From contig JALZUC010000038.1 in the NCBI GenBank assembly GCA_023301765.1, positions 1 through 64,000 on the forward strand: a stretch of 64,000 bases of DNA, read 5' to 3'. The DNA comes from Akkermansiaceae bacterium. Its GTDB lineage: Bacteria; Verrucomicrobiota; Verrucomicrobiia; Verrucomicrobiales; Akkermansiaceae. The position numbers and the translations under genes are program-made. The notes under the pieces were generated by a model, which ran no database searches, was not told the origin of the DNA, and saw nothing but the letters and a program-made list of their open reading frames with translations. Numbering within the stretch: the stretch's first letter is position 1; every line of letters starts with the position of its first letter. This document shows, piece after piece, positions 1-64,000 of this stretch.

Positions 1-26
1 TCTAATCTTACAACTAACTTCACAAC

Positions 27-737
27 ATGATGAAAATCTACACCACCATGCTCTGCATTATCTTCAGTACACTCATCACACAAGCTGAGCCTACGAAATC
101 CCTACTCGATGTAGACCCAGACGTAATCTACATCAACGAACATATCGATCAAACAATCTACCTTCTGACCACCAAGCCCACCACAGTCTACGCCACCAAA
201 AAAGGCACACGTAGACTCGGCGCATATCCGGCTAACACCAATGTGGAACTGCTAGCCATCACAGATAAAGCCTACCGTGTTAAGGGTCAGGCCAGCCATG
301 CTGGTGTCACTGGATGGGTCAACCCCAAGTCTCTTGCATCCAAAGACAAAGACTTCATCGCTAATCTCAAAAAACTCTACCTTCGCCAACTCATCGTTAA
401 AGAAATCATCGCCAAGAACGATATCGCCATAGGTATGACAACAGAAGAAGCCCTCAAATCTATAGGCAACCCCACTGAAACTGAGGTCAAACAAACACGT
501 AAAGGTGAATCAGGAAAATGGCACTATATCGTACAAGAAGAACACAAGCACTACCGCATTATCAGAGATCCATACACCGGTAACCCCTACCGCCAGCTCT
601 CCCATATTACTACCGAGGAAACATCACGCATTACCCTAGAGCTCGAGAATAACACCATCACCTCTGTTACCCGTAAGGACAAAAATGGCCCAGCCAAAGT
701 GCGCATCATCCCAGTTCCAGTAGTTTTTCAGAAATAA
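27..737 (+). CDS. Secreted SH3-like domain protein, function unknown
   Basis: A 236-residue protein starting MMKIYTTM with a hydrophobic N-terminal stretch ending near residue 20 (ITQAEP), which reads as a signal peptide. Residues about 50-105 resemble a bacterial SH3-like fold: a run of short strands ending in a GVTGWVNP motif, typical of SH3b modules that bind peptidoglycan or other proteins. The remainder, about 110-236, is charged and contains an IAIGMTTEEALKSIGNPTE segment like the small outer-membrane/lipoprotein assembly (SmpA/OmlA-like) motif. I do not recognise the family by name. It is followed 17 bp later by a convergent gene. The domain reading is inference from sequence pattern only. 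Confidence 0.7.
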   Translation: MMKIYTTMLCIIFSTLITQAEPTKSLLDVDPDVIYINEHIDQTIYLLTTKPTTVYATKKGTRRLGAYPANTNVELLAITDKAYRVKGQASHAGVTGWVNPKSLASKDKDFIANLKKLYLRQLIVKEIIAKNDIAIGMTTEEALKSIGNPTETEVKQTRKGESGKWHYIVQEEHKHYRIIRDPYTGNPYRQLSHITTEETSRITLELENNTITSVTRKDKNGPAKVRIIPVPVVFQK

Positions 738-754
738 GACCCGCAATAAAAACT

Positions 755-1018
755 CTAGCCACCAGGCTTCGTCCGGTGCCCACCAAAGTATTTTTCACTG
801 CGGTACCTCAGCCACACACGTAAAGTCTGTGGCACTTGCTCTCGCTGTTCCTTAGTCAGCGTCTCATACAGAGCCATTACCGTGTCACGTTCACGACGGC
901 ACGCCTTATTTCTATGCGCGTCCCAGTGCCCACGTGCCAAGCGGATACGCCTATTTACCTCCTTCACCAGAGCCTTACCTGTGAGAGGTCTATTACTCTG
1001 TTTCTTCTTAGCAGGCAC
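755..1018 (-). CDS. Small basic hypothetical protein
   Basis: An 87-residue, strongly basic protein (Lys/Arg-rich N-terminus MPAKKK, then LARGHWDAHRNKACRRERD). The composition suggests nucleic-acid or ribosome contact, but no named motif is visible and no function is assigned. It is codirectional with dinB, 44 bp beyond the dinB stop, and could be cotranscribed with it. The patterned amphipathic segment (MALYETLTKEQREQVPQTLRVW begins near residue 48) supports a real protein rather than a chance frame. The opposite-strand frame over the same interval has a less protein-like composition. Confidence 0.6.
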   Translation of the reverse strand: MPAKKKQSNRPLTGKALVKEVNRRIRLARGHWDAHRNKACRRERDTVMALYETLTKEQREQVPQTLRVWLRYRSEKYFGGHRTKPGG

Positions 1019-1062
1019 AATTAGAATCTAAGTCACTCCCCCAGAAACTGCAAACTGTAAAC

Positions 1063-2103
1063 TCACTCAAACATCTCCAACTGAGGATCATCCCGTTCAT
1101 CCATCAGCCTGACACCTATCCCCAATAACCTAACAGCCTTTCCAGCACCACGTGACCACGCCTCGTCTAACAAGTCTCTAAAAACCCCCTCACTCATCCT
1201 CACCTGCGCACTCTCCGCCGTAGTTCTACTAAAATCAAAAAACTTTAGCTTCACCACCAGTGCTCGCACCTGACGATCACGGTATCTTTCATCTAGCAGC
1301 TTACTAACCCCCTCATACATACCCCGCATCACTGGTAATAACTCCGCCAAATTCACCACATCCACAGCAAAAGTATTCTCCTTACTAATCGACTTTCTAC
1401 TACGGTGAGGCCTCACCTCACGCTCATCAAAACCGCGGCACAGACCATGTAACTCAATACCCCACTTACCAAACCTCCGTGACAACTCAAATTTATCCAA
1501 CCTCTGTAAATCTCCACACGTCACCACCTTTATCCTACTTAACTTCTCCTGCATCCTCTTCCCCACTCCCCAGAGCTTTGCCACAGGTAACTCAGACATA
1601 AAAGCAGCTATACCCTCCTCCCTCACCTCAAACTGCCCATTAGGTTTATTCCAATCACTCGCAATCTTTGCCAACATCTTATTAGGTGCTATACCAGCGG
1701 ATGCACTGAGCCCTGTTTCTTCAAAAATCTGTGCCCTCACCTCCCGTGCAATAGCTGAGCCCGAGCTCCCCCAATGGCTCACATCCAGATACGCCTCATC
1801 CAGCGACAACGGCTCTATTAACTCCGTAAATCTACCAAAGATAGCACGAATCTTAGCAGACTCTGCCCGGTACAAATCAAAGCGCACCGGCAGCATAACA
1901 AGCTGCGGGCATAACTTCACCGCCTTAAAACCAGGCATCGCAGAGCATACACCATATTTCCTCGCCTCATAATTCGCTGCACAGATCACCCCCCTGCGGC
2001 TAGAGCCTCCTACAGCCACTGGCAGCCCGCTAAGCTCAGGCTGCTCGCGCTCCTCCACCGCCGCGTAGAAACAATCCATATCTATGTGAATACACTTCCT
2101 CAT
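1063..2103 (-). CDS. dinB: DNA polymerase IV (Y-family translesion polymerase)
   Basis: Error-prone Y-family polymerase that extends mismatched or lesion-blocked primers. The chosen start (346 residues, MRKCIHIDMD) puts the first catalytic aspartate at D8, as in known Pol IV; a start 7 codons upstream is possible but adds a non-family extension. Visible motifs are DMDCFYAAVE (residues 8-17), the palm motif SLDEAYLDV (100-108, with D102/E103 as catalytic metal ligands), the helix-hairpin-helix region around LWGVGKRMQEKL, and a little-finger domain in the C-terminal third. The protein ends LEMFE, a plausible beta-clamp binding tail. Length is normal for the family. Transcription diverges from rpsB across a 296-bp gap. 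Confidence 0.95.
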   Translation of the reverse strand: MRKCIHIDMDCFYAAVEEREQPELSGLPVAVGGSSRRGVICAANYEARKYGVCSAMPGFKAVKLCPQLVMLPVRFDLYRAESAKIRAIFGRFTELIEPLSLDEAYLDVSHWGSSGSAIAREVRAQIFEETGLSASAGIAPNKMLAKIASDWNKPNGQFEVREEGIAAFMSELPVAKLWGVGKRMQEKLSRIKVVTCGDLQRLDKFELSRRFGKWGIELHGLCRGFDEREVRPHRSRKSISKENTFAVDVVNLAELLPVMRGMYEGVSKLLDERYRDRQVRALVVKLKFFDFSRTTAESAQVRMSEGVFRDLLDEAWSRGAGKAVRLLGIGVRLMDERDDPQLEMFE

Positions 2104-2399
2104 CCCTTCACCCCCAGCATCCACCAGCTAGCCCTTAAGCGCAAAAAAATAAAATCATTTAAGCTCAAAAGCAAACTCGCCCCCTCCCTACAGAAATCAT
2201 AAGATATTTTCTCCCAGCAGAACCAAAAACACCTTGTCAAATGGCCCACCATAACTTAGGAAGCCAGCAGCCTTTGACACGCCGCCTTACCAACTAAGGG
2301 AAATTAAAGGACTTAGCTCCTCACAGAGCTATAAAAGCGGCGGATTTCCCAACCAAAATTGAGCCCCCCTGGTTTAAGGGAGGACAACTACCTAATACA
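2104..2399. other. dinB/rpsB divergent intergenic region
   Basis: No gene is seen in these 296 bases. Toward rpsB there is a TTGACA at 2274-2279, a possible -35 box, but no good -10 at the right distance. There is a short inverted repeat CCTTA/TAAGG near 2286-2299, a perfect 6-bp hairpin TAGCTC/GAGCTA at 2314-2331, and a second hairpin next to the rpsB ribosome binding site (separate entry). The region therefore probably carries the rpsB promoter and a structured 5' leader. The promoter call is weak. Confidence 0.4.
2347..2381 (+). promoter_or_regulatory. Hairpin in the rpsB leader overlapping the Shine-Dalgarno
   Basis: TCCC-AACCA (2347-2355) pairs with TGGTT-(TAA)-GGGA (2370-2381), giving 5+4 base pairs with a 3-nt bulge. 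Its 3' arm includes the first bases of the purine-rich GGGAGGA at 2378-2384, the only Shine-Dalgarno-like sequence before the rpsB ATG at 2400. Closing the stem would partly hide the ribosome binding site. Ribosomal protein S2 is known to control its own operon in some bacteria; control here is inference. Confidence 0.4.
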
Positions 2400-3080
2400 A
2401 TGGTCAACGAACTAATTAATGAAATGGTCGACGCTGGAGTTCACTACGGACACCAGACTCGCAAGTGGAACCCGAAGATGAAGCCTTACCTCATGAAGGA
2501 CAAAGGAGGGATCTACATCATCAACCTCGAAGAAACAGTTAAATGCCTAGATAAAGCGTCTGACTTCATCGGTGAACTCACCGGCAAGGGCAAAAAAGTC
2601 CTCTTCGTAGGATGTAAGCGCCAAGCACAAGACTCAGTGCGCGAAGCTGCAGAAGCAATCGGCCAATACTACGTGAATCACCGCTGGCTTGGTGGCACAC
2701 TCACTAACCTCTCCACCATCCGTCGTTCAGTTGAGCGTCTCAAATACCTTGAAGACATCGAGAAGTCACCTGACTTCAAAAAAATGTCCAAGAAAGAACT
2801 CTCCGCACTCGGTCGTGAGCGTAATAAACTCTTCCGCAACCTTCGTGGTGTGCGTGAGATGGACAAACTTCCTGCCGCCATGGTTATTGTAGACTCCGCT
2901 CGTGAGACTATCGCCGTTGCAGAAGCACGCCGTCTTAACATCCCAGTAATCGCTATTGTAGATACTAATGCAGACCCTGCTGTAGTAGATTACCCAATCC
3001 CAGGTAACGATGACGCCACTCGCTCCATCCGCCTCATCCTCCAAAACCTCGTCGATTCCATCGCCGTTGCTAAGGACTGA
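2400..3080 (+). CDS. rpsB: 30S ribosomal protein S2
   Basis: A 226-residue S2 protein of the small ribosomal subunit. It begins MVNELINEMVDAGVHYGHQTRKWNPKM, and the GVHYGHQTRKWNPKM block is diagnostic. Further family landmarks are YVNHRWLGGTLTN near residues 91-103, the internal coiled-coil segment rich in Lys/Glu (about 110-155), and the C-terminal NIPVIAIVDTNADP block. It is slightly shorter than many S2 proteins because the C-terminal tail ends soon after RLILQNLVDSIAVAKD. It forms the usual operon with tsf, 40 bp downstream, ended by a strong terminator after tsf. Confidence 0.98.
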   Translation: MVNELINEMVDAGVHYGHQTRKWNPKMKPYLMKDKGGIYIINLEETVKCLDKASDFIGELTGKGKKVLFVGCKRQAQDSVREAAEAIGQYYVNHRWLGGTLTNLSTIRRSVERLKYLEDIEKSPDFKKMSKKELSALGRERNKLFRNLRGVREMDKLPAAMVIVDSARETIAVAEARRLNIPVIAIVDTNADPAVVDYPIPGNDDATRSIRLILQNLVDSIAVAKD

Positions 3081-3120
3081 TCCATTTACTAAATCACTTA
3101 TCTCCTAAACTAATATTACC

Positions 3121-3990
3121 ATGGCTATTACCGCATCAGCTGTTCAAGAGCTCCGTAAAATAACCAATGCAGGCATGATGGCCTGTAAGAAAGCCCTCAC
3201 AGAAACTGACGGCGACCTTGATTCCGCAGTGAAGCTACTTCGTGAAAAGGGTATTGTTAAGTCAGCAGGTCGTTCAGACCGTGAAACATCAGAAGGCCTC
3301 GTATCTGCGCATGTTGCAGAATGTGCTAAAAGCGGCATACTTGCTGAAGTAAACTGTGAAACTGACTTCGTTGCTAAAAACGAAGCCTTTGGCGCATTTG
3401 TTACAGACATCACTAAAACTGTTGCTGAATCTGACGCTGCAGATGCAGAAACCGCAGGTGCTGTTCCCTTCGTAGATGGTACCGTGCAAGACGCACTTGG
3501 TGCTAAGTTCACCGAACTTGGTGAAGTAATTAAAATCAAGCAAGTTACACGTTTTGACGCTAGCGGTAACGGTGCAGTCTCCAGCTACATCCACATGGGT
3601 GGTAAAGTTGGTGTTCTACTTGAACTCAGTGCTGAAAATGCTGACACCAAGGACAACGCTATCTTCCAAGAGCTCTCACGTGATATCTGTCTTCACATCG
3701 CCGCATCTAACCCTGCTGGCCTTACTCGTGACGACATTGACGCCACCACTATTGAGGAGGAAAATGAGATCAACCGTAAGCAACTAGAAGCTGACGGCAA
3801 GCCAGCTGAGATCATCGAAAAGATCCTCATTGGTAAAATCAACAAATACTTCTCAGAGTCCTGCCTCATTGATCAGGCCTTTGTTAAAGATCCTGAACTC
3901 AGCATCAAAAAGCTCCTAGCAGCTAAAAGCAAGGAGCTAGGTGACACTGTAGACATCGCACGCTACGCGCGCTTCAGCATCGGTGCTTAA
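3121..3990 (+). CDS. tsf: Elongation factor Ts
   Basis: Guanine-nucleotide exchange factor for EF-Tu, 289 residues, a normal length. The N-terminal UBA-like domain reads VQELRKITNAGMMACKKALTE, followed by the TDGDLDSAVKLLREKG stretch. The EF-Tu-contacting core is seen in EVNCETDFVAKN (about residues 77-88), in which the TDFVA motif inserts next to the EF-Tu nucleotide site. The C-terminal dimerisation-type domain carries VGVLLELS and DICLHIAASNP. It lies directly downstream of rpsB on the same strand, and an intrinsic terminator follows 23 bp after its stop. Confidence 0.98.
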   Translation: MAITASAVQELRKITNAGMMACKKALTETDGDLDSAVKLLREKGIVKSAGRSDRETSEGLVSAHVAECAKSGILAEVNCETDFVAKNEAFGAFVTDITKTVAESDAADAETAGAVPFVDGTVQDALGAKFTELGEVIKIKQVTRFDASGNGAVSSYIHMGGKVGVLLELSAENADTKDNAIFQELSRDICLHIAASNPAGLTRDDIDATTIEEENEINRKQLEADGKPAEIIEKILIGKINKYFSESCLIDQAFVKDPELSIKKLLAAKSKELGDTVDIARYARFSIGA

Positions 3991-4013
3991 TCCTAAGTAA
4001 CTACCAAATCTAC

Positions 4014-4050
4014 AAAGCCCGCCCTGCTCCCAAGCACGGCGGGCTTTTTT
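4014..4050 (+). terminator. Intrinsic terminator of rpsB-tsf
   Basis: AAAGCCCGCC at 4014-4023 pairs with GGCGGGCTTT at 4038-4047 around a 14-nt loop, and the 3' arm runs into a T tract ending at 4050. It begins 23 bp after the tsf stop. The GC-rich stem and T tract fit Rho-independent termination. Confidence 0.9.
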
Positions 4051-4220
4051 GTCTAGCGCTAGACTATATAGTCCGCTGCAGAATCTCGATTAAAAGATAG
4101 TATTATAGCACAACTGGCAGACATATTCAAGCTGCTGTAGCCTTCTTCAGTAAGATCTACTGTCATTAAATGACTTATCCCAAAACTTTGGTGTAGCCGT
4201 CAAAATATTGGCTATATGGA

Positions 4221-4267
4221 CAAAAAATCAATAACCCCAGTCCTCATTGAGGACTGGGGTTATTGAT
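4221..4267 (-). terminator. Intrinsic terminator after tRNA-Tyr
   Basis: A perfect inverted repeat (arms of about 20 bp, 4227-4246 and 4248-4267, GC-rich core ACCCCAGTCCTC) is followed on the minus strand by six T residues (4227-4222). It starts at the CCA end of the tRNA gene, so the primary transcript would end in this hairpin. The remaining bases from 4051 to 4220 and 4353 to 4445 show no gene. Confidence 0.85.
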
Positions 4268-4352
4268 GGTGGGCAGGGAAGGATTCGAACCTTCGTACAC
4301 TTACGTGAGCAGATTTACAGTCTGCCGCCTTTAACCACTCGGCCACCTACCC
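4267..4352 (-). tRNA. tRNA-Tyr (anticodon GTA)
   Basis: The minus strand folds as a class II tRNA with a long variable arm. The acceptor stem is GGGTAGG paired with CCTGCCC (one G-U pair), the T arm is GAAGG-TTCGAAT-CCTTC, and the anticodon stem-loop is GCAGACTGTAAATCTGC with GTA at 4316-4318. Discriminator A73 is at 4270 and the CCA end is encoded (4267-4269). Position 37, next to the anticodon, is A, as expected for tRNAs reading UNN codons. These are the normal substrates of MiaA/MiaB, and a miaB gene occurs at 45-47 kb. Confidence 0.97.
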
Positions 4353-4445
4353 AGTAGGTTGTGTGTGGGTCTCTCGTGAGACGGGTGATTAAATACGCTC
4401 ACACAACTCTACTGACAAGGTAAAAATAAGATTTACCCTAGGTTT

Positions 4446-5750
4446 TTATGTAAAGATCTCGCTTACAGCTCTGCCTTTATGAGCCACCTGGAATGGTCGC
4501 CCTGAGGGGGAGAGTAAAATAGCACTCGTATCCATGCCTAAAGCCTTCGCAATAGTGGCATTAAAGTCCTGAACAGTAACTTTATTATCTTTTACTTTAT
4601 TACCCTTAGAATCTGTAGATCCATATACCATACCTTGCTTTATTCCACCTCCTGCTAAGAGGCTAGAATAGGCAGATGGGTGGTGGTCACGGCCATTATT
4701 ATGCCTTTCTATAATACTAGGGGTTCTGCCAAATTCTGTGGTGAGTACTACAAGAGTGCTATCCAGCATACCTTTATTATGTAAATCTGTGATCAGTGCA
4801 GCGTATGTCTGATCCAGCACTTTACAACGCGCCTCAACAGCCTTGAAGTTATCATAGTGTGTATCCCAGCCGCCTAGACTAACTTCTACAAACCTAACGC
4901 CATGCTCTACTAGGCGGCGTGCCAGTAGACACCCTTGCCCAAAAGAGTTTTTCCCATAGGCTTCTTTCGCTGATTTAGGCTCAGCATTAATATCAAAAGC
5001 TTTTAGGTCCTTGCTTTTCATTAAACTTACAGCCTCTTTATAGAGCGAATCATAAGAGTCAGCTGCTGCATTGTTATGTTTTTCATGAAACCCTTTGTTA
5101 AGCTTATCAGCAAGGCTCAGACGCCTATCAAAATCTTCTGCACTTACAGATGAAGCACGCACACTATCCTTGAGGCCTTCATCAGCTCTCCCTAGAGGAA
5201 CCCCTCCATGCTTAGTCTCAAAAAAACCAGGAGAGGCGTCAGCAGGATTAGTACCTACAGTTACAAACCCCGGAATCTCTTTATTTTTACGCCCCTTGAG
5301 CTTCATCGTCCACGCTCCAAGAGTAGGGTGAACTATCGTCCCCCGTGGAGCATAGCTACGGTGCAGCATATATTGACCCCGATCATGGGCACCATTGATC
5401 GACGTCATTGAACGTATGAGGCATACCTTATCCATTACCTCAGCGGTTTTTGGAAGATATTGACTGATTTGAATACCATCAGCACTTGTATTAATAGCCT
5501 CCACCGGTCCCTGGACCTCTTTTTTATCAGCTTTCATATCAAAGGTATCGATATGACTCATTCCTCCTGACATATTAAGAAATATAACCGCTTCCGCCGG
5601 GTTCTTTGATTGCTGAGATGATTGACCAAAGGCACTACTAGCAACGCTACCTCCAATCATGGGGGCTAGACCGACACCAAGATAAGTGCGGGCAGCATTC
5701 ATCATGAATGCACGTCTTGAAAGTTCGTCTTGTTTGTTTAGCTCTTTCAT
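4446..5750 (-). CDS. DUF1501 family Tat-exported protein
   Basis: A 434-residue protein of the DUF1501 family, abundant in Planctomycetes and Verrucomicrobia and related to the alkaline-phosphatase/sulfatase fold. The N-terminus carries a twin-arginine signal: SRRAFM at residues 11-16, then a hydrophobic stretch ending near AFGQ. The family blocks AVIFLNMSGGMSHIDTFDMK, RSYAPRG, GVRFVEVSLGGWDTHYDN and LVVLTTEFGRTP followed by DHHPSAYSSLLAGGG are present, and the conserved Asp/His residues suggest a metal site. It lies 47 bp downstream of the DUF1549 gene, its standard partner. Substrates of the pair are unknown. Confidence 0.9.
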   Translation of the reverse strand: MKELNKQDELSRRAFMMNAARTYLGVGLAPMIGGSVASSAFGQSSQQSKNPAEAVIFLNMSGGMSHIDTFDMKADKKEVQGPVEAINTSADGIQISQYLPKTAEVMDKVCLIRSMTSINGAHDRGQYMLHRSYAPRGTIVHPTLGAWTMKLKGRKNKEIPGFVTVGTNPADASPGFFETKHGGVPLGRADEGLKDSVRASSVSAEDFDRRLSLADKLNKGFHEKHNNAAADSYDSLYKEAVSLMKSKDLKAFDINAEPKSAKEAYGKNSFGQGCLLARRLVEHGVRFVEVSLGGWDTHYDNFKAVEARCKVLDQTYAALITDLHNKGMLDSTLVVLTTEFGRTPSIIERHNNGRDHHPSAYSSLLAGGGIKQGMVYGSTDSKGNKVKDNKVTVQDFNATIAKALGMDTSAILLSPSGRPFQVAHKGRAVSEIFT

Positions 5751-5797
5751 TATTGAATATATTTTATGTTTATCGGGTGTTTATTAATCTATTAACT

Positions 5798-7729
5798 TTA
5801 AGGGATAAATAGAAACTCCCTAGTATTCACAAGAGCTGAAACAATGTTACGATAACCCTCGTCACCACGCTCTTTCACTTCTTCCTGCATAATTATCATT
5901 TCACTATCAGTGGGTAGCCGTGAGAGAGTTCCCATGAACAGAGAGCGGATACGATCTTGCTCGGTTCCTTTAGATAGCTTGTGGATATGTGCTCTATGAT
6001 TGGCCACCACTAGTTTCTCTACTTGACCATTCATCATAGAAAGGACTTGAGTTGGGTTTGACTCTCTAGTTGCGGAGTCTAGTAAAACTCGATCTGATTG
6101 TCCAAATATACGAAGTACGTGCCCTGCTGGTGCCGGTGACTCTAGCTCTGAAGCACGCGCAATCCCTTTCATGGCAACGCGTGAGTCTTCTCTTTTACGA
6201 TTAGACGATTTGCTGCTATTATTCATATCATCCATTAACTGCTTAGTGTATTCAAGTAGTTCCTGTGGTGTATCTAGGGCAAGCACTTCCTTCTGAAGTT
6301 CTTGCATAGTCATTTGTCCATCGCGGATGACCTTACCTGTGAAAACAATATCATCTGCTGATCCACGTGTAGGTAGTTTATCTGGATTACCGGATATGAG
6401 AGTAACTAGTGAATCCCAGTATTGTTCTGCACTCATACGTTCGATCTTTCTACCATCAAAGATCGGCTGTTCACCAAATGCTGGTGGCTTATTAGACGAT
6501 TCAAAAGCATACACTCGTGTGAGCATAAGCACCTGTTGGAATGCCTTTAGATCATAGTTTAGGTCTTGCATCAGGCGCACAAGATAATTTGTCATCTCTG
6601 GTGATGTAGTACGATTTGCCTCTACATATTCATCAATAGGCTCAAAAAGACCCGTTCCGATGATACGCTTCCACATGCGATTAGTGATGATAGTGGTAAA
6701 TTGAATATTTTCAGGTGATGCCACCCACGCTGCAAAACGCTCCATGCCATCAGAATCATTACTTCGATCTGACATGCGCACAGACTTTCCAAATGGAGTT
6801 TTAGCTCCCACCCACTCATTAGGATCACCATCACTGTATTGGTAATCATCTGGTAGTTTTATGCGGCCTGTGCCAGCCCCGGTGAGTGAGCTATAGTAAA
6901 CCTCGTCACCTAGGTATCTTACTAACCTCCCTAGCGGCGTATTTTGGGTGCCCTTTTTGCCCATATCCCCCCAGAGTTCACCCCATACTTTTTTCTTAAT
7001 GTCTGTTTGCCCATTAGAGAAGGCTGCCAGGCGGTAGAAGTCCATACGCTCCCAGTTATCAAATGGATGATCGTGGCACTGCGCACACTCCATACGTGTG
7101 CCAAGGAAAAGGCGCATGGTATTGGACATATTATCAAGAGGCATACCTTTGTCCCTGATATAGTAGCCTACAGCTCCATTTTCCCAGATAGAACCTTGTG
7201 CAGAGAGCAGCTCGCGTGTCATGTCATGATATGGCATATTCTCACGTACTGCTTTGCGTACCCATGCCATGTAAGGTGCCGCTGTCCTGCGCGATTCAAA
7301 ATCTTCTTGGACTCTAAGCATGTCCACTAGCCAATTACCCATATGGCTATCATAGCCTTTTGATTTCATGAGATAACGTACTAGCAGTAATCTCTTATTG
7401 GGATCCTCTGATTCCAGAAATACTCTAGCCTCTTCAACTGTGGGTATACGCCCAGCAGCTAAAAGAAAACTACGGCGTAAAAATACAGCATCAGTGGCGT
7501 CCTTAGGTATACTTGCACGCTTCCGCTTATAAATCTTGGCTATATGCACATCTACCTTACGAGCAGCGGCAATAAGCTCTTTTTCAGTAAATTCCTTCTT
7601 GTCTTTAATCTGCGCATGAATAGCAGTAGCGGAAAATGACAGGCCTAATGTGCAAGCCCCTGCAACAAGTAAGGCACGTGGAGTGGAGCGATTCAGAACG
7701 CTAAGGTTATGAGGTTTATTCAAAGGCAT
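5798..7729 (-). CDS. DUF1549/DUF1553 domain secreted protein
   Basis: A protein of about 643 residues from the chosen start MPLNKPHNLS; a start 18 codons upstream exists but makes a poorer signal region. A signal peptide (RALLVAGACTLGLSFSATAIHA) precedes the DUF1549 domain (about residues 60-260), which holds a CAQCHDHPF motif. The CxxCH is heme-like, although in this family it is not proven to bind c-type heme. The DUF1553 domain covers the C-terminal half (WASPENIQFTTIITNRMWKRIIG, RKIERMSAEQYWDSL, SRLPTDSEM). It is usually encoded next to DUF1501 proteins, as here, and the two probably act together in the periplasm. Function is unknown. Confidence 0.88.
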   Translation of the reverse strand: MPLNKPHNLSVLNRSTPRALLVAGACTLGLSFSATAIHAQIKDKKEFTEKELIAAARKVDVHIAKIYKRKRASIPKDATDAVFLRRSFLLAAGRIPTVEEARVFLESEDPNKRLLLVRYLMKSKGYDSHMGNWLVDMLRVQEDFESRRTAAPYMAWVRKAVRENMPYHDMTRELLSAQGSIWENGAVGYYIRDKGMPLDNMSNTMRLFLGTRMECAQCHDHPFDNWERMDFYRLAAFSNGQTDIKKKVWGELWGDMGKKGTQNTPLGRLVRYLGDEVYYSSLTGAGTGRIKLPDDYQYSDGDPNEWVGAKTPFGKSVRMSDRSNDSDGMERFAAWVASPENIQFTTIITNRMWKRIIGTGLFEPIDEYVEANRTTSPEMTNYLVRLMQDLNYDLKAFQQVLMLTRVYAFESSNKPPAFGEQPIFDGRKIERMSAEQYWDSLVTLISGNPDKLPTRGSADDIVFTGKVIRDGQMTMQELQKEVLALDTPQELLEYTKQLMDDMNNSSKSSNRKREDSRVAMKGIARASELESPAPAGHVLRIFGQSDRVLLDSATRESNPTQVLSMMNGQVEKLVVANHRAHIHKLSKGTEQDRIRSLFMGTLSRLPTDSEMIIMQEEVKERGDEGYRNIVSALVNTREFLFIP

Positions 7730-7900
7730 TTGTATAATGTCGCATTTATTTGAGAATCCTACAATGACTATTATAAAAAACATGCCTCTTAGAGGCTAAG
7801 CTCCAAGTAATAGACGGCAATCATGCCTAGCTACTTTTGAAAGTGGAGTATACAGTATCTTTTAGACATCAAGATCTATAATACTCGAAAGATGTATACT

Positions 7901-7916
7901 CTCTAATATATTAGAG
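7901..7916. repeat. 16-bp perfect palindrome upstream of the DUF1549 gene
   Basis: CTCTAATATATTAGAG is a perfect dyad in the 208-bp gap between thrC (stop at 7938) and the DUF1549 start (7729). No T tract follows it on either strand, so it is not a convincing terminator. It could be an operator for the DUF1549/DUF1501 pair or a weak RNA hairpin after thrC. Confidence 0.35.
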
Positions 7917-7937
7917 TAGCTATTGGGTAATCTCTTA

Positions 7938-9236
7938 TCAGCTAGGGTGATCTTGGAGCCAACTAGTAAGTGCTTCATCCTCCGCGCGCATGAGAATGGA
8001 TACTTTTTCCTCTTCTGCAAGTCTTGCCAGACGTTTAGGGGTCTCTAATATATCTTTACCTAGTTGCTCTATAATAGTGTCTGGAAACTTAGCAGGATGA
8101 GCAGTCTCTAGAATCACAGTATTATCTTCTGGATGCTCCGTTAACCAAGCTTGGGCCGCTAAGTAAGCTACTGCGCCGTGGGGGTCTATAACGTAGTCGA
8201 ACTTCTCATACACCTCTTTTATAGCAGCACATGTTGCTTCATCATTATAGGCAAATCCACTGATACTTTCTTTCATAGCATGCCACTCACCACCAAAAAT
8301 TTCTTTCATTCTAGCGAAGTTACTAGGCGCCCCCACATCCATAGCATTTGATAATGTAGGTATTGATGGTCGGGGCTCGTATTTTGAGCTACTCAAATAT
8401 TGAGGTACGATGTCATTGATATTAGTAGCTGCTATCATATGGTCTATATTTAGTCCCATTCTGGTGGCCAATAAAAGGGCTGTCAGATTCCCGAAATTAC
8501 CACTTGGAATAACAAAAACCGGGGGCTTTTCGAACTGTCGGGCAGCCTCAAAGTAATAGAGCATCTGCGGAATTAATCTAGCGATGTTAATCGAGTTAGC
8601 AGATGTTAAATTACATGCTTTGGAAGTTTCTTCATTAAGAAATGCGGCTTTTACCATACGTTGACAGTCATCAAAACTACCGTCTATTTCCAAAGCTGTA
8701 ATATTACCGCCAAGTGCTGTTAACTGCTTTTCCTGAAGCCCACTAACTTTCCCAGTAGGGTAGAGTATAATCACGCGGGTTCCAGGCACGTTATGAAACG
8801 CGTCTGCTACTGCCCCTCCGGTGTCACCTGATGTAGCCACGAGCACGGTAAGAGTGCCTTCAGAGTCACGGCTCAGCCACGCCATTATGCGCGCCATAAA
8901 CCGTGCACCAAAATCTTTAAAAGCCAGCGTAGGCCCGTGAAACAACTCCAGCACATGGCATGAGTTATCCAGCCTAATAACTGGAGCTGGGAAATTAATA
9001 GCCTCTTTGACTATCTTGGATAGCTCAGACTCAGGCACAGCACCTTGAAGCATACAGGACACGACTCGGTAAGCCATTTCTTGAAAATCTAGACTTTTCC
9101 AATCTTTCCAAAAACCATCACCTAGTACGGGAATATTTTCCGGCATGTAGAGGCCGTTGTCAGCAGGTAACGAGCGGAGTATAGCCTCACCAAAATCCAC
9201 ATATTTTTCTGGGTTATTTGTGCTGAATAAGCGCAT
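7938..9236 (-). CDS. thrC: Threonine synthase
   Basis: A PLP enzyme converting O-phosphohomoserine to threonine, 432 residues. The N-terminal MRLFSTNNPEKYVDFGEAIL and DNGLYMP are typical of the family. The PLP-binding lysine is K107 in HGPTLAFKDFGARF, and the serine-rich phosphate cup is TSGDTGGAVADAF. GNFGNLTALLLATRMG and DPHGAVAYLAAQAW also match the longer, E. coli-like class. It stands alone between two non-operonic neighbours. A short palindrome ACCTCTATAGAGGT lies upstream at 9367-9380 and may mark its control region. Confidence 0.96.
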   Translation of the reverse strand: MRLFSTNNPEKYVDFGEAILRSLPADNGLYMPENIPVLGDGFWKDWKSLDFQEMAYRVVSCMLQGAVPESELSKIVKEAINFPAPVIRLDNSCHVLELFHGPTLAFKDFGARFMARIMAWLSRDSEGTLTVLVATSGDTGGAVADAFHNVPGTRVIILYPTGKVSGLQEKQLTALGGNITALEIDGSFDDCQRMVKAAFLNEETSKACNLTSANSINIARLIPQMLYYFEAARQFEKPPVFVIPSGNFGNLTALLLATRMGLNIDHMIAATNINDIVPQYLSSSKYEPRPSIPTLSNAMDVGAPSNFARMKEIFGGEWHAMKESISGFAYNDEATCAAIKEVYEKFDYVIDPHGAVAYLAAQAWLTEHPEDNTVILETAHPAKFPDTIIEQLGKDILETPKRLARLAEEEKVSILMRAEDEALTSWLQDHPS

Positions 9237-9406
9237 AAATTTAATGCTGAGCTGCTACTAGGTATTTCGCAAGTGTGATCATTATCAATTACTGCTTCGA
9301 TTTCCTAATATGGATGAATTCTTATCTAATCTGGTGAACCCTATTCTACACAGTTCTGTTTCAGGAACCTCTATAGAGGTAAAGTTCGGCCATGGCCTCT
9401 CGTTAC

Positions 9407-9440
9407 AAAAAACGACTTTCAGAAATTAATCTGAAAGTCG
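9407..9440 (-). terminator. Intrinsic terminator of pth-rpsF-ssb
   Basis: CGACTTTCAG (9413-9422) and CTGAAAGTCG (9431-9440) form a 10-bp perfect stem with an 8-nt loop, followed on the minus strand by six T residues (9412-9407). It lies 30 bp downstream of the ssb stop. Confidence 0.9.
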
Positions 9441-9470
9441 CTGAAATTATTAATCGCCTGTGGTTATTTC

Positions 9471-9941
9471 CTAAAATGGAATATCATCACTATCTTCAAA
9501 GTTACCACCTTGCGCTGGTGAACCTCCTTGAGGTGGCTGCTGTGACTGACCACCTGTGTTTTGCTGTTGAGGCTGACCTCCACCTTGTGATTGTGGAGCG
9601 CCACCACCAGAAGAACCCATCAACTGAATGTTATCTGCTACTACCTTAAGCTTGGACCGCTTCTGCCCAGTAGTTTTATCATCCCAAGAGTCCATGTGAA
9701 GGCGGCCTTCCACAAAGAGGGGCTTACCTTTTCCGGAATACTGCTGAGCAACTTCTGCTGTGCGCCCCCACAGTGTTATATCTACAAAGGTCGTCTCTTC
9801 GATACGCTCACCACTCTCTCCATTACGCACACGGTTAACGGCTAAGCCGATGTCTGCAACTGCAGTGCCCTTAGGAGTGTAACGGAGCTCAATCTCACGG
9901 GTCACATTTCCCATGAGCATTACTTTGTTTAGATTAGCCAT
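9471..9941 (-). CDS. ssb: Single-stranded DNA-binding protein
   Basis: A 156-residue SSB with an OB fold in residues 1-107 (MANLNKVMLMGNVTREIELRYTP, FVDITLWGRTAEVAQQY, GKPLFVEGRL). A Gly/Gln/Pro-rich flexible linker follows, and the acidic tip DSDDIPF recruits repair and replication partners. It lies downstream of rpsF on the same strand, the classic rpsF-ssb arrangement, but rpsR does not follow; a strong terminator does. A hairpin sits in the 97-bp gap between rpsF and ssb. Confidence 0.97.
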   Translation of the reverse strand: MANLNKVMLMGNVTREIELRYTPKGTAVADIGLAVNRVRNGESGERIEETTFVDITLWGRTAEVAQQYSGKGKPLFVEGRLHMDSWDDKTTGQKRSKLKVVADNIQLMGSSGGGAPQSQGGGQPQQQNTGGQSQQPPQGGSPAQGGNFEDSDDIPF

Positions 9942-9993
9942 AACTTAGAGTCTAATATTATTAAGAGCGTTTCTGCAATGCAGAACTCACTCC

Positions 9994-10028
9994 ATAGCTT
10001 GGCTGATATTTTGTATCAGCCAAGCTAT
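9994..10028. repeat. 15-bp hairpin between rpsF and ssb
   Basis: ATAGCTTGGCTGATA (9994-10008) and TATCAGCCAAGCTAT (10014-10028) are a perfect inverted repeat with a 5-nt loop. It has no T tract on its 3' side on the minus strand (the T run precedes the stem), so it does not look like an efficient terminator. It more likely stabilises or processes the rpsF-ssb messenger, or attenuates transcription into ssb. Confidence 0.6.
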
Positions 10029-10038
10029 AGGAAAAAAA

Positions 10039-10326
10039 CTATGCGAGGCGTTGGTAGTGCTGAAGGTGCACAGTACCGTTTAGCGTCAGCTTATTTTGAA
10101 TTTCTTCAATAGCTGTAGGCTCAGCTTCAAAAATGTAATTCACATAGTGACCACCTTCGAGGTGACGTGCATTGTAGGCAAACTTGCGACGACCAATCTG
10201 CTGGATCTCGTCCATCTTTGCTCCACCTGCTTCCATTTCCTTGGCCACTGCGGACACAAGATCATTAATGCTATCTTCTTGACCTTTAGAATTGAGAACA
10301 ATTAGGCCTTCGTATTTTCTGCTCAT
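10039..10326 (-). CDS. rpsF: 30S ribosomal protein S6
   Basis: A 95-residue S6 of the small subunit: MSRKYEGLIVLNSKG, IGRRKFAYNARHLEGGHYVNYIFEA. The start at 10326 is preferred. The open frame runs 50 codons further upstream, but that part overlaps pth, does not match S6, and would make the protein far too long. It lies 61 bp downstream of pth and is followed by ssb. It binds S18 in the ribosome; the S18 gene is not in its usual position here. Confidence 0.96.
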   Translation of the reverse strand: MSRKYEGLIVLNSKGQEDSINDLVSAVAKEMEAGGAKMDEIQQIGRRKFAYNARHLEGGHYVNYIFEAEPTAIEEIQNKLTLNGTVHLQHYQRLA

Positions 10327-10387
10327 TACTGTGCTATATTTTGATTTTAAAATGTGATGACTGATGTTTGTTAGAAAAACAAGCTCA

Positions 10388-10963
10388 TCAATCTTCTTTC
10401 CTTGAATTGTAGGTGTTGGCAGCTGCTTCGACCCCTTCAGAAAGCGAAAGCTGAACAGCTTCTGCTGCAGTTGCAAGCGTGTTTTCTAAATGATTACGCT
10501 CTTCCTTGGAAAAATCCCCAAGAACATGCCCTATCATACCTCCTGGATCCGCAGATCCTATCCCTATTTTCAATCTAGGAAACCGATCTGTTCCAAGATG
10601 ACTAATGATCGACTTAATACCATTATGCCCTCCGGCTGAACCGGTCATACGGAAACGTAAGCTACCAAAAGGTAGTGCCACATCATCATACACCACGAGT
10701 ACCTGCTCGGCCTGCCATTTATAAAACCGAAGTACCGCACCTACTGACTGGCCGCTCTCATTCATGAAGGTTTGCGGCTTGATCATGATCGCTCCCTTAC
10801 CTGCTATTTTGGCCACATGCGCACGCCAACGTAGATGGCCCGCCAAATCAGCGCCATAGCTACTAGCAAGTCGATCGATGACTAAGAAGCCTATGTTATG
10901 CCGCGTGGACTCGTATTTCCTACCCGGATTCCCCAGACCTACGATAAGCTTGATATCTGTCAT
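10388..10963 (-). CDS. pth: Peptidyl-tRNA hydrolase
   Basis: A 191-residue enzyme that releases peptides from drop-off peptidyl-tRNA. The N-terminus KLIVGLGNPGRKYESTRHNIGF contains the catalytic His (H22). IMIKPQTFMNESG, VLVVYDDVALPFG and GSAGGHNGIKSI are conserved active-site and substrate-channel blocks. It is encoded between rplY and rpsF, a common neighbourhood. A terminator separates it from rplY. Confidence 0.97.
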   Translation of the reverse strand: MTDIKLIVGLGNPGRKYESTRHNIGFLVIDRLASSYGADLAGHLRWRAHVAKIAGKGAIMIKPQTFMNESGQSVGAVLRFYKWQAEQVLVVYDDVALPFGSLRFRMTGSAGGHNGIKSIISHLGTDRFPRLKIGIGSADPGGMIGHVLGDFSKEERNHLENTLATAAEAVQLSLSEGVEAAANTYNSRKED

Positions 10964-10981
10964 GAGTTATAGTGTAGAGAC

Positions 10982-11012
10982 AAAAACAGCTCGAAGCCAA
11001 GGCTCCGAGCTG
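10982..11012 (-). terminator. Intrinsic terminator after rplY
   Basis: On the minus strand CAGCTCGGAGCC pairs with GGCTTCGAGCTG (one G-U pair, 2-nt loop), followed by five T residues. It lies between the rplY stop (11040) and the pth start (10963), so pth probably needs its own promoter or depends on read-through. Confidence 0.85.
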
Positions 11013-11039
11013 GGATAAATTATTTTTTCTCAGAGAGAC

Positions 11040-11672
11040 CTATGCTTCAGCAGCTTTCTCAGCTGAAGCTTCAGGCTCAGATCCTTCTTCAGCACCTTCT
11101 GCACTCTTAGCAACACGGGTCTTAGCAACGATGCCGATAACAACATCATCATTAAGCGTAGCTGAAACACCTTCAGGAAGGTTCAGATTTCCGATATTGT
11201 GAATATCTCCAATTTCCATCTCAGAAACATCAGAACTGAGTGTTTCAGGAAGGTCTTTAGGTAGACAGCGAACCTCAAGGCTATAGAGCATCTGCTCAAG
11301 AACACCACCAGCTTTCACACCAGCTGGCTCACCTACAAGTTCAAGAGGAATATTCGCGTTAATCTCTGTCTTCTCGTCAACAGCGAGGAAGTCAACATGC
11401 AGAATTTCACCAGTGAGGGCATTGTGCTGAATGTCTTGAAGAAATCCGAGCTGAGGCTTGTCACCCTCGACATCAAGATTAACAAGGATGGAGTCAGACG
11501 CGGCATTCTTAAGCATATCGCGAAGAATCTTTGCGTCTATTTTTACATTTTTATTATCTGATCCCCCGCCGTAGATGACAGATGGGACGTAGCCCTCACG
11601 GCGCATTTGCTTGAGAACACCGGAACCGGTGCGAGCACGCGCGTCGGCTTTTAAAGTTTGTGGTTTAGCCAT
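11040..11672 (-). CDS. rplY: 50S ribosomal protein L25 (CTC/TL5 type)
   Basis: A 210-residue long-form L25 that binds 5S rRNA. The N-terminal L25 domain (residues about 1-95) includes ARARTGSGVLKQMRREGYVPSVIYG. The C-terminal TL5 beta domain (about 100-190) has LVGEPAGVKAGGVLEQMLYSLEVRCLP and ends in an acidic Ala/Glu-rich tail. It lies downstream of prs, but a terminator in the gap suggests separate transcription. Confidence 0.97.
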   Translation of the reverse strand: MAKPQTLKADARARTGSGVLKQMRREGYVPSVIYGGGSDNKNVKIDAKILRDMLKNAASDSILVNLDVEGDKPQLGFLQDIQHNALTGEILHVDFLAVDEKTEINANIPLELVGEPAGVKAGGVLEQMLYSLEVRCLPKDLPETLSSDVSEMEIGDIHNIGNLNLPEGVSATLNDDVVIGIVAKTRVAKSAEGAEEGSEPEASAEKAAEA

Positions 11673-11714
11673 TTTATAAATTAGTTAAATGAATTGATCG
11701 AGATGGAGCAGTCC

Positions 11715-11757
11715 GAAAAAACGCTAACGGCTGGTAGTAAGTGAGTATGTTAGCGTC
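11715..11757 (-). terminator. Intrinsic terminator after prs
   Basis: ACGCTAAC and GTTAGCGT (11721-11728 and 11749-11756) form an 8-bp stem. On the minus strand the stem is followed by a run of T residues at 11721-11716. It lies just past the prs stop. Confidence 0.75.
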
Positions 11758-11781
11758 TTTGCCGGGCGGGTCTTTACCACT

Positions 11782-12717
11782 TTAGACCTCAATGTCAAAG
11801 AGAGAAGTAACAGATTTTCCATCATGGATGCGGCTGATAGCATCTCCGAGAAGCCCGGCTACCGAAATAGTCGTTACTTTTTCCCCATAGGCTTGAGGTA
11901 CTGAGTCTGTTGTAAGTAGCTCTTTAATAGCAGATTCAGCGATGCGTTTACGCCCCATTTCGCCAAGCACACCGTGGGAAACTCCGGCGTAAATGCTCTT
12001 TGCTCCATTTTCTTGAAGAATTTGAGCCGCTGCGCAGAGTGTCCCAGCTGTCTCTGTCATATCATCCACAAGTAGCACATTTCGTCCCTCTACATTACCT
12101 ATTACATTCATCGCCTCCACCTTTGTAGCACTGACGCGGTGCTTAGCTACTATAGCTAGCTCTGCACCAAGTTTATCAGCATAGGAACGTGCCATCTTAA
12201 CACCCCCAACATCTGGAGAGACCACCGTGAGATTACTGGCGTCTTCACCATGTTTATCACGAAGGTATTTGATAAAAACTGGTTTGGCGTAGAGATGGTC
12301 TACGGGAATATCGAAAAAGCCCTGAATTTGAGCGGCGTGAAGATCCATAGTAAGGACTCGATCTACCCCTGCAGCAGAAATCAAGTTTGCCACTAACTTC
12401 GCTGTAATCGGCACCCTTGGTTGATCTTTTCGATCTTGGCGGGCGTAGCCAAAAAACGGTATCACCGCAGTGATTCTACCTGCGCTAGCGCGCTTTGCCG
12501 CATCAACCATAATGAGCATCTCCATCAGATTATGATTAGTGGCCGGACAAGTTGGCTGAATCAAATAAACATCCTCTCCACGGATATTTTCATTAATCTG
12601 AACAAACGTCTCTCCATCTGGAAATGAGTCTACATTCACATCCGCAAGCCCCGTCCCAAGGTGCGTGGCTATCTTCTCTGCTAGCTCTCTATGAGCCTTT
12701 CCGCTGAATAATTTCAT
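11782..12717 (-). CDS. prs: Ribose-phosphate pyrophosphokinase
   Basis: A 311-residue PRPP synthetase (ribose 5-phosphate + ATP to PRPP + AMP), feeding nucleotide, His and Trp synthesis. Family blocks: MKLFSGKAHRELAEKIA, FPDGETFVQI, the flexible loop near FGYARQDRKDQPR, DLHAAQIQGFFDIPVDHL, VVSPDVGGVKMA, and the PRPP-binding loop VLLVDDMTETAGTL. Length is normal. It marks the right-hand border of the housekeeping block; the EPS locus ends 95 bp upstream of it in reading direction. Confidence 0.97.
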   Translation of the reverse strand: MKLFSGKAHRELAEKIATHLGTGLADVNVDSFPDGETFVQINENIRGEDVYLIQPTCPATNHNLMEMLIMVDAAKRASAGRITAVIPFFGYARQDRKDQPRVPITAKLVANLISAAGVDRVLTMDLHAAQIQGFFDIPVDHLYAKPVFIKYLRDKHGEDASNLTVVSPDVGGVKMARSYADKLGAELAIVAKHRVSATKVEAMNVIGNVEGRNVLLVDDMTETAGTLCAAAQILQENGAKSIYAGVSHGVLGEMGRKRIAESAIKELLTTDSVPQAYGEKVTTISVAGLLGDAISRIHDGKSVTSLFDIEV

Positions 12718-12812
12718 CTTGGTCTATTAGGGTTAACTTCTGCTAGTTCAGATCATGTAACAGGAATATGACATGACAATAGCAAAGGCTAAAAAAGAGT
12801 CCTTATATTAAA

Positions 12813-14225
12813 TTATTTCGCCCCTCTGCCAAAAAGAACAGCAGGAATGGTCATAATCAATAACTTCATATCAATCCACAGTGACCAATTGTCGATATAT
12901 TCTAGATCCATCTTCACCCAGTCTTCCCACTCAGTAATCATATTACGCCCACCTGCCTGCCAAGTACAAGTGATACCAGGTTTTACACTAAGTCTACGCC
13001 GGTGCTCAGATTTTTCAAACTCCGCAACCTCGTAAACAGGTAACGGCCTCGGGCCTACTAAACTCATATCACCAGAGATAACGTTAAGCATTTGCGGGAA
13101 CTCATCAATACTCCACTTCCTCAAAAGCCTGGCAAATGGGAAAACACGAGGGTCATTTTCCAGCTTAAATACCGGCCCACTCATCTCATTTCCCATATCC
13201 TCTTTTACCTGAGCTAATTTCGCCTCAGCATCCACCACCATCGTCCTAAATTTCCACATTTTAAAAGACTTACCATATTTCCCAGCACGCTCTTGCCGAA
13301 AAAATACTGATGCTCCTGGACTAGCTAGCCTAATACCAATCATCGCAAATAACCAAATTGGAGATGTAAGAAGAATAAATATACAGGCCCCTACTCGATC
13401 CATCGCCGATTTAAATAATAGTGCCCATGAAAGTTCGGGTGTGGTGCGTAATACTAGCATTGGCTTTCCTCCTAAATTATCAAACATAGGCCGAGATACT
13501 TGCGTACGGATAAACCCGGCTGATACCCACACCTCAATACCTTGTTTTTCACAAAGCTCCACAGCTCGTGAAATTTGCCTAAACGCAGTATCTCCAGATG
13601 CAATAATCACCCTTTGCACAGAGTTATCCACAAGTAAGCCTTCTAGTTCCTCAAAATCCTGAGAGTCTAAATTAAACTTATCAACCACCTCCCAGTAATC
13701 GGTGACGGTATGAGGCATCGCTTTTAGCAGCTTTTCAATATCCAGCGAGGTGCCAGTGATAATAACCCGTTCTTTAAGTCCACTTCCCTCTCGTGCAGAG
13801 TTTTTCAACTTTTGCCTAACAATTAAACTTCTAATCAAGAGCAATACGGCAGTCAGCCCAAAACCAACGGCTAACACAAGACGACTAGAAGGCGGCATTT
13901 TGAAAAACACAACCATCACAGCAACGGCTACACCAATAACGACAAAGCACCGTAGCATCTGAGACAATAGCTCCGGCACCGTCTTCCTCAGTATATTTTG
14001 GTAAAATCCAAATTTTTCCAAAACCAGAGGCGTGAAGGGCACAGCTATATATAGCAACCAAGAAATCTCATTGAGCCCCAGCTCATTAGCCTCCCCCATA
14101 CCAAATAGAGGGCGCAGGATAGGTCGCAGCTTATCTGCTAGCCAAAATGCAACAAAAACCAGAAAGGCATCACATATCTGTAATGCCTGGATAGAAAATA
14201 ACTCTCTTTGTCTAGAACCTAGCAT
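12813..14225 (-). CDS. Polyprenyl-phosphate sugar-1-phosphate transferase (WcaJ-like)
   Basis: A 470-residue inner-membrane initiating glycosyltransferase that loads the first sugar phosphate onto undecaprenyl phosphate. Four hydrophobic segments lie in the first ~135 residues, then a nucleotide-binding CoA-like fold (about 150-260), one more membrane segment (about 280-305), and the catalytic bacterial sugar transferase domain: FKMWKFRTMVVDAE, KWSIDEFPQMLNVISGDMSLVGPRP and KPGITCTWQ. It is the last gene of the EPS locus in reading direction, 84 bp downstream of the EpsI-like gene. The sugar it transfers cannot be read from sequence. Confidence 0.92.
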   Translation of the reverse strand: MLGSRQRELFSIQALQICDAFLVFVAFWLADKLRPILRPLFGMGEANELGLNEISWLLYIAVPFTPLVLEKFGFYQNILRKTVPELLSQMLRCFVVIGVAVAVMVVFFKMPPSSRLVLAVGFGLTAVLLLIRSLIVRQKLKNSAREGSGLKERVIITGTSLDIEKLLKAMPHTVTDYWEVVDKFNLDSQDFEELEGLLVDNSVQRVIIASGDTAFRQISRAVELCEKQGIEVWVSAGFIRTQVSRPMFDNLGGKPMLVLRTTPELSWALLFKSAMDRVGACIFILLTSPIWLFAMIGIRLASPGASVFFRQERAGKYGKSFKMWKFRTMVVDAEAKLAQVKEDMGNEMSGPVFKLENDPRVFPFARLLRKWSIDEFPQMLNVISGDMSLVGPRPLPVYEVAEFEKSEHRRRLSVKPGITCTWQAGGRNMITEWEDWVKMDLEYIDNWSLWIDMKLLIMTIPAVLFGRGAK

Positions 14226-14309
14226 AAATATTACTTATATAATGTAAAACATAGTCAGTCCGATAATTCTTACTGACACTAATTTGAACTTAATTAATCG
14301 CCCCCCCGA

Positions 14310-15026
14310 TTATTGATCAATTACAAGTGGGGCTAACTCTCTGATGAAATCTTCAAGAATTTGCTCTGTTTGTTCTAAATTAAGCGCTTGCGATGAATCG
14401 ATTAAACCCTGATCAGCATACACTTGCGTAACGGGCATCGAAAAAGTAGCATAAGCCCACTGTTGATCATAGCCCTTGAACAAACGGTCTTTCATATCTG
14501 TAAACGTCCTCGTATAATGGCTTTCTGTAATCGTTTCATGACCAAAAAATGTATAATACTGAAGGCGCTGCACATTAATTTCTCTACCATCTTTAAGAGT
14601 CACCAGCTTAGAGTGTACAATTGTACGAAACGGTATATCAAAACCGCTTCCTAAAACATTTTTAAGTAATACCTTTTTTTCAACTAACAAGTTCCACCCC
14701 TGCGAACGCAAACATCGCTCAGGTCTATGGATGCTATTATTAAGATCTTTTCCTGAGAAAACTACTGAAACCTCTACTGCAGGTGCCAAAGGTACAGCTA
14801 AATTAATATATTGCGCACGAGCAAACTCTGTATCTTTTGCTAAAATATCAAGTTCAATGCCAGTAATCGAAACCCGCTTTCCCCTCATTGTGCTAAACTC
14901 CATTGGCAAGTCCCGCACTAATCTGGACCCCTTCATCCGTTCCGATTTCGGCAATAACCAAATCATCGAATACCCAACTGCCAAAATAGCAGATAGTATG
15001 TAAATACGTTTGTGTGTAGAACTCAT
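14310..15026 (-). CDS. EpsI-like exosortase-associated protein
   Basis: A 238-residue protein with one N-terminal hydrophobic segment (YILSAILAVGYSMIWLLP) and an extracytoplasmic domain. Motif HRPERCLRSQGW (near residue 100) marks the EpsI family, which is encoded beside or fused to exosortases. Sequence ends with a Glu-rich helix. It lies 34 bp downstream of the exosortase and is very probably cotranscribed. EpsI-type proteins are needed for export of some exopolysaccharides, but their biochemical role is not established. Confidence 0.85.
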   Translation of the reverse strand: MSSTHKRIYILSAILAVGYSMIWLLPKSERMKGSRLVRDLPMEFSTMRGKRVSITGIELDILAKDTEFARAQYINLAVPLAPAVEVSVVFSGKDLNNSIHRPERCLRSQGWNLLVEKKVLLKNVLGSGFDIPFRTIVHSKLVTLKDGREINVQRLQYYTFFGHETITESHYTRTFTDMKDRLFKGYDQQWAYATFSMPVTQVYADQGLIDSSQALNLEQTEQILEDFIRELAPLVIDQ

Positions 15027-15060
15027 TAGTATGCTCCTCTCAATATAGCCTTCCCTCTAA

Positions 15061-15963
15061 CTACTGCACCCTTTTTCTAACTACCTTGTAATTTTGTTTT
15101 CTGTTAAAGGCACGATCAATAAAAAATAACCCCGTTAATGCAATGGGGAAGAAAAACAACAAGCCCGCCCAGTCATGATAAACTCCTGCAGCAAAATCGC
15201 TAAAACCCATCTCAGCCAGAACAAGAATTGTAAAAATTCTGAAAAAATTAGCAACCAACGCCAGTGGTAGAGAACACGCAAACAAAGCTGCCATTTTCCA
15301 TAGCCTATTTTGAGTAAAATAGGCATATACAGCAGAAATCATTACCAATGCCATCAGTGAACGTATCCCACTGCAGCCTTCTGCAATATTTAAAGAATTC
15401 CAGCTATCAGTGGCCGAACGAATTTCATTCCCTGAATTAATTAGCTTCATTCCCAACATTGTACCAACCGTGTAAGAGGACTGTGTCACTAGGATCTGTA
15501 ATGCATTTGTTGCTTGTTGTAGGCCCGGAACCGATATTGCGAACCACCAGAAAAAAGCCGGAAATATCATATGTTTAGCTACACCCCAACCACGGATATA
15601 CACCACACTCCCTAGTATCAAAAAGGGTAACCCTATCAAGGGCAAGCGTGGCTGAAGTGTCCTAACCGAAGCTATATAAAGTAATATCGCAAAACCAACA
15701 CCCAATAACCCTGCCCAATCTCCCTTAACAGGCTCCTGCTTCATCTTGGGCAAGGCTAATCCTACAAACATTATAAATAGCACGGGCACAGCCCATCCAT
15801 GTATAAAATCTCTTTTCCAAGAATCTGCCATGTAGAGTAAAAGTCGTTCATTGGACGTAGAGCTATTTGGATAAACCGGAAGAATTACCCAAAATACGAC
15901 CATCACAATGCTAAGAGCCATTAAAGGTAACGCGTAGCTACTGTATTTAAATTGATTATTCAT
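15061..15963 (-). CDS. Exosortase (archaeosortase/exosortase family transpeptidase)
   Basis: A 300-residue multi-spanning membrane protein with about eight hydrophobic segments. The catalytic triad of the family is visible: Cys197 in EGCSGIRSL, Arg242 in NFFRI and His263 in YHDWAG (numbering from the ATG at 15963). A GTG eight codons upstream (15987) is an alternative start, and neither has a clear Shine-Dalgarno. Exosortases process proteins with a short C-terminal sorting tail (PEP-CTERM or similar) and are often encoded in EPS loci. No protein with such a tail was recognised in this window, so the substrates lie elsewhere. It is 31 bp (or 7 bp) from the CDP-alcohol phosphotransferase. Confidence 0.9.
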   Translation of the reverse strand: MNNQFKYSSYALPLMALSIVMVVFWVILPVYPNSSTSNERLLLYMADSWKRDFIHGWAVPVLFIMFVGLALPKMKQEPVKGDWAGLLGVGFAILLYIASVRTLQPRLPLIGLPFLILGSVVYIRGWGVAKHMIFPAFFWWFAISVPGLQQATNALQILVTQSSYTVGTMLGMKLINSGNEIRSATDSWNSLNIAEGCSGIRSLMALVMISAVYAYFTQNRLWKMAALFACSLPLALVANFFRIFTILVLAEMGFSDFAAGVYHDWAGLLFFFPIALTGLFFIDRAFNRKQNYKVVRKRVQ

Positions 15964-15994
15964 AGTTGATAAATCAGATGAAACCACCCTTTTT

Positions 15995-16738
15995 TTAAAG
16001 GGGATAAGAGCTCTCGCGATCCATAGTGTCCATCTCTTTTTTAGCTGATAAAATATACAAAACCATTATCACAAAAACTCCCAAACCATAAAGAACAATG
16101 AATTCCCAAAACATACCCACAGCCCATGCTAGCCCTATAAAAAATCTGTAAATCGGTTCATCAATGTATAAGCTTACTGCCTTTTTTAGATGCCACCACA
16201 AATTATATTTTCTTGTATCCTCTCGCAAACGATCAGTTTTATACATTACCTCCTCCTTCAGCCACATCAATACACACAAGACGGTACGAAATGTTAAAAA
16301 AAGAACTATTACCCCAAGGGATACATCATAATCCCCTAGCCATATTCCCCCAACTCCATATGCTAAAATACAAGGTAATATCATACCCGAGCTCAAATCT
16401 GCCATCTTATCACTAAGTGAACCAAAGCTAGTCTCCTGGCCTGTCGCTCGAGCAAGCGGGCCGTCGGCACAATCAAACGCATAGCCAAGCTGTAGCCCTA
16501 GAATAAGAAACACACCTGCCCACACAGTTCCTTGTCCAACATATAGGGCTAAACACGCAGCGGTAATCGTAAGCGCTGCAGATATCACAGAAATCATATT
16601 CGGTGACACCCCCATTCTTGATGCAAGGTACGCAACCACCGCGCCTACCCGGTAGCTAAAATTCCGAGTAACCCAAATTGTCTGTCTCCCTCGCATTTCC
16701 CAGAAGTCTTGATATCTATATTTTCTATCTTCCTTCAT
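15995..16738 (-). CDS. CDP-alcohol phosphatidyltransferase family protein
   Basis: A 247-residue membrane protein with the CDP-alcohol phosphotransferase signature D89-x2-D92-G93-x2-A96-R97-x8-G106-x3-D110-x3-D114 (FDCADGPLARATGQ, GSLSDKMAD), all metal-binding aspartates present. The family moves a phospho-alcohol from a CDP/CMP-activated donor onto a lipid or glycan hydroxyl. The start overlaps the end of the reductase gene by 4 bp (ATGA), so translation is coupled to the phosphonate genes, and the exosortase follows at once. I infer that it transfers a CMP-activated phosphonate made by the three upstream enzymes; a conventional phospholipid role is the alternative. Confidence 0.88.
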   Translation of the reverse strand: MKEDRKYRYQDFWEMRGRQTIWVTRNFSYRVGAVVAYLASRMGVSPNMISVISAALTITAACLALYVGQGTVWAGVFLILGLQLGYAFDCADGPLARATGQETSFGSLSDKMADLSSGMILPCILAYGVGGIWLGDYDVSLGVIVLFLTFRTVLCVLMWLKEEVMYKTDRLREDTRKYNLWWHLKKAVSLYIDEPIYRFFIGLAWAVGMFWEFIVLYGLGVFVIMVLYILSAKKEMDTMDRESSYPL

Positions 16739-17898
16739 CTCTCTTTGATCATTTTTTTAAGCATTTCCATCAGACCTTGTTCAGTCAACCTTCGAGGATT
16801 GTTGTTAACTCTTTCGGGGTTAAAACCGTTTTTTAAAATCACCTCTATATCCTGAGATGATTCTACTCCCAATCTAGACAAGTCTGATTCTAGTCCGATT
16901 TCATTAAGCCGCTGAATCAGTACTTCTGCCCCTTCTGAGGCATTTTTACATCCTAGTATATCGATGACCTCCTTTAATCGTGATCTCACCCATTCGCTTC
17001 CACGGGGGTCTATACAGTCCGTATCGTTCACCTCCATATTGTATGTTAAAAAATGAGGTGTTAACAATCCCACAGCATGGCCGTGAGGTATATTATAGAA
17101 TGAAGTCAATGCATATGAAACTGCATGCGGCGCAGTTGTTTTGGTTATATTGATTGCCACTCCAGCTAAATGGGATGCTCGTGCAATCTTTTCTAGTGAT
17201 TGTGGGGTTCTTTCATTAACGGCCTCTGTCATAGACGACCAGGCTAACGACATAGCCTCTTTTGCTATCAATAGTGATTGCTCAGTTGAATAAATCGACC
17301 AGTAAGACTCTATAGCCTGGCACAGGGCATCCATTCCGCTTGATGCCGCTACCGACTTCGGTAAACTTTGTAACAAAGTCGGAATTACTACAGCATAATC
17401 AGGAAGTAATTTCTCATGAGCTACTGAAAATTTTTGTTTCCCCTGATAGACAACTGCAAAATGTGTTGCCTCACTCCCAGATCCTGCCGTGGTGGGAATA
17501 GCCACGAGCGGCACATCGGCAGGCACTAAATCCTCAACACCTTTTAAATAATCCGAAACAGGGTTGTCACTATGCCAAAATGCCTTAAGTAATTTACCCA
17601 TGTCTATGACGCTCCCGCCACCAATGGTAATGATCGCGTCATAAGTTCTGTCGCTCTTTATAGATGATAAAATTTGGACAACGTCATCCGCTTTGGGGTT
17701 CGTTTGAAATTCGTAAACTCTACGCACATTCACATCCTTCAGCACAATGCCGAGGGAGACTTCCGCCCCGGAAGAAGAATAAGCACTATTGCCAGTAACT
17801 AGCAGAACAGATTTAACAAAGTTAGCATCTAAAAAGTGAGCGAGCTTCCCCCATCCATCGTCCCCAATATAACTTCTTTTTTCAACATCATTGCTCAT
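16735..17898 (-). CDS. Iron-containing alcohol dehydrogenase, probable phosphonoacetaldehyde reductase
   Basis: A 387-residue group III (Fe-ADH) dehydrogenase. GGGSVIDMGK (residues 93-102) is the nucleotide site and PTTAGSGSEAT (135-145) is a family block. Metal ligands by alignment to FucO would be D190, Q194, H258 and H272; the usual second ligand His is Gln here. Phosphonoacetaldehyde reductases of known phosphonate pathways (PhpC, FomC) belong to this family. Position 6 bp after phosphonopyruvate decarboxylase therefore points to reduction of phosphonoacetaldehyde to 2-hydroxyethylphosphonate. No aminotransferase of the AEP type is present, which also favours the hydroxyl product. It overlaps the next gene by 4 bp. 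Confidence 0.85.
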   Translation of the reverse strand: MSNDVEKRSYIGDDGWGKLAHFLDANFVKSVLLVTGNSAYSSSGAEVSLGIVLKDVNVRRVYEFQTNPKADDVVQILSSIKSDRTYDAIITIGGGSVIDMGKLLKAFWHSDNPVSDYLKGVEDLVPADVPLVAIPTTAGSGSEATHFAVVYQGKQKFSVAHEKLLPDYAVVIPTLLQSLPKSVAASSGMDALCQAIESYWSIYSTEQSLLIAKEAMSLAWSSMTEAVNERTPQSLEKIARASHLAGVAINITKTTAPHAVSYALTSFYNIPHGHAVGLLTPHFLTYNMEVNDTDCIDPRGSEWVRSRLKEVIDILGCKNASEGAEVLIQRLNEIGLESDLSRLGVESSQDIEVILKNGFNPERVNNNPRRLTEQGLMEMLKKMIKER

Positions 17899-17904
17899 TA
17901 TAAC

Positions 17905-19038
17905 TTAGCTCATCAAATGAGCCATAAAATCTTTTTTATTTTCAATAGGAGTGGTTGTAGGGCGTCCTAGGTTTGACCTCGCTCCGGACATTACTCGAAT
18001 CTCAATCAAACAAGCTACCCCCAAATTCCTTACGCGTCTGAGTTCATTTCGTATTCCCTCAGTCGAATTAACACTAACGGCTTCCACGTATCCACAAGCC
18101 TTTGCAACAGCAGGTATGTCGATATCAAAACCTACAGTAGGCTGCCCTCCAACAGAGTCATGCTTCCCGTTATTTACAACAATATGTATAAGATTCCCCC
18201 CCTGATACTGACCGGTAACACCAAGTGACCCCATATGCATGATTACGGCACCGTCACCATCAATGCAGTAGACTTTTTTATCTTTCTTTGAAAGTGCCAC
18301 TCCCATGGCAATTTGAGAACAATGTCCCATACTACCCACAGTGAGAAAGTCTTGCTCATGGCCTTGCCCTCTCTTCTCACGGCATTCATAAACCTCACGT
18401 GAAATCATTCCCGTAGTTGAAACAACCACATCATTTGCTGCTATTTCGCTTAGTATAGTCTCCAAGGCCTCTTCTCGTTTCAAAGAAATACCAGTCGGTT
18501 TTTCCTCAGTAAACTTTCTTAAGTATGGAGCAAAAGTATTTTTCCGAACAATCAAAGCTGTAGGACACTTCAAATCTAGCGCCATCGCTAACATTTCCTT
18601 TAACACATGGTGAGCACTTGCATCGTCATTTGGGAGGATTTTATAAGGTATCCCTATTGTCTCTAGTAAATCAAGTGTCACCTCGCCCTGTTTAACGTGC
18701 TGAGGTTCATCTTTCACTCCAGGCTCACCTCGCCACCCAATCAACAGTAGCATTGGAATCGAATATACTTTTGTATCTGTAAGCGAAAGCAAAGGATTAA
18801 CAGTATTCCCAAATCCAGAATTCTGCATATAGACCATGCCCGGTTTGCCTGTTGCTAAATAGCTACCCGCAGCAAGCCCAATCGCAGCACCTTCGTTAGC
18901 CGCAATAATATGTTCATTTCCATCTGATTCTTCCGTGATGCACGCGCAGACCTCCTTAAGTAAGGAATCAGGAATGCCAGTATATAAACTCAATCCCTCA
19001 TCAGAAAGAGCATCAAAAAACTTATTACAGTCTAACAT
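17905..19038 (-). CDS. ppd: Phosphonopyruvate decarboxylase
   Basis: A 377-residue thiamine-diphosphate enzyme converting phosphonopyruvate to phosphonoacetaldehyde and CO2, the step that pulls the unfavourable mutase reaction forward. The N-terminal pyrimidine-binding half has catalytic Glu49 in AANEGAAIGLAAG and MQNSGFGNTVNPL. The C-terminal half has the ThDP/Mg motif GDGA (261-264) to NN (289-290) and GKHDSVGGQPT, a signature of phosphonopyruvate and sulfopyruvate decarboxylases. It is 16 bp downstream of the PEP mutase. The sulfopyruvate alternative is ruled out by that neighbour. Confidence 0.95.
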   Translation of the reverse strand: MLDCNKFFDALSDEGLSLYTGIPDSLLKEVCACITEESDGNEHIIAANEGAAIGLAAGSYLATGKPGMVYMQNSGFGNTVNPLLSLTDTKVYSIPMLLLIGWRGEPGVKDEPQHVKQGEVTLDLLETIGIPYKILPNDDASAHHVLKEMLAMALDLKCPTALIVRKNTFAPYLRKFTEEKPTGISLKREEALETILSEIAANDVVVSTTGMISREVYECREKRGQGHEQDFLTVGSMGHCSQIAMGVALSKKDKKVYCIDGDGAVIMHMGSLGVTGQYQGGNLIHIVVNNGKHDSVGGQPTVGFDIDIPAVAKACGYVEAVSVNSTEGIRNELRRVRNLGVACLIEIRVMSGARSNLGRPTTTPIENKKDFMAHLMS

Positions 19039-19054
19039 AGATATATCCTAAAAA

Positions 19055-20356
19055 TTAATCCTCAATCAGTTTCAAAATTTCTTTAACTGGCATACAGAAC
19101 TCGTTTGCTTCTAAGCTTCTTTTATTTTTCAAAATAACTTCCGCAGTGTTTTTCATCGCTGGATATGCACTTCTGAGTAGATGATTAGCATAAATGACAA
19201 CACTAAAGCCCATATCCGCTAATTCATTTTCATATAAATGTTTATACGTCGTTGGGACGCAAATCAATGGCACCCTGTTTTCAAATTTATTATAAGCATC
19301 ACAAAATTCTTTAATTTCTTCCCCGTCTTGCTCCCGGCTATGGATCATAATAGCATCTGATCCAGCTTGAATATACGCTTGAGCACGCTCTAAGGCATCG
19401 TCCATCCCTTGATTCGCAATCAAACTTTCAATACGAGCAACAATCATAAACTCGTTCGTTACTTGAGCCTGCTTCCCTGCATGAATTTTTTCACACATCG
19501 CCTCCTTTTTGAGCAAAATCTGGCGTCTATCAGTGCCAAATAGTGAATTTTGCTTAAGTCCTTGCTTGTCTTCAATAATTACGGCTGAGACACCCATACG
19601 CTCAAGAGACCTCACCATTTTAGTGAAATGCTCTGTAATGCCCCCAGTATCACCATCGTAAATGATTGGTTTTGTTGTAATATCAAGAATCTCATTAATA
19701 GTCTGGGCTCTAGATGTTCTATCAACAAATTCAATATCTGGCCGACCTTTCGCGGTAGAGTCAGTGAGGCTACTTAACCAAATAGCATCAAATTCTTCCA
19801 CTTTACCTGCATCTTGCACACTGGCGTGCTCCACAATCAGTCCCGAGAGTCCATTATGAGCTTCCATGACTCTTACAATCGGCTTCGATCCAATAAGTCG
19901 CCTTAGTTTACCCAATCTAATCCCAGGAGTCGTTCCAATATCTTTGACTGCGTTATTAAGTGCGGTAGAAGATAAACCTTCTGTATATTTGGGTTCAATT
20001 AATTCGCCCCCCCAAAGTTTCAATACTTCAATGACACGGTTACGAGTTTCCTTCTGCGGACCAGTTTTCCAATCATCTCCATGAACCACATAATCAGGCC
20101 TGAGGGCCTCCAAGTTAGCAACATAATCAAGCGTTTCTTGCGGCACTACCCTCGCTACTCCTTTAACGTTTTCTATGATCACCTTACGTTGCTCAAATGG
20201 TAGACTCGGTAACCTTTTATAGCTCGCAATTGCTTTATCCGTTAAGAGTCCAACAGTGACACTGCCATATTGCCTAGCCTTATCTATTATATTAATATGG
20301 CCAGGGTGAATAAGATCCGCACTCATCCCTACATAAACTGTTTTTTCTCTACTCAT
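19055..20356 (-). CDS. pepM: PEP mutase with N-terminal nucleotidyltransferase domain
   Basis: A 433-residue fusion. Residues 1-140 are a cytidylyltransferase-like domain with HPGH at 17-20 and a C-terminal [10 protein letters not shown] block. Residues 150-433 are PEP mutase, which forms the C-P bond of phosphonopyruvate from PEP. YDGDTGG (233-239) and the mutase-specific [10 protein letters not shown] (262-271, fitting EDKx5NS) distinguish it from isocitrate-lyase relatives. Known phosphonate pathways often activate the phosphonate with CMP, and fusions of this type are known; the substrate of this N-terminal domain is inferred. It starts the phosphonate-exosortase run of tightly spaced genes, 104 bp after the O-antigen-ligase-like gene. 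Confidence 0.95.
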
Positions 20357-20460
20357 ACTATACTTAGTTCAGATTAATTTTATTCGTCCTGCTAGAGATA
20401 ATCTTTAGGTAACTAAAAACTGGCTTACACCTCACTAATAAAAACATTCCCACCTACAAA

Positions 20461-22695
20461 TTATTGTCCAAGCCCAGTTTTCTTAAAAAACTTAACTAAC
20501 TCTTTTACTTCCAGATAAGCAGGCTCTGCAAGTTTATCCTCCTTACCTTTTAATACCACATTATGAATATGGTAGTTTTTCTCCGCTTTAATGAGTAATG
20601 GATATGCTAATTCTGGTTTGCGTTGATACCATAAATACTTAGCATGCCGGAGGTAATGCTCTCCCATCTCACGTCTGATATTCGATCTCAAACTGTTAAT
20701 ATGATAGTTTTTTGATTTTTTCTCCAATGCATCAAACATCACCCCTGCTTCATCATATTCATCAATTGAATCTAACATTCTGCAGTATTCTATCACTACC
20801 ATAAACCGCAGCTCAACAGTGTCGCTACCATGCACTTTGCCATTTTCTAGAATCTCTAACGCCCTTAAGTAATGATGTGTGGCTCCCTCCGTATCTCCCT
20901 TTAGCCATAACGAGCCAGCCCACTGCCTCTGCATGTCCGTCCACTTAGTACGGATTCTAAATAATCGCTCACGAGACGAAGCTATCTCATCTACCATAGT
21001 ATAATAATTATCTGCTTCCTCAAAATTTTTAGAATAAGTTAGTAAAATCGCTAAATTAATTTTTGCTACTGGGTCATATGGATGTCTCAACTCAGCCGCT
21101 TTATAATAGCTCATCGCTTGATCAAACTTTTGTTTTCTGACTTCACCCTCTATCTTTTCACCCTGAAGTCTATATAAGGCTCCTAATCTCAAATACCTTC
21201 TATAGCTAGGTGCACTCTCAACAGCCTTTTCCAGACTGGGTATCCACACCTCATCATCTACCTCATCAGGCACCCAAGTCCCTGTTTCTGTAACCATCTT
21301 ATTAGCTAATAACGGCAGACCCCCTCTGAACTGTTTAGCGCCATGATAAAGCGCAGTTATCCCCAGTGTAAGTAATATAGCTATTAACAGGATTATAGAA
21401 ACCCACTGTTTATCAGTTTTTCTATCTCTTGCAGCAGGTAAAACCCAAATAGCACAACACACAAAAATCAATAGGTTTGCCAGTAAGTGCGTTCTGAAAT
21501 CAGCAACGATATGCACGCCAACTATTACCATACCAGTAACCCCAGCTATAGAAAGTGCCATAGCATTAGAGCCACCATTAAGTGCACTCTCAGGGAGCTT
21601 AGCTGAAATAGACCGTATTTGAATGACCCCCTGCGATAAATGCCAACCGATAAGGCCAATTATTATGAGGAAACCTACAATGCCGTAATCCGCTAATAGC
21701 TGCAGATACTCATTATGAGCAAATTCAGGATTTGCCTCACCTGTATCTAAGTTAGGGCTCCAATAACGAAAACATTCATAAGCATAACTACGGCTACCAG
21801 CACCAAAGATGGGATGCTCCACAAATTGCTCAACAGCCATCGACCAGTAGGCTAAGCGTACATCAGAATCAAAAACTACATCCACGCCCTCGGCCTTGAT
21901 CGCACGAGACTGGAACACCCAAACAGTCGCCACTATAAACATTACAACCCCAAGGCCACTAGCAATAAATGTGCCCAACCTGAATCTACTTCGTATCTTG
22001 GCCTCTTGACTCTCCACAGAGAACCATAGCAATGCTAACATCGCTATGCCTCCCACTCCTAAGCTAACAATAGCTGATCTAGATTGAGTAAAACAGACAC
22101 AAAGTAATGCAAATAAGCCTACAACTACCAATAGGGCTCTTACCCACTTTGGTGACCGCCCCCATATACCCAGAGATAGCGACACTACGCCAGAGACCGC
22201 TGCGAAATTAGCAAAGCTACCGCGATATCCATACATCCCCGTTATCACCTCATTATCGATCCGTTCGGCAGATGTAAATAACCACACTAAGCCATATCCC
22301 TCGTTACCGAACATCTGCAACAAGGCAGCGCCTAGATGCAAACAAAGTATTGATATAACAGTCCAGGCCAATGCTGTTCTACCAAGTGGATAACCAAGAA
22401 CTTGACCGCCCAATAAATAAAATAAAACCGCAGCTAAGATCAAAAACTGATCCTCAAGTGCTAAATCCTGAACTGGTGATAACCATGAGCGCACCAAGAA
22501 ATACACAGTGGCCAGTAATATAGGTAATAACCAAGTAATTCTAATCTGTATGTTGGTAGTAACCAGGCAGCTCACAATAGCTGTGAGGCCAATCAAAATC
22601 ATCGCCGGGCCTTGTAAAACAAGACTATGGGTAACCCCAAGACAGCACGCTATGACTAAAGCCAAGCATAACATAAATATTAAACAAACTCTCAT
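20461..22695 (-). CDS. O-antigen ligase/polymerase-like membrane protein with TPR tail
   Basis: A 744-residue protein. The N-terminal ~450 residues have about 11-12 hydrophobic segments and a large extracytoplasmic loop with FAHNEYLQLLADYGIVG, typical of the Wzy_C/O-antigen ligase family. After the last membrane segment (ISIILLIAILLTLGITALY) a soluble C-terminal region of about 280 residues has helical repeats resembling TPRs (RRYLRLGALYRLQGE, AMSYYKAAELRHP, ATHHYLRALEILE). It overlaps the downstream glycosyltransferase start by 4 bp. It probably polymerises or ligates the glycan. The TPR part may bind partners; the acceptor is unknown. Confidence 0.82.
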   Translation of the reverse strand: MRVCLIFMLCLALVIACCLGVTHSLVLQGPAMILIGLTAIVSCLVTTNIQIRITWLLPILLATVYFLVRSWLSPVQDLALEDQFLILAAVLFYLLGGQVLGYPLGRTALAWTVISILCLHLGAALLQMFGNEGYGLVWLFTSAERIDNEVITGMYGYRGSFANFAAVSGVVSLSLGIWGRSPKWVRALLVVVGLFALLCVCFTQSRSAIVSLGVGGIAMLALLWFSVESQEAKIRSRFRLGTFIASGLGVVMFIVATVWVFQSRAIKAEGVDVVFDSDVRLAYWSMAVEQFVEHPIFGAGSRSYAYECFRYWSPNLDTGEANPEFAHNEYLQLLADYGIVGFLIIIGLIGWHLSQGVIQIRSISAKLPESALNGGSNAMALSIAGVTGMVIVGVHIVADFRTHLLANLLIFVCCAIWVLPAARDRKTDKQWVSIILLIAILLTLGITALYHGAKQFRGGLPLLANKMVTETGTWVPDEVDDEVWIPSLEKAVESAPSYRRYLRLGALYRLQGEKIEGEVRKQKFDQAMSYYKAAELRHPYDPVAKINLAILLTYSKNFEEADNYYTMVDEIASSRERLFRIRTKWTDMQRQWAGSLWLKGDTEGATHHYLRALEILENGKVHGSDTVELRFMVVIEYCRMLDSIDEYDEAGVMFDALEKKSKNYHINSLRSNIRREMGEHYLRHAKYLWYQRKPELAYPLLIKAEKNYHIHNVVLKGKEDKLAEPAYLEVKELVKFFKKTGLGQ

Positions 22696-23810
22696 GCTTC
22701 TACATTAGTATTAATTGTATCTCTAAATACCTGTTCCATTCTTGAGATGAAAACATCCTTCGTGAAATTTTCGGTATAATGCTTTACCCCTGCTGCACCC
22801 ATCGATTTACGCAAACCTTGATTACTTAGAAGTTTCTCAACGGCCTGTAGCAACGAATCAGGGCACCGCACTTTACACATTTCTGCACACCCACTATCGC
22901 CAATGACATGTGGTATACCACGCCAACGATTAGTAACAATGGGTAGGCCGAATGCCATCGCCTCAATTAATACTAAACCAAATGTTTCCGTAGGGTGCTG
23001 CGTTGGAAAAAGGAAAACATCTCCATCCGCATAAGCTTGCCACTTAGCATTGCCGGATAAAACCCCTGAAAAATGAAACATATCAAAAACATCTGCTGAT
23101 TGACTTAGAGTCTTAAATTTATTCTCAGTATCAAGTGATGACCAGCCGCCGACTAATTGAAAACAAACAGAATACCCATTTATTTTAAGTGACTTAGCCA
23201 AATCTATAAGATCAAAAACACCTTTTTCCTCAGATAACATACCTACATACAGTAAATTCACATTATCAGTTTTAGAAGGTTGTCGCTGAGCACTACCAAC
23301 ATCCAGACCATTCATGACTACAACATTTTCTTGAGCATTAAAATACTCACCAGAAGGAGGTGTTGTAATATTAACATCTATCGAACAATCCATCCTGCCA
23401 TATGCAAACAAAGCGAGTTTTTTAATGATTCTCCTCTCATCGAGGAATTCACCTAATCCTCCCGCGTGATGATGGTATACAACTTTAGGAAACATCCAAC
23501 GCACAGCCAACAAGTAGACAATGTCTCTGATTATTGGCGTGATATTGGGACTAGCAGGAAGGTAATATAAGGCCTTTGGCCTGCATCTAAAGACGATACT
23601 CCACGTAGCAACAATTAAACATACTAGTCTCCACACCTTATGCCATGAAGCCACACCTACAGAATCAAGGTCATCGCTAAAGCCCATCCGTAACCGCTGC
23701 ACTCTTAACTCGCCCCAGTCATGATCGAATAACATCGCTGTGACTACGGCTTGGCCATGCAGTGGCGGTGGGGTTTGCCCAACTAACAAAATATCAGCTC
23801 TTTTACTCAT
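22692..23810 (-). CDS. Family 4 glycosyltransferase
   Basis: A 372-residue retaining GT-B enzyme. The N-terminal lobe includes LLVGQTPPPLHGQAVV; the C-terminal GT4 donor domain has NVVVMNGLDVG, LLYVGMLSEEKGVFDLI and the E-x7-E motif in ETFGLVLIEAMAFGLP. Donor and acceptor cannot be predicted. It overlaps the next gene in reading direction by 4 bp (stop at 22692, ligase start at 22695), which fits one EPS operon. Confidence 0.9.
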   Translation of the reverse strand: MSKRADILLVGQTPPPLHGQAVVTAMLFDHDWGELRVQRLRMGFSDDLDSVGVASWHKVWRLVCLIVATWSIVFRCRPKALYYLPASPNITPIIRDIVYLLAVRWMFPKVVYHHHAGGLGEFLDERRIIKKLALFAYGRMDCSIDVNITTPPSGEYFNAQENVVVMNGLDVGSAQRQPSKTDNVNLLYVGMLSEEKGVFDLIDLAKSLKINGYSVCFQLVGGWSSLDTENKFKTLSQSADVFDMFHFSGVLSGNAKWQAYADGDVFLFPTQHPTETFGLVLIEAMAFGLPIVTNRWRGIPHVIGDSGCAEMCKVRCPDSLLQAVEKLLSNQGLRKSMGAAGVKHYTENFTKDVFISRMEQVFRDTINTNVEA

Positions 23811-23879
23811 ACGTAGACATCACAATTGCTAATAGGCCACTTTGCACCGTATTTTACTAAAAGCTCTACCACCCAGTAT

Positions 23880-24731
23880 TCAATTTTTATTAGGTCGATG
23901 CATTCTAACTAAGAACTGGCGTTGCACTTTGAATGCAAAATGCATGAGAGCATCGATAACAGAATTTATTTGCTCATTACTAGTTAATTGCGGTGCGTAG
24001 GATCTACGGATAGCAATCGATTCAGCATATTGTAGCTGTAGATCAAGTTGTTCATCAATGCCTCGTGCACCTAGATGTTTCTGACTTAGGTTTTTACCAT
24101 GCAATCTAAAATCAGCTAAAACCTCAGGAAGATACACAAACTTTTTATCCGCATGAATGAGTCTATTATAATATTCGCCGTCCATAACATATTTAAAATC
24201 AATATTAAGTAAGTGTCCCTCATTCATGACTGTCTCACGTCTATAAAATGTAGCTGTGGATGCTATATAACATAAATGTGCCAACATCATTTTACGTAAA
24301 GGGTAAACGTTCATTGTTCTTTGATAGCTACCGTCCCCCCCCACAAAGTTCCAGCATCCATAGATCACATCAGCATCGGGCTGTCCTTCAGCAAACAGCT
24401 TCACCTTGGCTAAGGCACCCGGTAAAAAGTAATCATCAGTATTAAGCCACATAACCCACTTACCTCGCGCCACTTTAAAGCCCTTGTTAATAGCATCAGA
24501 CATTCCTCTGTCGCCCTCTACTGTTAAACTCACGTGATCATACTCCCTAATAATATCAAGTGTCCCATCTGTTGAACCTGCATCATAGACAAGGTGTTCC
24601 ACAGTTACTCCATCCTGATCTCTTACACTATCCAAACACTCTCGAATATACCTCGAGTAATTATAACTTGGCGTAACAATCGTAAAATCGACTTCTTCAC
24701 TCATAGTTTTAAATTTAATATTATCAGTCAA
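23880..24731 (-). CDS. Family 2 glycosyltransferase
   Basis: A 283-residue GT-A enzyme. FTIVTPSYNYSRYIRECLDSV opens the fold, DAGSTDGT and RGMSDAINKGFKVARGKWVMWLNTDDYFLPGAL contain the metal/nucleotide-binding DxD-like Asp cluster, and the C-terminal LADFRLHGKNLSQ is common in EPS family 2 enzymes. Start may be the internal Met at 24704 (MSEEVDFTIV), which fits the family better. Sugar specificity is unknown. Confidence 0.88.
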   Translation of the reverse strand: MTDNIKFKTMSEEVDFTIVTPSYNYSRYIRECLDSVRDQDGVTVEHLVYDAGSTDGTLDIIREYDHVSLTVEGDRGMSDAINKGFKVARGKWVMWLNTDDYFLPGALAKVKLFAEGQPDADVIYGCWNFVGGDGSYQRTMNVYPLRKMMLAHLCYIASTATFYRRETVMNEGHLLNIDFKYVMDGEYYNRLIHADKKFVYLPEVLADFRLHGKNLSQKHLGARGIDEQLDLQLQYAESIAIRRSYAPQLTSNEQINSVIDALMHFAFKVQRQFLVRMHRPNKN

Positions 24732-24742
24732 ATAGACTGCTT

Positions 24743-25300
24743 TTATAGATTTTTGATTACTTTACATGGATTCCCACCAGCCAAGACCCCAGTAGGAATA
24801 TCTTTTACAACAACAGACCCGGCGCCAATGACGGAACCATCACCAATAGTTACACCTTTCAACACAATCGATCTAGCGCCTATGAAGACCCCTTTGCCAA
24901 TGTGAACAGGCTCTGATACTATTGAGTTCTCGGAGCCTAGAGGTATCTCATGAAAATCATGATCTACGATCAGGCAACCTGAACCAATCATTGCACCTTC
25001 ACCAATGGTGATCTTTCTAGATGCCCAAATCACTGTATTGGAAATACCAGATCCCTTTTTTAATTCGAGGATCGCACCAGGGCGATCAGCTACTAAGGAA
25101 GAAGGACAGCCAGGACTTAAGCGATTAGCCCAACGAGATGAAACAACAGATACTGCGTCGTTTAAAATGATTTTTGCTTTGTTATCTTTTTTTACCGAGG
25201 GAATTCCAATCACCTGAACCCCATCCTTTAAATCTAAACCTTTCAATTTAAGCCAAGATTTACAAAAAAAGTTTATCAAACTTATTATGACTGTTTTCAT
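24743..25300 (-). CDS. Hexapeptide-repeat acyltransferase (CatB/LacA-like)
   Basis: A 185-residue left-handed beta-helix protein from the chosen start MKTVIISL (25300). A start 11 codons upstream would overlap the next gene by 13 bp. Hexapeptide repeats run from about residue 95 to the C-terminus (IGEGAMIGSGCLIVDHD, IGKGVFIGARSIVLKGVTIGDGSVIGAGSVVVKDIPTG). The DHDFHE block holds the likely catalytic His, and the end AGGNPCKVIK is typical. It probably O-acetylates a sugar of the repeat unit. Confidence 0.85.
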   Translation of the reverse strand: MKTVIISLINFFCKSWLKLKGLDLKDGVQVIGIPSVKKDNKAKIILNDAVSVVSSRWANRLSPGCPSSLVADRPGAILELKKGSGISNTVIWASRKITIGEGAMIGSGCLIVDHDFHEIPLGSENSIVSEPVHIGKGVFIGARSIVLKGVTIGDGSVIGAGSVVVKDIPTGVLAGGNPCKVIKNL

Positions 25301-25320
25301 TTTTAAACTTAATATTTCGG

Positions 25321-26247
25321 TTACCAATAACACCCACCTTCAATCGAATCAGCTCCAGCTGGCTTATCCTCCGCAAGTGGTTCTATCCAGTGTTCATTTA
25401 TGAATGACTTAGGCACACGATTATTTTGTGTAACATAACGTTTAGTTTTAATTCCAAACAACGGATCAATCGATCCCCCCATATTAATACCTACTTTCCC
25501 TATTTTTTTTGCGTAACTAACAAGCTGATTCGAATAGCCTCCAGCAGCCGCTAATACTATTTCAGGGTCATAGTCATCTATATAACCACGCATCTTAATC
25601 AGCTCTTCTTCTGAGGATAGACTTGTATTACTTGGATCAACCAATGGCGAAAACGGAGACCTCAATAGATTGTAATCTGCATCTGGCAGCGAGAATTTAA
25701 CATGCTCAAATATTTTTTCTTTTATTGTGAGTTGCTTCTCAATGGTCTTTACATTTGATGTTACAATTAAAATTTTCTTCCCACTGCACGCTGAAAGCCA
25801 TGACACATTATCCAGCATAGCATGTACAATAGTAGAGTTACCCAGTGCCACACATTTATCCAAGTAATACCTGAGGATGTATAATTCTATAAAATTATAA
25901 TAAACTGCGAACATATCCATTTCTTGGATAACTGAACGATAAGATTCCCCCCAGGCTCGATAGTATTCCTCGTCATCTGGATATATCCCAGCATTTACTG
26001 ACATGCCTTTTCGCGTGCTTTTATAGTTAATTTTAACCCAATCAGGGTGTTTATCACCATTATAAGCACAGAAGCCGTTAAGTTCGCTAACACCTAAACG
26101 GCCTAGAGCAAATGGTTTTTCTTCATGGATGGCATTTATGATCTGTTCTGATAAGATTTGCGGTGAATTATAGCTACCTTTAACTAGGCCAAGTCTATAG
26201 GCCGTTTTCACGGCCTTTCTACGTAGTAGTTGTTTTGATATTAGCAT
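25321..26247 (-). CDS. EPS-locus protein of uncertain family, possibly GT-D-like
   Basis: A 308-residue soluble protein. I do not recognise it firmly. FALGRLGVSELNGF near residues 45-58 recalls the RxGDGE-type motif of GT-D (DUF1792) glycosyltransferases but lacks its acidic residues. ILIVTSNVKTI and EIVLAAAGGYSNQLVSYAKKIGKVGINMGG look like a Rossmann-type half with a glycine-rich loop. It lies between two glycosyltransferase/acyltransferase genes in the same orientation, so a sugar-transfer or modification role is inferred from context only. Confidence 0.55.
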   Translation of the reverse strand: MLISKQLLRRKAVKTAYRLGLVKGSYNSPQILSEQIINAIHEEKPFALGRLGVSELNGFCAYNGDKHPDWVKINYKSTRKGMSVNAGIYPDDEEYYRAWGESYRSVIQEMDMFAVYYNFIELYILRYYLDKCVALGNSTIVHAMLDNVSWLSACSGKKILIVTSNVKTIEKQLTIKEKIFEHVKFSLPDADYNLLRSPFSPLVDPSNTSLSSEEELIKMRGYIDDYDPEIVLAAAGGYSNQLVSYAKKIGKVGINMGGSIDPLFGIKTKRYVTQNNRVPKSFINEHWIEPLAEDKPAGADSIEGGCYW

Positions 26248-26291
26248 TACTGTTTATAAGATTTGTTAATATGTCTAAAGCTTTTATATTG

Positions 26292-27452
26292 TTAGTTATT
26301 TAATAGTCTCTCATACTGTTCGTTAAGTAAGCTCGCAATTTTTCGCGGACCAAGATCATCTAATACCAGAGTTCGAGCTCTCGATCTTTCTTCAAAAAGA
26401 TCCTCTCCTATGCCTAATTCGGTTTGATGTAAAATTGCCTCTGCTAAGTCTTCAGCGTTCCGTTGGGAAACAATTGTACCATTCCCGTATTTCTCAATAT
26501 TTTCTGCCATACCAGTATTTTCTGTAACAATACAATGGCAATAACAAAGTAATGCTTCAATGACTTGATTTCCAAACGTTTCGCCATAAGAAGGTGCTAC
26601 CAAGATATTTACGGCTGCTAGCCCCTTACGTAAACTGATCGGCGAAACCTGCCCGTGCCTATAAAACCGATGTCCTGTTGCTTCTATAGCCGAAATTTCT
26701 CTATGCACATAATCATCAGAGCCTCCTTCTCCATAAATATGGAGCTCCATAGGGTTCTTAGTTGAATCTATTAATTCTATGGCTTGTCTTACAAGATGAA
26801 AACCCTTGCGCTCACATATGGTCCCAACAAAAGCTAATCTCCTTGGATCTTTAGTCGCTACAGGTGGATCAAGGAATGTACCTGTAATTGTATTGGGTAT
26901 AATAGTACAATCCAATTTAGGGTATAATTGATTTACAACATTCCCAAACTGCCTCGATTTAACAATGACCTGAGAGGTCTTATTCAAGACCCTTCTCTCC
27001 AGGTATTCAATAATCTTAGGGGCAGAGATAGTAGCTACAGGGTTCTTTTCATTATAATCTTCATAAAGAGCTTGAAGCGTAATTATCTTAGGTATTTTTA
27101 ATTTATACGCGGCTAATCCATAGGCGTCTTCTAGTCCATGAACATGTAATAATGACGGCGTTAAATTTTTAATAGTATTTTTTAACCGTATTATATCGCA
27201 CGTAAATAGTGTCCAACATCTGAGGCGTGACTGAGCTTTAAGGTATATTATATTCACCTTGTTATAGGTCAGCATGTGGTCACAGGATGCTCCTTTGACA
27301 AGTGTGATAACAGTAACCTCAAAATCTGTATGTCTACATACTGCTATTGCTTGGTCCAATACCCAGCGTCCAGGATGCCTTTTGACCTTTCCATAGTCAG
27401 GATGATCTTCAAGTAATGGTATATGTCCTAATATAAATATTTTTTTACTCAT
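26292..27452 (-). CDS. Family 4 glycosyltransferase
   Basis: A 386-residue GT-B enzyme. The start MSKKIFILGHIPLL at 27452 is preferred; the open frame extends 26 codons upstream, but that part overlaps the neighbouring membrane-protein gene and is not family-like. Domain landmarks: TIIPNTITGTF, LAFVGTICERKGFHLV and the E-x7-E motif in GETFGNQVIEALLCY. It probably adds one sugar of the repeat unit on the cytoplasmic face. Confidence 0.9.
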   Translation of the reverse strand: MSKKIFILGHIPLLEDHPDYGKVKRHPGRWVLDQAIAVCRHTDFEVTVITLVKGASCDHMLTYNKVNIIYLKAQSRLRCWTLFTCDIIRLKNTIKNLTPSLLHVHGLEDAYGLAAYKLKIPKIITLQALYEDYNEKNPVATISAPKIIEYLERRVLNKTSQVIVKSRQFGNVVNQLYPKLDCTIIPNTITGTFLDPPVATKDPRRLAFVGTICERKGFHLVRQAIELIDSTKNPMELHIYGEGGSDDYVHREISAIEATGHRFYRHGQVSPISLRKGLAAVNILVAPSYGETFGNQVIEALLCYCHCIVTENTGMAENIEKYGNGTIVSQRNAEDLAEAILHQTELGIGEDLFEERSRARTLVLDDLGPRKIASLLNEQYERLLNN

Positions 27453-27489
27453 AATAGTATCCGACTCCAAGAAGTTGCTATCGAAGTAA

Positions 27490-28935
27490 TCACTCTCTGG
27501 CTTCATACCAACGTTGCTCTTTAAGTCCATTATTAACCGCGCATGTTAACCCCAAAAATAAGCCCCCGCCCATAGCTAAAACTGCAACATCACCACTACT
27601 CAAGGAACGCATAACACCGAAAAACATAAAGAAGAATATCATAGCCATCAGGGATCTAGGCCAAATGGGAAGATCCGCTATGTGTCCTAATGACCAGCTA
27701 CGCTTCAATACAAAAATTTGTAGTATGAGCCACGCTATGGCACAAGGGATACCAAAAGAGGCCGACAGACCTAACCATGTACTATGCCAGTTTTTACCCG
27801 CAATATGAGGAAATGCAAGTATGTCATCTTCTGAAAACTTAATTTGATGAACGTATGAGGTATCATTCATTAGCTGGAAATCATCTATAGTAAGACTAAC
27901 CCCTTTCCCAATAATTGGCCTTTCTTTTATATTGATGATAGCCCATCGGTTTAATGTCTCACGAAAAATATCATTAGTGGAGTCTTCAACCTCATGACTC
28001 CAATCAGCAGGAATAAACGCAATTACTCGCTGAAATTGAAGCGGAATAGGTGTCACATAATTCTGCATTACCACAGCACCCATAATTGCTAAACTACCAA
28101 GCATAATAACGGCCATTGCAATGACAGCTTCACGGTGCCAAAAACATGCTATAATCGGAATAACGCAGCAACCTGCAAAAGCCATCCGTTTACCTGAAAA
28201 CATACAGATGGCTAATAGTAAAACATAGGCTGCTACTTTCCATGGAGTTTTAATAATATTCGATGGACTGAACCTTGCAAACATCAGGAATACACCACCT
28301 AAAGAAATAAGAGATAGCCCCTGCTGCCAGCTATAGAACCCTGATTCAGCACCAATAGCCCTATAACCAATAAAAGTACTAATGGCCGTGTAGACCCCCG
28401 TCAGGGCAGAAGCGCTGAATAATAAATAACATACTCTCTTGGCTTGCTTATCGCGAATAGACATCTGACTCAACATCATCATGCCTACTACTGCTATAAT
28501 AACGGTTAGATAACGTCTACCACCTACTGCTTCAGCCCCTAAAATAGCTAAGCCTCCACCATTGATCAATGCTATCAGTATTACCCACCCGCCGTAGATC
28601 AACATGGGCCACCAATCTGCAATTCTTATTTTGAAGTTTTTACGTCCTTGTATTACGGCTAAGACCATTAATCCGCTAAACATCGTAACAACCATCTCGG
28701 CTAAACTAATTGACCGGCCTGCAAACAAAGGTATGGCAGGAAGCTCAGCCAACATTGCAAATGGTAATAAATACCAGGTTCTTAACCCCAGTAATAAAAA
28801 TATCGGAATACTGAATATCAGAACCATACTGATATACACAGTTTGGAATTCACCTTGCCCAACCTGAACTGCCAAGATAATAGCAACGATCAGACCTATT
28901 ATTACGATAAACAGAGCAATTAATTTATTATTCAT
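27490..28935 (-). CDS. Wzy/O-antigen-ligase-like polytopic membrane protein
   Basis: A 481-residue inner-membrane protein with about 11-12 hydrophobic segments and one large periplasmic loop (about residues 295-380) containing RPIIGKGVSLTID and WHSTWLGLSASFGIPCAIAW. The HSTWL-x5-FG pattern is that of the Wzy_C/O-antigen ligase superfamily. With the flippase immediately downstream it is the best candidate for the repeat-unit polymerase; the TPR-tailed protein at 20.5-22.7 kb is the second family member in this locus. Confidence 0.82.
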   Translation of the reverse strand: MNNKLIALFIVIIGLIVAIILAVQVGQGEFQTVYISMVLIFSIPIFLLLGLRTWYLLPFAMLAELPAIPLFAGRSISLAEMVVTMFSGLMVLAVIQGRKNFKIRIADWWPMLIYGGWVILIALINGGGLAILGAEAVGGRRYLTVIIAVVGMMMLSQMSIRDKQAKRVCYLLFSASALTGVYTAISTFIGYRAIGAESGFYSWQQGLSLISLGGVFLMFARFSPSNIIKTPWKVAAYVLLLAICMFSGKRMAFAGCCVIPIIACFWHREAVIAMAVIMLGSLAIMGAVVMQNYVTPIPLQFQRVIAFIPADWSHEVEDSTNDIFRETLNRWAIINIKERPIIGKGVSLTIDDFQLMNDTSYVHQIKFSEDDILAFPHIAGKNWHSTWLGLSASFGIPCAIAWLILQIFVLKRSWSLGHIADLPIWPRSLMAMIFFFMFFGVMRSLSSGDVAVLAMGGGLFLGLTCAVNNGLKEQRWYEARE

Positions 28936-28950
28936 AAAATCTTAATATCT

Positions 28951-30186
28951 TTAAACTTTTTGGTGATTTTTAGCGTACACAAATACGTAATATAGCATGA
29001 GTATCGTAGATACTAGCATCGTTATTTGGATCAAATAGACTATTCCAATTGCGTTTTTTACAAACAACAAACCACCTCCAACTGCCATAGAAATTGCCAA
29101 TATATTGATAATTGCCTGGGATTTAAAAAACTTTCGGCCCTGCATCAGGGAGCACGTTAAATGATAAATACCCTGCACAGCACCAAACATAGCAAAAGCT
29201 TTGAAATAAGGGACTGCGGGTAGCCAATCAGAACCAAAGACAAATAATACTATGTCATCAGCCCATAAGAGCCACAAAAGGCCAAAGGAAATACCCGAAA
29301 TAAACAAAACCCCGGCCCGTCTAATATAAATCCTCCATAAAGAAGCAATCTCCTTTGTTTTACTAAAAATAACAATTGCTGGCCCGCCAGCCAATGCTCC
29401 TAGTATAAGAAATGACAGTGGGCCATAATTATAAGCTCTATTATAATAGCCCACATCAGCTTTACTGCTAATCGTGCCTACAACAATCTTGTCAGCACGA
29501 GTATAGATCATTTGTGAGCAATGGCACAGCCATTGCCAAAAGGCAGGTCTAACTATCGCGTAGAAATTTTTTATGATAACTGGTTGCTTCGTGATTTCTC
29601 GTGGATTATACCTCCTCATTACGAGCCAGTTCACCAAGGGGCCAATCCATACGGTTCCTATTAAAGCCCATACACCACATCCCATCAAAGCAAGTGGTAT
29701 CGTTATTAATGCTGCAATAGGTGTAAATATTAGCTTTACTTTAAAGTTCTGCTTAAACTTCATCTTACCTTCTAGATCACAGCGTAATAAATTACTAAAT
29801 TTATCAATGGCTGAGAAAAAACCGTAAAGAAATATTACGGCACAAACTTCTACAGAAACACCCCATAGCAGACAACCCACTGAAACAATTGTTATCACAA
29901 GCATTTCAACATAGGTTAAAAACTTTGTCATCGCCCAGGCTGACCCAAATCCTTTTTTCTGATAATACGGATCTACACGAACTAAATTCCCAATTTCCCA
30001 CTGCGTTAATAGAGACGCCACTACAGCGATACTTATACCCAAAGCATAAATACCAAACTCTTCAGGAAGAATAAGCCTCGCTAGTATAACACTGTATAGC
30101 AGCCCCCAACCCCGTTCAGCGTAATTTGCTAAACTCTGCCAGTAAGTTGCTGATTCCCCAATTTTTTTCATTAGAGATTTTAACAT
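28951..30186 (-). CDS. Wzx-type oligosaccharide flippase (PST/MATE-like)
   Basis: A 411-residue membrane protein with about 12 hydrophobic segments. The N-terminus YWQSLANYAERGWGLLYSVILARLILPEEFGIYALG is the typical polysaccharide-exporter opening (LxRxLxPxxFGxYAL). IYTRADKIVVGTISSKADVGYYNRAYNYG is the conserved middle block. It moves undecaprenyl-linked repeat units across the inner membrane. It is 15 bp from the polymerase-like gene, as expected for a Wzx/Wzy pair. Confidence 0.92.
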   Translation of the reverse strand: MLKSLMKKIGESATYWQSLANYAERGWGLLYSVILARLILPEEFGIYALGISIAVVASLLTQWEIGNLVRVDPYYQKKGFGSAWAMTKFLTYVEMLVITIVSVGCLLWGVSVEVCAVIFLYGFFSAIDKFSNLLRCDLEGKMKFKQNFKVKLIFTPIAALITIPLALMGCGVWALIGTVWIGPLVNWLVMRRYNPREITKQPVIIKNFYAIVRPAFWQWLCHCSQMIYTRADKIVVGTISSKADVGYYNRAYNYGPLSFLILGALAGGPAIVIFSKTKEIASLWRIYIRRAGVLFISGISFGLLWLLWADDIVLFVFGSDWLPAVPYFKAFAMFGAVQGIYHLTCSLMQGRKFFKSQAIINILAISMAVGGGLLFVKNAIGIVYLIQITMLVSTILMLYYVFVYAKNHQKV

Positions 30187-30236
30187 CGTAACTCAATTCT
30201 ACACAAAAGGCTTAACAAGTAGTTAGAGCATAAGGT

Positions 30237-30941
30237 TTAACTAATATTATATTTATTAGGTGAATTACGTGGCCTCATGATCCCAAGCCCACCAATAATA
30301 CCTGACTTTTGATAATTTAAATCAAACTCTTTACACCATTCTGATGCTATTCTTTCCTCACTTTCTCTATCTATATCATCTAGAAACACTACAAAATCTT
30401 CGGCAAGGTAATCACGTAATTTGTGTAACGCAGGGTATCTAGCATTATAGCCTGTACTTGCTATTGGTGCATCCACTAGCAGAACGTCAAAAGGCTTGTA
30501 ATTCAACTTGGCTGCAACATCGTCATTATCTAAATCATACCATTTATAACTTCTACCGTTGATGTCTTGAGGCACTAATTCGGCGTGAATAAATTCACAA
30601 GCATGTTTGTAACCACCTAGATTTTTCTCTGTCACTTTAATCCAACCCTGATCATTTTCCAAACTAACCATATTCGCACCACGTTCACTCAGGAATTTTG
30701 ATAACATCACAGTAGACATACCACAGCCAATTTCTAATACCCTTGATCTGTTATGTATGAGTATTTCGTTATACATCATAGCTACAGCACTCGGCCGTAG
30801 TGCGGAACCAGTCCAAGGAAGGTATTCATCTATATATGGCTTTAGTCTCTGTAATGCTTTGGCATCATGGATCTCCTGTAAAACAGTACGATTAAGTGTC
30901 GAGTCATAGTGCTTAAATAGCTTTTTAATTATTTGCTTCAT
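30237..30941 (-). CDS. Class I SAM-dependent methyltransferase
   Basis: A 234-residue protein. The Rossmann motif I SRVLEIGCGMSTVML (near residues 65-80) and an acidic end of strand 2 (MVSLENDQGW) form the SAM site; FDVLLVDAPI is motif IV. The N-terminal 60 residues are a helical cap. Context in the EPS operon suggests O-methylation of a sugar, but a small-molecule substrate such as a phosphonate ester is an open alternative. Confidence 0.8.
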   Translation of the reverse strand: MKQIIKKLFKHYDSTLNRTVLQEIHDAKALQRLKPYIDEYLPWTGSALRPSAVAMMYNEILIHNRSRVLEIGCGMSTVMLSKFLSERGANMVSLENDQGWIKVTEKNLGGYKHACEFIHAELVPQDINGRSYKWYDLDNDDVAAKLNYKPFDVLLVDAPIASTGYNARYPALHKLRDYLAEDFVVFLDDIDRESEERIASEWCKEFDLNYQKSGIIGGLGIMRPRNSPNKYNIS

Positions 30942-30974
30942 AGAAGATAAATATGATTCTTAATTATTATACTT

Positions 30975-31763
30975 TTAGATCGCCGATTTTTTCTGCCTAT
31001 CAAAAATATTATACCATATATAGAGACTATTATAAGTTAGATACCTCTTATATAATCTACGAGGCTCTTTACAAATTCTATAAAACCACTCTAGCCCGGA
31101 TTTCTGAATCCATATGGGGGCTTGCTTAACTTCCCCAGCATGAAAAGTAAAGGCAGCACCGATACCAAAATAGACGCCTAGTGGCAGCTCGTCTTTGTGT
31201 TTAGCAATCCAGCGTTCTTGCTTCGGACACCCCAGACCAACCCATATAAGATTAGCATTAGTCGCCTTAATTTTCTGACAAATACGCTCAAATTCATTAT
31301 CCGTCCAGTCACCAAATGGTGGAGAATAGGAGCCCACGATACTTGTGCGGGGAAACTCCTGAGCAAAACGCGTATTTAGTTTATCTAATGTGGTTTGTTG
31401 CCCGCCTAGAAAAAAGTGTCTGTATTCGCCCTTACCTTCTGTTGCTTCGATCGTCTTTAACATCAAAGTAGGGCCATATACTCGATCCGTAAGTTTTTCC
31501 TTCTCAGAAACTTTTCTATTAACCGACCACAGTAAAGGCATACCGTCTGGGCAGATAAGATCAAATCTACTCATTGCCTCTCCAAACGTGCTATCATGCC
31601 TTGCTAGTGCGGCAACATGGGTATTGGCAGCTTCTACAGCATAGGCTCTGTCAGCCATAATAGCCGCAGTCTTGATCCACTGAATAGCTCCTGCGTAGCT
31701 GGTTACAGCCACAGGAAGGCCTATGATATCTTTAGTGACTATAATTGGAAGAGTTACCGCCAT
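30975..31763 (-). CDS. WecG/TagA/CpsF family glycosyltransferase (GT26)
   Basis: A 262-residue GT-E-fold enzyme. AVEAANTHVAALARHD, LICPDGMPLLW and VYGPTLMLKTIEATEG match the family. ANLIWVGLGCPKQERWIAKH is its hallmark, and GIGAAFTFHAGEVKQAPIWIQKSGLEWFYRICKEPRRL is the conserved C-terminal block. Such enzymes usually add the second sugar, for example ManNAc(A) or a hexose, to the lipid carrier. A 115-bp gap separates it from fcl. Confidence 0.93.
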   Translation of the reverse strand: MAVTLPIIVTKDIIGLPVAVTSYAGAIQWIKTAAIMADRAYAVEAANTHVAALARHDSTFGEAMSRFDLICPDGMPLLWSVNRKVSEKEKLTDRVYGPTLMLKTIEATEGKGEYRHFFLGGQQTTLDKLNTRFAQEFPRTSIVGSYSPPFGDWTDNEFERICQKIKATNANLIWVGLGCPKQERWIAKHKDELPLGVYFGIGAAFTFHAGEVKQAPIWIQKSGLEWFYRICKEPRRLYKRYLTYNSLYIWYNIFDRQKKSAI

Positions 31764-31878
31764 AGTTTATTAATCTTGGTAGAGTTGTATACTCTGTTCC
31801 AACAACGGCTTTTTACAGACCACTTCTTAACTCTCATTGCTGAGCACTAGACATGAAAAGTGAGGGTGTTCACCCCGT

Positions 31879-32817
31879 TTACTTGTCACGTAGGTTACCA
31901 CCTTTTTCTTCTTTCAAATAACACTGGTAAGCCGAAGCAAGCCCTTCGTCTAAAGGAACTGTTGGAGACCAGTGCAGTGATTTTAATATGGAGTTATCCA
32001 TTAACTTACGCGGTGTACCATCTGGTTTTGTAGTGTCTGTTTCTATGGAGCCTTGATACCCAACTACTTTGGCAACGCTCTCGGCTAGTTCTAGAATAGT
32101 GACGTCATCGCCATAACCAACATTGACCCAGTCTGGTGGACTCTCCACTGCCATAAGATGGAAACATGCACTGGCTAGGTCGTCAACATAGAGGAACTCA
32201 CGGCGAGGTGTTCCTGTTCCCCATATTGTTACACTGCTTGCCCCCGCCAGCTTCGCCTCATGAAATCGACGTAGCATGGCTGGTATGACATGTGAATTTT
32301 CCGTATGATAATTATCACCAGGGCCATAGAGATTAGTAGGCATAGCTGCGTGGTATTTGACACCATATTGGCTACTGTAATACTGGCATAACTTTAACCC
32401 AGCAATCTTGGCTACAGCATATGCTTCATTGGTAGGCTCTAAATCTGAGGTAAGCAGGCAACCCTCTGGCATTGGCTGAGGTGCATGCTTCGGATAAATA
32501 CATGAGCTACCTAGAAAAAGTAATTCTCTAATACCCGCTTGGTATGAGCCTTCGATGGCATTTGCAGCAATCATGAGGTTCTTGTATATAAAGTCTGCAG
32601 GGTAGGTGCTATTTGCATGGATACCTCCCACTTTAGCCGCGGCAACGATTACTTGTGTGGGTGTATTAGACGCCAGATACTCATGGGTCTGCTTCTGATT
32701 CGTGAGATCTAACTCCCTACTGGATGGCTGCAGGATATCTTTATAACCACGTTTGTGAGCTTCACGAATGAGAGCCGATCCCACCATACCACCTGAACCT
32801 AAAATGAGAAGTTTCAT
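31879..32817 (-). CDS. fcl: GDP-L-fucose synthase
   Basis: A 312-residue NADPH-dependent epimerase-reductase that completes GDP-L-fucose from the Gmd product. The Rossmann motif [10 protein letters not shown] is at the N-terminus. [15 protein letters not shown] contains the catalytic Ser/Cys region, and Tyr/Lys of [10 protein letters not shown] is the catalytic pair. [27 protein letters not shown] is diagnostic of the family. It lies 40 bp after gmd, the standard pairing. Confidence 0.96.
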
Positions 32818-32857
32818 GCTTATTATAAAAATGAATGAGCTAAGTGACAGGCTGATT

Positions 32858-33976
32858 TTACTCTTTTGTCATGGAGACGCTGTATCCGTGGGACTCAAGT
32901 AGCGCATGACGTCTGGCATGATCTAGATCATGAGCAATCATTTCCGCACACATTTTCTCCACAGATATTTCAGGAACCCAACCTAGTTTTTCTTTTGCTT
33001 TAGTAGGATCACCTAACAAGGTCTCCACCTCTGCCGGGCGGAAATACCGTGGATCTACTCGGACTATAACATCTCCTATTGAGACACCAGGTGTGCTAGT
33101 AACATCGTCAACGGATTTCACCACCGCTACTTCTTCAAGTCCATCTCCCTTAAATTCCAGATCTATACCAGCTTCCTTTGCTGACATTCTGACAAATTCA
33201 CGTACAGATATTTGCTTGCCCGTGGCTATTACAAAATCATCAGCTTCCTCTTGCTGGAGCATCATCCACTGCATACGCACATAATCTTTAGCATGACCCC
33301 AGTCACGTAAAGCATCCATATTTCCAAGATATAAACATTTTTCTACACCTTGAGAGATGTTTGCTATCGCACGGGTAATCTTACGGGTGACAAATGTTTC
33401 TCCCCGTCTAGGTGATTCATGGTTAAACAGTATACCATTACAGGCATAAATGCCGTATGATTCACGATAGTTTACTGTAATCCAGTAGGCATACATCTTA
33501 GCTACGCCATATGGTGATCGAGGGTGAAATGGTGTGGTTTCACGTTGTGGAATTTCTTGAACATCACCGTATAGCTCTGACGTAGAAGCCTGGTAGAAGC
33601 GCGTTTTCTTTTCTAGTCCGAGGAACCGGATTGCCTCCAAAAGGCGTAAAGCTCCGAGCGCGTCAACATCCGCAGTGTATTCAGGGGACTCAAAGGAAAC
33701 TGCCACGTGAGATTGCGCCCCTAGATTATAGACTTCATCAGGTTCTATCTCACCTAACAATCGTGTTAGATTTGATGTATCGGTAAGATCTCCGTAGTGG
33801 AGGTGGAAGCGTGAATGTTCCACATGAGGGTCTTGGTAGATATGGTCAATCCGTTCTGTATTAAAGGATGAGGATCTACGTTTAATACCATGTACCTCAT
33901 ACCCTTTTGCTAACAAAAACTCGGCAAGGTAAGAGCCGTCTTGACCTGTAATACCGGTGATAAGTGCTTTTTTCAT
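32858..33976 (-). CDS. gmd: GDP-mannose 4,6-dehydratase
   Basis: A 372-residue short-chain dehydrogenase. [15 protein letters not shown] binds [23 protein letters not shown] is the Gmd signature, and [18 protein letters not shown] with [10 protein letters not shown] supply the catalytic Thr-Glu-Tyr-Lys. [15 protein letters not shown] and [21 protein letters not shown] are typical. It makes GDP-4-keto-6-deoxymannose for fcl, so the polymer probably contains fucose. Confidence 0.97.
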
Positions 33977-33994
33977 ACAAGATTATTTAATAAT

Positions 33995-34924
33995 TTAGAC
34001 AGCTGTGCGGAAGTATTCGATAGCTCTATCTAACCCTTCATCAAGTCCGATTTTTGGTTCCCAGTTGAGATGTTTCATTGCTAGCGAAATATCTGGTTTT
34101 CGTTGTTTAGGATCATCTCCGGGTAGATCTCTAAAGACTAACTTACTTTTATTTCCTACTTTCTGAATGACCTTTTCCGCAAGCTCTAACATCGTAAACT
34201 CTACCGGATTACCTACATTGACGGGACCTATGACCTCTTCTTGCTCCATCAAACTAACAAATCCATCAATCAAGTCATCTACATAGCAAAAAGACCTAGT
34301 TTGTAAGCCATCACCATAGATAGTTATATCCTCATTTCTTAATGCCTGACAGATAAAGTTAGAAACAACCCGCCCATCATCTGGATTCATACGGGGCCCA
34401 TAAGTGTTAAAGATTCTGGCAATACGGATATCTACTCCATTTTGCCGGTGATAGTCCATGAAGAGTGTTTCCGCTGCACGCTTACCTTCATCATAACAAG
34501 ATCTGATCCCAACTGGGTTTACATTCCCCCAGTAAGACTCTGGCTGGGGGTGCACCTCAGGGTCCCCATATACCTCTGACGTAGATGCCTGAAAAACACG
34601 TGCTTTACAGCGCTTTGCAAGACCTAAGCAGTTAATGGCGCCCATCACTGAAGTCTTAATAGTTTTGATCGAATTATACTGATAGTGAGGAGGAGACGCG
34701 GGGCATGCAAGATTGTAGATCTCATCGACTTCAAATTTAAAAGGATCTATAACATCGTGCCGAACTTGTTCAAAATTAGGATTTGTAATAAGGTGTGCAG
34801 TATTCTGCTTACTTCCAGTAAAGTAATTATCTAACGAAATAACTTCATTACCCTCTGCCAAGAGGCGATCACATAAATGGGAACCAAGAAAACCAGCCCC
34901 CCCGGTAACAAGAATTTTTTTCAT
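33995..34924 (-). CDS. uxs: UDP-glucuronate decarboxylase (UDP-xylose synthase)
   Basis: A 309-residue short-chain dehydrogenase with [18 protein letters not shown] at the N-terminus, [10 protein letters not shown], catalytic Tyr-Lys in [14 protein letters not shown], and [23 protein letters not shown], the block that marks UDP-xylose synthases rather than dTDP-glucose dehydratases. It converts UDP-glucuronate, the product of the neighbouring ugd, to UDP-xylose. The gmd gene follows 18 bp downstream. Confidence 0.93.
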
Positions 34925-34990
34925 TTCGTGAAATTATATTAGATATTTATTACAGTTAACACATTAACCAAACATGACAGGACAATATGT

Positions 34991-36376
34991 CTAGCCTTTG
35001 CCAATAGCGTAGACAGAAAAACCTTTTTTCTTCAGTGCCGCATGGTCCAGTAAATTCCTGCCATCAAACAAAAATGCAGGTTTATACATAGCCGCCAACA
35101 CTTTATCAAAATCTGTGTTTCTGAAATCATCCCACTCGGTTAGCACCGCTATTGCGTGTGCTTGCTCAGCGGCTTCTTCACAAGATTCACAAATTATAAG
35201 TTGTTTGGCGATAACCTCTAATGATACTCCTTGATTGGTCAAATCCTCATGAATTCTTTTTTCTGAAACACGCGGGTCATAAATTGCCACCTGAGCCCCT
35301 TCTAGCAGCAGATCTCTACAAACATAAATTGATGCTGATTCACGAGTGTCATTGGTATCTTTTTTAAAGGCAAAACCCCAAACCGCTACTCGTTTTCCAC
35401 TTACTGTGTTAAATAGCCGATTAACAATATTCTCCGCAAATCGTGATTTTTGCCAATCATTCATCTTGATGACAGATTCCCAATATGAAGCCACTTCAGG
35501 TAAGCCAAAGTGCTCACAGAGATAGACAAGATTTAAAATATCCTTCTGAAAACAAGAACCTCCAAACCCTACAGAGGCTTGTAAAAACTTCGCCCCGATC
35601 CTTGAATCCATGCCTATCGCCTTGGCTACCTCATCAACATCAGCGCCAGTTGTTTCACACAGCGCAGAAATAGAGTTAATTGATGAAATTCTCTGTGCTA
35701 AAAAAGCATTAGCCACTAACTTGGAGAGCTCTGACGACCATAGGTTAGTGGTAAGAATGCGTTCACGGGGAATCCACTGGCCATAGATATCAGCTAGAGT
35801 TTTCACGGCAGCATCGCCAGCCTCTGTCTTCTCTCCACCTATGAGAATACGGTCTGGATTAGTAAGATCCTCAACAGCTGTCCCCTCAGCAAGAAACTCG
35901 GGATTCGAGAGCACCTGAAACTTTCCATCCTCTGAATTAGCACTTAAAATAGCCTGTAGCGCTTCAGCTGTGCGCACTGGAATCGTGCTTTTTTCTACAA
36001 TGATTTTCGGACCTTTACAGACTTTTGCGATCATCCGGGCTGCAGACTCAATATAACACAAATCAGCTGCACGCCCTGCACCCATGCCGTAAGTTTTGGT
36101 GGGCGTACCTACAGCAACAAAGATAATATCTGCATCTGCAATTTGCACTTCAACATCGGTTGAGAAAAAGAGATTTCTACCTCGTGCCTTACTAACGATT
36201 TCTAATAAACCGGGTTCGTAAATCGGTAGTTTATCAGAGTTCCATGCCTGAATACGGGCTTCGTTTAAATCAACTACACTTACCGTAATATCAGGGCACT
36301 TGGCCGCTATCATCGCCATGGTAGGGCCCCCTACATACCCTGCACCAATACAGCAAATTTTTTTAGGTAGATTCAT
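34991..36376 (-). CDS. ugd: UDP-glucose 6-dehydrogenase
   Basis: A 461-residue enzyme oxidising UDP-glucose to UDP-glucuronate. [18 protein letters not shown] is the NAD site; catalytic Cys lies in [11 protein letters not shown] and the substrate lysine in [39 protein letters not shown] starts the C-terminal UDP-binding domain. Its length and TRESAS block resemble the longer, animal-like class. Together with uxs it supplies uronate and xylose donors. Confidence 0.96.
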
Positions 36377-36388
36377 CCTATTTATCGA

Positions 36389-37498
36389 TTAAGTAAATGA
36401 TTTCAAAGCAGCTATAACAGCGTCCTGCTGAACTCTTTCAAGCTCTGGGTATATGGGGATACTAAGAACTTCACCTGCTAACTGGTCAGTCGTGTCTAAT
36501 ACCGTCCGTTGAGTCTCTTTGAGATGCGCAAAGCACTCCTGCTGATGCATAGGCACTGGGTAGTAGATCTCACACCCTATCCCCTCGGCCATAAGGTGAT
36601 TTTTAAGATCATCACGACGGCCGCCTTGGACTCTAAGAGTAAACTGGTTCCAGATGTGTTCGTAGCCATCTTGTTCAATAGGTAAAATGATACCCTGAAG
36701 ATCTGTTAAATGCTCCTTGTAGTAGGCTGCATTTTCCTGTCGTTCGCGTGTGTAATCTGCGTAATGAGCAAATTTTACGCGTAGTAATGCTGCCTGGAGA
36801 GCATCAAGCCGGAAGTTTCCACCTACCATTTGATGGTGGTAACGTGGATGCATACCGTGATTACGCATTTTAATAGCTGTCTCAGCAAGACTGTCATTTT
36901 GAGTTACTAACAAACCACCATCACCGAGTCCTCCTAAATTCTTCGATGGAAAAAAACTATATGTGCCAAAATCTGACATTGTGCCGCAAGACCGATCACC
37001 GAATCTAGCGCCCAGTGACTGAGCGGTATCCTCTATGATTATTAATCCATGTTGTTGCGCAAAATCCTCACAGGCTGACATATCCACAGACTGCCCAAAT
37101 AAATGCACAGGCATTATCGCCTTTGTTTTTTCTGAAATACATTGCTTCGCTGAAGTGAAGTCGATGTTAAATGTATCTGGCTGGCAGTCACAGAATATCG
37201 GAGTAGCCCCTGTACGTGCAATACAGCCAGCTGTAGCAAAGAAAGTAAAGCTAGGGCATATCACTTCATCACCAGGCCCTATCCCCAGTGCCATAAGAGC
37301 TAAAAGTATAGAATCTGTCCCCGAAGAAACACCTATGGCATGTTTTACATCAAGAAATTCAGCTAATTCCGATTCAAAGGACTCAACCTCATCCCCCATG
37401 ATGAAACGGCCTGTTTCTAGAACACGATCAAAAGCTGCGCGTAGCTCCCCACTGATTGGGTGATTCTGAGCATTTACATCTAGTAATGGGACATTCAT
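36389..37498 (-). CDS. DegT/DnrJ/EryC1/StrS family sugar aminotransferase
   Basis: A 369-residue PLP enzyme that aminates nucleotide-linked keto sugars. GVSSGTDSILLALMALGIGPGDEVICPSFTF is the classical N-terminal block, IIEDTAQSLGARFG carries the PLP-contacting Asp, and the Schiff-base Lys is in SFFPSKNLGGLGDGG. RLDALQAALLRVKFAH is also conserved. Its keto-sugar donor is not evident in the window, so the amino sugar cannot be named. It begins the EPS run, 93 bp after cysN. Confidence 0.92.
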   Translation of the reverse strand: MNVPLLDVNAQNHPISGELRAAFDRVLETGRFIMGDEVESFESELAEFLDVKHAIGVSSGTDSILLALMALGIGPGDEVICPSFTFFATAGCIARTGATPIFCDCQPDTFNIDFTSAKQCISEKTKAIMPVHLFGQSVDMSACEDFAQQHGLIIIEDTAQSLGARFGDRSCGTMSDFGTYSFFPSKNLGGLGDGGLLVTQNDSLAETAIKMRNHGMHPRYHHQMVGGNFRLDALQAALLRVKFAHYADYTRERQENAAYYKEHLTDLQGIILPIEQDGYEHIWNQFTLRVQGGRRDDLKNHLMAEGIGCEIYYPVPMHQQECFAHLKETQRTVLDTTDQLAGEVLSIPIYPELERVQQDAVIAALKSFT

Positions 37499-37591
37499 AT
37501 CTCGACACTTTGTCGCCTAGCCACAAGATGGCCAGTATAACTATCGTTAATTCTACTTTAAATGCTGTAGAACAGCCGGTCCCATAGAAAA

Positions 37592-38896
37592 CTACGCAAT
37601 CATACCTGCGGCCACAGTTTCATTGGTCATCGCATCGATGAGAATGAACGAACCTGTGATCCGATTTCGTTTATAGCGGTCATAGATTAGTGGTGCAGAA
37701 GTGCGAATGCTTATACGGCCAATATCATTGAGGCGGAACTCTACATCATCTTCTACCTTGTGCAGTGTATTGATGTTAACTTTATAGTTTACGTTCTTGA
37801 TGACGGCCTTGGCCTCACGAGAGGTGTGACGAATGATATATTTACCGCTTGACTGCAAAGGCTTATCAGAGAACCAACAAATCATTGCGTCAATATCTTG
37901 TCCAACCATTGGAGGATTGTTAGATTTCACAATCATGTCTCCCCGTGAAATATCAATTTCATCCTCTAGGGTTATTGCTACAGATAGCGGGCTGTATGCC
38001 TCCTTTATTTCCTTACCGTCAGCGTGAATAGCTTTAACTTTCGTGGAAAAACCAGATGGCTGCACTGTGATATCATCACCTGGCTTAAAGACGCCACCGG
38101 CGACGCGACCAGCGTAGCCCCGGAAATCATGCCACTGGTCAGACTGTGGGCGAATCACCCACTGAACAGGGAATCTCGCTTCAACGTGATTCTCTTGATT
38201 ACCGATGTAAACTGTTTCTAAATGGTAGAGCAGTGAAGAACCTTCATACCAATCCATGTTCTCTGATTTATCAACGACATTGTCACCATTGAGGGCGCTG
38301 ATAGGAATGAAGCTAATGTCTACAACATTATCCAGACGGGAGGCAAATTCTTTATACTCAGCCACGATTTTATCATAAACCTCTTGCGAGTAGTCTACTA
38401 GGTCCATCTTATTCACGCAAACTACAATGTGCTGGATACGGAGAAGGCTAGCGATGAAAGAGTGGCGGCAAGTTTGCTCGATTACACCTTTACGAGCATC
38501 TACCAGAATGATGGCGAGGTTAGCTGTAGAAGCACCTGTGACCATGTTCCTTGTATATTGAATATGACCAGGGGTATCCGCGATGATAAACTTCCGCTTA
38601 GGAGTCGCAAAATAACGGTATGCCACGTCAATGGTAATACCCTGTTCACGCTCAGCCTTGAGACCATCGGTCAGAAGAGCTAGATTTACATTTTCATCAC
38701 CACGAGATTTACTGGACTGCTCCACGGCTTCCATCTGATCATCAAAAGTGTTTTTTGAGTCATAGAGTAGGCGTCCGATGAGAGTGGATTTACCATCATC
38801 GACGCTGCCTGCTGTAGTAAAACGCAGGAGGTCCATGTCAAGGTAGCCAGAAGTGTCTGCTGAGGAGGGGAGGTCGGTTTGTGTAGATGTAGACAT
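37592..38896 (-). CDS. cysN: Sulfate adenylyltransferase, GTPase subunit
   Basis: A 434-residue EF-Tu-like GTPase subunit that drives APS formation by CysD. G1 is GSVDDGKSTLIGRLL (near residues 31-45), G3 is DTPGH, G4 is NKMD; EREQGITIDVAYRYF is the switch I region. Beta-barrel domains follow (VQWVIRPQSDQWHDFRGYAGRV). It is somewhat shorter than the E. coli protein and lacks any fused CysC domain, consistent with the separate cysC two genes upstream. Confidence 0.96.
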   Translation of the reverse strand: MSTSTQTDLPSSADTSGYLDMDLLRFTTAGSVDDGKSTLIGRLLYDSKNTFDDQMEAVEQSSKSRGDENVNLALLTDGLKAEREQGITIDVAYRYFATPKRKFIIADTPGHIQYTRNMVTGASTANLAIILVDARKGVIEQTCRHSFIASLLRIQHIVVCVNKMDLVDYSQEVYDKIVAEYKEFASRLDNVVDISFIPISALNGDNVVDKSENMDWYEGSSLLYHLETVYIGNQENHVEARFPVQWVIRPQSDQWHDFRGYAGRVAGGVFKPGDDITVQPSGFSTKVKAIHADGKEIKEAYSPLSVAITLEDEIDISRGDMIVKSNNPPMVGQDIDAMICWFSDKPLQSSGKYIIRHTSREAKAVIKNVNYKVNINTLHKVEDDVEFRLNDIGRISIRTSAPLIYDRYKRNRITGSFILIDAMTNETVAAGMIA

Positions 38897-38940
38897 CAGA
38901 AAAATTAAATTATATTTAGATTGCTGTGATAAGTGGCGGC

Positions 38941-39846
38941 CTAGAAGTAACCTTCTTTTTTACGATCTTCCATAGCTGTCTCAGAGCGCTTATCATCTGA
39001 GCGCGTACCACGCTCTGTCTGGCGAGCCGAGGCTACTTCTTGAATAACGGCATCAATGTCCGCAGCTGGCGATTCTACTGCACCTGTGCAAGTAGCGTCT
39101 CCAATAGTCCGGAAACGAACCTCTTTCTTCTCCACAAGTTCATGCTCTTGAACGGTAACAAATTCAGTAACTGCTAGTAGAGAACCATTACGTTCAAAAA
39201 CCTCACGTTCATGTGAAAAATAAATATTAGGTAGATCTATCTCTTCCTTTTTGATGTATTGCCAAATATCCATTTCTGTCCAGTTAGAGAGTGGGAAAAC
39301 ACGGAAATGTTCGCCATGCTTCTTCCGGCCATTAAAAATATTCCAGAGTTCTGGCCGCTGATTTTTAGGGTCCCACTGGCCAAAATCATCACGGTGTGAG
39401 AAAAAGCGCTCTTTAGCCCGAGCTTTTTCTTCATCTCGTCTACCTCCACCTAATGCAGCGTCAAATTGGTGTTCCTCGATACCATCGAGTAGTGCTACTG
39501 TCTGCAGGCCGTTACGACTAGCATTTACGCCCTTTTCCTCAGTCACACGGCCTTTATCGATAGCCTCCTGAACGCTGGCTACAACGAGCCGAGCACCTAT
39601 TTTCGCCACAAACTCATCACGAAACACCATCGTTTCAGGGAAATTATGCCCAGTATCAACATGCATTAATACAAACGGAATTTTTGCCGGTGCAAATGCC
39701 TTGTATGCGAGATGCGCCATCACGATGGAATCTTTGCCCCCAGAAAAAAGCAATACTGGATTCTCAAACTGGGCCGCAGTTTCACGGAGAATAAAAATTG
39801 CCTCAGACTCGAGGTGATCAAGGTGACTTAATGCATATGAAGACAT
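38941..39846 (-). CDS. cysD: Sulfate adenylyltransferase subunit 2
   Basis: A 301-residue PP-loop ATP pyrophosphatase forming APS from sulfate and ATP. The PP-loop VLLFSGGKDSIVMAHLA and HVDTGHNFPETM are present, with GGGRRDEEKARAKERFFS and the C-terminal RFRTIGDATCTGAVES. It lies between cysC (16 bp upstream) and cysN (44 bp downstream). Confidence 0.97.
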   Translation of the reverse strand: MSSYALSHLDHLESEAIFILRETAAQFENPVLLFSGGKDSIVMAHLAYKAFAPAKIPFVLMHVDTGHNFPETMVFRDEFVAKIGARLVVASVQEAIDKGRVTEEKGVNASRNGLQTVALLDGIEEHQFDAALGGGRRDEEKARAKERFFSHRDDFGQWDPKNQRPELWNIFNGRKKHGEHFRVFPLSNWTEMDIWQYIKKEEIDLPNIYFSHEREVFERNGSLLAVTEFVTVQEHELVEKKEVRFRTIGDATCTGAVESPAADIDAVIQEVASARQTERGTRSDDKRSETAMEDRKKEGYF

Positions 39847-39862
39847 AATATAAAATGATGGT

Positions 39863-40474
39863 TTAATTGCTCACACGAGTGATTCTGGGAGCTAGTTCAG
39901 CGAGAAGGTTAGCTATGCAGACTTCGAGAGAGTTTTGTTCTGTATCGAGAGTAATATCTGCATCAACAGGCTCTTCGAACGAGGACGACTTTCCAGTAAA
40001 ATTGTTAATTTTACCAGCTTCAAATTTATTATAAAGCCCTTTAACGTCGCGTTGACGGCATGTTTCAAATGAAGCCTTCACATAGATTTCTATAAAGTCT
40101 TCATTTCCAATGATTTCACGTGCCTGCTTACGAAAGGCCTCCTGTGGCGTGATGACTGATACAATGACGATAGCGCCAGTGCGCATGAGAGATTTTGCCA
40201 TTTCTGCTACGCGGCGGACATTTTCACAACGATCCTCATCAGAAAACCCTAAATTACTATTCAGACCACTGCGTAAGTTATCCCCATCTAGCATGATAAC
40301 AAAGCGCCTCGAGTCATGTAAACTCCGCTCAAGGGCATTAGCTATCGTTGACTTCCCTGAGCCAGAAAGACCATACAGCCAGAGCACCACTCCACGCTGA
40401 TCAAGCAAAGACTCCTTTTCAGTTCGAGGAACTTGCCGTTGAAATTCTGGATAAATATTTGTTGCTTCTGCCAT
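39863..40474 (-). CDS. cysC: Adenylylsulfate kinase
   Basis: A 203-residue kinase (from the chosen start MAEATNIYPEF at 40474) making PAPS from APS. Walker A is LYGLSGSGKSTIANALE, LDGDNLRSGLNSNLGFSDEDRCENVRR is the APS-binding block, and FIEIYVKASFETCRQRDVKGLY the lid region. The 25 extra codons upstream in the same frame do not resemble the family and cross a hairpin-rich leader. PAPS could serve assimilation or sulfation of the polymer; no sulfotransferase or PAPS reductase is in the window. Confidence 0.96.
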   Translation of the reverse strand: MAEATNIYPEFQRQVPRTEKESLLDQRGVVLWLYGLSGSGKSTIANALERSLHDSRRFVIMLDGDNLRSGLNSNLGFSDEDRCENVRRVAEMAKSLMRTGAIVIVSVITPQEAFRKQAREIIGNEDFIEIYVKASFETCRQRDVKGLYNKFEAGKINNFTGKSSSFEEPVDADITLDTEQNSLEVCIANLLAELAPRITRVSN

Positions 40475-40523
40475 TACTGTGGATTCACTAATCTTGATTT
40501 TATACGCTACCGCCCTTGGTCGA

Positions 40524-40543
40524 TTAGTTTTTTTATAAACTAA
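40524..40543. repeat. AT-rich hairpin in the cysC leader
   Basis: TTAGTTT (40524-40530) and AAACTAA (40537-40543) form a 7-bp stem with a 6-nt loop, 49 bp upstream of the chosen cysC start. It follows the larger structured element in the direction of cysC transcription and could act with it. Confidence 0.45.
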
Positions 40544-40550
40544 AACCACA

Positions 40551-40625
40551 CAGTGCTCGTATCATCTGTCTCGCCATAGTGAATACATTCACTGATGACT
40601 GCATAGAACAGACCATAGAGCACTG
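40551..40625 (-). promoter_or_regulatory. Long nested hairpin between sufD and cysC
   Basis: Nested inverted repeats span 75 nt: CAGTGCTC (40551-40558) with GAGCACTG (40618-40625), extended by TAT/ATA across a one-base bulge; TCTGT with ACAGA inside; and an inner AGTGAAT/ATTCACT stem with a 2-nt tip. About 23 base pairs in total, so unlikely to be chance. It lies where the cysCDN 5' leader would be. No T tract follows at the right distance, and I cannot match it to a known riboswitch class. Confidence 0.5.
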
Positions 40626-40692
40626 CATGTGTTCAATAAAAAATGAACAATTTAATTTTTATGAAATATCTAATTCAGCTTGTAAAAACCCC

Positions 40693-41910
40693 TTAAACCG
40701 TAGCGAACTTACGCTCAATGGCCTCTAGGACAATTGTCTCCAGCTTTTCATTACGTAATCTTTCTACCACATCAGTGGAAAATCCATTAGCGATCAAACG
40801 GCGCGCTAGCTGTGGTGTTATGCCCCTGGCGCATAGATAGTAAATTTCTTCATCGCTGATACTTGCTGAAGTACTCCCGTGAGAGCACTTCACTTGATCC
40901 GCATTAATTTCCAGTCCAGGCATGGAGTTTGCTTCAGTAGTATCTTCCATTAGGAGATTTCGGCACGTCTGGTAAGCATCTGTGTAGTGAGCTCCCTCAT
41001 CTACTAAAATCAAGCCAGAGAAAACGGTTTTACTCGTTCCGTAGAGAGTATTTTTATAAAGCAGATCACTATTTGTATGGGGTGATGCGTGATGTTGGTA
41101 TGTTCTTTGGTCATACTGCTGAGTGCCCGCGGGAATAGAGCATGAGAGCATGTCTGAGTGCGCCCCTTCGCCAGCCATTTTACTAACTGATTCATTACGG
41201 GCCCACTGAGCACCGGTATTAGCGATAAATGCCGTGGCGTGTGCATCACGGCCAACGTTAGTAGCATTTACCTGAATCATACGGCTATTCGTATTAAGCT
41301 CCTGAACAGCACAGTATGTCAGCTTAGAGCCTTCACCTGCGATAAGATCATTTACTGCTATGCAGAGTCCAGCATCATCCTCATTGGATGAAGAAAAACG
41401 ATCCACCACACTCACTTTAGCGTTCTTACCAGTAATGATGAGTGTGTGGGGGAAGATTGCCTCATTAGAACCAGTCAGTATATGGCTTACTTCGATAGGT
41501 TCTTCTACTTCTACACTGTCTGGCACGTAGACAAAAATTCCATTCTTAGTTTTTGCTTTATGAAGTGCTGTGAACTTTGCCGAACCCAGGCGAGCATCAC
41601 TTTTCATGAAATGCTCATGAACTAAGTCACCATGTGATTGTAATGCCTCAGCTAAAGGTAAGCAAATAACACCATCTGGAAGTGATGGGATCTGAAACTT
41701 GACCTCACTTGCCCCACCTTCAGTAAAGGCTGAAAAATCGAGTTGTTTGAGATTTCCAAAACGCCACACCTCATCACCACGTGAAGGCATAGGGAGTGAT
41801 TGAAAGTCTGCCCAAGCCTGTTGTTGCAGATCTGAGAACCATTTGGGAGATTCACTAGGCGTCTGTGGCGCAGACTCTAGGATACTTGATTGCGCGATTA
41901 TCGTGCTCAT
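40693..41910 (-). CDS. sufD: Fe-S cluster assembly protein SufD
   Basis: A 405-residue SufD-type scaffold subunit. The conserved beta-helix and C-terminal block CSHGSTSASISDEEIYYLCARGI (SufBD family signature) are present, along with NANTGAQWARNES-like and LLYKNTLYGTSKTVFSGLI segments. It pairs with SufB and SufC in the cluster-building complex. It is the last gene of fur-sufC-sufB-sufD; no sufS or sufU lies nearby. Confidence 0.95.
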   Translation of the reverse strand: MSTIIAQSSILESAPQTPSESPKWFSDLQQQAWADFQSLPMPSRGDEVWRFGNLKQLDFSAFTEGGASEVKFQIPSLPDGVICLPLAEALQSHGDLVHEHFMKSDARLGSAKFTALHKAKTKNGIFVYVPDSVEVEEPIEVSHILTGSNEAIFPHTLIITGKNAKVSVVDRFSSSNEDDAGLCIAVNDLIAGEGSKLTYCAVQELNTNSRMIQVNATNVGRDAHATAFIANTGAQWARNESVSKMAGEGAHSDMLSCSIPAGTQQYDQRTYQHHASPHTNSDLLYKNTLYGTSKTVFSGLILVDEGAHYTDAYQTCRNLLMEDTTEANSMPGLEINADQVKCSHGSTSASISDEEIYYLCARGITPQLARRLIANGFSTDVVERLRNEKLETIVLEAIERKFATV

Positions 41911-41958
41911 TAAAAAAAATATAAGTTGTTACTAATGTTAGATTAGAATCAGGGCGAA

Positions 41959-43392
41959 CTAGCCTACGCTACCTTCCATCTCAAGTTCGATGAGACGCTT
42001 CAGCTCTACGCTATACTCCATAGGGAATTCACTTACTAGATCGTTGATAAATCCATTCACTGCAAGAGACATGGCGGCGGCCTCAGAGATACCACGCTGC
42101 TGCATGTAAAAGAGCATTTCTTCACTCACTTGCGAGACGCTCGCCTCGTGCTGGGTGACGTGCTGATTTCCTCTAACAGTAATAGCAGGGTAAGTATCTG
42201 TCTTACTGGTAGCATTGATCATCAGAGCATCACACTCGGTATTATTCTTACAGCCTTTGAGATGCTTAGGAATGTGAACTTGTCCGCGATAAGTGGCACG
42301 ACCTTCTCCTACGGAGATCGACTTTGAGACAACGTTAGATGTGGTATCATCTGCAGCATGAATCATCTTAGCACCTGTGTCCTGATGCTGACCACTGTTT
42401 GCAAGCGCGATGGAAATTACCTCACCACGTGCGCGTTTACCCTTCATTACCACACCGGGGTATTTCATTGTTAAACGAGATCCGATGTTACAATCAATCC
42501 AGCGCACCTCAGCATCTTCGTGAGCAAGGCCACGCTTAGTTACGAGGTTAAAGACATTAGAGCTCCAGTTCTGCACTGTAACGTACTGAATCTTAGCGCC
42601 CTTCATAGCTACTAGCTCAACTACCGCTGAGTGTAGCGTAGCAGTCTCAAACTTAGGTGCTGTGCAGCCCTCCATATACATAACTTCAGAGCCTTCATCT
42701 GCGATGATCAACGTTCTTTCAAACTGACCGAAGTTCTCAGAGTTAATTCTGAAATACGCCTGTAGTGGGTGCTTCACCTTTAGCCCTTTAGGGATGTAGA
42801 TAAATGAACCACCGGAGAAAACAGCACTGTTGAGAGCTGAAAATTTATTATCTCCTGTAGGGATCACCTTACCAAACCATGGACGGAAAACTTCCTCATG
42901 CTCCTTAAGACCCTCTGTGGAGTTTACAAAGATGACACCATCTTTTTCCAGCTCTTCCTTAACGTTAGAGTAGGCTGCCTCAGAGTCATACTGAGCTTCC
43001 ACACCAGCTAGAAAAGCACGCTCCTGCTCAGGCACACCAAGACGCTCAAAGGTCTCTAATACTTCTGGAGGAACTTCATCCCAGCTGCGCTTTGGCTTCT
43101 GACCATCAGAGAGGTAGTAGCGGATTTTATCAAAATCGATATTCTCCAGATCCTCAGTCGCCCAATGTGTAGGCATTGGCTTATCAAGGAATGTATCTAG
43201 ACCTTTGTGACGGAAGGCACGCACCCAGTCAGGGTCGCTCTTCACATCACTAATATAGTCAACGGTGGCTTTGGTCAGACCAACACCAGCGTCATACTTG
43301 TGGTTTTCAGGAAAACTGAAGTCCCCCTTACTGCGATCAATATCGATCGCTGTTTGAGTTTCTCTATCAACGGTGGCGGTATCTGAGCTCAT
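41959..43392 (-). CDS. sufB: Fe-S cluster assembly protein SufB
   Basis: A 477-residue SufB. It starts with an acidic leader, then [52 protein letters not shown], and [21 protein letters not shown] are characteristic, and the C-terminal region has [21 protein letters not shown]. The conserved Cys in EGCTAP and in NTECD are candidates for cluster handling. It is 25 bp downstream of sufC. Confidence 0.97.
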
Positions 43393-43417
43393 CTTATAAA
43401 TTGGTTAAATAGTTTAG

Positions 43418-44173
43418 TTAGGCATTAGCTAGTTCACCTTCTTTAAGAAAGTCGTAGCCGCTTTCTTCAAGCTCAAGTGCTAGGCTCTTATCACCAGATT
43501 TGACAATTTGACCATCGCTCATGACGTGCACATGATCAGGCTGGATGTAATCAAGTAGGCGCTGGTAGTGGGTGATAATGAGGAAACCTCGGTCAGGAGA
43601 ACGCATAGCATTCACACCTTTAGCCACAATCTTCAGAGCATCGATATCCAAGCCGGAATCAGTCTCGTCTAGAATACAATATTTAGGATCAAGCATCATC
43701 ATCTGAAGGATCTCGTTACGCTTCTTTTCTCCACCAGAGAAGCCTTCGTTAACTGCACGCGCAGTGAACTTACGGTCCATCTCTAGTACATCCATCTTGG
43801 AGTAGAGGTTCTTATAGTAGGCTACCGCATCTAGCTCTTCACCTTTAGGTAGTCTTGCCTGTAGGGCAGCACGGATAAAGTTAGCATTGGATACTCCCGG
43901 CACTTCTGCTGGGTATTGGAAAGCAAGGAAGATACCATCACGGCTACGCTCATCCACGTCTTTTTCTAGGATTTCTTCACCATCGAGGGTTACGGAGCCA
44001 GAGGTAACTTCATAGTCGTCGTGACCAGAAATCACCTTTGAAAGAGTTGATTTTCCTGAACCGTTAGGCCCCATGATAGCGTGAATTTCACCCTTTGGAA
44101 TTTCTAGATTAACACCTTTAAGAATAGGTGTTTCTTCAATGCTTGCGTGCAGGTCTTTGATGACGAGGCTCAT
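43418..44173 (-). CDS. sufC: Fe-S cluster assembly ATPase SufC
   Basis: A 251-residue ABC-type ATPase that energises the SufBCD complex. Walker [15 protein letters not shown] (near residues 35-48), Q-loop [12 protein letters not shown], signature [11 protein letters not shown], Walker [13 protein letters not shown] and switch His [11 protein letters not shown] are all present. The gene lies 63 bp downstream of the Fur-type regulator and opens the suf block. Confidence 0.97.
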
Positions 44174-44236
44174 ATATTTAGTTGTTAGTTTTAAGTAGTG
44201 TGATTTTTATTCAAAAGTAGACTCCATGAGTCTTGT

Positions 44237-44656
44237 TTATTGGGATACTGTACCCCGTAAAGTTATCTCTAAATTATCTATTTGAGCTCCCTCTGGGAGA
44301 TCGAGGAGATCTGAAAGAGACGCACCTTTTTTCAAGGGGACATCAATAATCTCGCCAGTTATCTCATCATGAAAGTGACCATGCTCTGATAGATTAGGGC
44401 AATAACGAGATGATTCCCGCTCAAAGTTCACTTGCCTTACAGCGCCATGCTTTACTAATGCCTCTAGACAATTGTAAACTGTGGCTAGCGAAATACTTGG
44501 CATGTTTTGCTTGGCACGCTCAAATACTTCTCCCGCGCTGGGGTGATCACGATAGTCCATAAGAACCCGGTAAACTTCAGCGCGCTGACGAGTCATCCTA
44601 AGGCCTTGTACCTTGGGATGCTTTGTAATGCCTTCTGCTGTGACTTGGTTCTTCAT
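44237..44656 (-). CDS. Fur/PerR family transcriptional regulator lacking CxxC motifs
   Basis: A 139-residue Fur-type repressor. The winged-helix DNA-binding domain reads GLRMTRQRAEVYRVLMDYRDHPSAGEVF and SLATVYNCLEALVKHGAVRQV. The dimerisation domain is shorter than usual: HGHFHDEITGEIIDV stands where family members have HHDH followed by a CxxC zinc site, and neither CxxC pair is present. Regulatory metal binding may rest on the His residues and Asp/Glu. A perfect PerR-type box lies 70 bp upstream of its start, and it is followed by sufCBD, so autoregulation and control of Fe-S assembly are likely. Confidence 0.9.
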   Translation of the reverse strand: MKNQVTAEGITKHPKVQGLRMTRQRAEVYRVLMDYRDHPSAGEVFERAKQNMPSISLATVYNCLEALVKHGAVRQVNFERESSRYCPNLSEHGHFHDEITGEIIDVPLKKGASLSDLLDLPEGAQIDNLEITLRGTVSQ

Positions 44657-44726
44657 AGATTAAACCTAAGATCCTTAGGCACCGACGAAGAATTTAGAAT
44701 AGATTCATCTAGAGGCAAGCACATTA

Positions 44727-44741
44727 TTAGAATAATTCTAA
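44727..44741. promoter_or_regulatory. PerR/Fur-type operator upstream of fur-suf
   Basis: TTAGAATAATTCTAA is a perfect 7-1-7 inverted repeat that matches the PerR box consensus TTATAATNATTATAA at 13 of 15 positions. An additional ATTCTAAT half-site abuts it (to 44748). It sits 71-85 bp upstream of the regulator start, in a region that must contain the promoter. Candidate -35/-10 pairs exist both inside and just downstream of the box, so I cannot fix the promoter. Confidence 0.75.
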
Positions 44742-44757
44742 TTCTAATCACTGTAAA

Positions 44758-45348
44758 CTATGCCCAGAAACATATGGCGCATACCAGCACTGCTACCCCA
44801 TAGCTCAAACCTGCAAAAGTCAGCGCACGGTATCTACTATCTTTCTTCAGGGCCCAAGTGATAGCATCTCGCATAGTAAATGGCATACCGATCCAGAAAA
44901 GAGCATTGAAAATCATCACATACACATAAATGGGAACCAGTAACCTACTCACCGGAGCCTCAAGATAAGCTGCATAGAGGAGGGGTGCCGCCATCATAAG
45001 TACTAAAAGGCCCAGTCCACGCACAGTGAGAAACTCCTTCACATGCACAATCATTCCATACGCTGCGATAGGGACGATAAGACGGATCAGATTCTTGTAT
45101 TTATTAAACTCACCCAGATCCATCTGCAAACTACTTATGACGCCAAGTTTATCAGGTGCTACCAGTAGCCAGAACCATAGCATACCAGCACCTATAAGCC
45201 ACGGCCCAAGAGCACGATTACGTGGGAGTTTACGGAGAAAATCTTTACTCTCTTCTGGTTTTAAAAGCATCCATACATGCAGCCCTATGAGCCAAGCTGC
45301 GAGCACGTAGCCAGCTACATTCAGGGGTATTTTCTCGTATGGGTGCAT
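44758..45348 (-). CDS. Polytopic membrane protein, function unknown
   Basis: A 196-residue protein with about six hydrophobic segments (GYVLAAWLIGLHVWMLL, GPWLIGAGMLWFWLLVA, LIRLIVPIAAYGMIVHV, LGLLVLMMAAPLLYAAYL, VYVMIFNALFWIGM, FAGLSYGVAVLVCAICFWA). The start MHPYEKIPL at 45348 is chosen because the upstream 37 codons of open frame are Ser/Pro-rich and overlap the miaB end. No family recognised. It is codirectional with miaB, 40 bp away. Confidence 0.7.
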   Translation of the reverse strand: MHPYEKIPLNVAGYVLAAWLIGLHVWMLLKPEESKDFLRKLPRNRALGPWLIGAGMLWFWLLVAPDKLGVISSLQMDLGEFNKYKNLIRLIVPIAAYGMIVHVKEFLTVRGLGLLVLMMAAPLLYAAYLEAPVSRLLVPIYVYVMIFNALFWIGMPFTMRDAITWALKKDSRYRALTFAGLSYGVAVLVCAICFWA

Positions 45349-45388
45349 GTGAGACGGATGGTATGGAGAATTACTTAGGTGAAAAGGA

Positions 45389-46765
45389 TTATTTAAGCAC
45401 TGGGGTGCCATAGAGGGAAAAGCCTGTGGCTTCCTCAATGAGGACTTCAAAGACTTCACCAGTCATACGCTGTTCATCACCATCGAAAATCACCACTTTA
45501 TTCTGACCTGTACGCCCCATCAAACGTTCTTTATTAGTTTTAGAAGGGCCAGTGCAGAGCACTTGCTGACGAGTCCCTACAAGAACCTCATTCTTTTTCA
45601 TAGCTAGCTCATTTACCACTTTAAGTAATTCCTGATTACGGTCTTCTTTAACGCTTTCAGGGAGCTGCCCCTCCATTTCCGCGGCTGGGGTATTCCGGCG
45701 CTTCGAGTAGCGGAAGACAAAGGCATTATCAAACTCTAGCTCTTTCACCGTAGCTACTGTAGCCTGAAAATCTTCATCCGTCTCACCTGGAAAACCGACG
45801 ATGATATCAGTAGTAATCGCTAAATCAGGCCGTGCTGCCTTCATTCTATTACAAATCTCTACAAATTTTTCATGTTTATACGGGCGGCGCATTTTTTTCA
45901 GAATGGCATCTGAGCCAGACTGCATAGGAAAATGAATATGGCTACAGAGCTTAGGTAGGTAGGTGAAGGCTTCTACAAGATCTGAGCGATAACCTATGGG
46001 ATGCGGCGAGGTAAATCGAATTCGCTCCAGCCCTTTAACCTCATGCACAGCTTCTAAAAGCTGCACAAAGGGTGATTTTCCATCCACTTTGGGGAATTCT
46101 GTACGTCCGTACAGGTTTACAATCTGCCCTAGTAGAGTCACCTCTCTAACTCCCTTAGAGACCAGCCCTCTACACTCATCCACGATATCAGAAATAGGTC
46201 TGCCCCGTTCCTTACCGCGAGTATCGGGTACAATACAAAACGAACAACGCATGTTACAGCCCTGCATTATAGAGACAAAGGCTGTAGTCTGGTTTTTCTT
46301 AGTTACGTGATCACGTATAGTATTTTGACTATCCTTTTCTTCCTCAATATCACAGATACTTTCACCAGTAAAAGATAGAGAGGGGTCATCCATACGGCGC
46401 TCTAGACGCTTACTAAGGATGCTATCCACGTATTGGAAAACTTTATGATACTTCTGAGTACCTACCACCACATCTAGGTGAGGAGTATTTTTAAACAGCT
46501 CATTACCGCGGCTCTGCGCCATACAGCCCATATAGCCGTAGACTACGTGTGGCTTTTTTCTCCGCTGCTTTCCCATGATCCCCATTTTACCGAGAGCCTT
46601 CTGCTCTGCTTGGTCACGGACACTACAAGTATTTACTAAAATAGCATCAGCATCAAATTCTGAAGACGTAACGGTGTAGCCACCTTCCACGAACATCCGA
46701 GCAACCTGCTCAGAATCGCGTTCATTCATCTGTCATCCGTATGTTTTAATAAAAACCTTAGGCAT
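45389..46765 (-). CDS. miaB: tRNA A37 methylthiotransferase MiaB with in-frame TGA (candidate selenoprotein)
   Basis: Adds the 2-methylthio group to i6A37 of tRNAs reading UNN codons. The downstream frame opens at MNERDSEQVARM (46729), but the minus strand upstream reads MPKVFIKTYG, then TGA (46735-46733), then Q and the rest. The canonical MiaB N-terminus is KTYGCQMN, so the TGA replaces the first Cys of the N-terminal Fe-S cluster. The other two cluster Cys (NTCSVRD, YMGCMAQ), the radical-SAM CNMRCSFC and a C-terminal TRAM domain (about 390-450) are intact. The full form is 458 residues, start ATG at 46765. Selenocysteine insertion, a nonsense mutation or a sequence error are the options; the conserved upstream frame and a SECIS-like hairpin favour the first. 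Confidence 0.85.
46691..46735 (-). promoter_or_regulatory. SECIS-like hairpin after the miaB UGA
   Basis: Starting 20 nt after the UGA, CTGAGCA pairs with TGCTCGG (46713-46697) around a GGT loop, so the loop begins 27 nt after the UGA. An outer GAAC/GTTC helix (46723-46720 with 46694-46691) and unpaired U residues lie below. Bacterial SECIS elements lie directly downstream of the UGA and present a G-U-containing loop; in E. coli fdhF the loop context is GCAGGUCUGC, close to GCAGGUUGC here. Protein constraint (DSEQVAR) could produce part of the match. Confidence 0.5.
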
Positions 46766-46770
46766 AGTAG

Positions 46771-46783
46771 TCCGCTAAGCGGA
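46771..46783 (-). repeat. Short hairpin before the upstream miaB start
   Basis: TCCGCT-A-AGCGGA is a 6-bp stem with a 1-nt centre, 5 bp before the ATG at 46765, where a Shine-Dalgarno would normally be. No clear Shine-Dalgarno is seen otherwise. It could affect initiation at the upstream ATG. Confidence 0.35.
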
Positions 46784-46879
46784 AGGGTTAGGTGTGAAAC
46801 ATTGAGTGATGAAGTTTTACAACACCCAGTAACCAGAAAAGTGTGTAGTTAGAACAGGCCAAGAATCAAGCCTTTATCC

Positions 46880-47413
46880 CTATAACCCTCTCGGGTGTCT
46901 TACATAATACCCCTTTGCCCCTCGACGTTCAGGCTTCCAGCGTGGACCAGTTGAATTCCAAGTTCCTCCAGTATCAAACCTCAATCCTGCAATAACCAAG
47001 AAAACGTGACCATCTCTCACATAGACTGTCACCCAGTTACCATATCCCTTTTTTCCATAATCGAAGAAATCTTGTGAAACCAATGGTTTATCCAGCTTAC
47101 CACCCGCTTGCAGCACATAGGATGTGGCACCAGAGCAATCATAACCACGGTCTTGAAAGCCACGGTGACCACCGCCATAAACATAGGGCTTATTTGTTAG
47201 AGAGTTAGCAGCAGCAATCATCTTCTTCACCCTTCGCGGTGCCCTCGGTGGCGCGACAGCTTTGCCATCTGGACCGATGTAGGCCGTCTTCCCATAATCA
47301 AATTTATGGATAATATAGCGTTCCTTTGCTTTCTGCTGCGATGAGCATGAACTAAGGGGGAAAGTAACCAGGCACGCACTTAAAAATAGCAGACTAAGGT
47401 TAAATATCTTCAT
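46880..47413 (-). CDS. NlpC/P60-like lipoprotein, probable cell-wall peptidase
   Basis: A 177-residue protein with a lipoprotein signal (lipobox LSSC, Cys23). KPYVYGGGHRGFQDRGYDCSGATSYVLQAGG contains the NlpC/P60 catalytic Cys (C93) in DCSG; H136 in VRDGHVFLV is the likely catalytic His. The usual polar third residue is not obvious. It probably cleaves peptidoglycan stem peptides from the outer-membrane or cell-surface side. It is codirectional with the nuclease gene 55 bp upstream. Confidence 0.8.
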   Translation of the reverse strand: MKIFNLSLLFLSACLVTFPLSSCSSQQKAKERYIIHKFDYGKTAYIGPDGKAVAPPRAPRRVKKMIAAANSLTNKPYVYGGGHRGFQDRGYDCSGATSYVLQAGGKLDKPLVSQDFFDYGKKGYGNWVTVYVRDGHVFLVIAGLRFDTGGTWNSTGPRWKPERRGAKGYYVRHPRGL

Positions 47414-47468
47414 AAAGATATTAAATCATTATTCTGCAGCTTAGGTAAATATCAAAACTGGTGCACTG

Positions 47469-48071
47469 CTACTTTGCGCCAGCCCAAATACCTCTCTTAT
47501 CCCGCTTGGCTTTATTTTCCGAGATGCGTAATCTAGTCATGTAACGATCAGCATCCATCTTCCGCCCTAAGTCAGCCTTTGTCTTCCCCCAAAACGGCTC
47601 ATCCCACTCCGCACCTTTGCCATGAACGCGGGCCAGACCCGCCTCTACCAACGCTTCACTCAGCCGTTTACCATCTGCGTTCACAATGATGGCATAATAA
47701 CGTGATTTGGAACTGGCACCCGGGGCCTTTACCTTCTGCGTGTAGACTGTAAATGGCTTTCGTAGAAATTTCTCAGCAAACTTCGCCGCCTTCTCTCCCC
47801 ATTTGACAACATTCTTTTCCTCTATTTTAAATTCTTTAGCCTGTGCTGTAATTCTAGATTTTATACGCTCATCTGACTCTGGACTGTCCACTCCATGCAG
47901 CCTAAAAATGTAAGTATAACCAGTCAGTGCCTTCACCGAAAAGCTATCACCATCAAAGTATCTCCCCTCCGCTAGTTCACAACGCTCATAGATAAGCCAT
48001 TGCTGGCCCGCACACGATACACCACTAAAGACCAACGTCAGTAAGCTCCACATTATGACAACTATTTTCAT
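47469..48071 (-). CDS. Secreted thermonuclease-family (SNase-like) nuclease
   Basis: A 200-residue protein with a signal peptide (VVIMWSLLTLVFSGVSCAG) and an SNase-like OB fold. YIFRLHGVDSPESDERIKSR carries the Arg and Asp that bind the metal and phosphate, SRYYAIIVNADGKRLSEALVEAGLARVH continues the fold, and a basic tail ends KRDKRGIWAGAK. It probably degrades extracellular or periplasmic nucleic acid. Confidence 0.88.
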   Translation of the reverse strand: MKIVVIMWSLLTLVFSGVSCAGQQWLIYERCELAEGRYFDGDSFSVKALTGYTYIFRLHGVDSPESDERIKSRITAQAKEFKIEEKNVVKWGEKAAKFAEKFLRKPFTVYTQKVKAPGASSKSRYYAIIVNADGKRLSEALVEAGLARVHGKGAEWDEPFWGKTKADLGRKMDADRYMTRLRISENKAKRDKRGIWAGAK

Positions 48072-48230
48072 AGCTATAAACTACTCAATTACAGCGCATT
48101 GTCTAACCTGTAAATTAAAGACTATCTATAAGCCCGGTGCCTTTGTTAGGAATAAAAAACTAATCCGCCGCCTGGTGAAAATATCACCTTCATACTCAGT
48201 AAGCTCTAGCACTGCACACCCGCTGCAGCT

Positions 48231-48401
48231 CTACCTATTCCACTTTTTCAATGGCGTACGCGAAAATGGCAACTCTAGCTGCTGCCACTGAGGCCCAGGA
48301 TTACACTCGTATCTTTCCCCACGAATCAGACAAACACCACGGTCTAATACAGTTTTGAGGGAATCAATGACAACAGAAGAAACAACATTTAATTTATTCA
48401 T
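48231..48401 (-). CDS. Possible small protein (56 codons)
   Basis: In the 380-bp gap between parC and the nuclease, one minus-strand frame runs from ATG (48401) to TAG (48231). It encodes a balanced composition beginning MNKLNVVSSVVIDSLKTV and ending TPLKKWNR, with two Cys and Trp/Gln-rich middle. A perfect 6-bp hairpin AGTGTT/AACACT (48408-48425) and a TTGACA (48436-48431, minus strand) lie just upstream. No family is recognised. The rest of the gap holds no better frame; a plus-strand frame across it overlaps the nuclease start and looks random. Confidence 0.4.
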   Translation of the reverse strand: MNKLNVVSSVVIDSLKTVLDRGVCLIRGERYECNPGPQWQQLELPFSRTPLKKWNR

Positions 48402-48452
48402 GTGAACAGTGTTCTTAAAAACACTTAAGATGTCAATAGCTTCTTTGTAAAT

Positions 48453-50453
48453 CTATTCTAATTCAAGGTCATCACCGTCTTTAGGCCCTCTAACTACGCG
48501 ATCAATGATATGTTTAGTCACGAGGTTCCCTTTTACAGCACGCCCTTTAAGACCTAGTTCCCCAAAGCTAAAAATACGAGAGAGACTACGTAGCCGCAGA
48601 GCAGGCTTTAGATGTATGAGCACAGTATTCTGCACGCTATCTTCCTCCTTATCATGCACAGCGAGGTAGAGCACTCTAGTCCCCTTAGTGCCTTGCGTTA
48701 GGTCATATTCCTTACCACGTGTTACACCACCTACTTTAAAACGTTTTGCGTAAACAGCACCTTGGCGACCATCGCGATAGATCATTGAGAAAATCTTTTC
48801 CTCATCCTTACGGAAAATAGCTACATACTGAGGGCGTTTCCCCACAAAGGCTTTATCCGCGATTTTTATCACGCGCATCTTACCCTCACCATCTATGGCT
48901 ATGATGTCATCAATGCGGGAGCATTTCTCGAGGCTTTCTTCTTTTTTTAGCCCCCACCCAGCAAAGCCATTTTTCCGATCGAGATAAAGTGTCTCGTTCG
49001 CTGCGACTACCTGCACGCGGTTGACTACACCAAACTCCGAGACCTCTGTGCGACGCTCTCTCCCCTTACCATACTTCTTAATGAGGTTCTTAAAGTAAGC
49101 AATTGCGTACCGTGTTAGATTGTTAAGATTCTTCTCAACACCGGCAATTTCACCCTCAAGATTCTGGATCAACTCATCAGCCTTAAAGGCATCATACTTG
49201 GAGATACGTTTAATTTTGATCTCTGTAAGGCGGACAATGTCCTCTTCAGTAACATCGCGTCTGAGGAGTTTCTTAAACGGTTTTAGTCCGGTATCAATGG
49301 CTTTGATCACGGCGTCCCACGTTTCACATTCCTCAATGTCGCGGTAGATACGGTTCTCAATAAAGATTTTCTCTAAAGAAGAAAAGTGCCACTTCTCCTG
49401 AAGTTCAGCAAGTTTGATTTCCAGCTCTAGTTTGAGGAGGTCCTTCGTCTGATTTGCAGAGTGTTTGAGCATCTCAGTAACGCCGAGGAAACGCGGCTTA
49501 CCGTCGTAAATGACACAGGCATTTGGAGAAATAGAGACTTCACAATCAGTAAATGCGTATAGGGAATCGCGAGAGGTCTCTGGATCTACTCCAGCTGGAA
49601 GGTGAATGAGGATATCAGCTTCCGCAGCGGTGTTATCTTCTATTTTTGAGATCTTAATCTTACCCTTCTCATTAGCCGCTACGATGTTATCCATCAAGCT
49701 CCCAGTAGTAACACCAAAGGGCACTTGAGTAATACGTAATACACGCTTTTTCTCTATCTTAATCTCAGCACGTACACGGATCTTACCGCCACGTAGACCA
49801 TCATTATAGTTACTGGCATCCATTATACCGCCTGTAGGGAAGTCAGGCAGCAGCACAAAGCTCTCTTTACGTAACGTAGCAATACAAGCCTCTAACAGCT
49901 CTATGAAATTATGCGGTAGCATCTTACATGCTAGCCCCACTGCTATACCTTCCACCCCTTGTGCAAGTAGTAGAGGGAATTTCAGCGGTAGTGTAACAGG
50001 CTCCTTATTACGCCCATCATAACTGCGCGTCCACTCCGTGGTCTTGGGGTTAAAGGCGACTTCAAGGGCAAAGGGGGTTAGGCGCGCTTCAATATATCGT
50101 GGTGCAGCGGATTTATCCCCAGTGAGCACATTCCCCCAGTTTCCCTGAGTATCAATGAGTAGTTCCTTCTGACCCAGCTGCACCATAGCATCTCCTATAG
50201 AAGTATCACCATGAGGGTGGTACTTCATAGTATTTCCCACTACATTGGCGACCTTATTATAGCGGCCATCCTCTAGCTCACGCATGGAATGTAAAATGCG
50301 GCGCTGCACGGGCTTTAGACCATCGCAGAGGTGCGGAACAGCACGCTCCATAATTACGTAACTGGCGTAATCTAGAAAGTAATCTGAGTACATACTACCG
50401 AGGCTCTGCTGCTCAGTCGGTTCATCAGTGTCTGTCAGGTCTTGTTCGTCCAT
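48453..50453 (-). CDS. parC: DNA topoisomerase IV subunit A (ParC/GyrA family)
   Basis: A 666-residue type IIA topoisomerase breakage-rejoining subunit. SYVIMERAVPHLCDGLKPVQRRIL opens the winged-helix region and the DNA-linking Tyr is Y120 in AAPRYIEARL. The GyrA-type GQRGRP/GyrA-box-like repeats are reduced: the C-terminal part is short and lacks a convincing GyrA box, so topoisomerase IV is preferred over gyrase. The partner ParE is not in the window. The length (666) is at the short end of the family. Confidence 0.88.
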   Translation of the reverse strand: MDEQDLTDTDEPTEQQSLGSMYSDYFLDYASYVIMERAVPHLCDGLKPVQRRILHSMRELEDGRYNKVANVVGNTMKYHPHGDTSIGDAMVQLGQKELLIDTQGNWGNVLTGDKSAAPRYIEARLTPFALEVAFNPKTTEWTRSYDGRNKEPVTLPLKFPLLLAQGVEGIAVGLACKMLPHNFIELLEACIATLRKESFVLLPDFPTGGIMDASNYNDGLRGGKIRVRAEIKIEKKRVLRITQVPFGVTTGSLMDNIVAANEKGKIKISKIEDNTAAEADILIHLPAGVDPETSRDSLYAFTDCEVSISPNACVIYDGKPRFLGVTEMLKHSANQTKDLLKLELEIKLAELQEKWHFSSLEKIFIENRIYRDIEECETWDAVIKAIDTGLKPFKKLLRRDVTEEDIVRLTEIKIKRISKYDAFKADELIQNLEGEIAGVEKNLNNLTRYAIAYFKNLIKKYGKGRERRTEVSEFGVVNRVQVVAANETLYLDRKNGFAGWGLKKEESLEKCSRIDDIIAIDGEGKMRVIKIADKAFVGKRPQYVAIFRKDEEKIFSMIYRDGRQGAVYAKRFKVGGVTRGKEYDLTQGTKGTRVLYLAVHDKEEDSVQNTVLIHLKPALRLRSLSRIFSFGELGLKGRAVKGNLVTKHIIDRVVRGPKDGDDLELE

Positions 50454-50561
50454 GGGTGAGCAATAACGGGAAAAAAGTAAAATCGCGCGGGCTGATATTT
50501 ATTTAGGCAATCCTAAACACCTATGCAAGTTCTGAATTCAATCGAACACAGAGACGGCTCT

Positions 50562-51911
50562 TTACTTAGCCCTCTCCTTGAGTTCTATAAAGCGCTTGCG
50601 CATCTCGTGTAAGCGCTTCTGGTAAGCTGGGCTTTTTACGAGGTCATTCTCCTCGTGAGGATCATTTTTCATATCAAAGAGCTGCTCTACTTTTTGTTCA
50701 GGCCAATAGAAATACTTAAAGTCCTTCCTTACAAGTGCCTCTGATGCGGGGATAAAGTTCGCACTTCGTAGCGTGGCGTGCTCGTAGAAAAACTCCTTTC
50801 TCCATGGTCTAGTAGAGCCTTTGCAATAAAGGGGAGCGAAGTCTCTGCCCTGCATATTCTTTGGTTTTACATAGTCCAGCGCAGCTAGGATAGTGGGTGC
50901 CACATCCACGTTTAGAACAAAGTTAGCGTTAGTTCCTCCCGCCTTGGCTTTGTCCATACGTGGATCATGGACGATGAGTGGCGTACGAATACTCTCCTGA
51001 TGCGGATACCACTTATCAGCAAGGCCATGCTCTGCGTGGTAGTAGCCATTATCCGTGGTGAAGATTACCAGCGTATTCTCTCTCAGTCCACGCTTCTCCA
51101 GCTCTGCTAGAACACGGCCGCAAGTGCTATCTACCTCAGAGATCATACGGTAATAGTTTTTCATCATACGCTGGAACTTCTCTGGTGTGTCAAACCTCCA
51201 TCGCCAGCGATTACGCCCCTCATTTTTATCCGTAAAAATGTCAGGTAAACGCTCCCATGATTCCTGAGTCGCATTCTCAGGCACGGGAATTTTTACATCC
51301 TGATAAAGCTTCATACTCTCTGGCTGAGGAAGAAACTGATCTTTGTGGCCATCCTCCGCATGAGGAGCGAAAAATGCCACAGTAAGACAGAACGGTTTAC
51401 CTTCAGGTATTACCTCAAAGAACTCCAGAGCATCTCGCTCGTTACGCTTAGTCACGTGGATCCTACTGCCATCCTCATTTTTATACCAATGCCTACCATG
51501 ATAGAAACGGCCAAAGTCATAATGCTCAATAGGATGCACGCCATTGTGCCATTTTCCCACATGCCCAGTAAAGTAGCCATTAGCGCGTAGAATACCTGGG
51601 AAAGTCTCTGCCCACGGAGTTTTGAACTCCTTAAAGCCAGTACAGCCATGCCTAGACATCCACTGCCCAGTGTAAAGGGAAGCCCGACTCACTCCGCAGA
51701 TCGCCGTGGTCACACAGTGCTCAGTAAAACGGAAACCCTGCCCTGCAAGACGATCAATATGCGGTGTCTGCACAATTTTATTTCCCTCCACACCCAATGA
51801 ATCATTTCGCCAATCATCCGCATACAGAATGAGAATGTTAAGCCGCTTTTCAGCAGCTTCTATAAAGCCCAACGGCAGTAGTAAAAAGGCTAGGGAAATA
51901 GTAAATCTCAC
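50562..51911 (-). CDS. S1-family sulfatase, N-sulfoglucosamine sulfohydrolase-like
   Basis: A 449-residue secreted sulfatase with a signal peptide ([18 protein letters not shown]). [18 protein letters not shown] carries the first calcium-binding Asp residues, and [30 protein letters not shown] the late metal/substrate block. The formylglycine site reads [11 protein letters not shown] (Cys72); the usual third residue Pro/Ala is Val here. It likely desulfates algal or host glycans. Divergent from trpS across a 173-bp gap. Confidence 0.88.
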
Positions 51912-52084
51912 TGGAGCAAAATATAGTTAATCTCAGATACCCACCACCACAAAAGAATCTATCACCAAAAACCTACTCGCCACATTACCCAGCCCTCCTT
52001 TTTCTATCCACTCACACAGAGGAAAATCCCCCTAGGGCAGAATCGAGAGTTGATTCTTACAGCTGAAGCCGTCAAACACTAGAC

Positions 52085-53050
52085 ATGCGTATTCTCACCG
52101 GTCTCCAGCCCAGTGGTAAACTCCACATTGGTAACTACTTTGGTGCTATGCTCCCCGCTGTCCAACTTCAGGATCAGGGAGAGGCATTCTATTTCCTCGC
52201 AGACTACCATGCCATGACCAGTATGGAGAACGCGGAAATACTCCGCCAGAATACCCAGGACTTAGCCATCGACTTTCTCGCATGTGGATTAGACCCAGAG
52301 AAAGCCACCATTTTCCGTCAGAGTGACATCCCAGAGGTCTGTGAGCTGGCATGGATTCTCTCCACCGTCTGCCCTATGGGTCTGTTAGAGCGCGCACATT
52401 CCTATAAAGATAAAATCGCGAAGGGACTAGATGCTAATCACGCCCTCTTTGCCTACCCCACACTCATGGCTGCGGATATACTACTCTATGACTCAGAGAT
52501 AGTCCCTGTAGGTAAGGATCAGAAACAGCACCTAGAGATGACACGTGATCTCGCAGGAAAAATCAACGATCGCTTTGGAGAGGAAACCCTCGTCATCCCA
52601 GAGGCCCAGATCAAGGAAAACACCGCAGTGGTCCCCGGACTCGATGGTCAGAAAATGTCTAAGAGCTACAACAATACCCTACCACTATGCGGTGGTAAAA
52701 AAGCCCTTCGTAAGCAAGTGATGAAGATCACCACAGACTCCACAGCGGTGGAAGACCCCAAGCCTACTGAAGGATCTAACGTCATCGCACTCTATCAGCT
52801 CTTTGCCAGCGAAGTAGAAATGCAGCAAATGATCGCTGACCACAAGGCAGGAGGCTTTGGATACGGAGACTTTAAGCAGCGCCTCTTTGACTCCTACTGG
52901 GAATACTTCGAGCCTGTTAGAGCCAGACGTGAAGAGCTAGAAAACAACCTCGACTACGTGAACCAAGTCATCTCCAGCGGTGCTGACAAAGCACGTGCTG
53001 AGGCCACTAAAGTTCTCGATCGCGTCCGTCAGGCAGTGGGCCTGAGATAA
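52085..53050 (+). CDS. trpS: Tryptophanyl-tRNA synthetase
   Basis: A 321-residue class Ic synthetase charging tRNA-Trp. LTGLQPSGKLHIGNYFGA contains the HIGH-like HIGN (residues 14-17), LLYDSEIVPVGKDQKQHLEMTRDLA binds Trp and GLDGQKMSKSYNNT the KMSKS loop (190-194). Length is typical of short bacterial TrpS. It heads a plus-strand run with the RDD protein 21 bp downstream. Confidence 0.97.
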   Translation: MRILTGLQPSGKLHIGNYFGAMLPAVQLQDQGEAFYFLADYHAMTSMENAEILRQNTQDLAIDFLACGLDPEKATIFRQSDIPEVCELAWILSTVCPMGLLERAHSYKDKIAKGLDANHALFAYPTLMAADILLYDSEIVPVGKDQKQHLEMTRDLAGKINDRFGEETLVIPEAQIKENTAVVPGLDGQKMSKSYNNTLPLCGGKKALRKQVMKITTDSTAVEDPKPTEGSNVIALYQLFASEVEMQQMIADHKAGGFGYGDFKQRLFDSYWEYFEPVRARREELENNLDYVNQVISSGADKARAEATKVLDRVRQAVGLR

Positions 53051-53071
53051 AAAAATACATCCATTAGCAAC

Positions 53072-53629
53072 ATGAGTGAAAACCCTTACAGCCCGCCCCA
53101 AACTCATGAACCTGTCTTACAATCTCCAGAACCTAATCTAGCAGGCAAACTAGCATCTCGATGGGAGCGCCTAGGGGCTGCGATCATTGATCTAATTATC
53201 CTCCTAATTTGCATGATCCCTGCAAGTATCCTTATCCCACTTGCGGTGAATCACGGTGATTCAGGAGTTACATCCAACTGGGTAGACCTAATAGATCTGA
53301 GCACAGCATCCATCATAGGAAATACCGCTTATAGTATACTAAGCATTATATTGTATGTTCTTATTAACGGTTACTTATTAAGTAAATCTGGTCAAACCAT
53401 TGGTAAAAAGATTCTCAATATACAAATAGTTGATTACCATACTAACCAATTACTCACTCCAGGAAAAATTCTAGGTATCCGCTATGGACTCGCTCAGTTA
53501 ATAGCCACCATCCCTAAAGTGGGGGATCTCTTAGGGTTAATTAATATTCTATTCATTTTTGGTAACGAAAAACGCTGTATCCACGATTTAATGGCAAATT
53601 CAAAAGTTATCAAAAAAAGTTCATTGTAG
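53072..53629 (+). CDS. RDD family membrane protein
   Basis: A 185-residue protein with a Pro-rich cytoplasmic N-terminus, then RWERLGAAIIDLIILLICMIPA (first RDD-family Arg and Asp), three or four membrane segments, and KRCIHDLMANSKVIK near the end, the RDD-family RxxHDxxxxxxV block. Function of RDD proteins is mostly unknown, often linked to ion or osmotic homeostasis. It is followed 16 bp later by the DUF3592 gene. Confidence 0.85.
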   Translation: MSENPYSPPQTHEPVLQSPEPNLAGKLASRWERLGAAIIDLIILLICMIPASILIPLAVNHGDSGVTSNWVDLIDLSTASIIGNTAYSILSIILYVLINGYLLSKSGQTIGKKILNIQIVDYHTNQLLTPGKILGIRYGLAQLIATIPKVGDLLGLINILFIFGNEKRCIHDLMANSKVIKKSSL

Positions 53630-53645
53630 TTCCCATCAAAACTCC

Positions 53646-55373
53646 ATGTTTAAAAAAATATCCACTACAAGTAAGTCTAAGAAACCTGCTGGTGGCTGTG
53701 GGTTGATCGGCTTTGGCATTATCTGGACGTTGTTTAGCTCATTATTTTTCCTTTTTGGAATTAAATCCATATACGACGGTATAGGCCGCTCCCAGTGGTC
53801 AGAAGTTTCCTGTGAAGTTACTGAATTTAAAATCCCAGGTAATAAACCGAACTTAGATCCTCCATTCCAGCCTAAGGTTAAATACAGATATAACTGGGAA
53901 GGAAGCACCCGCCACGGTGATAAGCTACGGCCTAACAAAGACGGTGAGGAAAAGTTCGAGAAATTAGGAGAAATCTTTGAACAATACCGTAATGGCAAGC
54001 TCAAGACCTGCTATGTAAACCCTGAGAATCCTGATGAGTCCGCTCTTGTAATTAATAACTCAGATACATTGAATGGACTTATCCCCACCCTCATAGGCGC
54101 TGGTTTTATGGCCATTGGTTTCGGCCTGATCACCTTAGGACGTAGAGAAAAGAAAAATAAGACTCTCGCGCTATCTTCCCAAACAAATACAAGCGATGAT
54201 ACACCAGCTATCATTCTCGTCCCGTTCTTTTCAGTTTTCGCCCTCGCAGGTCTAGGTATACTTTTCTTTGTTGTTGTCCCAGCAGCGATAAAATATAGCG
54301 CAGCTAAGAGCTGGCAAGAAACTCCAGCTAAAGTAATCTGGAGTAAATTACGCAGTCACAGTAGTGATGATGGCACTACCTACAGTGTAGATATTTTCTA
54401 CCGCTACGCGTTCAATGATCGTGTCTACCGATCTAATACAGTCAGCTATACAAGGAGCAGCTCCAGCGGCCGAGCCAGCAAAGAAAGAATAATCAAAGCC
54501 CACCCCCGAGGCGCTAAGATCGTCTGTTACGTAAACCCAGAAAAACCATGGCAGGCCATACGCAAGCGCGATCTAGGCTGGAGTGCACTATTCGCCCTCT
54601 TCCCACTACCCTTCATTGCCATCGGCATAGGTGGGCTCTGGTGGATGCTGCGTAAACACAAAAAAAACACACCTACCCAAAACCCCTACCTCACAGGGTC
54701 TAACAAATCTGGCGACTCCAGTTTCCAAGGGCATAAAAAATACACCCAGCCAGAGATAGAATTCACCCCTCGCGCTAAGAGAGTAAAGGCACTTTTAGGC
54801 ATACTCTTCTTCGCTGCATTCTGGTGTGGTATCACCTCTATCTTTGTCGTGATCGCAGTGAAGTCATGGCTACGTGATAATCCAGAGTGGTTTCTAACTA
54901 TCTTTATCACTCCCTTTGTTATCATCGGTATTGGTAGTGTGATCTACAGCCTCTACTCCTTTCTTCGCATCTTTAGCCCTGCCCCCACTATTAAGTTAAA
55001 GCCCTCAGCTATCAGTATGGACGGTAGCGCTGAAGTCAGCTGGAATGTTAGTAGCGGCATGGGTAGCATCCGCCACTTTTCCATCTACCTCATAGGTGAA
55101 GAAGAGGCCACATACCAGCAAGGCACAGATACTAAAACAGCTGAAGAAACGTTTTATGAAGAAGCCATTATCGATACCCATGATCCTCGAATAATATCCA
55201 GAGGTACTGCCCACCTTGAGCTCTCCACAGCTGCTACCGCCATCATGCCCAGCTGGAAAGGTAAACACAACCGCATCAGGTGGTCACTCATAGTGATCGG
55301 TAAAATCAGCCTCTGGCCAGATATAGCAGACACCTATGAGATAGAAATTCAACCTATCGACACCACCCTATAA
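53646..55373 (+). CDS. DUF3592 membrane protein with tandem DUF3592 units
   Basis: A 575-residue protein with about six hydrophobic segments and two DUF3592 extracytoplasmic units: WSEVSCEVTEFKI to VNPENPDESALV (about residues 50-135) and WQETPAKVIWSKLRSH to VNPEKPWQAIRK (about 222-310). The C-terminal 120 residues are a soluble beta-rich domain (SAISMDGSAEVSWNVSSG, YEIEIQPIDTTL). It is the second gene of a four-gene run with an arrestin-like protein and an ATPase. Function unknown. Confidence 0.8.
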   Translation: MFKKISTTSKSKKPAGGCGLIGFGIIWTLFSSLFFLFGIKSIYDGIGRSQWSEVSCEVTEFKIPGNKPNLDPPFQPKVKYRYNWEGSTRHGDKLRPNKDGEEKFEKLGEIFEQYRNGKLKTCYVNPENPDESALVINNSDTLNGLIPTLIGAGFMAIGFGLITLGRREKKNKTLALSSQTNTSDDTPAIILVPFFSVFALAGLGILFFVVVPAAIKYSAAKSWQETPAKVIWSKLRSHSSDDGTTYSVDIFYRYAFNDRVYRSNTVSYTRSSSSGRASKERIIKAHPRGAKIVCYVNPEKPWQAIRKRDLGWSALFALFPLPFIAIGIGGLWWMLRKHKKNTPTQNPYLTGSNKSGDSSFQGHKKYTQPEIEFTPRAKRVKALLGILFFAAFWCGITSIFVVIAVKSWLRDNPEWFLTIFITPFVIIGIGSVIYSLYSFLRIFSPAPTIKLKPSAISMDGSAEVSWNVSSGMGSIRHFSIYLIGEEEATYQQGTDTKTAEETFYEEAIIDTHDPRIISRGTAHLELSTAATAIMPSWKGKHNRIRWSLIVIGKISLWPDIADTYEIEIQPIDTTL

Positions 55374-55385
55374 TTCACAGCCACC

Positions 55386-55808
55386 ATGTCAGCACCTATC
55401 AATATCGAGGTAGACCACCACCACACTGATTTTACCCCCGGAGACAGCATCTCTGGAAAGATAACTTGGCAGCCTAAGGAAAAGATTCAAGAGGTTGCCC
55501 TCCGTCTGTTCTGGCATACTACTGGCCGCGGTACTCAGGAAATCAAAGTCGTAACAGAGCTTAAATGGCCAGCCTCTCAAGGCCAGGCTGATTTCTCGAT
55601 AGTTCTACCACATGATCCATACAGCTTCACCGGCACACTTATCGCCCTCAAGTGGTCATTAGAAGCCGTATTCCTCCCTACTGAAGAAAGCTCAGAGCCC
55701 TACGAGTTTGACCTCACTCCAGACGGCCAACCAATTATATTAACAACCATTAAAAAGCCGCTCACTAGTAAGAAAAAGAAATTCTTCTCCAGAATCTCTA
55801 AGAAATAG
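55386..55808 (+). CDS. Arrestin-like beta-sandwich protein (Spo0M-like), tentative
   Basis: A 140-residue soluble protein. INIEVDHHHTDFTPGDSISGKITW resembles the opening of arrestin/Spo0M-type beta-sandwiches (a GD-x-I-x-G strand turn), and LRLFWHTTGRGTQEI and FSIVLPHDPYSFTG continue alternating strands. The C-terminus is strongly basic (KKKKFFSRISKK), perhaps for membrane contact. It lies 12 bp after the DUF3592 gene and 4 bp before the ATPase. The family call is tentative. Confidence 0.6.
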   Translation: MSAPINIEVDHHHTDFTPGDSISGKITWQPKEKIQEVALRLFWHTTGRGTQEIKVVTELKWPASQGQADFSIVLPHDPYSFTGTLIALKWSLEAVFLPTEESSEPYEFDLTPDGQPIILTTIKKPLTSKKKKFFSRISKK

Positions 55809-55812
55809 ATCC

Positions 55813-56396
55813 ATGAATGCTAGCGAGAACCCCTTTGCCACAGATCGCACGCAGAGACTCCTAGCATTCCGCCCAGAATGGGCAGGCACTACCATGCCTG
55901 AACTCACAGCACAGTGGGAAAAATTAAACCGCAGAGCAGAAATACTTGGCAGACATGGCGCAGGAAAATCCACTCTACTAGACTCGTGGAAACTACAGCT
56001 TAAATCTAACAATCAGCCATACATCCACATTTTCCTAAATCGTGCGCAAAAACAACTTAGTGATAACCAATGGCAGGAAATCACTAACTGCCACGGTAAA
56101 ACAATCCTCATAGATGGAGAGGAGCAGCTCAGCTGGTATGCACGTAAGAGCTGCGCAGTCTATCCACCTCTGCATCAGGCATCCTAGTCACTCGGCACAA
56201 GTCCGGGCACCTCCCCACACTCTGCACACTAGATCCAGATATAGATATCCTCCACCGCTGTATTCAAAAAATAGCCCCTGAGTATTTTCAAGATCTTTCG
56301 CCACTACTCCCTAGATGGTGGAATCAAGACCGTGGTAACATTCGCGAAATTCTTCTCCGCTGCTATGATTACCTCAATAGTGAACCTACTCATTAG
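55813..56396 (+). pseudogene. Small P-loop ATPase interrupted by a frameshift
   Basis: Residues 1-113 in the first frame include Walker A GRHGAGKSTLLD (46-57) and Walker B KTILIDGEEQLSW (96-108). The frame then goes astray and stops at 56187. A second frame, two nucleotides out of phase, begins near 56151 with LRSLSTSASGILVTRHKSG and runs without stop to TAG at 56396 (LLPRWWNQDRGNIREILLR). Together they give a coherent protein of about 194 residues, so a one-base loss near 56145-56151 best explains it. The 3' end overlaps the convergent FecR-LamG gene by 11 bp. Programmed frameshifting is a less likely alternative. Confidence 0.8.
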
Positions 56397-57996
56397 AGCC
56401 TGCGTCAGCCATAATATCAAGCACCTCCGCTTGACTTAAAGCGGCATCAAAAATGTAAAGTTCATCTAATTCACCACGAAAGAACTTAGGTTGTGCGTAT
56501 TTTAAATTCTCCCCACTAAAAGAAGCATTACGCCCCAGCCATACCCCGTGGTCAGCTTGCTCAATCTCAGTGCGTACCTCCTGTAGTGCCTTACGAGAAA
56601 CTCTCTCCTGCTCACCATCCACATAAAGAATTACATGAGTGCCCACATTAGGTCTAGATCCACCATACATAACAACTGCGATGTGGTGCCACTTCCCATC
56701 ACGTAAATCTGACGAGCCAATAATCTGCCCCCCCTTAAGCCCTAGCCGGAGCCGGCCAATAGGGCCGTCTTTCAGCAAAGGGTTAGCCGATAGCTGCCAG
56801 ACACCACCAGGAAAGGAATGATTACCCCATGATAAAATACCAAACCCCTGCGTTACGGAGAAATCCTCTGGCACCTTTAACCAAAAACAGACCGTCCGTG
56901 GTTCCCCTCCACCTATTCCCCGGTAGTCACTCTCAGCATAGCTACCATTCCCATCAAAACTTAATGCAGTTTCCGCCGCTGTACTAGGCCCTCTTACCCA
57001 TGACGGCACAGATCGCTTTTTATGCCCATGTAAAATCATATCCGCTTGATTTACAACCTTAGCGGATAGCTCACCTTGACCACCTGCTCGCTCACCTTGC
57101 GCTTCATTAAAGCCCCAGTATATGAACTTAGGCTTTGGCCCATGTCTAGGAGGCATCATCGTATAAAATTGACCAGTATCAGCAGTAATTGATGCCCCTC
57201 CACTTGGCCCCATTTTCATAGCATCATTACTTAGTAAAACTCTACGTTTTCCATCGTTAGAAATAGCCTCGATACTACCATCTATAACATGCGTCTCCAC
57301 CAGACCATCATTACTTACAGAAACACCAAACTCAGTGCCAATATCAAAAATATTCCCCTGTGAAGTCTGTATATTATAGCCATGCCCCTGCTCGGTTGCG
57401 CGCATAACAATACTCCCCTCATGTAAAATCGCACGTCCCTCTTCTGGAAAAACTAAGTGCGCCGGCCCTTCTACAATTAACCGTCCTTTTCCCACTAGAT
57501 CAATTTCTAATAAACCTTTATCGATCTTTACAGACGCACCCATCATTAGAGTCCCTCCCTCCTGGATTGAGGTGCCAGACCATTGAACACCTTCTGCCCT
57601 CTCCAGAGTAGCCATGGCATCCCGCTGTGATGGCCCATCGAAGACCTGCTGGTTAAAATAAAATATCGCTACAAGACTAAGAAGAAAAAGGGCCGCCACT
57701 GCTGTTAACCTCACTCTCCATCTGCGACGTATCAGCCGTTGATTAACTGCGTCCACAAAGTCAGCTGACTCATATTTTTTAACCGCATCCATGATATTCT
57801 GCTGACGGCGTTCAGCTGAAACTTCATCTTCAAAGACTATACTAAGCTGCGTATGTAGCCATGCCTGCTCTCTCGCCGCAGCCAACAGCCTAGCATCACT
57901 ACCAAGTAAGTTTTTCAATTCACTAATTTGACTCTTTGACGCAGCCCCATCTTCCTTAAGGCTGATCAATTCCCTCACTCTCTCCTCCTGATTCAT
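56386..57996 (-). CDS. FecR-domain membrane protein with LamG-type C-terminus
   Basis: A 536-residue protein. The N-terminal 95 residues are a cytoplasmic helical region (likely the anti-sigma part), a single membrane segment spans about residues 97-114, the FecR domain follows (about 175-265: GYNIQTSQGNIFDIGTEFGVSV), and a C-terminal LamG/concanavalin-like domain (about 330-530) has WHHIAVVMYGG and DELYIFDAALSQAEV. The start overlaps the sigma factor stop by 4 bp, so the two are coupled. It likely senses an outside glycan signal and controls the sigma factor. Confidence 0.88.
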   Translation of the reverse strand: MNQEERVRELISLKEDGAASKSQISELKNLLGSDARLLAAAREQAWLHTQLSIVFEDEVSAERRQQNIMDAVKKYESADFVDAVNQRLIRRRWRVRLTAVAALFLLSLVAIFYFNQQVFDGPSQRDAMATLERAEGVQWSGTSIQEGGTLMMGASVKIDKGLLEIDLVGKGRLIVEGPAHLVFPEEGRAILHEGSIVMRATEQGHGYNIQTSQGNIFDIGTEFGVSVSNDGLVETHVIDGSIEAISNDGKRRVLLSNDAMKMGPSGGASITADTGQFYTMMPPRHGPKPKFIYWGFNEAQGERAGGQGELSAKVVNQADMILHGHKKRSVPSWVRGPSTAAETALSFDGNGSYAESDYRGIGGGEPRTVCFWLKVPEDFSVTQGFGILSWGNHSFPGGVWQLSANPLLKDGPIGRLRLGLKGGQIIGSSDLRDGKWHHIAVVMYGGSRPNVGTHVILYVDGEQERVSRKALQEVRTEIEQADHGVWLGRNASFSGENLKYAQPKFFRGELDELYIFDAALSQAEVLDIMADAGSNE

Positions 57997-58553
57997 AATA
58001 CCTCGCTTCCTAGTTTACCCTCTATACACTGTGCTAGAGACTGCCGTAATCGATGAATCTTCATCGTCAAAGTTGAATAGTTATCACCGCTCTCTTTAGC
58101 CATTTCACGCACTGTTTTACCAAGATTATAACGGTCATTGAGTAACTTATACGAGCCACCATCAACATGCACAAGACAGTCTCTCAAAGCGCTCAAAGTA
58201 GTGTTACTATAACTCCCTTCCCAAGAGCCCTCCGTAGTCAAAAGCGCCTGTAATTCAAGATCTCCACCAATGTATTTTTCACGTTTCTTGCGTAAATAGT
58301 TTCGTAGATGATTATGCGCAATCACCCTTAACCATGACTCAAAACTACCCTCGCCACTAAAGTCACGTATCTTTTTAAATGCCGTTACAAAGCTATCTTG
58401 AGCCAGATCATCTGCCGCCATCCAGTCACTGAACTGGGAGCGCAGCCAGCCACGCAGCCAGCCCTCATGACTACTAACTAATTCACCAAATGCACTCAGA
58501 TCACCTGCCTGACTTAATGTAATTAATTTTAGATCTCGATCAGAACTACTCAT
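57993..58553 (-). CDS. ECF-type sigma-70 family sigma factor
   Basis: A 186-residue sigma factor with region 2 (LSAFGELVSSHEGWLRGWL, DDLAQDSFVTAFKKIRDF, ESWLRVIAHNHLRNYLRKK) and region 4 (YKLLNDRYNLGKTVREMAKESGDNYSTLTMKIHRLRQSLAQCI). It resembles the sigma families common in Verrucomicrobia and Planctomycetes. It is translationally coupled to the FecR-LamG gene and lies 19 bp downstream of the FAD oxidoreductase gene, so it is probably the local regulator. Confidence 0.9.
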   Translation of the reverse strand: MSSSDRDLKLITLSQAGDLSAFGELVSSHEGWLRGWLRSQFSDWMAADDLAQDSFVTAFKKIRDFSGEGSFESWLRVIAHNHLRNYLRKKREKYIGGDLELQALLTTEGSWEGSYSNTTLSALRDCLVHVDGGSYKLLNDRYNLGKTVREMAKESGDNYSTLTMKIHRLRQSLAQCIEGKLGSEVL

Positions 58554-58572
58554 AAAACAACATCTAGTAAAA

Positions 58573-60573
58573 TCAACTTACACGCTCTGCGCCAGGCTTC
58601 CTCATAAGTGTATGTAGCTTGTCTAAATGGTCTTTATAAACTCCACGTGGTGATGTTTTTTCTCTGATACATAGGGCGGCGGCTTTACCCACTACCTCCC
58701 CCATCATACCGCAAGTTTTCATCACACGCACTGGGCCCAGCCCCGTCTTACTCACACTAATATTACGGCCTGCCATAAAGAGGTTCTTAATATTCCTGCT
58801 GTAAAGACAACGGTAGGGGCCCCAATAAAGTCTTTTGTGATGATTATTTTCACTAGGCTCATGAGTGCCCTCGTATTTTCCGTGGTTTGCCCTTGAGATA
58901 AACTCTTCACCTTCAAAGCCTTTTTGAAATTTTTTCTCTGGCACGTGAAGATCAATCGACCAAGTGCAGGGAAATGCTATATCCTCCCACTGCACGCCTT
59001 CTGTAAAATGCTTGGCATCAAGCTTAACATCACCAAGTAAACGTCTTGATTCACGTTTTCCTGCGATAAATGCTACCCAGCCTAATCTTAGATTTTCATA
59101 AAGCCCATCTACATTTTTCAGCGTATCCCACGCACCATACATCGCCCTGAAATTATGGTCACGGATCAGTTCGATGTCTTCTACTTGATCTTTATCAAAG
59201 CCACTCTCCCAGTACCACATATTGGCAAATTTCTTAAGATCAGAAATTTTGTTTTTTGCCTTTTTCTTCAATCTACCAGGAAACGGTTTCTTAGAAAGGT
59301 CCAGCGCCCATGGGCAGCGTGGGAAAGGCTGCGCATAATCACCTTTTTCATATTGGCTCATGAGGGAGCTTTTATCCTTACACTCACATGCGAGAACATC
59401 CTTCTCCTCAGCAGCGTCCATGACGTTAAAAAGGTTTGAGCTACCCATCACTGGGTTTTTACTACTAAATTCATGCTCGTAATCAGCACCTGCTTGAAAG
59501 CCTATTTTCGCATCACCAGTGCAATCAGCAAAAAATTTACCTCTAATAGACTTCTGCTCTGCAGTTTCCGTGCTTTCAATGACGATCGATGTAATGGTGT
59601 CATCCTCCGTAAAGGTTTCCATAGATCTATGATTTATAAATAACGTGATATTAGGCTCACTCTTTATCAAATCAGTTTTACGTTGGTCAGAAAAATTAGA
59701 AGACGCTGTGCCGTTCATGGTAGTAAACCATTTTTTCTTAGCTGTTGCTTTTTCAATACCCGGTAACATCTCCTCAACAATCTCTCCAATACGAGGATAC
59801 GGCTCCTGAAGAGTGTAGCCCTCTGGCCAGACACGCACCTCGGAGCTTCCATTTCCACCCAGTACTGGACGATCTTGAATAAGAGCAACGGAGAGTCCTT
59901 GTCTAGCACCAGAAATGGCGGCACCCATACCAGCCAAACCACCACCAACGACTACAAGATCATAACTACCTCCATCACTTGCTTTATCCGGTAAACCTAA
60001 CAATTTCCGGCGAAATACTTTAAGTTTAGCTACATCATTACTTGGTTTAAAATCACCATCTTTGCATAGGAGGATAGCTTCACAACGACCTTCAAATCCG
60101 GTCAGGTCATGTAAGTTAATTGTAGCCTCTTTACCCATCTCCACCATACCACCATCATGCCAGTGCCAAGTCGCACTTTTTGTACCAAAAGTTTCCTTAA
60201 GAGCCACACCGTCAACTTTTACTTGAAATTTCCCGGGAGCACCTGGAGCTTTCCATGGAGCCACCCAGTCCTTTGTCCTAACCCAGACTCTATAAGCCCC
60301 AGCTGAGGGAAGCTTTACTTTAGTAACCGCGTCTTCAACGGCTACTCCAAGCCCATGCGCCAATAAATAGGGGGACCCCATCTGGTCCATAGATTGCTGA
60401 TCTAACTCCCAACCACCTCGATCATCAAAGCCTTCGGCTTCAAGAAATAAAAACTCATCATTGGCTGATTCTTTGGCATTTGCAGAGGAGTTATTTACGG
60501 CGAGCAGACTTAAAATACCGGCTCCGGAGAGGCCGATAAATTGGCGGCGATTTATTTTTTGGTTAGGTTTCAT
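58573..60573 (-). CDS. Tat-exported FAD-dependent oxidoreductase
   Basis: A 666-residue protein with a twin-arginine signal (NRRQFIGLSGAG, residues 8-19). Residues about 40-170 form a beta-rich carbohydrate-binding-like module (FLFLEAEGFDDRGGWELD). The FAD domain starts at YDLVVVGGGLAGMGAA (about 204-219) and matches the FAD_oxidored (PF12831-type) family: GKFFADCTGDAKIGFQAGADY and RCLYSRNIKNLFMAGRNIS. It probably oxidises a sugar or related compound in the periplasm. It shares strand with the sigma/FecR pair downstream and the secreted protein upstream. Confidence 0.87.
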   Translation of the reverse strand: MKPNQKINRRQFIGLSGAGILSLLAVNNSSANAKESANDEFLFLEAEGFDDRGGWELDQQSMDQMGSPYLLAHGLGVAVEDAVTKVKLPSAGAYRVWVRTKDWVAPWKAPGAPGKFQVKVDGVALKETFGTKSATWHWHDGGMVEMGKEATINLHDLTGFEGRCEAILLCKDGDFKPSNDVAKLKVFRRKLLGLPDKASDGGSYDLVVVGGGLAGMGAAISGARQGLSVALIQDRPVLGGNGSSEVRVWPEGYTLQEPYPRIGEIVEEMLPGIEKATAKKKWFTTMNGTASSNFSDQRKTDLIKSEPNITLFINHRSMETFTEDDTITSIVIESTETAEQKSIRGKFFADCTGDAKIGFQAGADYEHEFSSKNPVMGSSNLFNVMDAAEEKDVLACECKDKSSLMSQYEKGDYAQPFPRCPWALDLSKKPFPGRLKKKAKNKISDLKKFANMWYWESGFDKDQVEDIELIRDHNFRAMYGAWDTLKNVDGLYENLRLGWVAFIAGKRESRRLLGDVKLDAKHFTEGVQWEDIAFPCTWSIDLHVPEKKFQKGFEGEEFISRANHGKYEGTHEPSENNHHKRLYWGPYRCLYSRNIKNLFMAGRNISVSKTGLGPVRVMKTCGMMGEVVGKAAALCIREKTSPRGVYKDHLDKLHTLMRKPGAERVS

Positions 60574-60613
60574 CTGTTTATTTTAGTATTTTTGTGATTT
60601 CTCGAAAATGTAT

Positions 60614-63010
60614 TTATTTATAGCTAAACCAGACATTCGCACTGGTATCCTTATCACTCTTAGCACGCACCCAGTAGGCGCTAAATCCTTCTGGAAATTC
60701 ATGTGTTACAGACTCTCCAGCTGTAACATTAAAGGTATGGTATGGAACCCATAGCCCTGTGCCGTCAATATCAACTTCAAGGGTGACAGCGGCCGTAGAT
60801 GAAGTGGATATCACTACACTCTTTTTATCATAAGCCGTCATGAGGTAAGCGTCAGATGGTATACCCGCTTTAACTTCTGAATCTTTCCATGGCCCGCCTT
60901 CTCCACGAGGCTTGCCGAGCTTCCAAAGATCATCAACTACCCCCACCCAGATTGCGGCATTACCATCTGCGCTTCGGATAATGCGCTCACTCTGTGTATC
61001 GGCATCCAGACCCGTAAATAGTAGGAGTCCATTATGAGAGCAATAATCATGAATTGTTAAATTATGAGTAGCTATAGGGCGGACTTTCGCAACACCCTGC
61101 GCATTACGTGCGGGCAGCTCATAGAATGTACCATGTAGATTGAGTAGATCACGCTCCGTAGCCACCTCGCGGCAGACTCTCGCCAGGCCTTGCCGCGAGG
61201 TTGATTTTTTATAGTCATCATTTTTTGGCAAACGGTAAGTCTTACCGCTCTCTTTCAATATAATTGATGCTGCATCAACTCTAAACGCCTTCGCCGGCTG
61301 CTTAACAGCCCTTCTTAATTCTTCAGCTTTTTTGCCATCACTTACCTGAGTGAGCTTCATTTGTTGATCAAGCTCGTAGTAGCTACCGCCAGTGAGGGCT
61401 ACACCCAGTTTATCATGGGAGAGGCTACGCATAACTCCGGTGGTTTCCGCCGGCTTCCCCAGTGCCGCTACACCATTAAATAAAGGGTCATTGGTCGCAT
61501 CTCGCTGATCACGATCACGGTATTGAAAATGTGCAGTAACCTTGGAACCGTTCTTATCAGCTACTATCCTCACCCATTCACCTTTTTCTTCTTCCGTAAA
61601 TATATGCTTGGTAAGACCATGCGGTTTAACTGTCACTTTACGCAACTCAGTCCATTGCCCATCACCTAACTTATCAACTTCAAGGGTAAAGGTAATTGAG
61701 GCTTTACTGGAATGCGTCAAACTCAGCTGACGGTAGTCGTATCCTGAGAATAAATAAGGATCACTAGCCAGACCCTCCTTAATTTCTTCACGTAGCCATA
61801 CAGAGCCACGCCCAATGACTGGACCAAATTCATCTATCTGCGCTGGCTCTAGGAACCAAAGATTGGAGTTAGACTGCAGAGGAGCCGCATGTGCTGCCTT
61901 AAAGGGGCGCGTATTAAGAAATTCCGCTCTTGCAGAATCATCACAGCCAAACACAACCTTGTTATTCCACTTACAAAAATCACCAATGACTTTAAGGTAG
62001 TTTGAGCGTGGTGTTATACCTGCCGTGTTCGCCTTAGAAAAGGTAGCTGGAAATTTCCAAAAAGTTCCGTGCATCGTTGCTAACAAATCCTTTTCCCCAA
62101 TTTCTCTGATACGTGGCCATTCAGTATTCCACCCATGAGCACCGTCATAAGAATGACTGCCTTTAGGTAACCGATAGTAAGTCCACTCGCCACCCTCGAG
62201 GAGTCCCAGAAGTAATGATCTCGCATCCCAGCCCATACTCCAGATAGGATCACTAGCTGGCGTTTCACTGCCATATATCCCATTGGGCCCTGTGATTTCG
62301 GTAAACTGATTTTTACGGACAAGTTTCCACCCGCCATGCCCATACCATTCAGCAAGCGCTCCTGATATAGTAGCCGGTTTTTTCATAGCGGCCTTACTCC
62401 TCATGCCGTTATTGGAATAAATCAAACGGCCTTGTCCAGAATAGAGGCCTTTTCCATGATACCCATGCAGATGCGATTTTACTCCATTTCCTACCGGTTG
62501 AGTCGATGTATTATCATCATAGATATGCTCCTCTACCGCTAATGTCTTAACATCTACAGAATAAAGCCCCTCTTCCATAGTTGCATAGTAAATCTTACCA
62601 GCAGGATCAGTAAGGTGCCGTGCATTCCCAGTATGCCGGCCTGGCATTTTCTCCCAAGAAATAGCACGCACTCCACCTTCAGCATTAATCGCATACGGCC
62701 CAATGAAAAGCTGGCTAGATTCTTTATGAATCATTCGGTTTGCAGGTGTTCCTCCTATACTTTCGGGGCGAATAGTCTGCTTTAGATCAGAAGTTATTTC
62801 ATACAGCTTATCTGAAGACCCCAGAGGTGCATGTGACGCATAAGTAATCGCCCAGAGCTTTCCTGCCCAGGGCACTAGAGCCCCTGTACCGCACTCACTC
62901 TCGTTATTATACATTGTCAGGTGCGGATAGACACCGCTGTATTCCTCACGTGTATAAGCTGTTTTTAGAGTGAGGCAGAGAGTAGCAAAAGTTAGCAAGT
63001 ATTTTTTCAT
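60614..63010 (-). CDS. Large secreted protein with internal duplication, function unknown
   Basis: A 798-residue protein from the chosen start MKKYLLTF (63010), which gives a signal peptide ending TLKTAYT; 25 codons of open frame upstream are unlike a leader. The N-terminal ~300 residues contain strand-turn units reminiscent of a beta-propeller (AGKLWAITYAS, GKIYYATMEEGLYSVD). A module of about 190 residues occurs twice (residues 309-498 and 622-798), each opening with MHGTFWKFPA or LHGTFYELPA and containing ASDPYLFSGYD or PSDAYLMTAYD and FTLEVD or VTLEVD. No family is named. It lies between the sulfatase and the FAD oxidoreductase and may bind or process the same glycan. Confidence 0.7.
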   Translation of the reverse strand: MKKYLLTFATLCLTLKTAYTREEYSGVYPHLTMYNNESECGTGALVPWAGKLWAITYASHAPLGSSDKLYEITSDLKQTIRPESIGGTPANRMIHKESSQLFIGPYAINAEGGVRAISWEKMPGRHTGNARHLTDPAGKIYYATMEEGLYSVDVKTLAVEEHIYDDNTSTQPVGNGVKSHLHGYHGKGLYSGQGRLIYSNNGMRSKAAMKKPATISGALAEWYGHGGWKLVRKNQFTEITGPNGIYGSETPASDPIWSMGWDARSLLLGLLEGGEWTYYRLPKGSHSYDGAHGWNTEWPRIREIGEKDLLATMHGTFWKFPATFSKANTAGITPRSNYLKVIGDFCKWNNKVVFGCDDSARAEFLNTRPFKAAHAAPLQSNSNLWFLEPAQIDEFGPVIGRGSVWLREEIKEGLASDPYLFSGYDYRQLSLTHSSKASITFTLEVDKLGDGQWTELRKVTVKPHGLTKHIFTEEEKGEWVRIVADKNGSKVTAHFQYRDRDQRDATNDPLFNGVAALGKPAETTGVMRSLSHDKLGVALTGGSYYELDQQMKLTQVSDGKKAEELRRAVKQPAKAFRVDAASIILKESGKTYRLPKNDDYKKSTSRQGLARVCREVATERDLLNLHGTFYELPARNAQGVAKVRPIATHNLTIHDYCSHNGLLLFTGLDADTQSERIIRSADGNAAIWVGVVDDLWKLGKPRGEGGPWKDSEVKAGIPSDAYLMTAYDKKSVVISTSSTAAVTLEVDIDGTGLWVPYHTFNVTAGESVTHEFPEGFSAYWVRAKSDKDTSANVWFSYK

Positions 63011-63124
63011 AGCACGTTTTGGTAATAATATCACCACTCTTTGAGATCTTCTATTTAAGATGTAACGAGGTGGTCTAAGTAACACATATTTTATGAAAAA
63101 AATTAGATAACCACTCAGATAGCC

Positions 63125-64000
63125 TCATTTGAGTGGCACATGTGCCTCTTCCATGAATTCTCTTACCTTGGTGAGGATCTCCGGGTGCTGCTTGGCTAGG
63201 TTTTTAGTTTCGCTAGGGTCAGCTTTCAGGTCATAGAGTTCTATGGGAGCAAGCCCTTTTTTATTCATCGTTTGCACTGCTTTCCAGTCACCGTAACGTA
63301 ACGAACGCGCAAAGTAGGGCTTGGCGTTCTTTTTAATGAATTCGTGGTAAATATAGTTATGTTTGTCTTGCTCACCTTTTGCCAGAAGCGTTGGCATGAT
63401 CGATATGCCATCACTTTGCTTGGGGGTTGGCTGATTTAGTAATTCTGCCATCGTCGGTAAAATATCCCAAAAGGCGCTGATATGAGCACTTTTACTACCG
63501 GCTTTGATCTTACCAGGCCAACGCACTAAAAGCGGTGTACGGATCCCTCCCTCGTAGAGATCACGCTTATGCCCACGTAGCGGCCCATTCGAGTCCCAGA
63601 ACTTGGGGCTATGGCCACCTTCTAAGTGGGTGCCGTTATCACTTGAGAATATCACAATCGTGTTTTCATCCACCTCTAGTTTGGTTAGCATATTAAGTAT
63701 CTCGCCGATCTGGTTATCAAAGTTTTCCATCATCGCCGCAAAACCAGCGATAGGATTCTGCACATCAGGGCACGCCTCCTCTGGTCCCGCGCTATACTTA
63801 CCTATTTTACCATCAAAATGTGGATATACTTTACGCCATTTTTCATGTAGTTCACGCGGCGCATGCATAGCTGCATGGGGGACTGCTGTGGGAATATAGC
63901 AGAAAAACGGCTTCCCGTCTTTCACGCTCTCTTTGATAAAATTCATAGCATCCGTCATGATTAAATCATGAATAAAGGTTCCTTTCTTCAAAGGCACCTC
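63125..64000 (-). CDS. S1-family sulfatase, partial (continues beyond the right edge)
   Basis: The C-terminal ~290 residues of an arylsulfatase A-like enzyme. KPFFCYIPTAVPHAAMHAPRELHEKW, IVIFSSDNGTHLEGGHSPKFWDSNGPLRGHKRDLYEGGIRTPLLVRWPG (begins near residue 104 of the visible part) and GDWKAVQ-type closing strands are typical. The formylglycine-forming CxPSR site lies outside the window. The frame stays open to the edge; the GTG at 63997 is not a real start. It begins the gene set with the secreted protein and oxidoreductase. Confidence 0.92.
   Translation of the reverse strand, partial: EVPLKKGTFIHDLIMTDAMNFIKESVKDGKPFFCYIPTAVPHAAMHAPRELHEKWRKVYPHFDGKIGKYSAGPEEACPDVQNPIAGFAAMMENFDNQIGEILNMLTKLEVDENTIVIFSSDNGTHLEGGHSPKFWDSNGPLRGHKRDLYEGGIRTPLLVRWPGKIKAGSKSAHISAFWDILPTMAELLNQPTPKQSDGISIMPTLLAKGEQDKHNYIYHEFIKKNAKPYFARSLRYGDWKAVQTMNKKGLAPIELYDLKADPSETKNLAKQHPEILTKVREFMEEAHVPLK

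Follow-up and report, generated by a model that had tools for sequence, protein, structure and literature searches.

A CDP-alcohol phosphotransferase gene paired with an exosortase gene in Akkermansiaceae: a candidate swappable head-group module in exopolysaccharide loci

We found that a gene for a CDP-alcohol phosphotransferase (CDP-OH) directly precedes an exosortase gene in the window, a 64,000-nt stretch of contig JALZUC010000038.1 (GCA_023301765.1, Akkermansiaceae bacterium; source genome G000), and that the same pair recurs in relatives, where other head-group enzymes can also fill the position upstream of the exosortase. We give about an even chance to the reading that the locus is a swappable module, which puts 2-hydroxyethylphosphonate (HEP) or another head group on a glycan or lipid of the exosortase/exopolysaccharide (EPS) locus. 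To our knowledge, no acceptor of bacterial exosortases has been identified, and the pair with its swappable head groups supplies specific genes, strains that have it or lack it, and predicted masses.

Every listed gene of the EPS cluster lies on the minus strand (Table 1). The order of transcription is a Wzy_C/TPR protein, a cytidylyltransferase (CyT)–PEP mutase (PepM) fusion, phosphonopyruvate decarboxylase (Ppd), an iron-containing alcohol dehydrogenase (Fe-ADH), CDP-OH, the exosortase, EpsI, the priming sugar transferase, and prs. Throughout the order, prs is a conserved neighbour of exosortase loci, being close to the exosortase in most of the related ones. The Fe-ADH stop and the CDP-OH start share an ATGA, and the coupling of CDP-OH to the phosphonate genes claimed in the preliminary description was thus borne out. 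Its spacing of 7–31 bp to the exosortase, followed by EpsI, likewise holds, as the gap is 7 bp with the listed GTG start at 15987 or 31 bp with an ATG at 15963; the ATG is the likelier start, judged by comparison with the aligned G133 homologue. EpsI follows the exosortase after 34 bp. The CDP-OH catalytic motif DCADGPLARATGQETSFGSLSDKMAD is intact, the protein having the DxxDGxxAR-G-D-D pattern of a multi-span membrane enzyme, and the exosortase retains the conserved Cys of GCSG, Arg of NFFR and His of YHD. In a promoter and terminator scan, the number of sites did not exceed that in shuffled sequences.

Table 1. Genes of the exosortase/EPS cluster in the window, with the profile matches that identify them
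Feature	Coordinates	Strand	Evidence
PRPP synthase (prs)	11782..12717	-	NF002320 438 bits (cut-off 297)
Polyprenyl-phosphate sugar-phosphate transferase, starts EPS synthesis	12813..14225	-	TIGR03025 353 bits (cut-off 295.6)
EpsI/DUF3485 exosortase-associated protein	14310..15026	-	PF11984 48.4 bits (cut-off 26.1)
Exosortase (EpsH family)	15061..15987	-	PF09721 131 bits; TIGR02602 110.5 (cut-off 105.6)
CDP-alcohol phosphotransferase (CDP-OH), 247 aa, predicted CMP-HEP:acceptor phosphonotransferase	15995..16738	-	PF01066 46.8 bits (cut-off 22)
Iron-containing alcohol dehydrogenase, predicted phosphonoacetaldehyde reductase	16735..17898	-	PF00465/PF25137
Phosphonopyruvate decarboxylase (Ppd)	17905..19038	-	TIGR03297 499.7 bits (cut-off 312.5)
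Fom1-like fusion, N-terminal cytidylyltransferase and PEP mutase	19055..20356	-	TIGR02320 397 bits (cut-off 319.6); PF01467 46.4
Wzy_C/O-antigen-ligase-like membrane protein with TPRs	20461..22695	-	PF04932 78.5 bits; weak TIGR03097 43 bits
EPS genes: glycosyltransferases, acyltransferase, second Wzy_C, Wzx, methyltransferase, WecG	22692..31763	-	Pfam matches

The source genome (2.46 Mb, 97.8% complete) was searched with profiles for PEP-CTERM-like tails, as the preliminary description had proposed, and yielded six matches over the cut-off, with VPEP..R-rich tails. It also encodes a second exosortase on another contig (L009:6992-10501, G000:C41), nearest to XrtQ at a score below the cut-off. 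This gene adjoins that of a PEP-CTERM protein of its own (715 aa). What look like a response regulator and a sensor kinase are encoded upstream, and a 174-aa protein of no known family comes after.

We then considered the chemistry of the phosphonate cassette. The EDKxxxxxNS motif of the PEP mutase and the HPGH motif of the fusion are both intact. The best NCBIfam match of the Fe-ADH is PsrA (TIGR03405), at 161 bits below the cut-off of 423.7, and its predicted role in HEP formation was assigned by gene context; the Fe-ADH gene comes after PepM and Ppd in most related loci. Since the cassette combines Ppd and Fe-ADH with a PEP mutase fused to CyT, and annotation of the neighbours shows no aminotransferase, HEP and CMP-HEP would be its expected products, for which Fom1 provides the biochemical precedent (PMC6697681), and the earlier caution that the product should carry a hydroxyl rather than an amine thus agrees with the prediction. 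A side observation concerns the metal-ligand position in the DALxxAxE motif of Fe-ADHs from PepM loci, which is often Gln instead of the usual His: 61 matches in L142–L221, a set considered alongside the window Fe-ADH, comprised 33 with Gln, 12 with His and 16 without the pattern.

CDP-OH is the sole candidate found in the source genome for using CMP-HEP, being the one match of its type there; no PF04464 protein was detected in that genome and no LicD within the window, the scope of the LicD search being the fetched loci. Consistent with such a role, CDP-OH, LicD or Glyphos_transf (TagF-type) proteins interchange as the transferase of PepM loci across the phylum, and CDP-OH therefore fits the last step, in which an acceptor would receive HEP from its CMP carrier. 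LicD and Glyphos_transf are glycan-directed families. The 80 GTDB loci nearest to the window PepM included 59 with Fe-ADH, 19 with LicD, 10 with CDP-OH and 2 with Glyphos_transf (3 with a wider profile). An exosortase was found in none of these 80 loci, many of which lie on short contigs and many of whose hosts may lack exosortases; outside the order, exosortases were detected with a profile built from 16 sequences.

We thus propose that PepM, Ppd, Fe-ADH and the fused cytidylyltransferase would supply CMP-activated HEP, that CDP-OH would pass HEP to an acceptor bound to the membrane and belonging to the exosortase/EPS assembly line, and that the outcome would be a phosphonate-decorated surface polymer beside PEP-CTERM protein sorting. 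In this part of the family, the module would come in several versions directly 5' of the exosortase, namely CMP-HEP with CDP-OH, a nucleotidyltransferase with CDP-OH, and CDP-glycerol-type enzymes with a TagF-type transferase. The acceptor would most likely be a lipid-linked glycan made by the locus, because CDP-OH interchanges with LicD/TagF-type enzymes and because the locus is an EPS cluster, with glycosyltransferases, a transferase that initiates synthesis, Wzx and two Wzy_C proteins. A diacylglycerol lipid would be less likely. Among CDP-OH enzymes of known structure that take soluble CDP donors are the diacylglycerol-using choline/ethanolamine phosphotransferases, and since the CDP-OH profile matches these about as well as AF2299 and PIPS, a phosphonolipid may also be the product; the nearest solved structures were accordingly set aside as a discriminator between diacylglycerol and glycan acceptors.

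We surveyed the pairing across the family. Of 260 family genomes searched with the CDP-OH-type profile (A3), nine gave a strong match (G000, G133, G624, G627, G628, G632, G657, G658 and G664). In all nine, with the G632 and G657 loci interrupted by contig ends, CDP-OH shares its strand with an exosortase and is the closest gene on the 5' side of it. The adjacency is therefore not a one-off, and the pairing exceeds chance. Its spacing varies from 2–3 bp (three genomes) through 38–105 bp (four) to more than 400 bp in G624, where the gap holds only a short overlapping ORF, and strict translational coupling of the pair was rejected as evidence, close spacing not being conserved. Furthermore, the pair is kept when PepM is elsewhere: the PepM locus of G624 (L246) is some 36 kb distant and lacks a transferase, G627 and G632 have PepM on a different contig, and G657, G658 and G664 gave no PepM match and have a nucleotidyltransferase preceding CDP-OH. 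A single contig of G628 holds two PepM cassettes (L248:6544-11418 and L249:5789-11265) with different transferases, CDP-OH in the cluster beside the exosortase and a TagF/TarL-like enzyme in the other. In the sampled genus, in which several genomes are incomplete, CDP-OH occurred only where exosortase and PepM were both found.

The slot upstream of the exosortase also accommodates other enzymes. In G663, a nucleotidyltransferase–HAD protein and a Glyphos_transf (TagF-type) protein are encoded directly 5' of the exosortase, and in G659 a full CDP-glycerol set, consisting of Glyphos_transf, glycerol-3-phosphate dehydrogenase (GpsA) and TagD (174.7, over the cut-off of 165.4), lies just 5' of it. 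Among 46 exosortase loci examined (L073 obtained via PepM, L272 via CDP-OH, and the others via exosortase searches or being the window itself), 12 carried CDP-OH or Glyphos_transf within the fetched flanks, 11 of them upstream on the same strand and 10 immediately adjacent. On the exosortase tree, the linked and unlinked states change at least four times, and starred branches force three of these changes. G658a and G663, which are sister exosortases (100/99), have different transferases. On the CDP-OH tree, a single origin of the exosortase-linked proteins was not rejected (AU p 0.465). The tree thus does not prove a repeated origin of the pairing, and g1/g8 and g231 may not be independent. 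In family f3 of the same order, six genomes (L122–L127) encode CDP-OH proteins about 28–32% identical to that of the window, and the flanks fetched for these showed no exosortase. Searched across the phylum, the CDP-OH profile gave only weak, partial further matches; the pairing is thus known only from this family.

The preliminary description had suggested that the module makes a phosphonate acceptor for sorted proteins. As a general anchor for exosortases this was rejected, since exosortases (PF09721 over the cut-off) occur in 120 of the 142 genomes of the order and PEP mutase in only 10, and the PepM genomes without a detected exosortase include G038, G065, G090 and G093. The proposed survey of co-occurrence thus went against a link of exosortase to PepM, and, within the family, in favor of one to CDP-OH. 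The description had also named, as evidence against its own suggestion, relatives that keep an exosortase with neither phosphonate nor CDP-alcohol genes nearby and still sort proteins, and in gene content the close relatives G623, G653 and G654 fit this: their exosortases are 52–60% identical, they have 81, 35 and 20 PEP-CTERM matches, respectively, and profile searches found in them no PepM, no CDP-OH of the window type and no PF04464. In addition, the PEP-CTERM tails (VPEPSTTALLGLGGLALILRRRK and similar) are alike in genomes with and without the head-group module. What stands of the suggestion is narrower, namely the conserved pairing, its persistence when PepM is elsewhere, and the other head-group enzymes in the same slot.

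These features would also suit a lineage-specific acceptor, in which the CDP-OH product, an HEP-lipid or HEP-glycolipid, receives the PEP-CTERM proteins cleaved by the exosortase, while in relatives a different head group or a housekeeping lipid takes that role. The restriction of CDP-OH within the genus to genomes with exosortase and PepM points the same way, as does the parallel to Methanosarcina, where artA-pssA synteny led to the proof that PssA and PssD are needed for ArtA substrates, with archaetidylethanolamine as the proposed ArtA acceptor (PMC7157517). Against it stand the three relatives with many targets and no such transferase, the identical sorting tails, a predicted product with hydroxyls and no amine, and the usually glycan-acting nature of the TagF-type transferases in the same slot, and we regard it as rather unlikely. 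The parallel itself, also drawn in the preliminary description, holds for synteny, a CDP-alcohol phosphotransferase gene adjoining an archaeosortase/exosortase-family gene, and breaks down as a requirement, because the sortase and its targets are not always accompanied by the synthase (G623, G653 and G654). The window further differs from artA-pssA-pssD (PMC7157517) in its predicted donor, a CMP-phosphonate instead of CDP-archaeol, and in having no decarboxylase and a hydroxyl for an amine. If the acceptor reading held, the exosortase-linked acceptor with its CDP-OH-made, swappable head group would be a bacterial ArtA–PssA counterpart with a C–P bond, which we consider unlikely.

The pairing might instead reflect architecture only, the exosortase being where conserved gene order begins beside a variable EPS region, and decoration genes happening to sit at this boundary with no bearing on protein sorting. 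Indeed, the exosortase–EpsI–priming transferase–prs flank is constant whereas the upstream side varies (Wzy_C, a DUF1501 protein, a helicase, CDP-OH or Glyphos_transf), and in G096, a member of another family, a nucleotidyltransferase and CDP-OH (L131:1587-3393) lie in an exosortase/EPS locus, 6 kb from the exosortase and on the opposite strand. However, the transferase is immediately upstream in most of the transferase-bearing loci, and a rough, post hoc calculation under a uniform-slot model with about five assumed origins gave p ~0.002 for three of the five falling at the exosortase-adjacent position. An early view of CDP-OH as a chance neighbor in an EPS locus was thus demoted by the family-wide survey to a minority rival, which we consider unlikely. 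That the cassette yields a free small-molecule phosphonate unconnected with envelope assembly is very improbable: Fom1-type fusions also serve in fosfomycin synthesis (PMC6697681), but the annotated neighbors, which are EPS genes and a membrane phosphotransferase, showed no additional tailoring enzymes.

The preferred reading, a swappable head-group module, joins features of several known systems. Pnt clusters with CyT-fused PEP mutase, including those of HEP phosphonoglycan producers (Rice et al. 2019, PMC6697681), share the PepM–PF01467 fusion, Ppd, a reductase (here predicted), a transferase and a surface-polymer locus, whereas in the window the transferase is a CDP-OH enzyme beside an exosortase, a gene absent from the nearest GTDB PepM loci. 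The PEP-CTERM/EpsH exosortase–EPS loci (Haft et al. 2006, PMC1569441) are alike in exosortase, EpsI, priming sugar transferase, Wzy-like proteins and scattered PEP-CTERM targets, to which the window adds the head-group module directly 5' of the exosortase. A likeness to the CDP-glycerol pathway of teichoic acids (TagD, TagF/TarF) is seen in G659 and G663, with a TagF-type gene upstream of the exosortase in both and a true TagD in G659; in contrast, the host of the EPS locus is probably Gram-negative, and CDP-glycerol genes are not in the window. A search of the open-access literature, with subscription papers mostly outside its scope, found no paper in which "exosortase" and "CDP-alcohol" occur together. 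Even if the product only decorates EPS, PEP-CTERM loci would still be tied to HEP, which has been listed as one of the most abundant phosphonates in the high-mass organic phosphorus of the sea (PMC8931226).

Finally, in genus g9 a DUF1501 protein is encoded directly 5' of the exosortase (L281:8097-9494), where relatives have the head-group module. Similar N-termini occur in L283, L284 and L285, and in several loci the DUF1501 protein is accompanied by one of about 170 aa.
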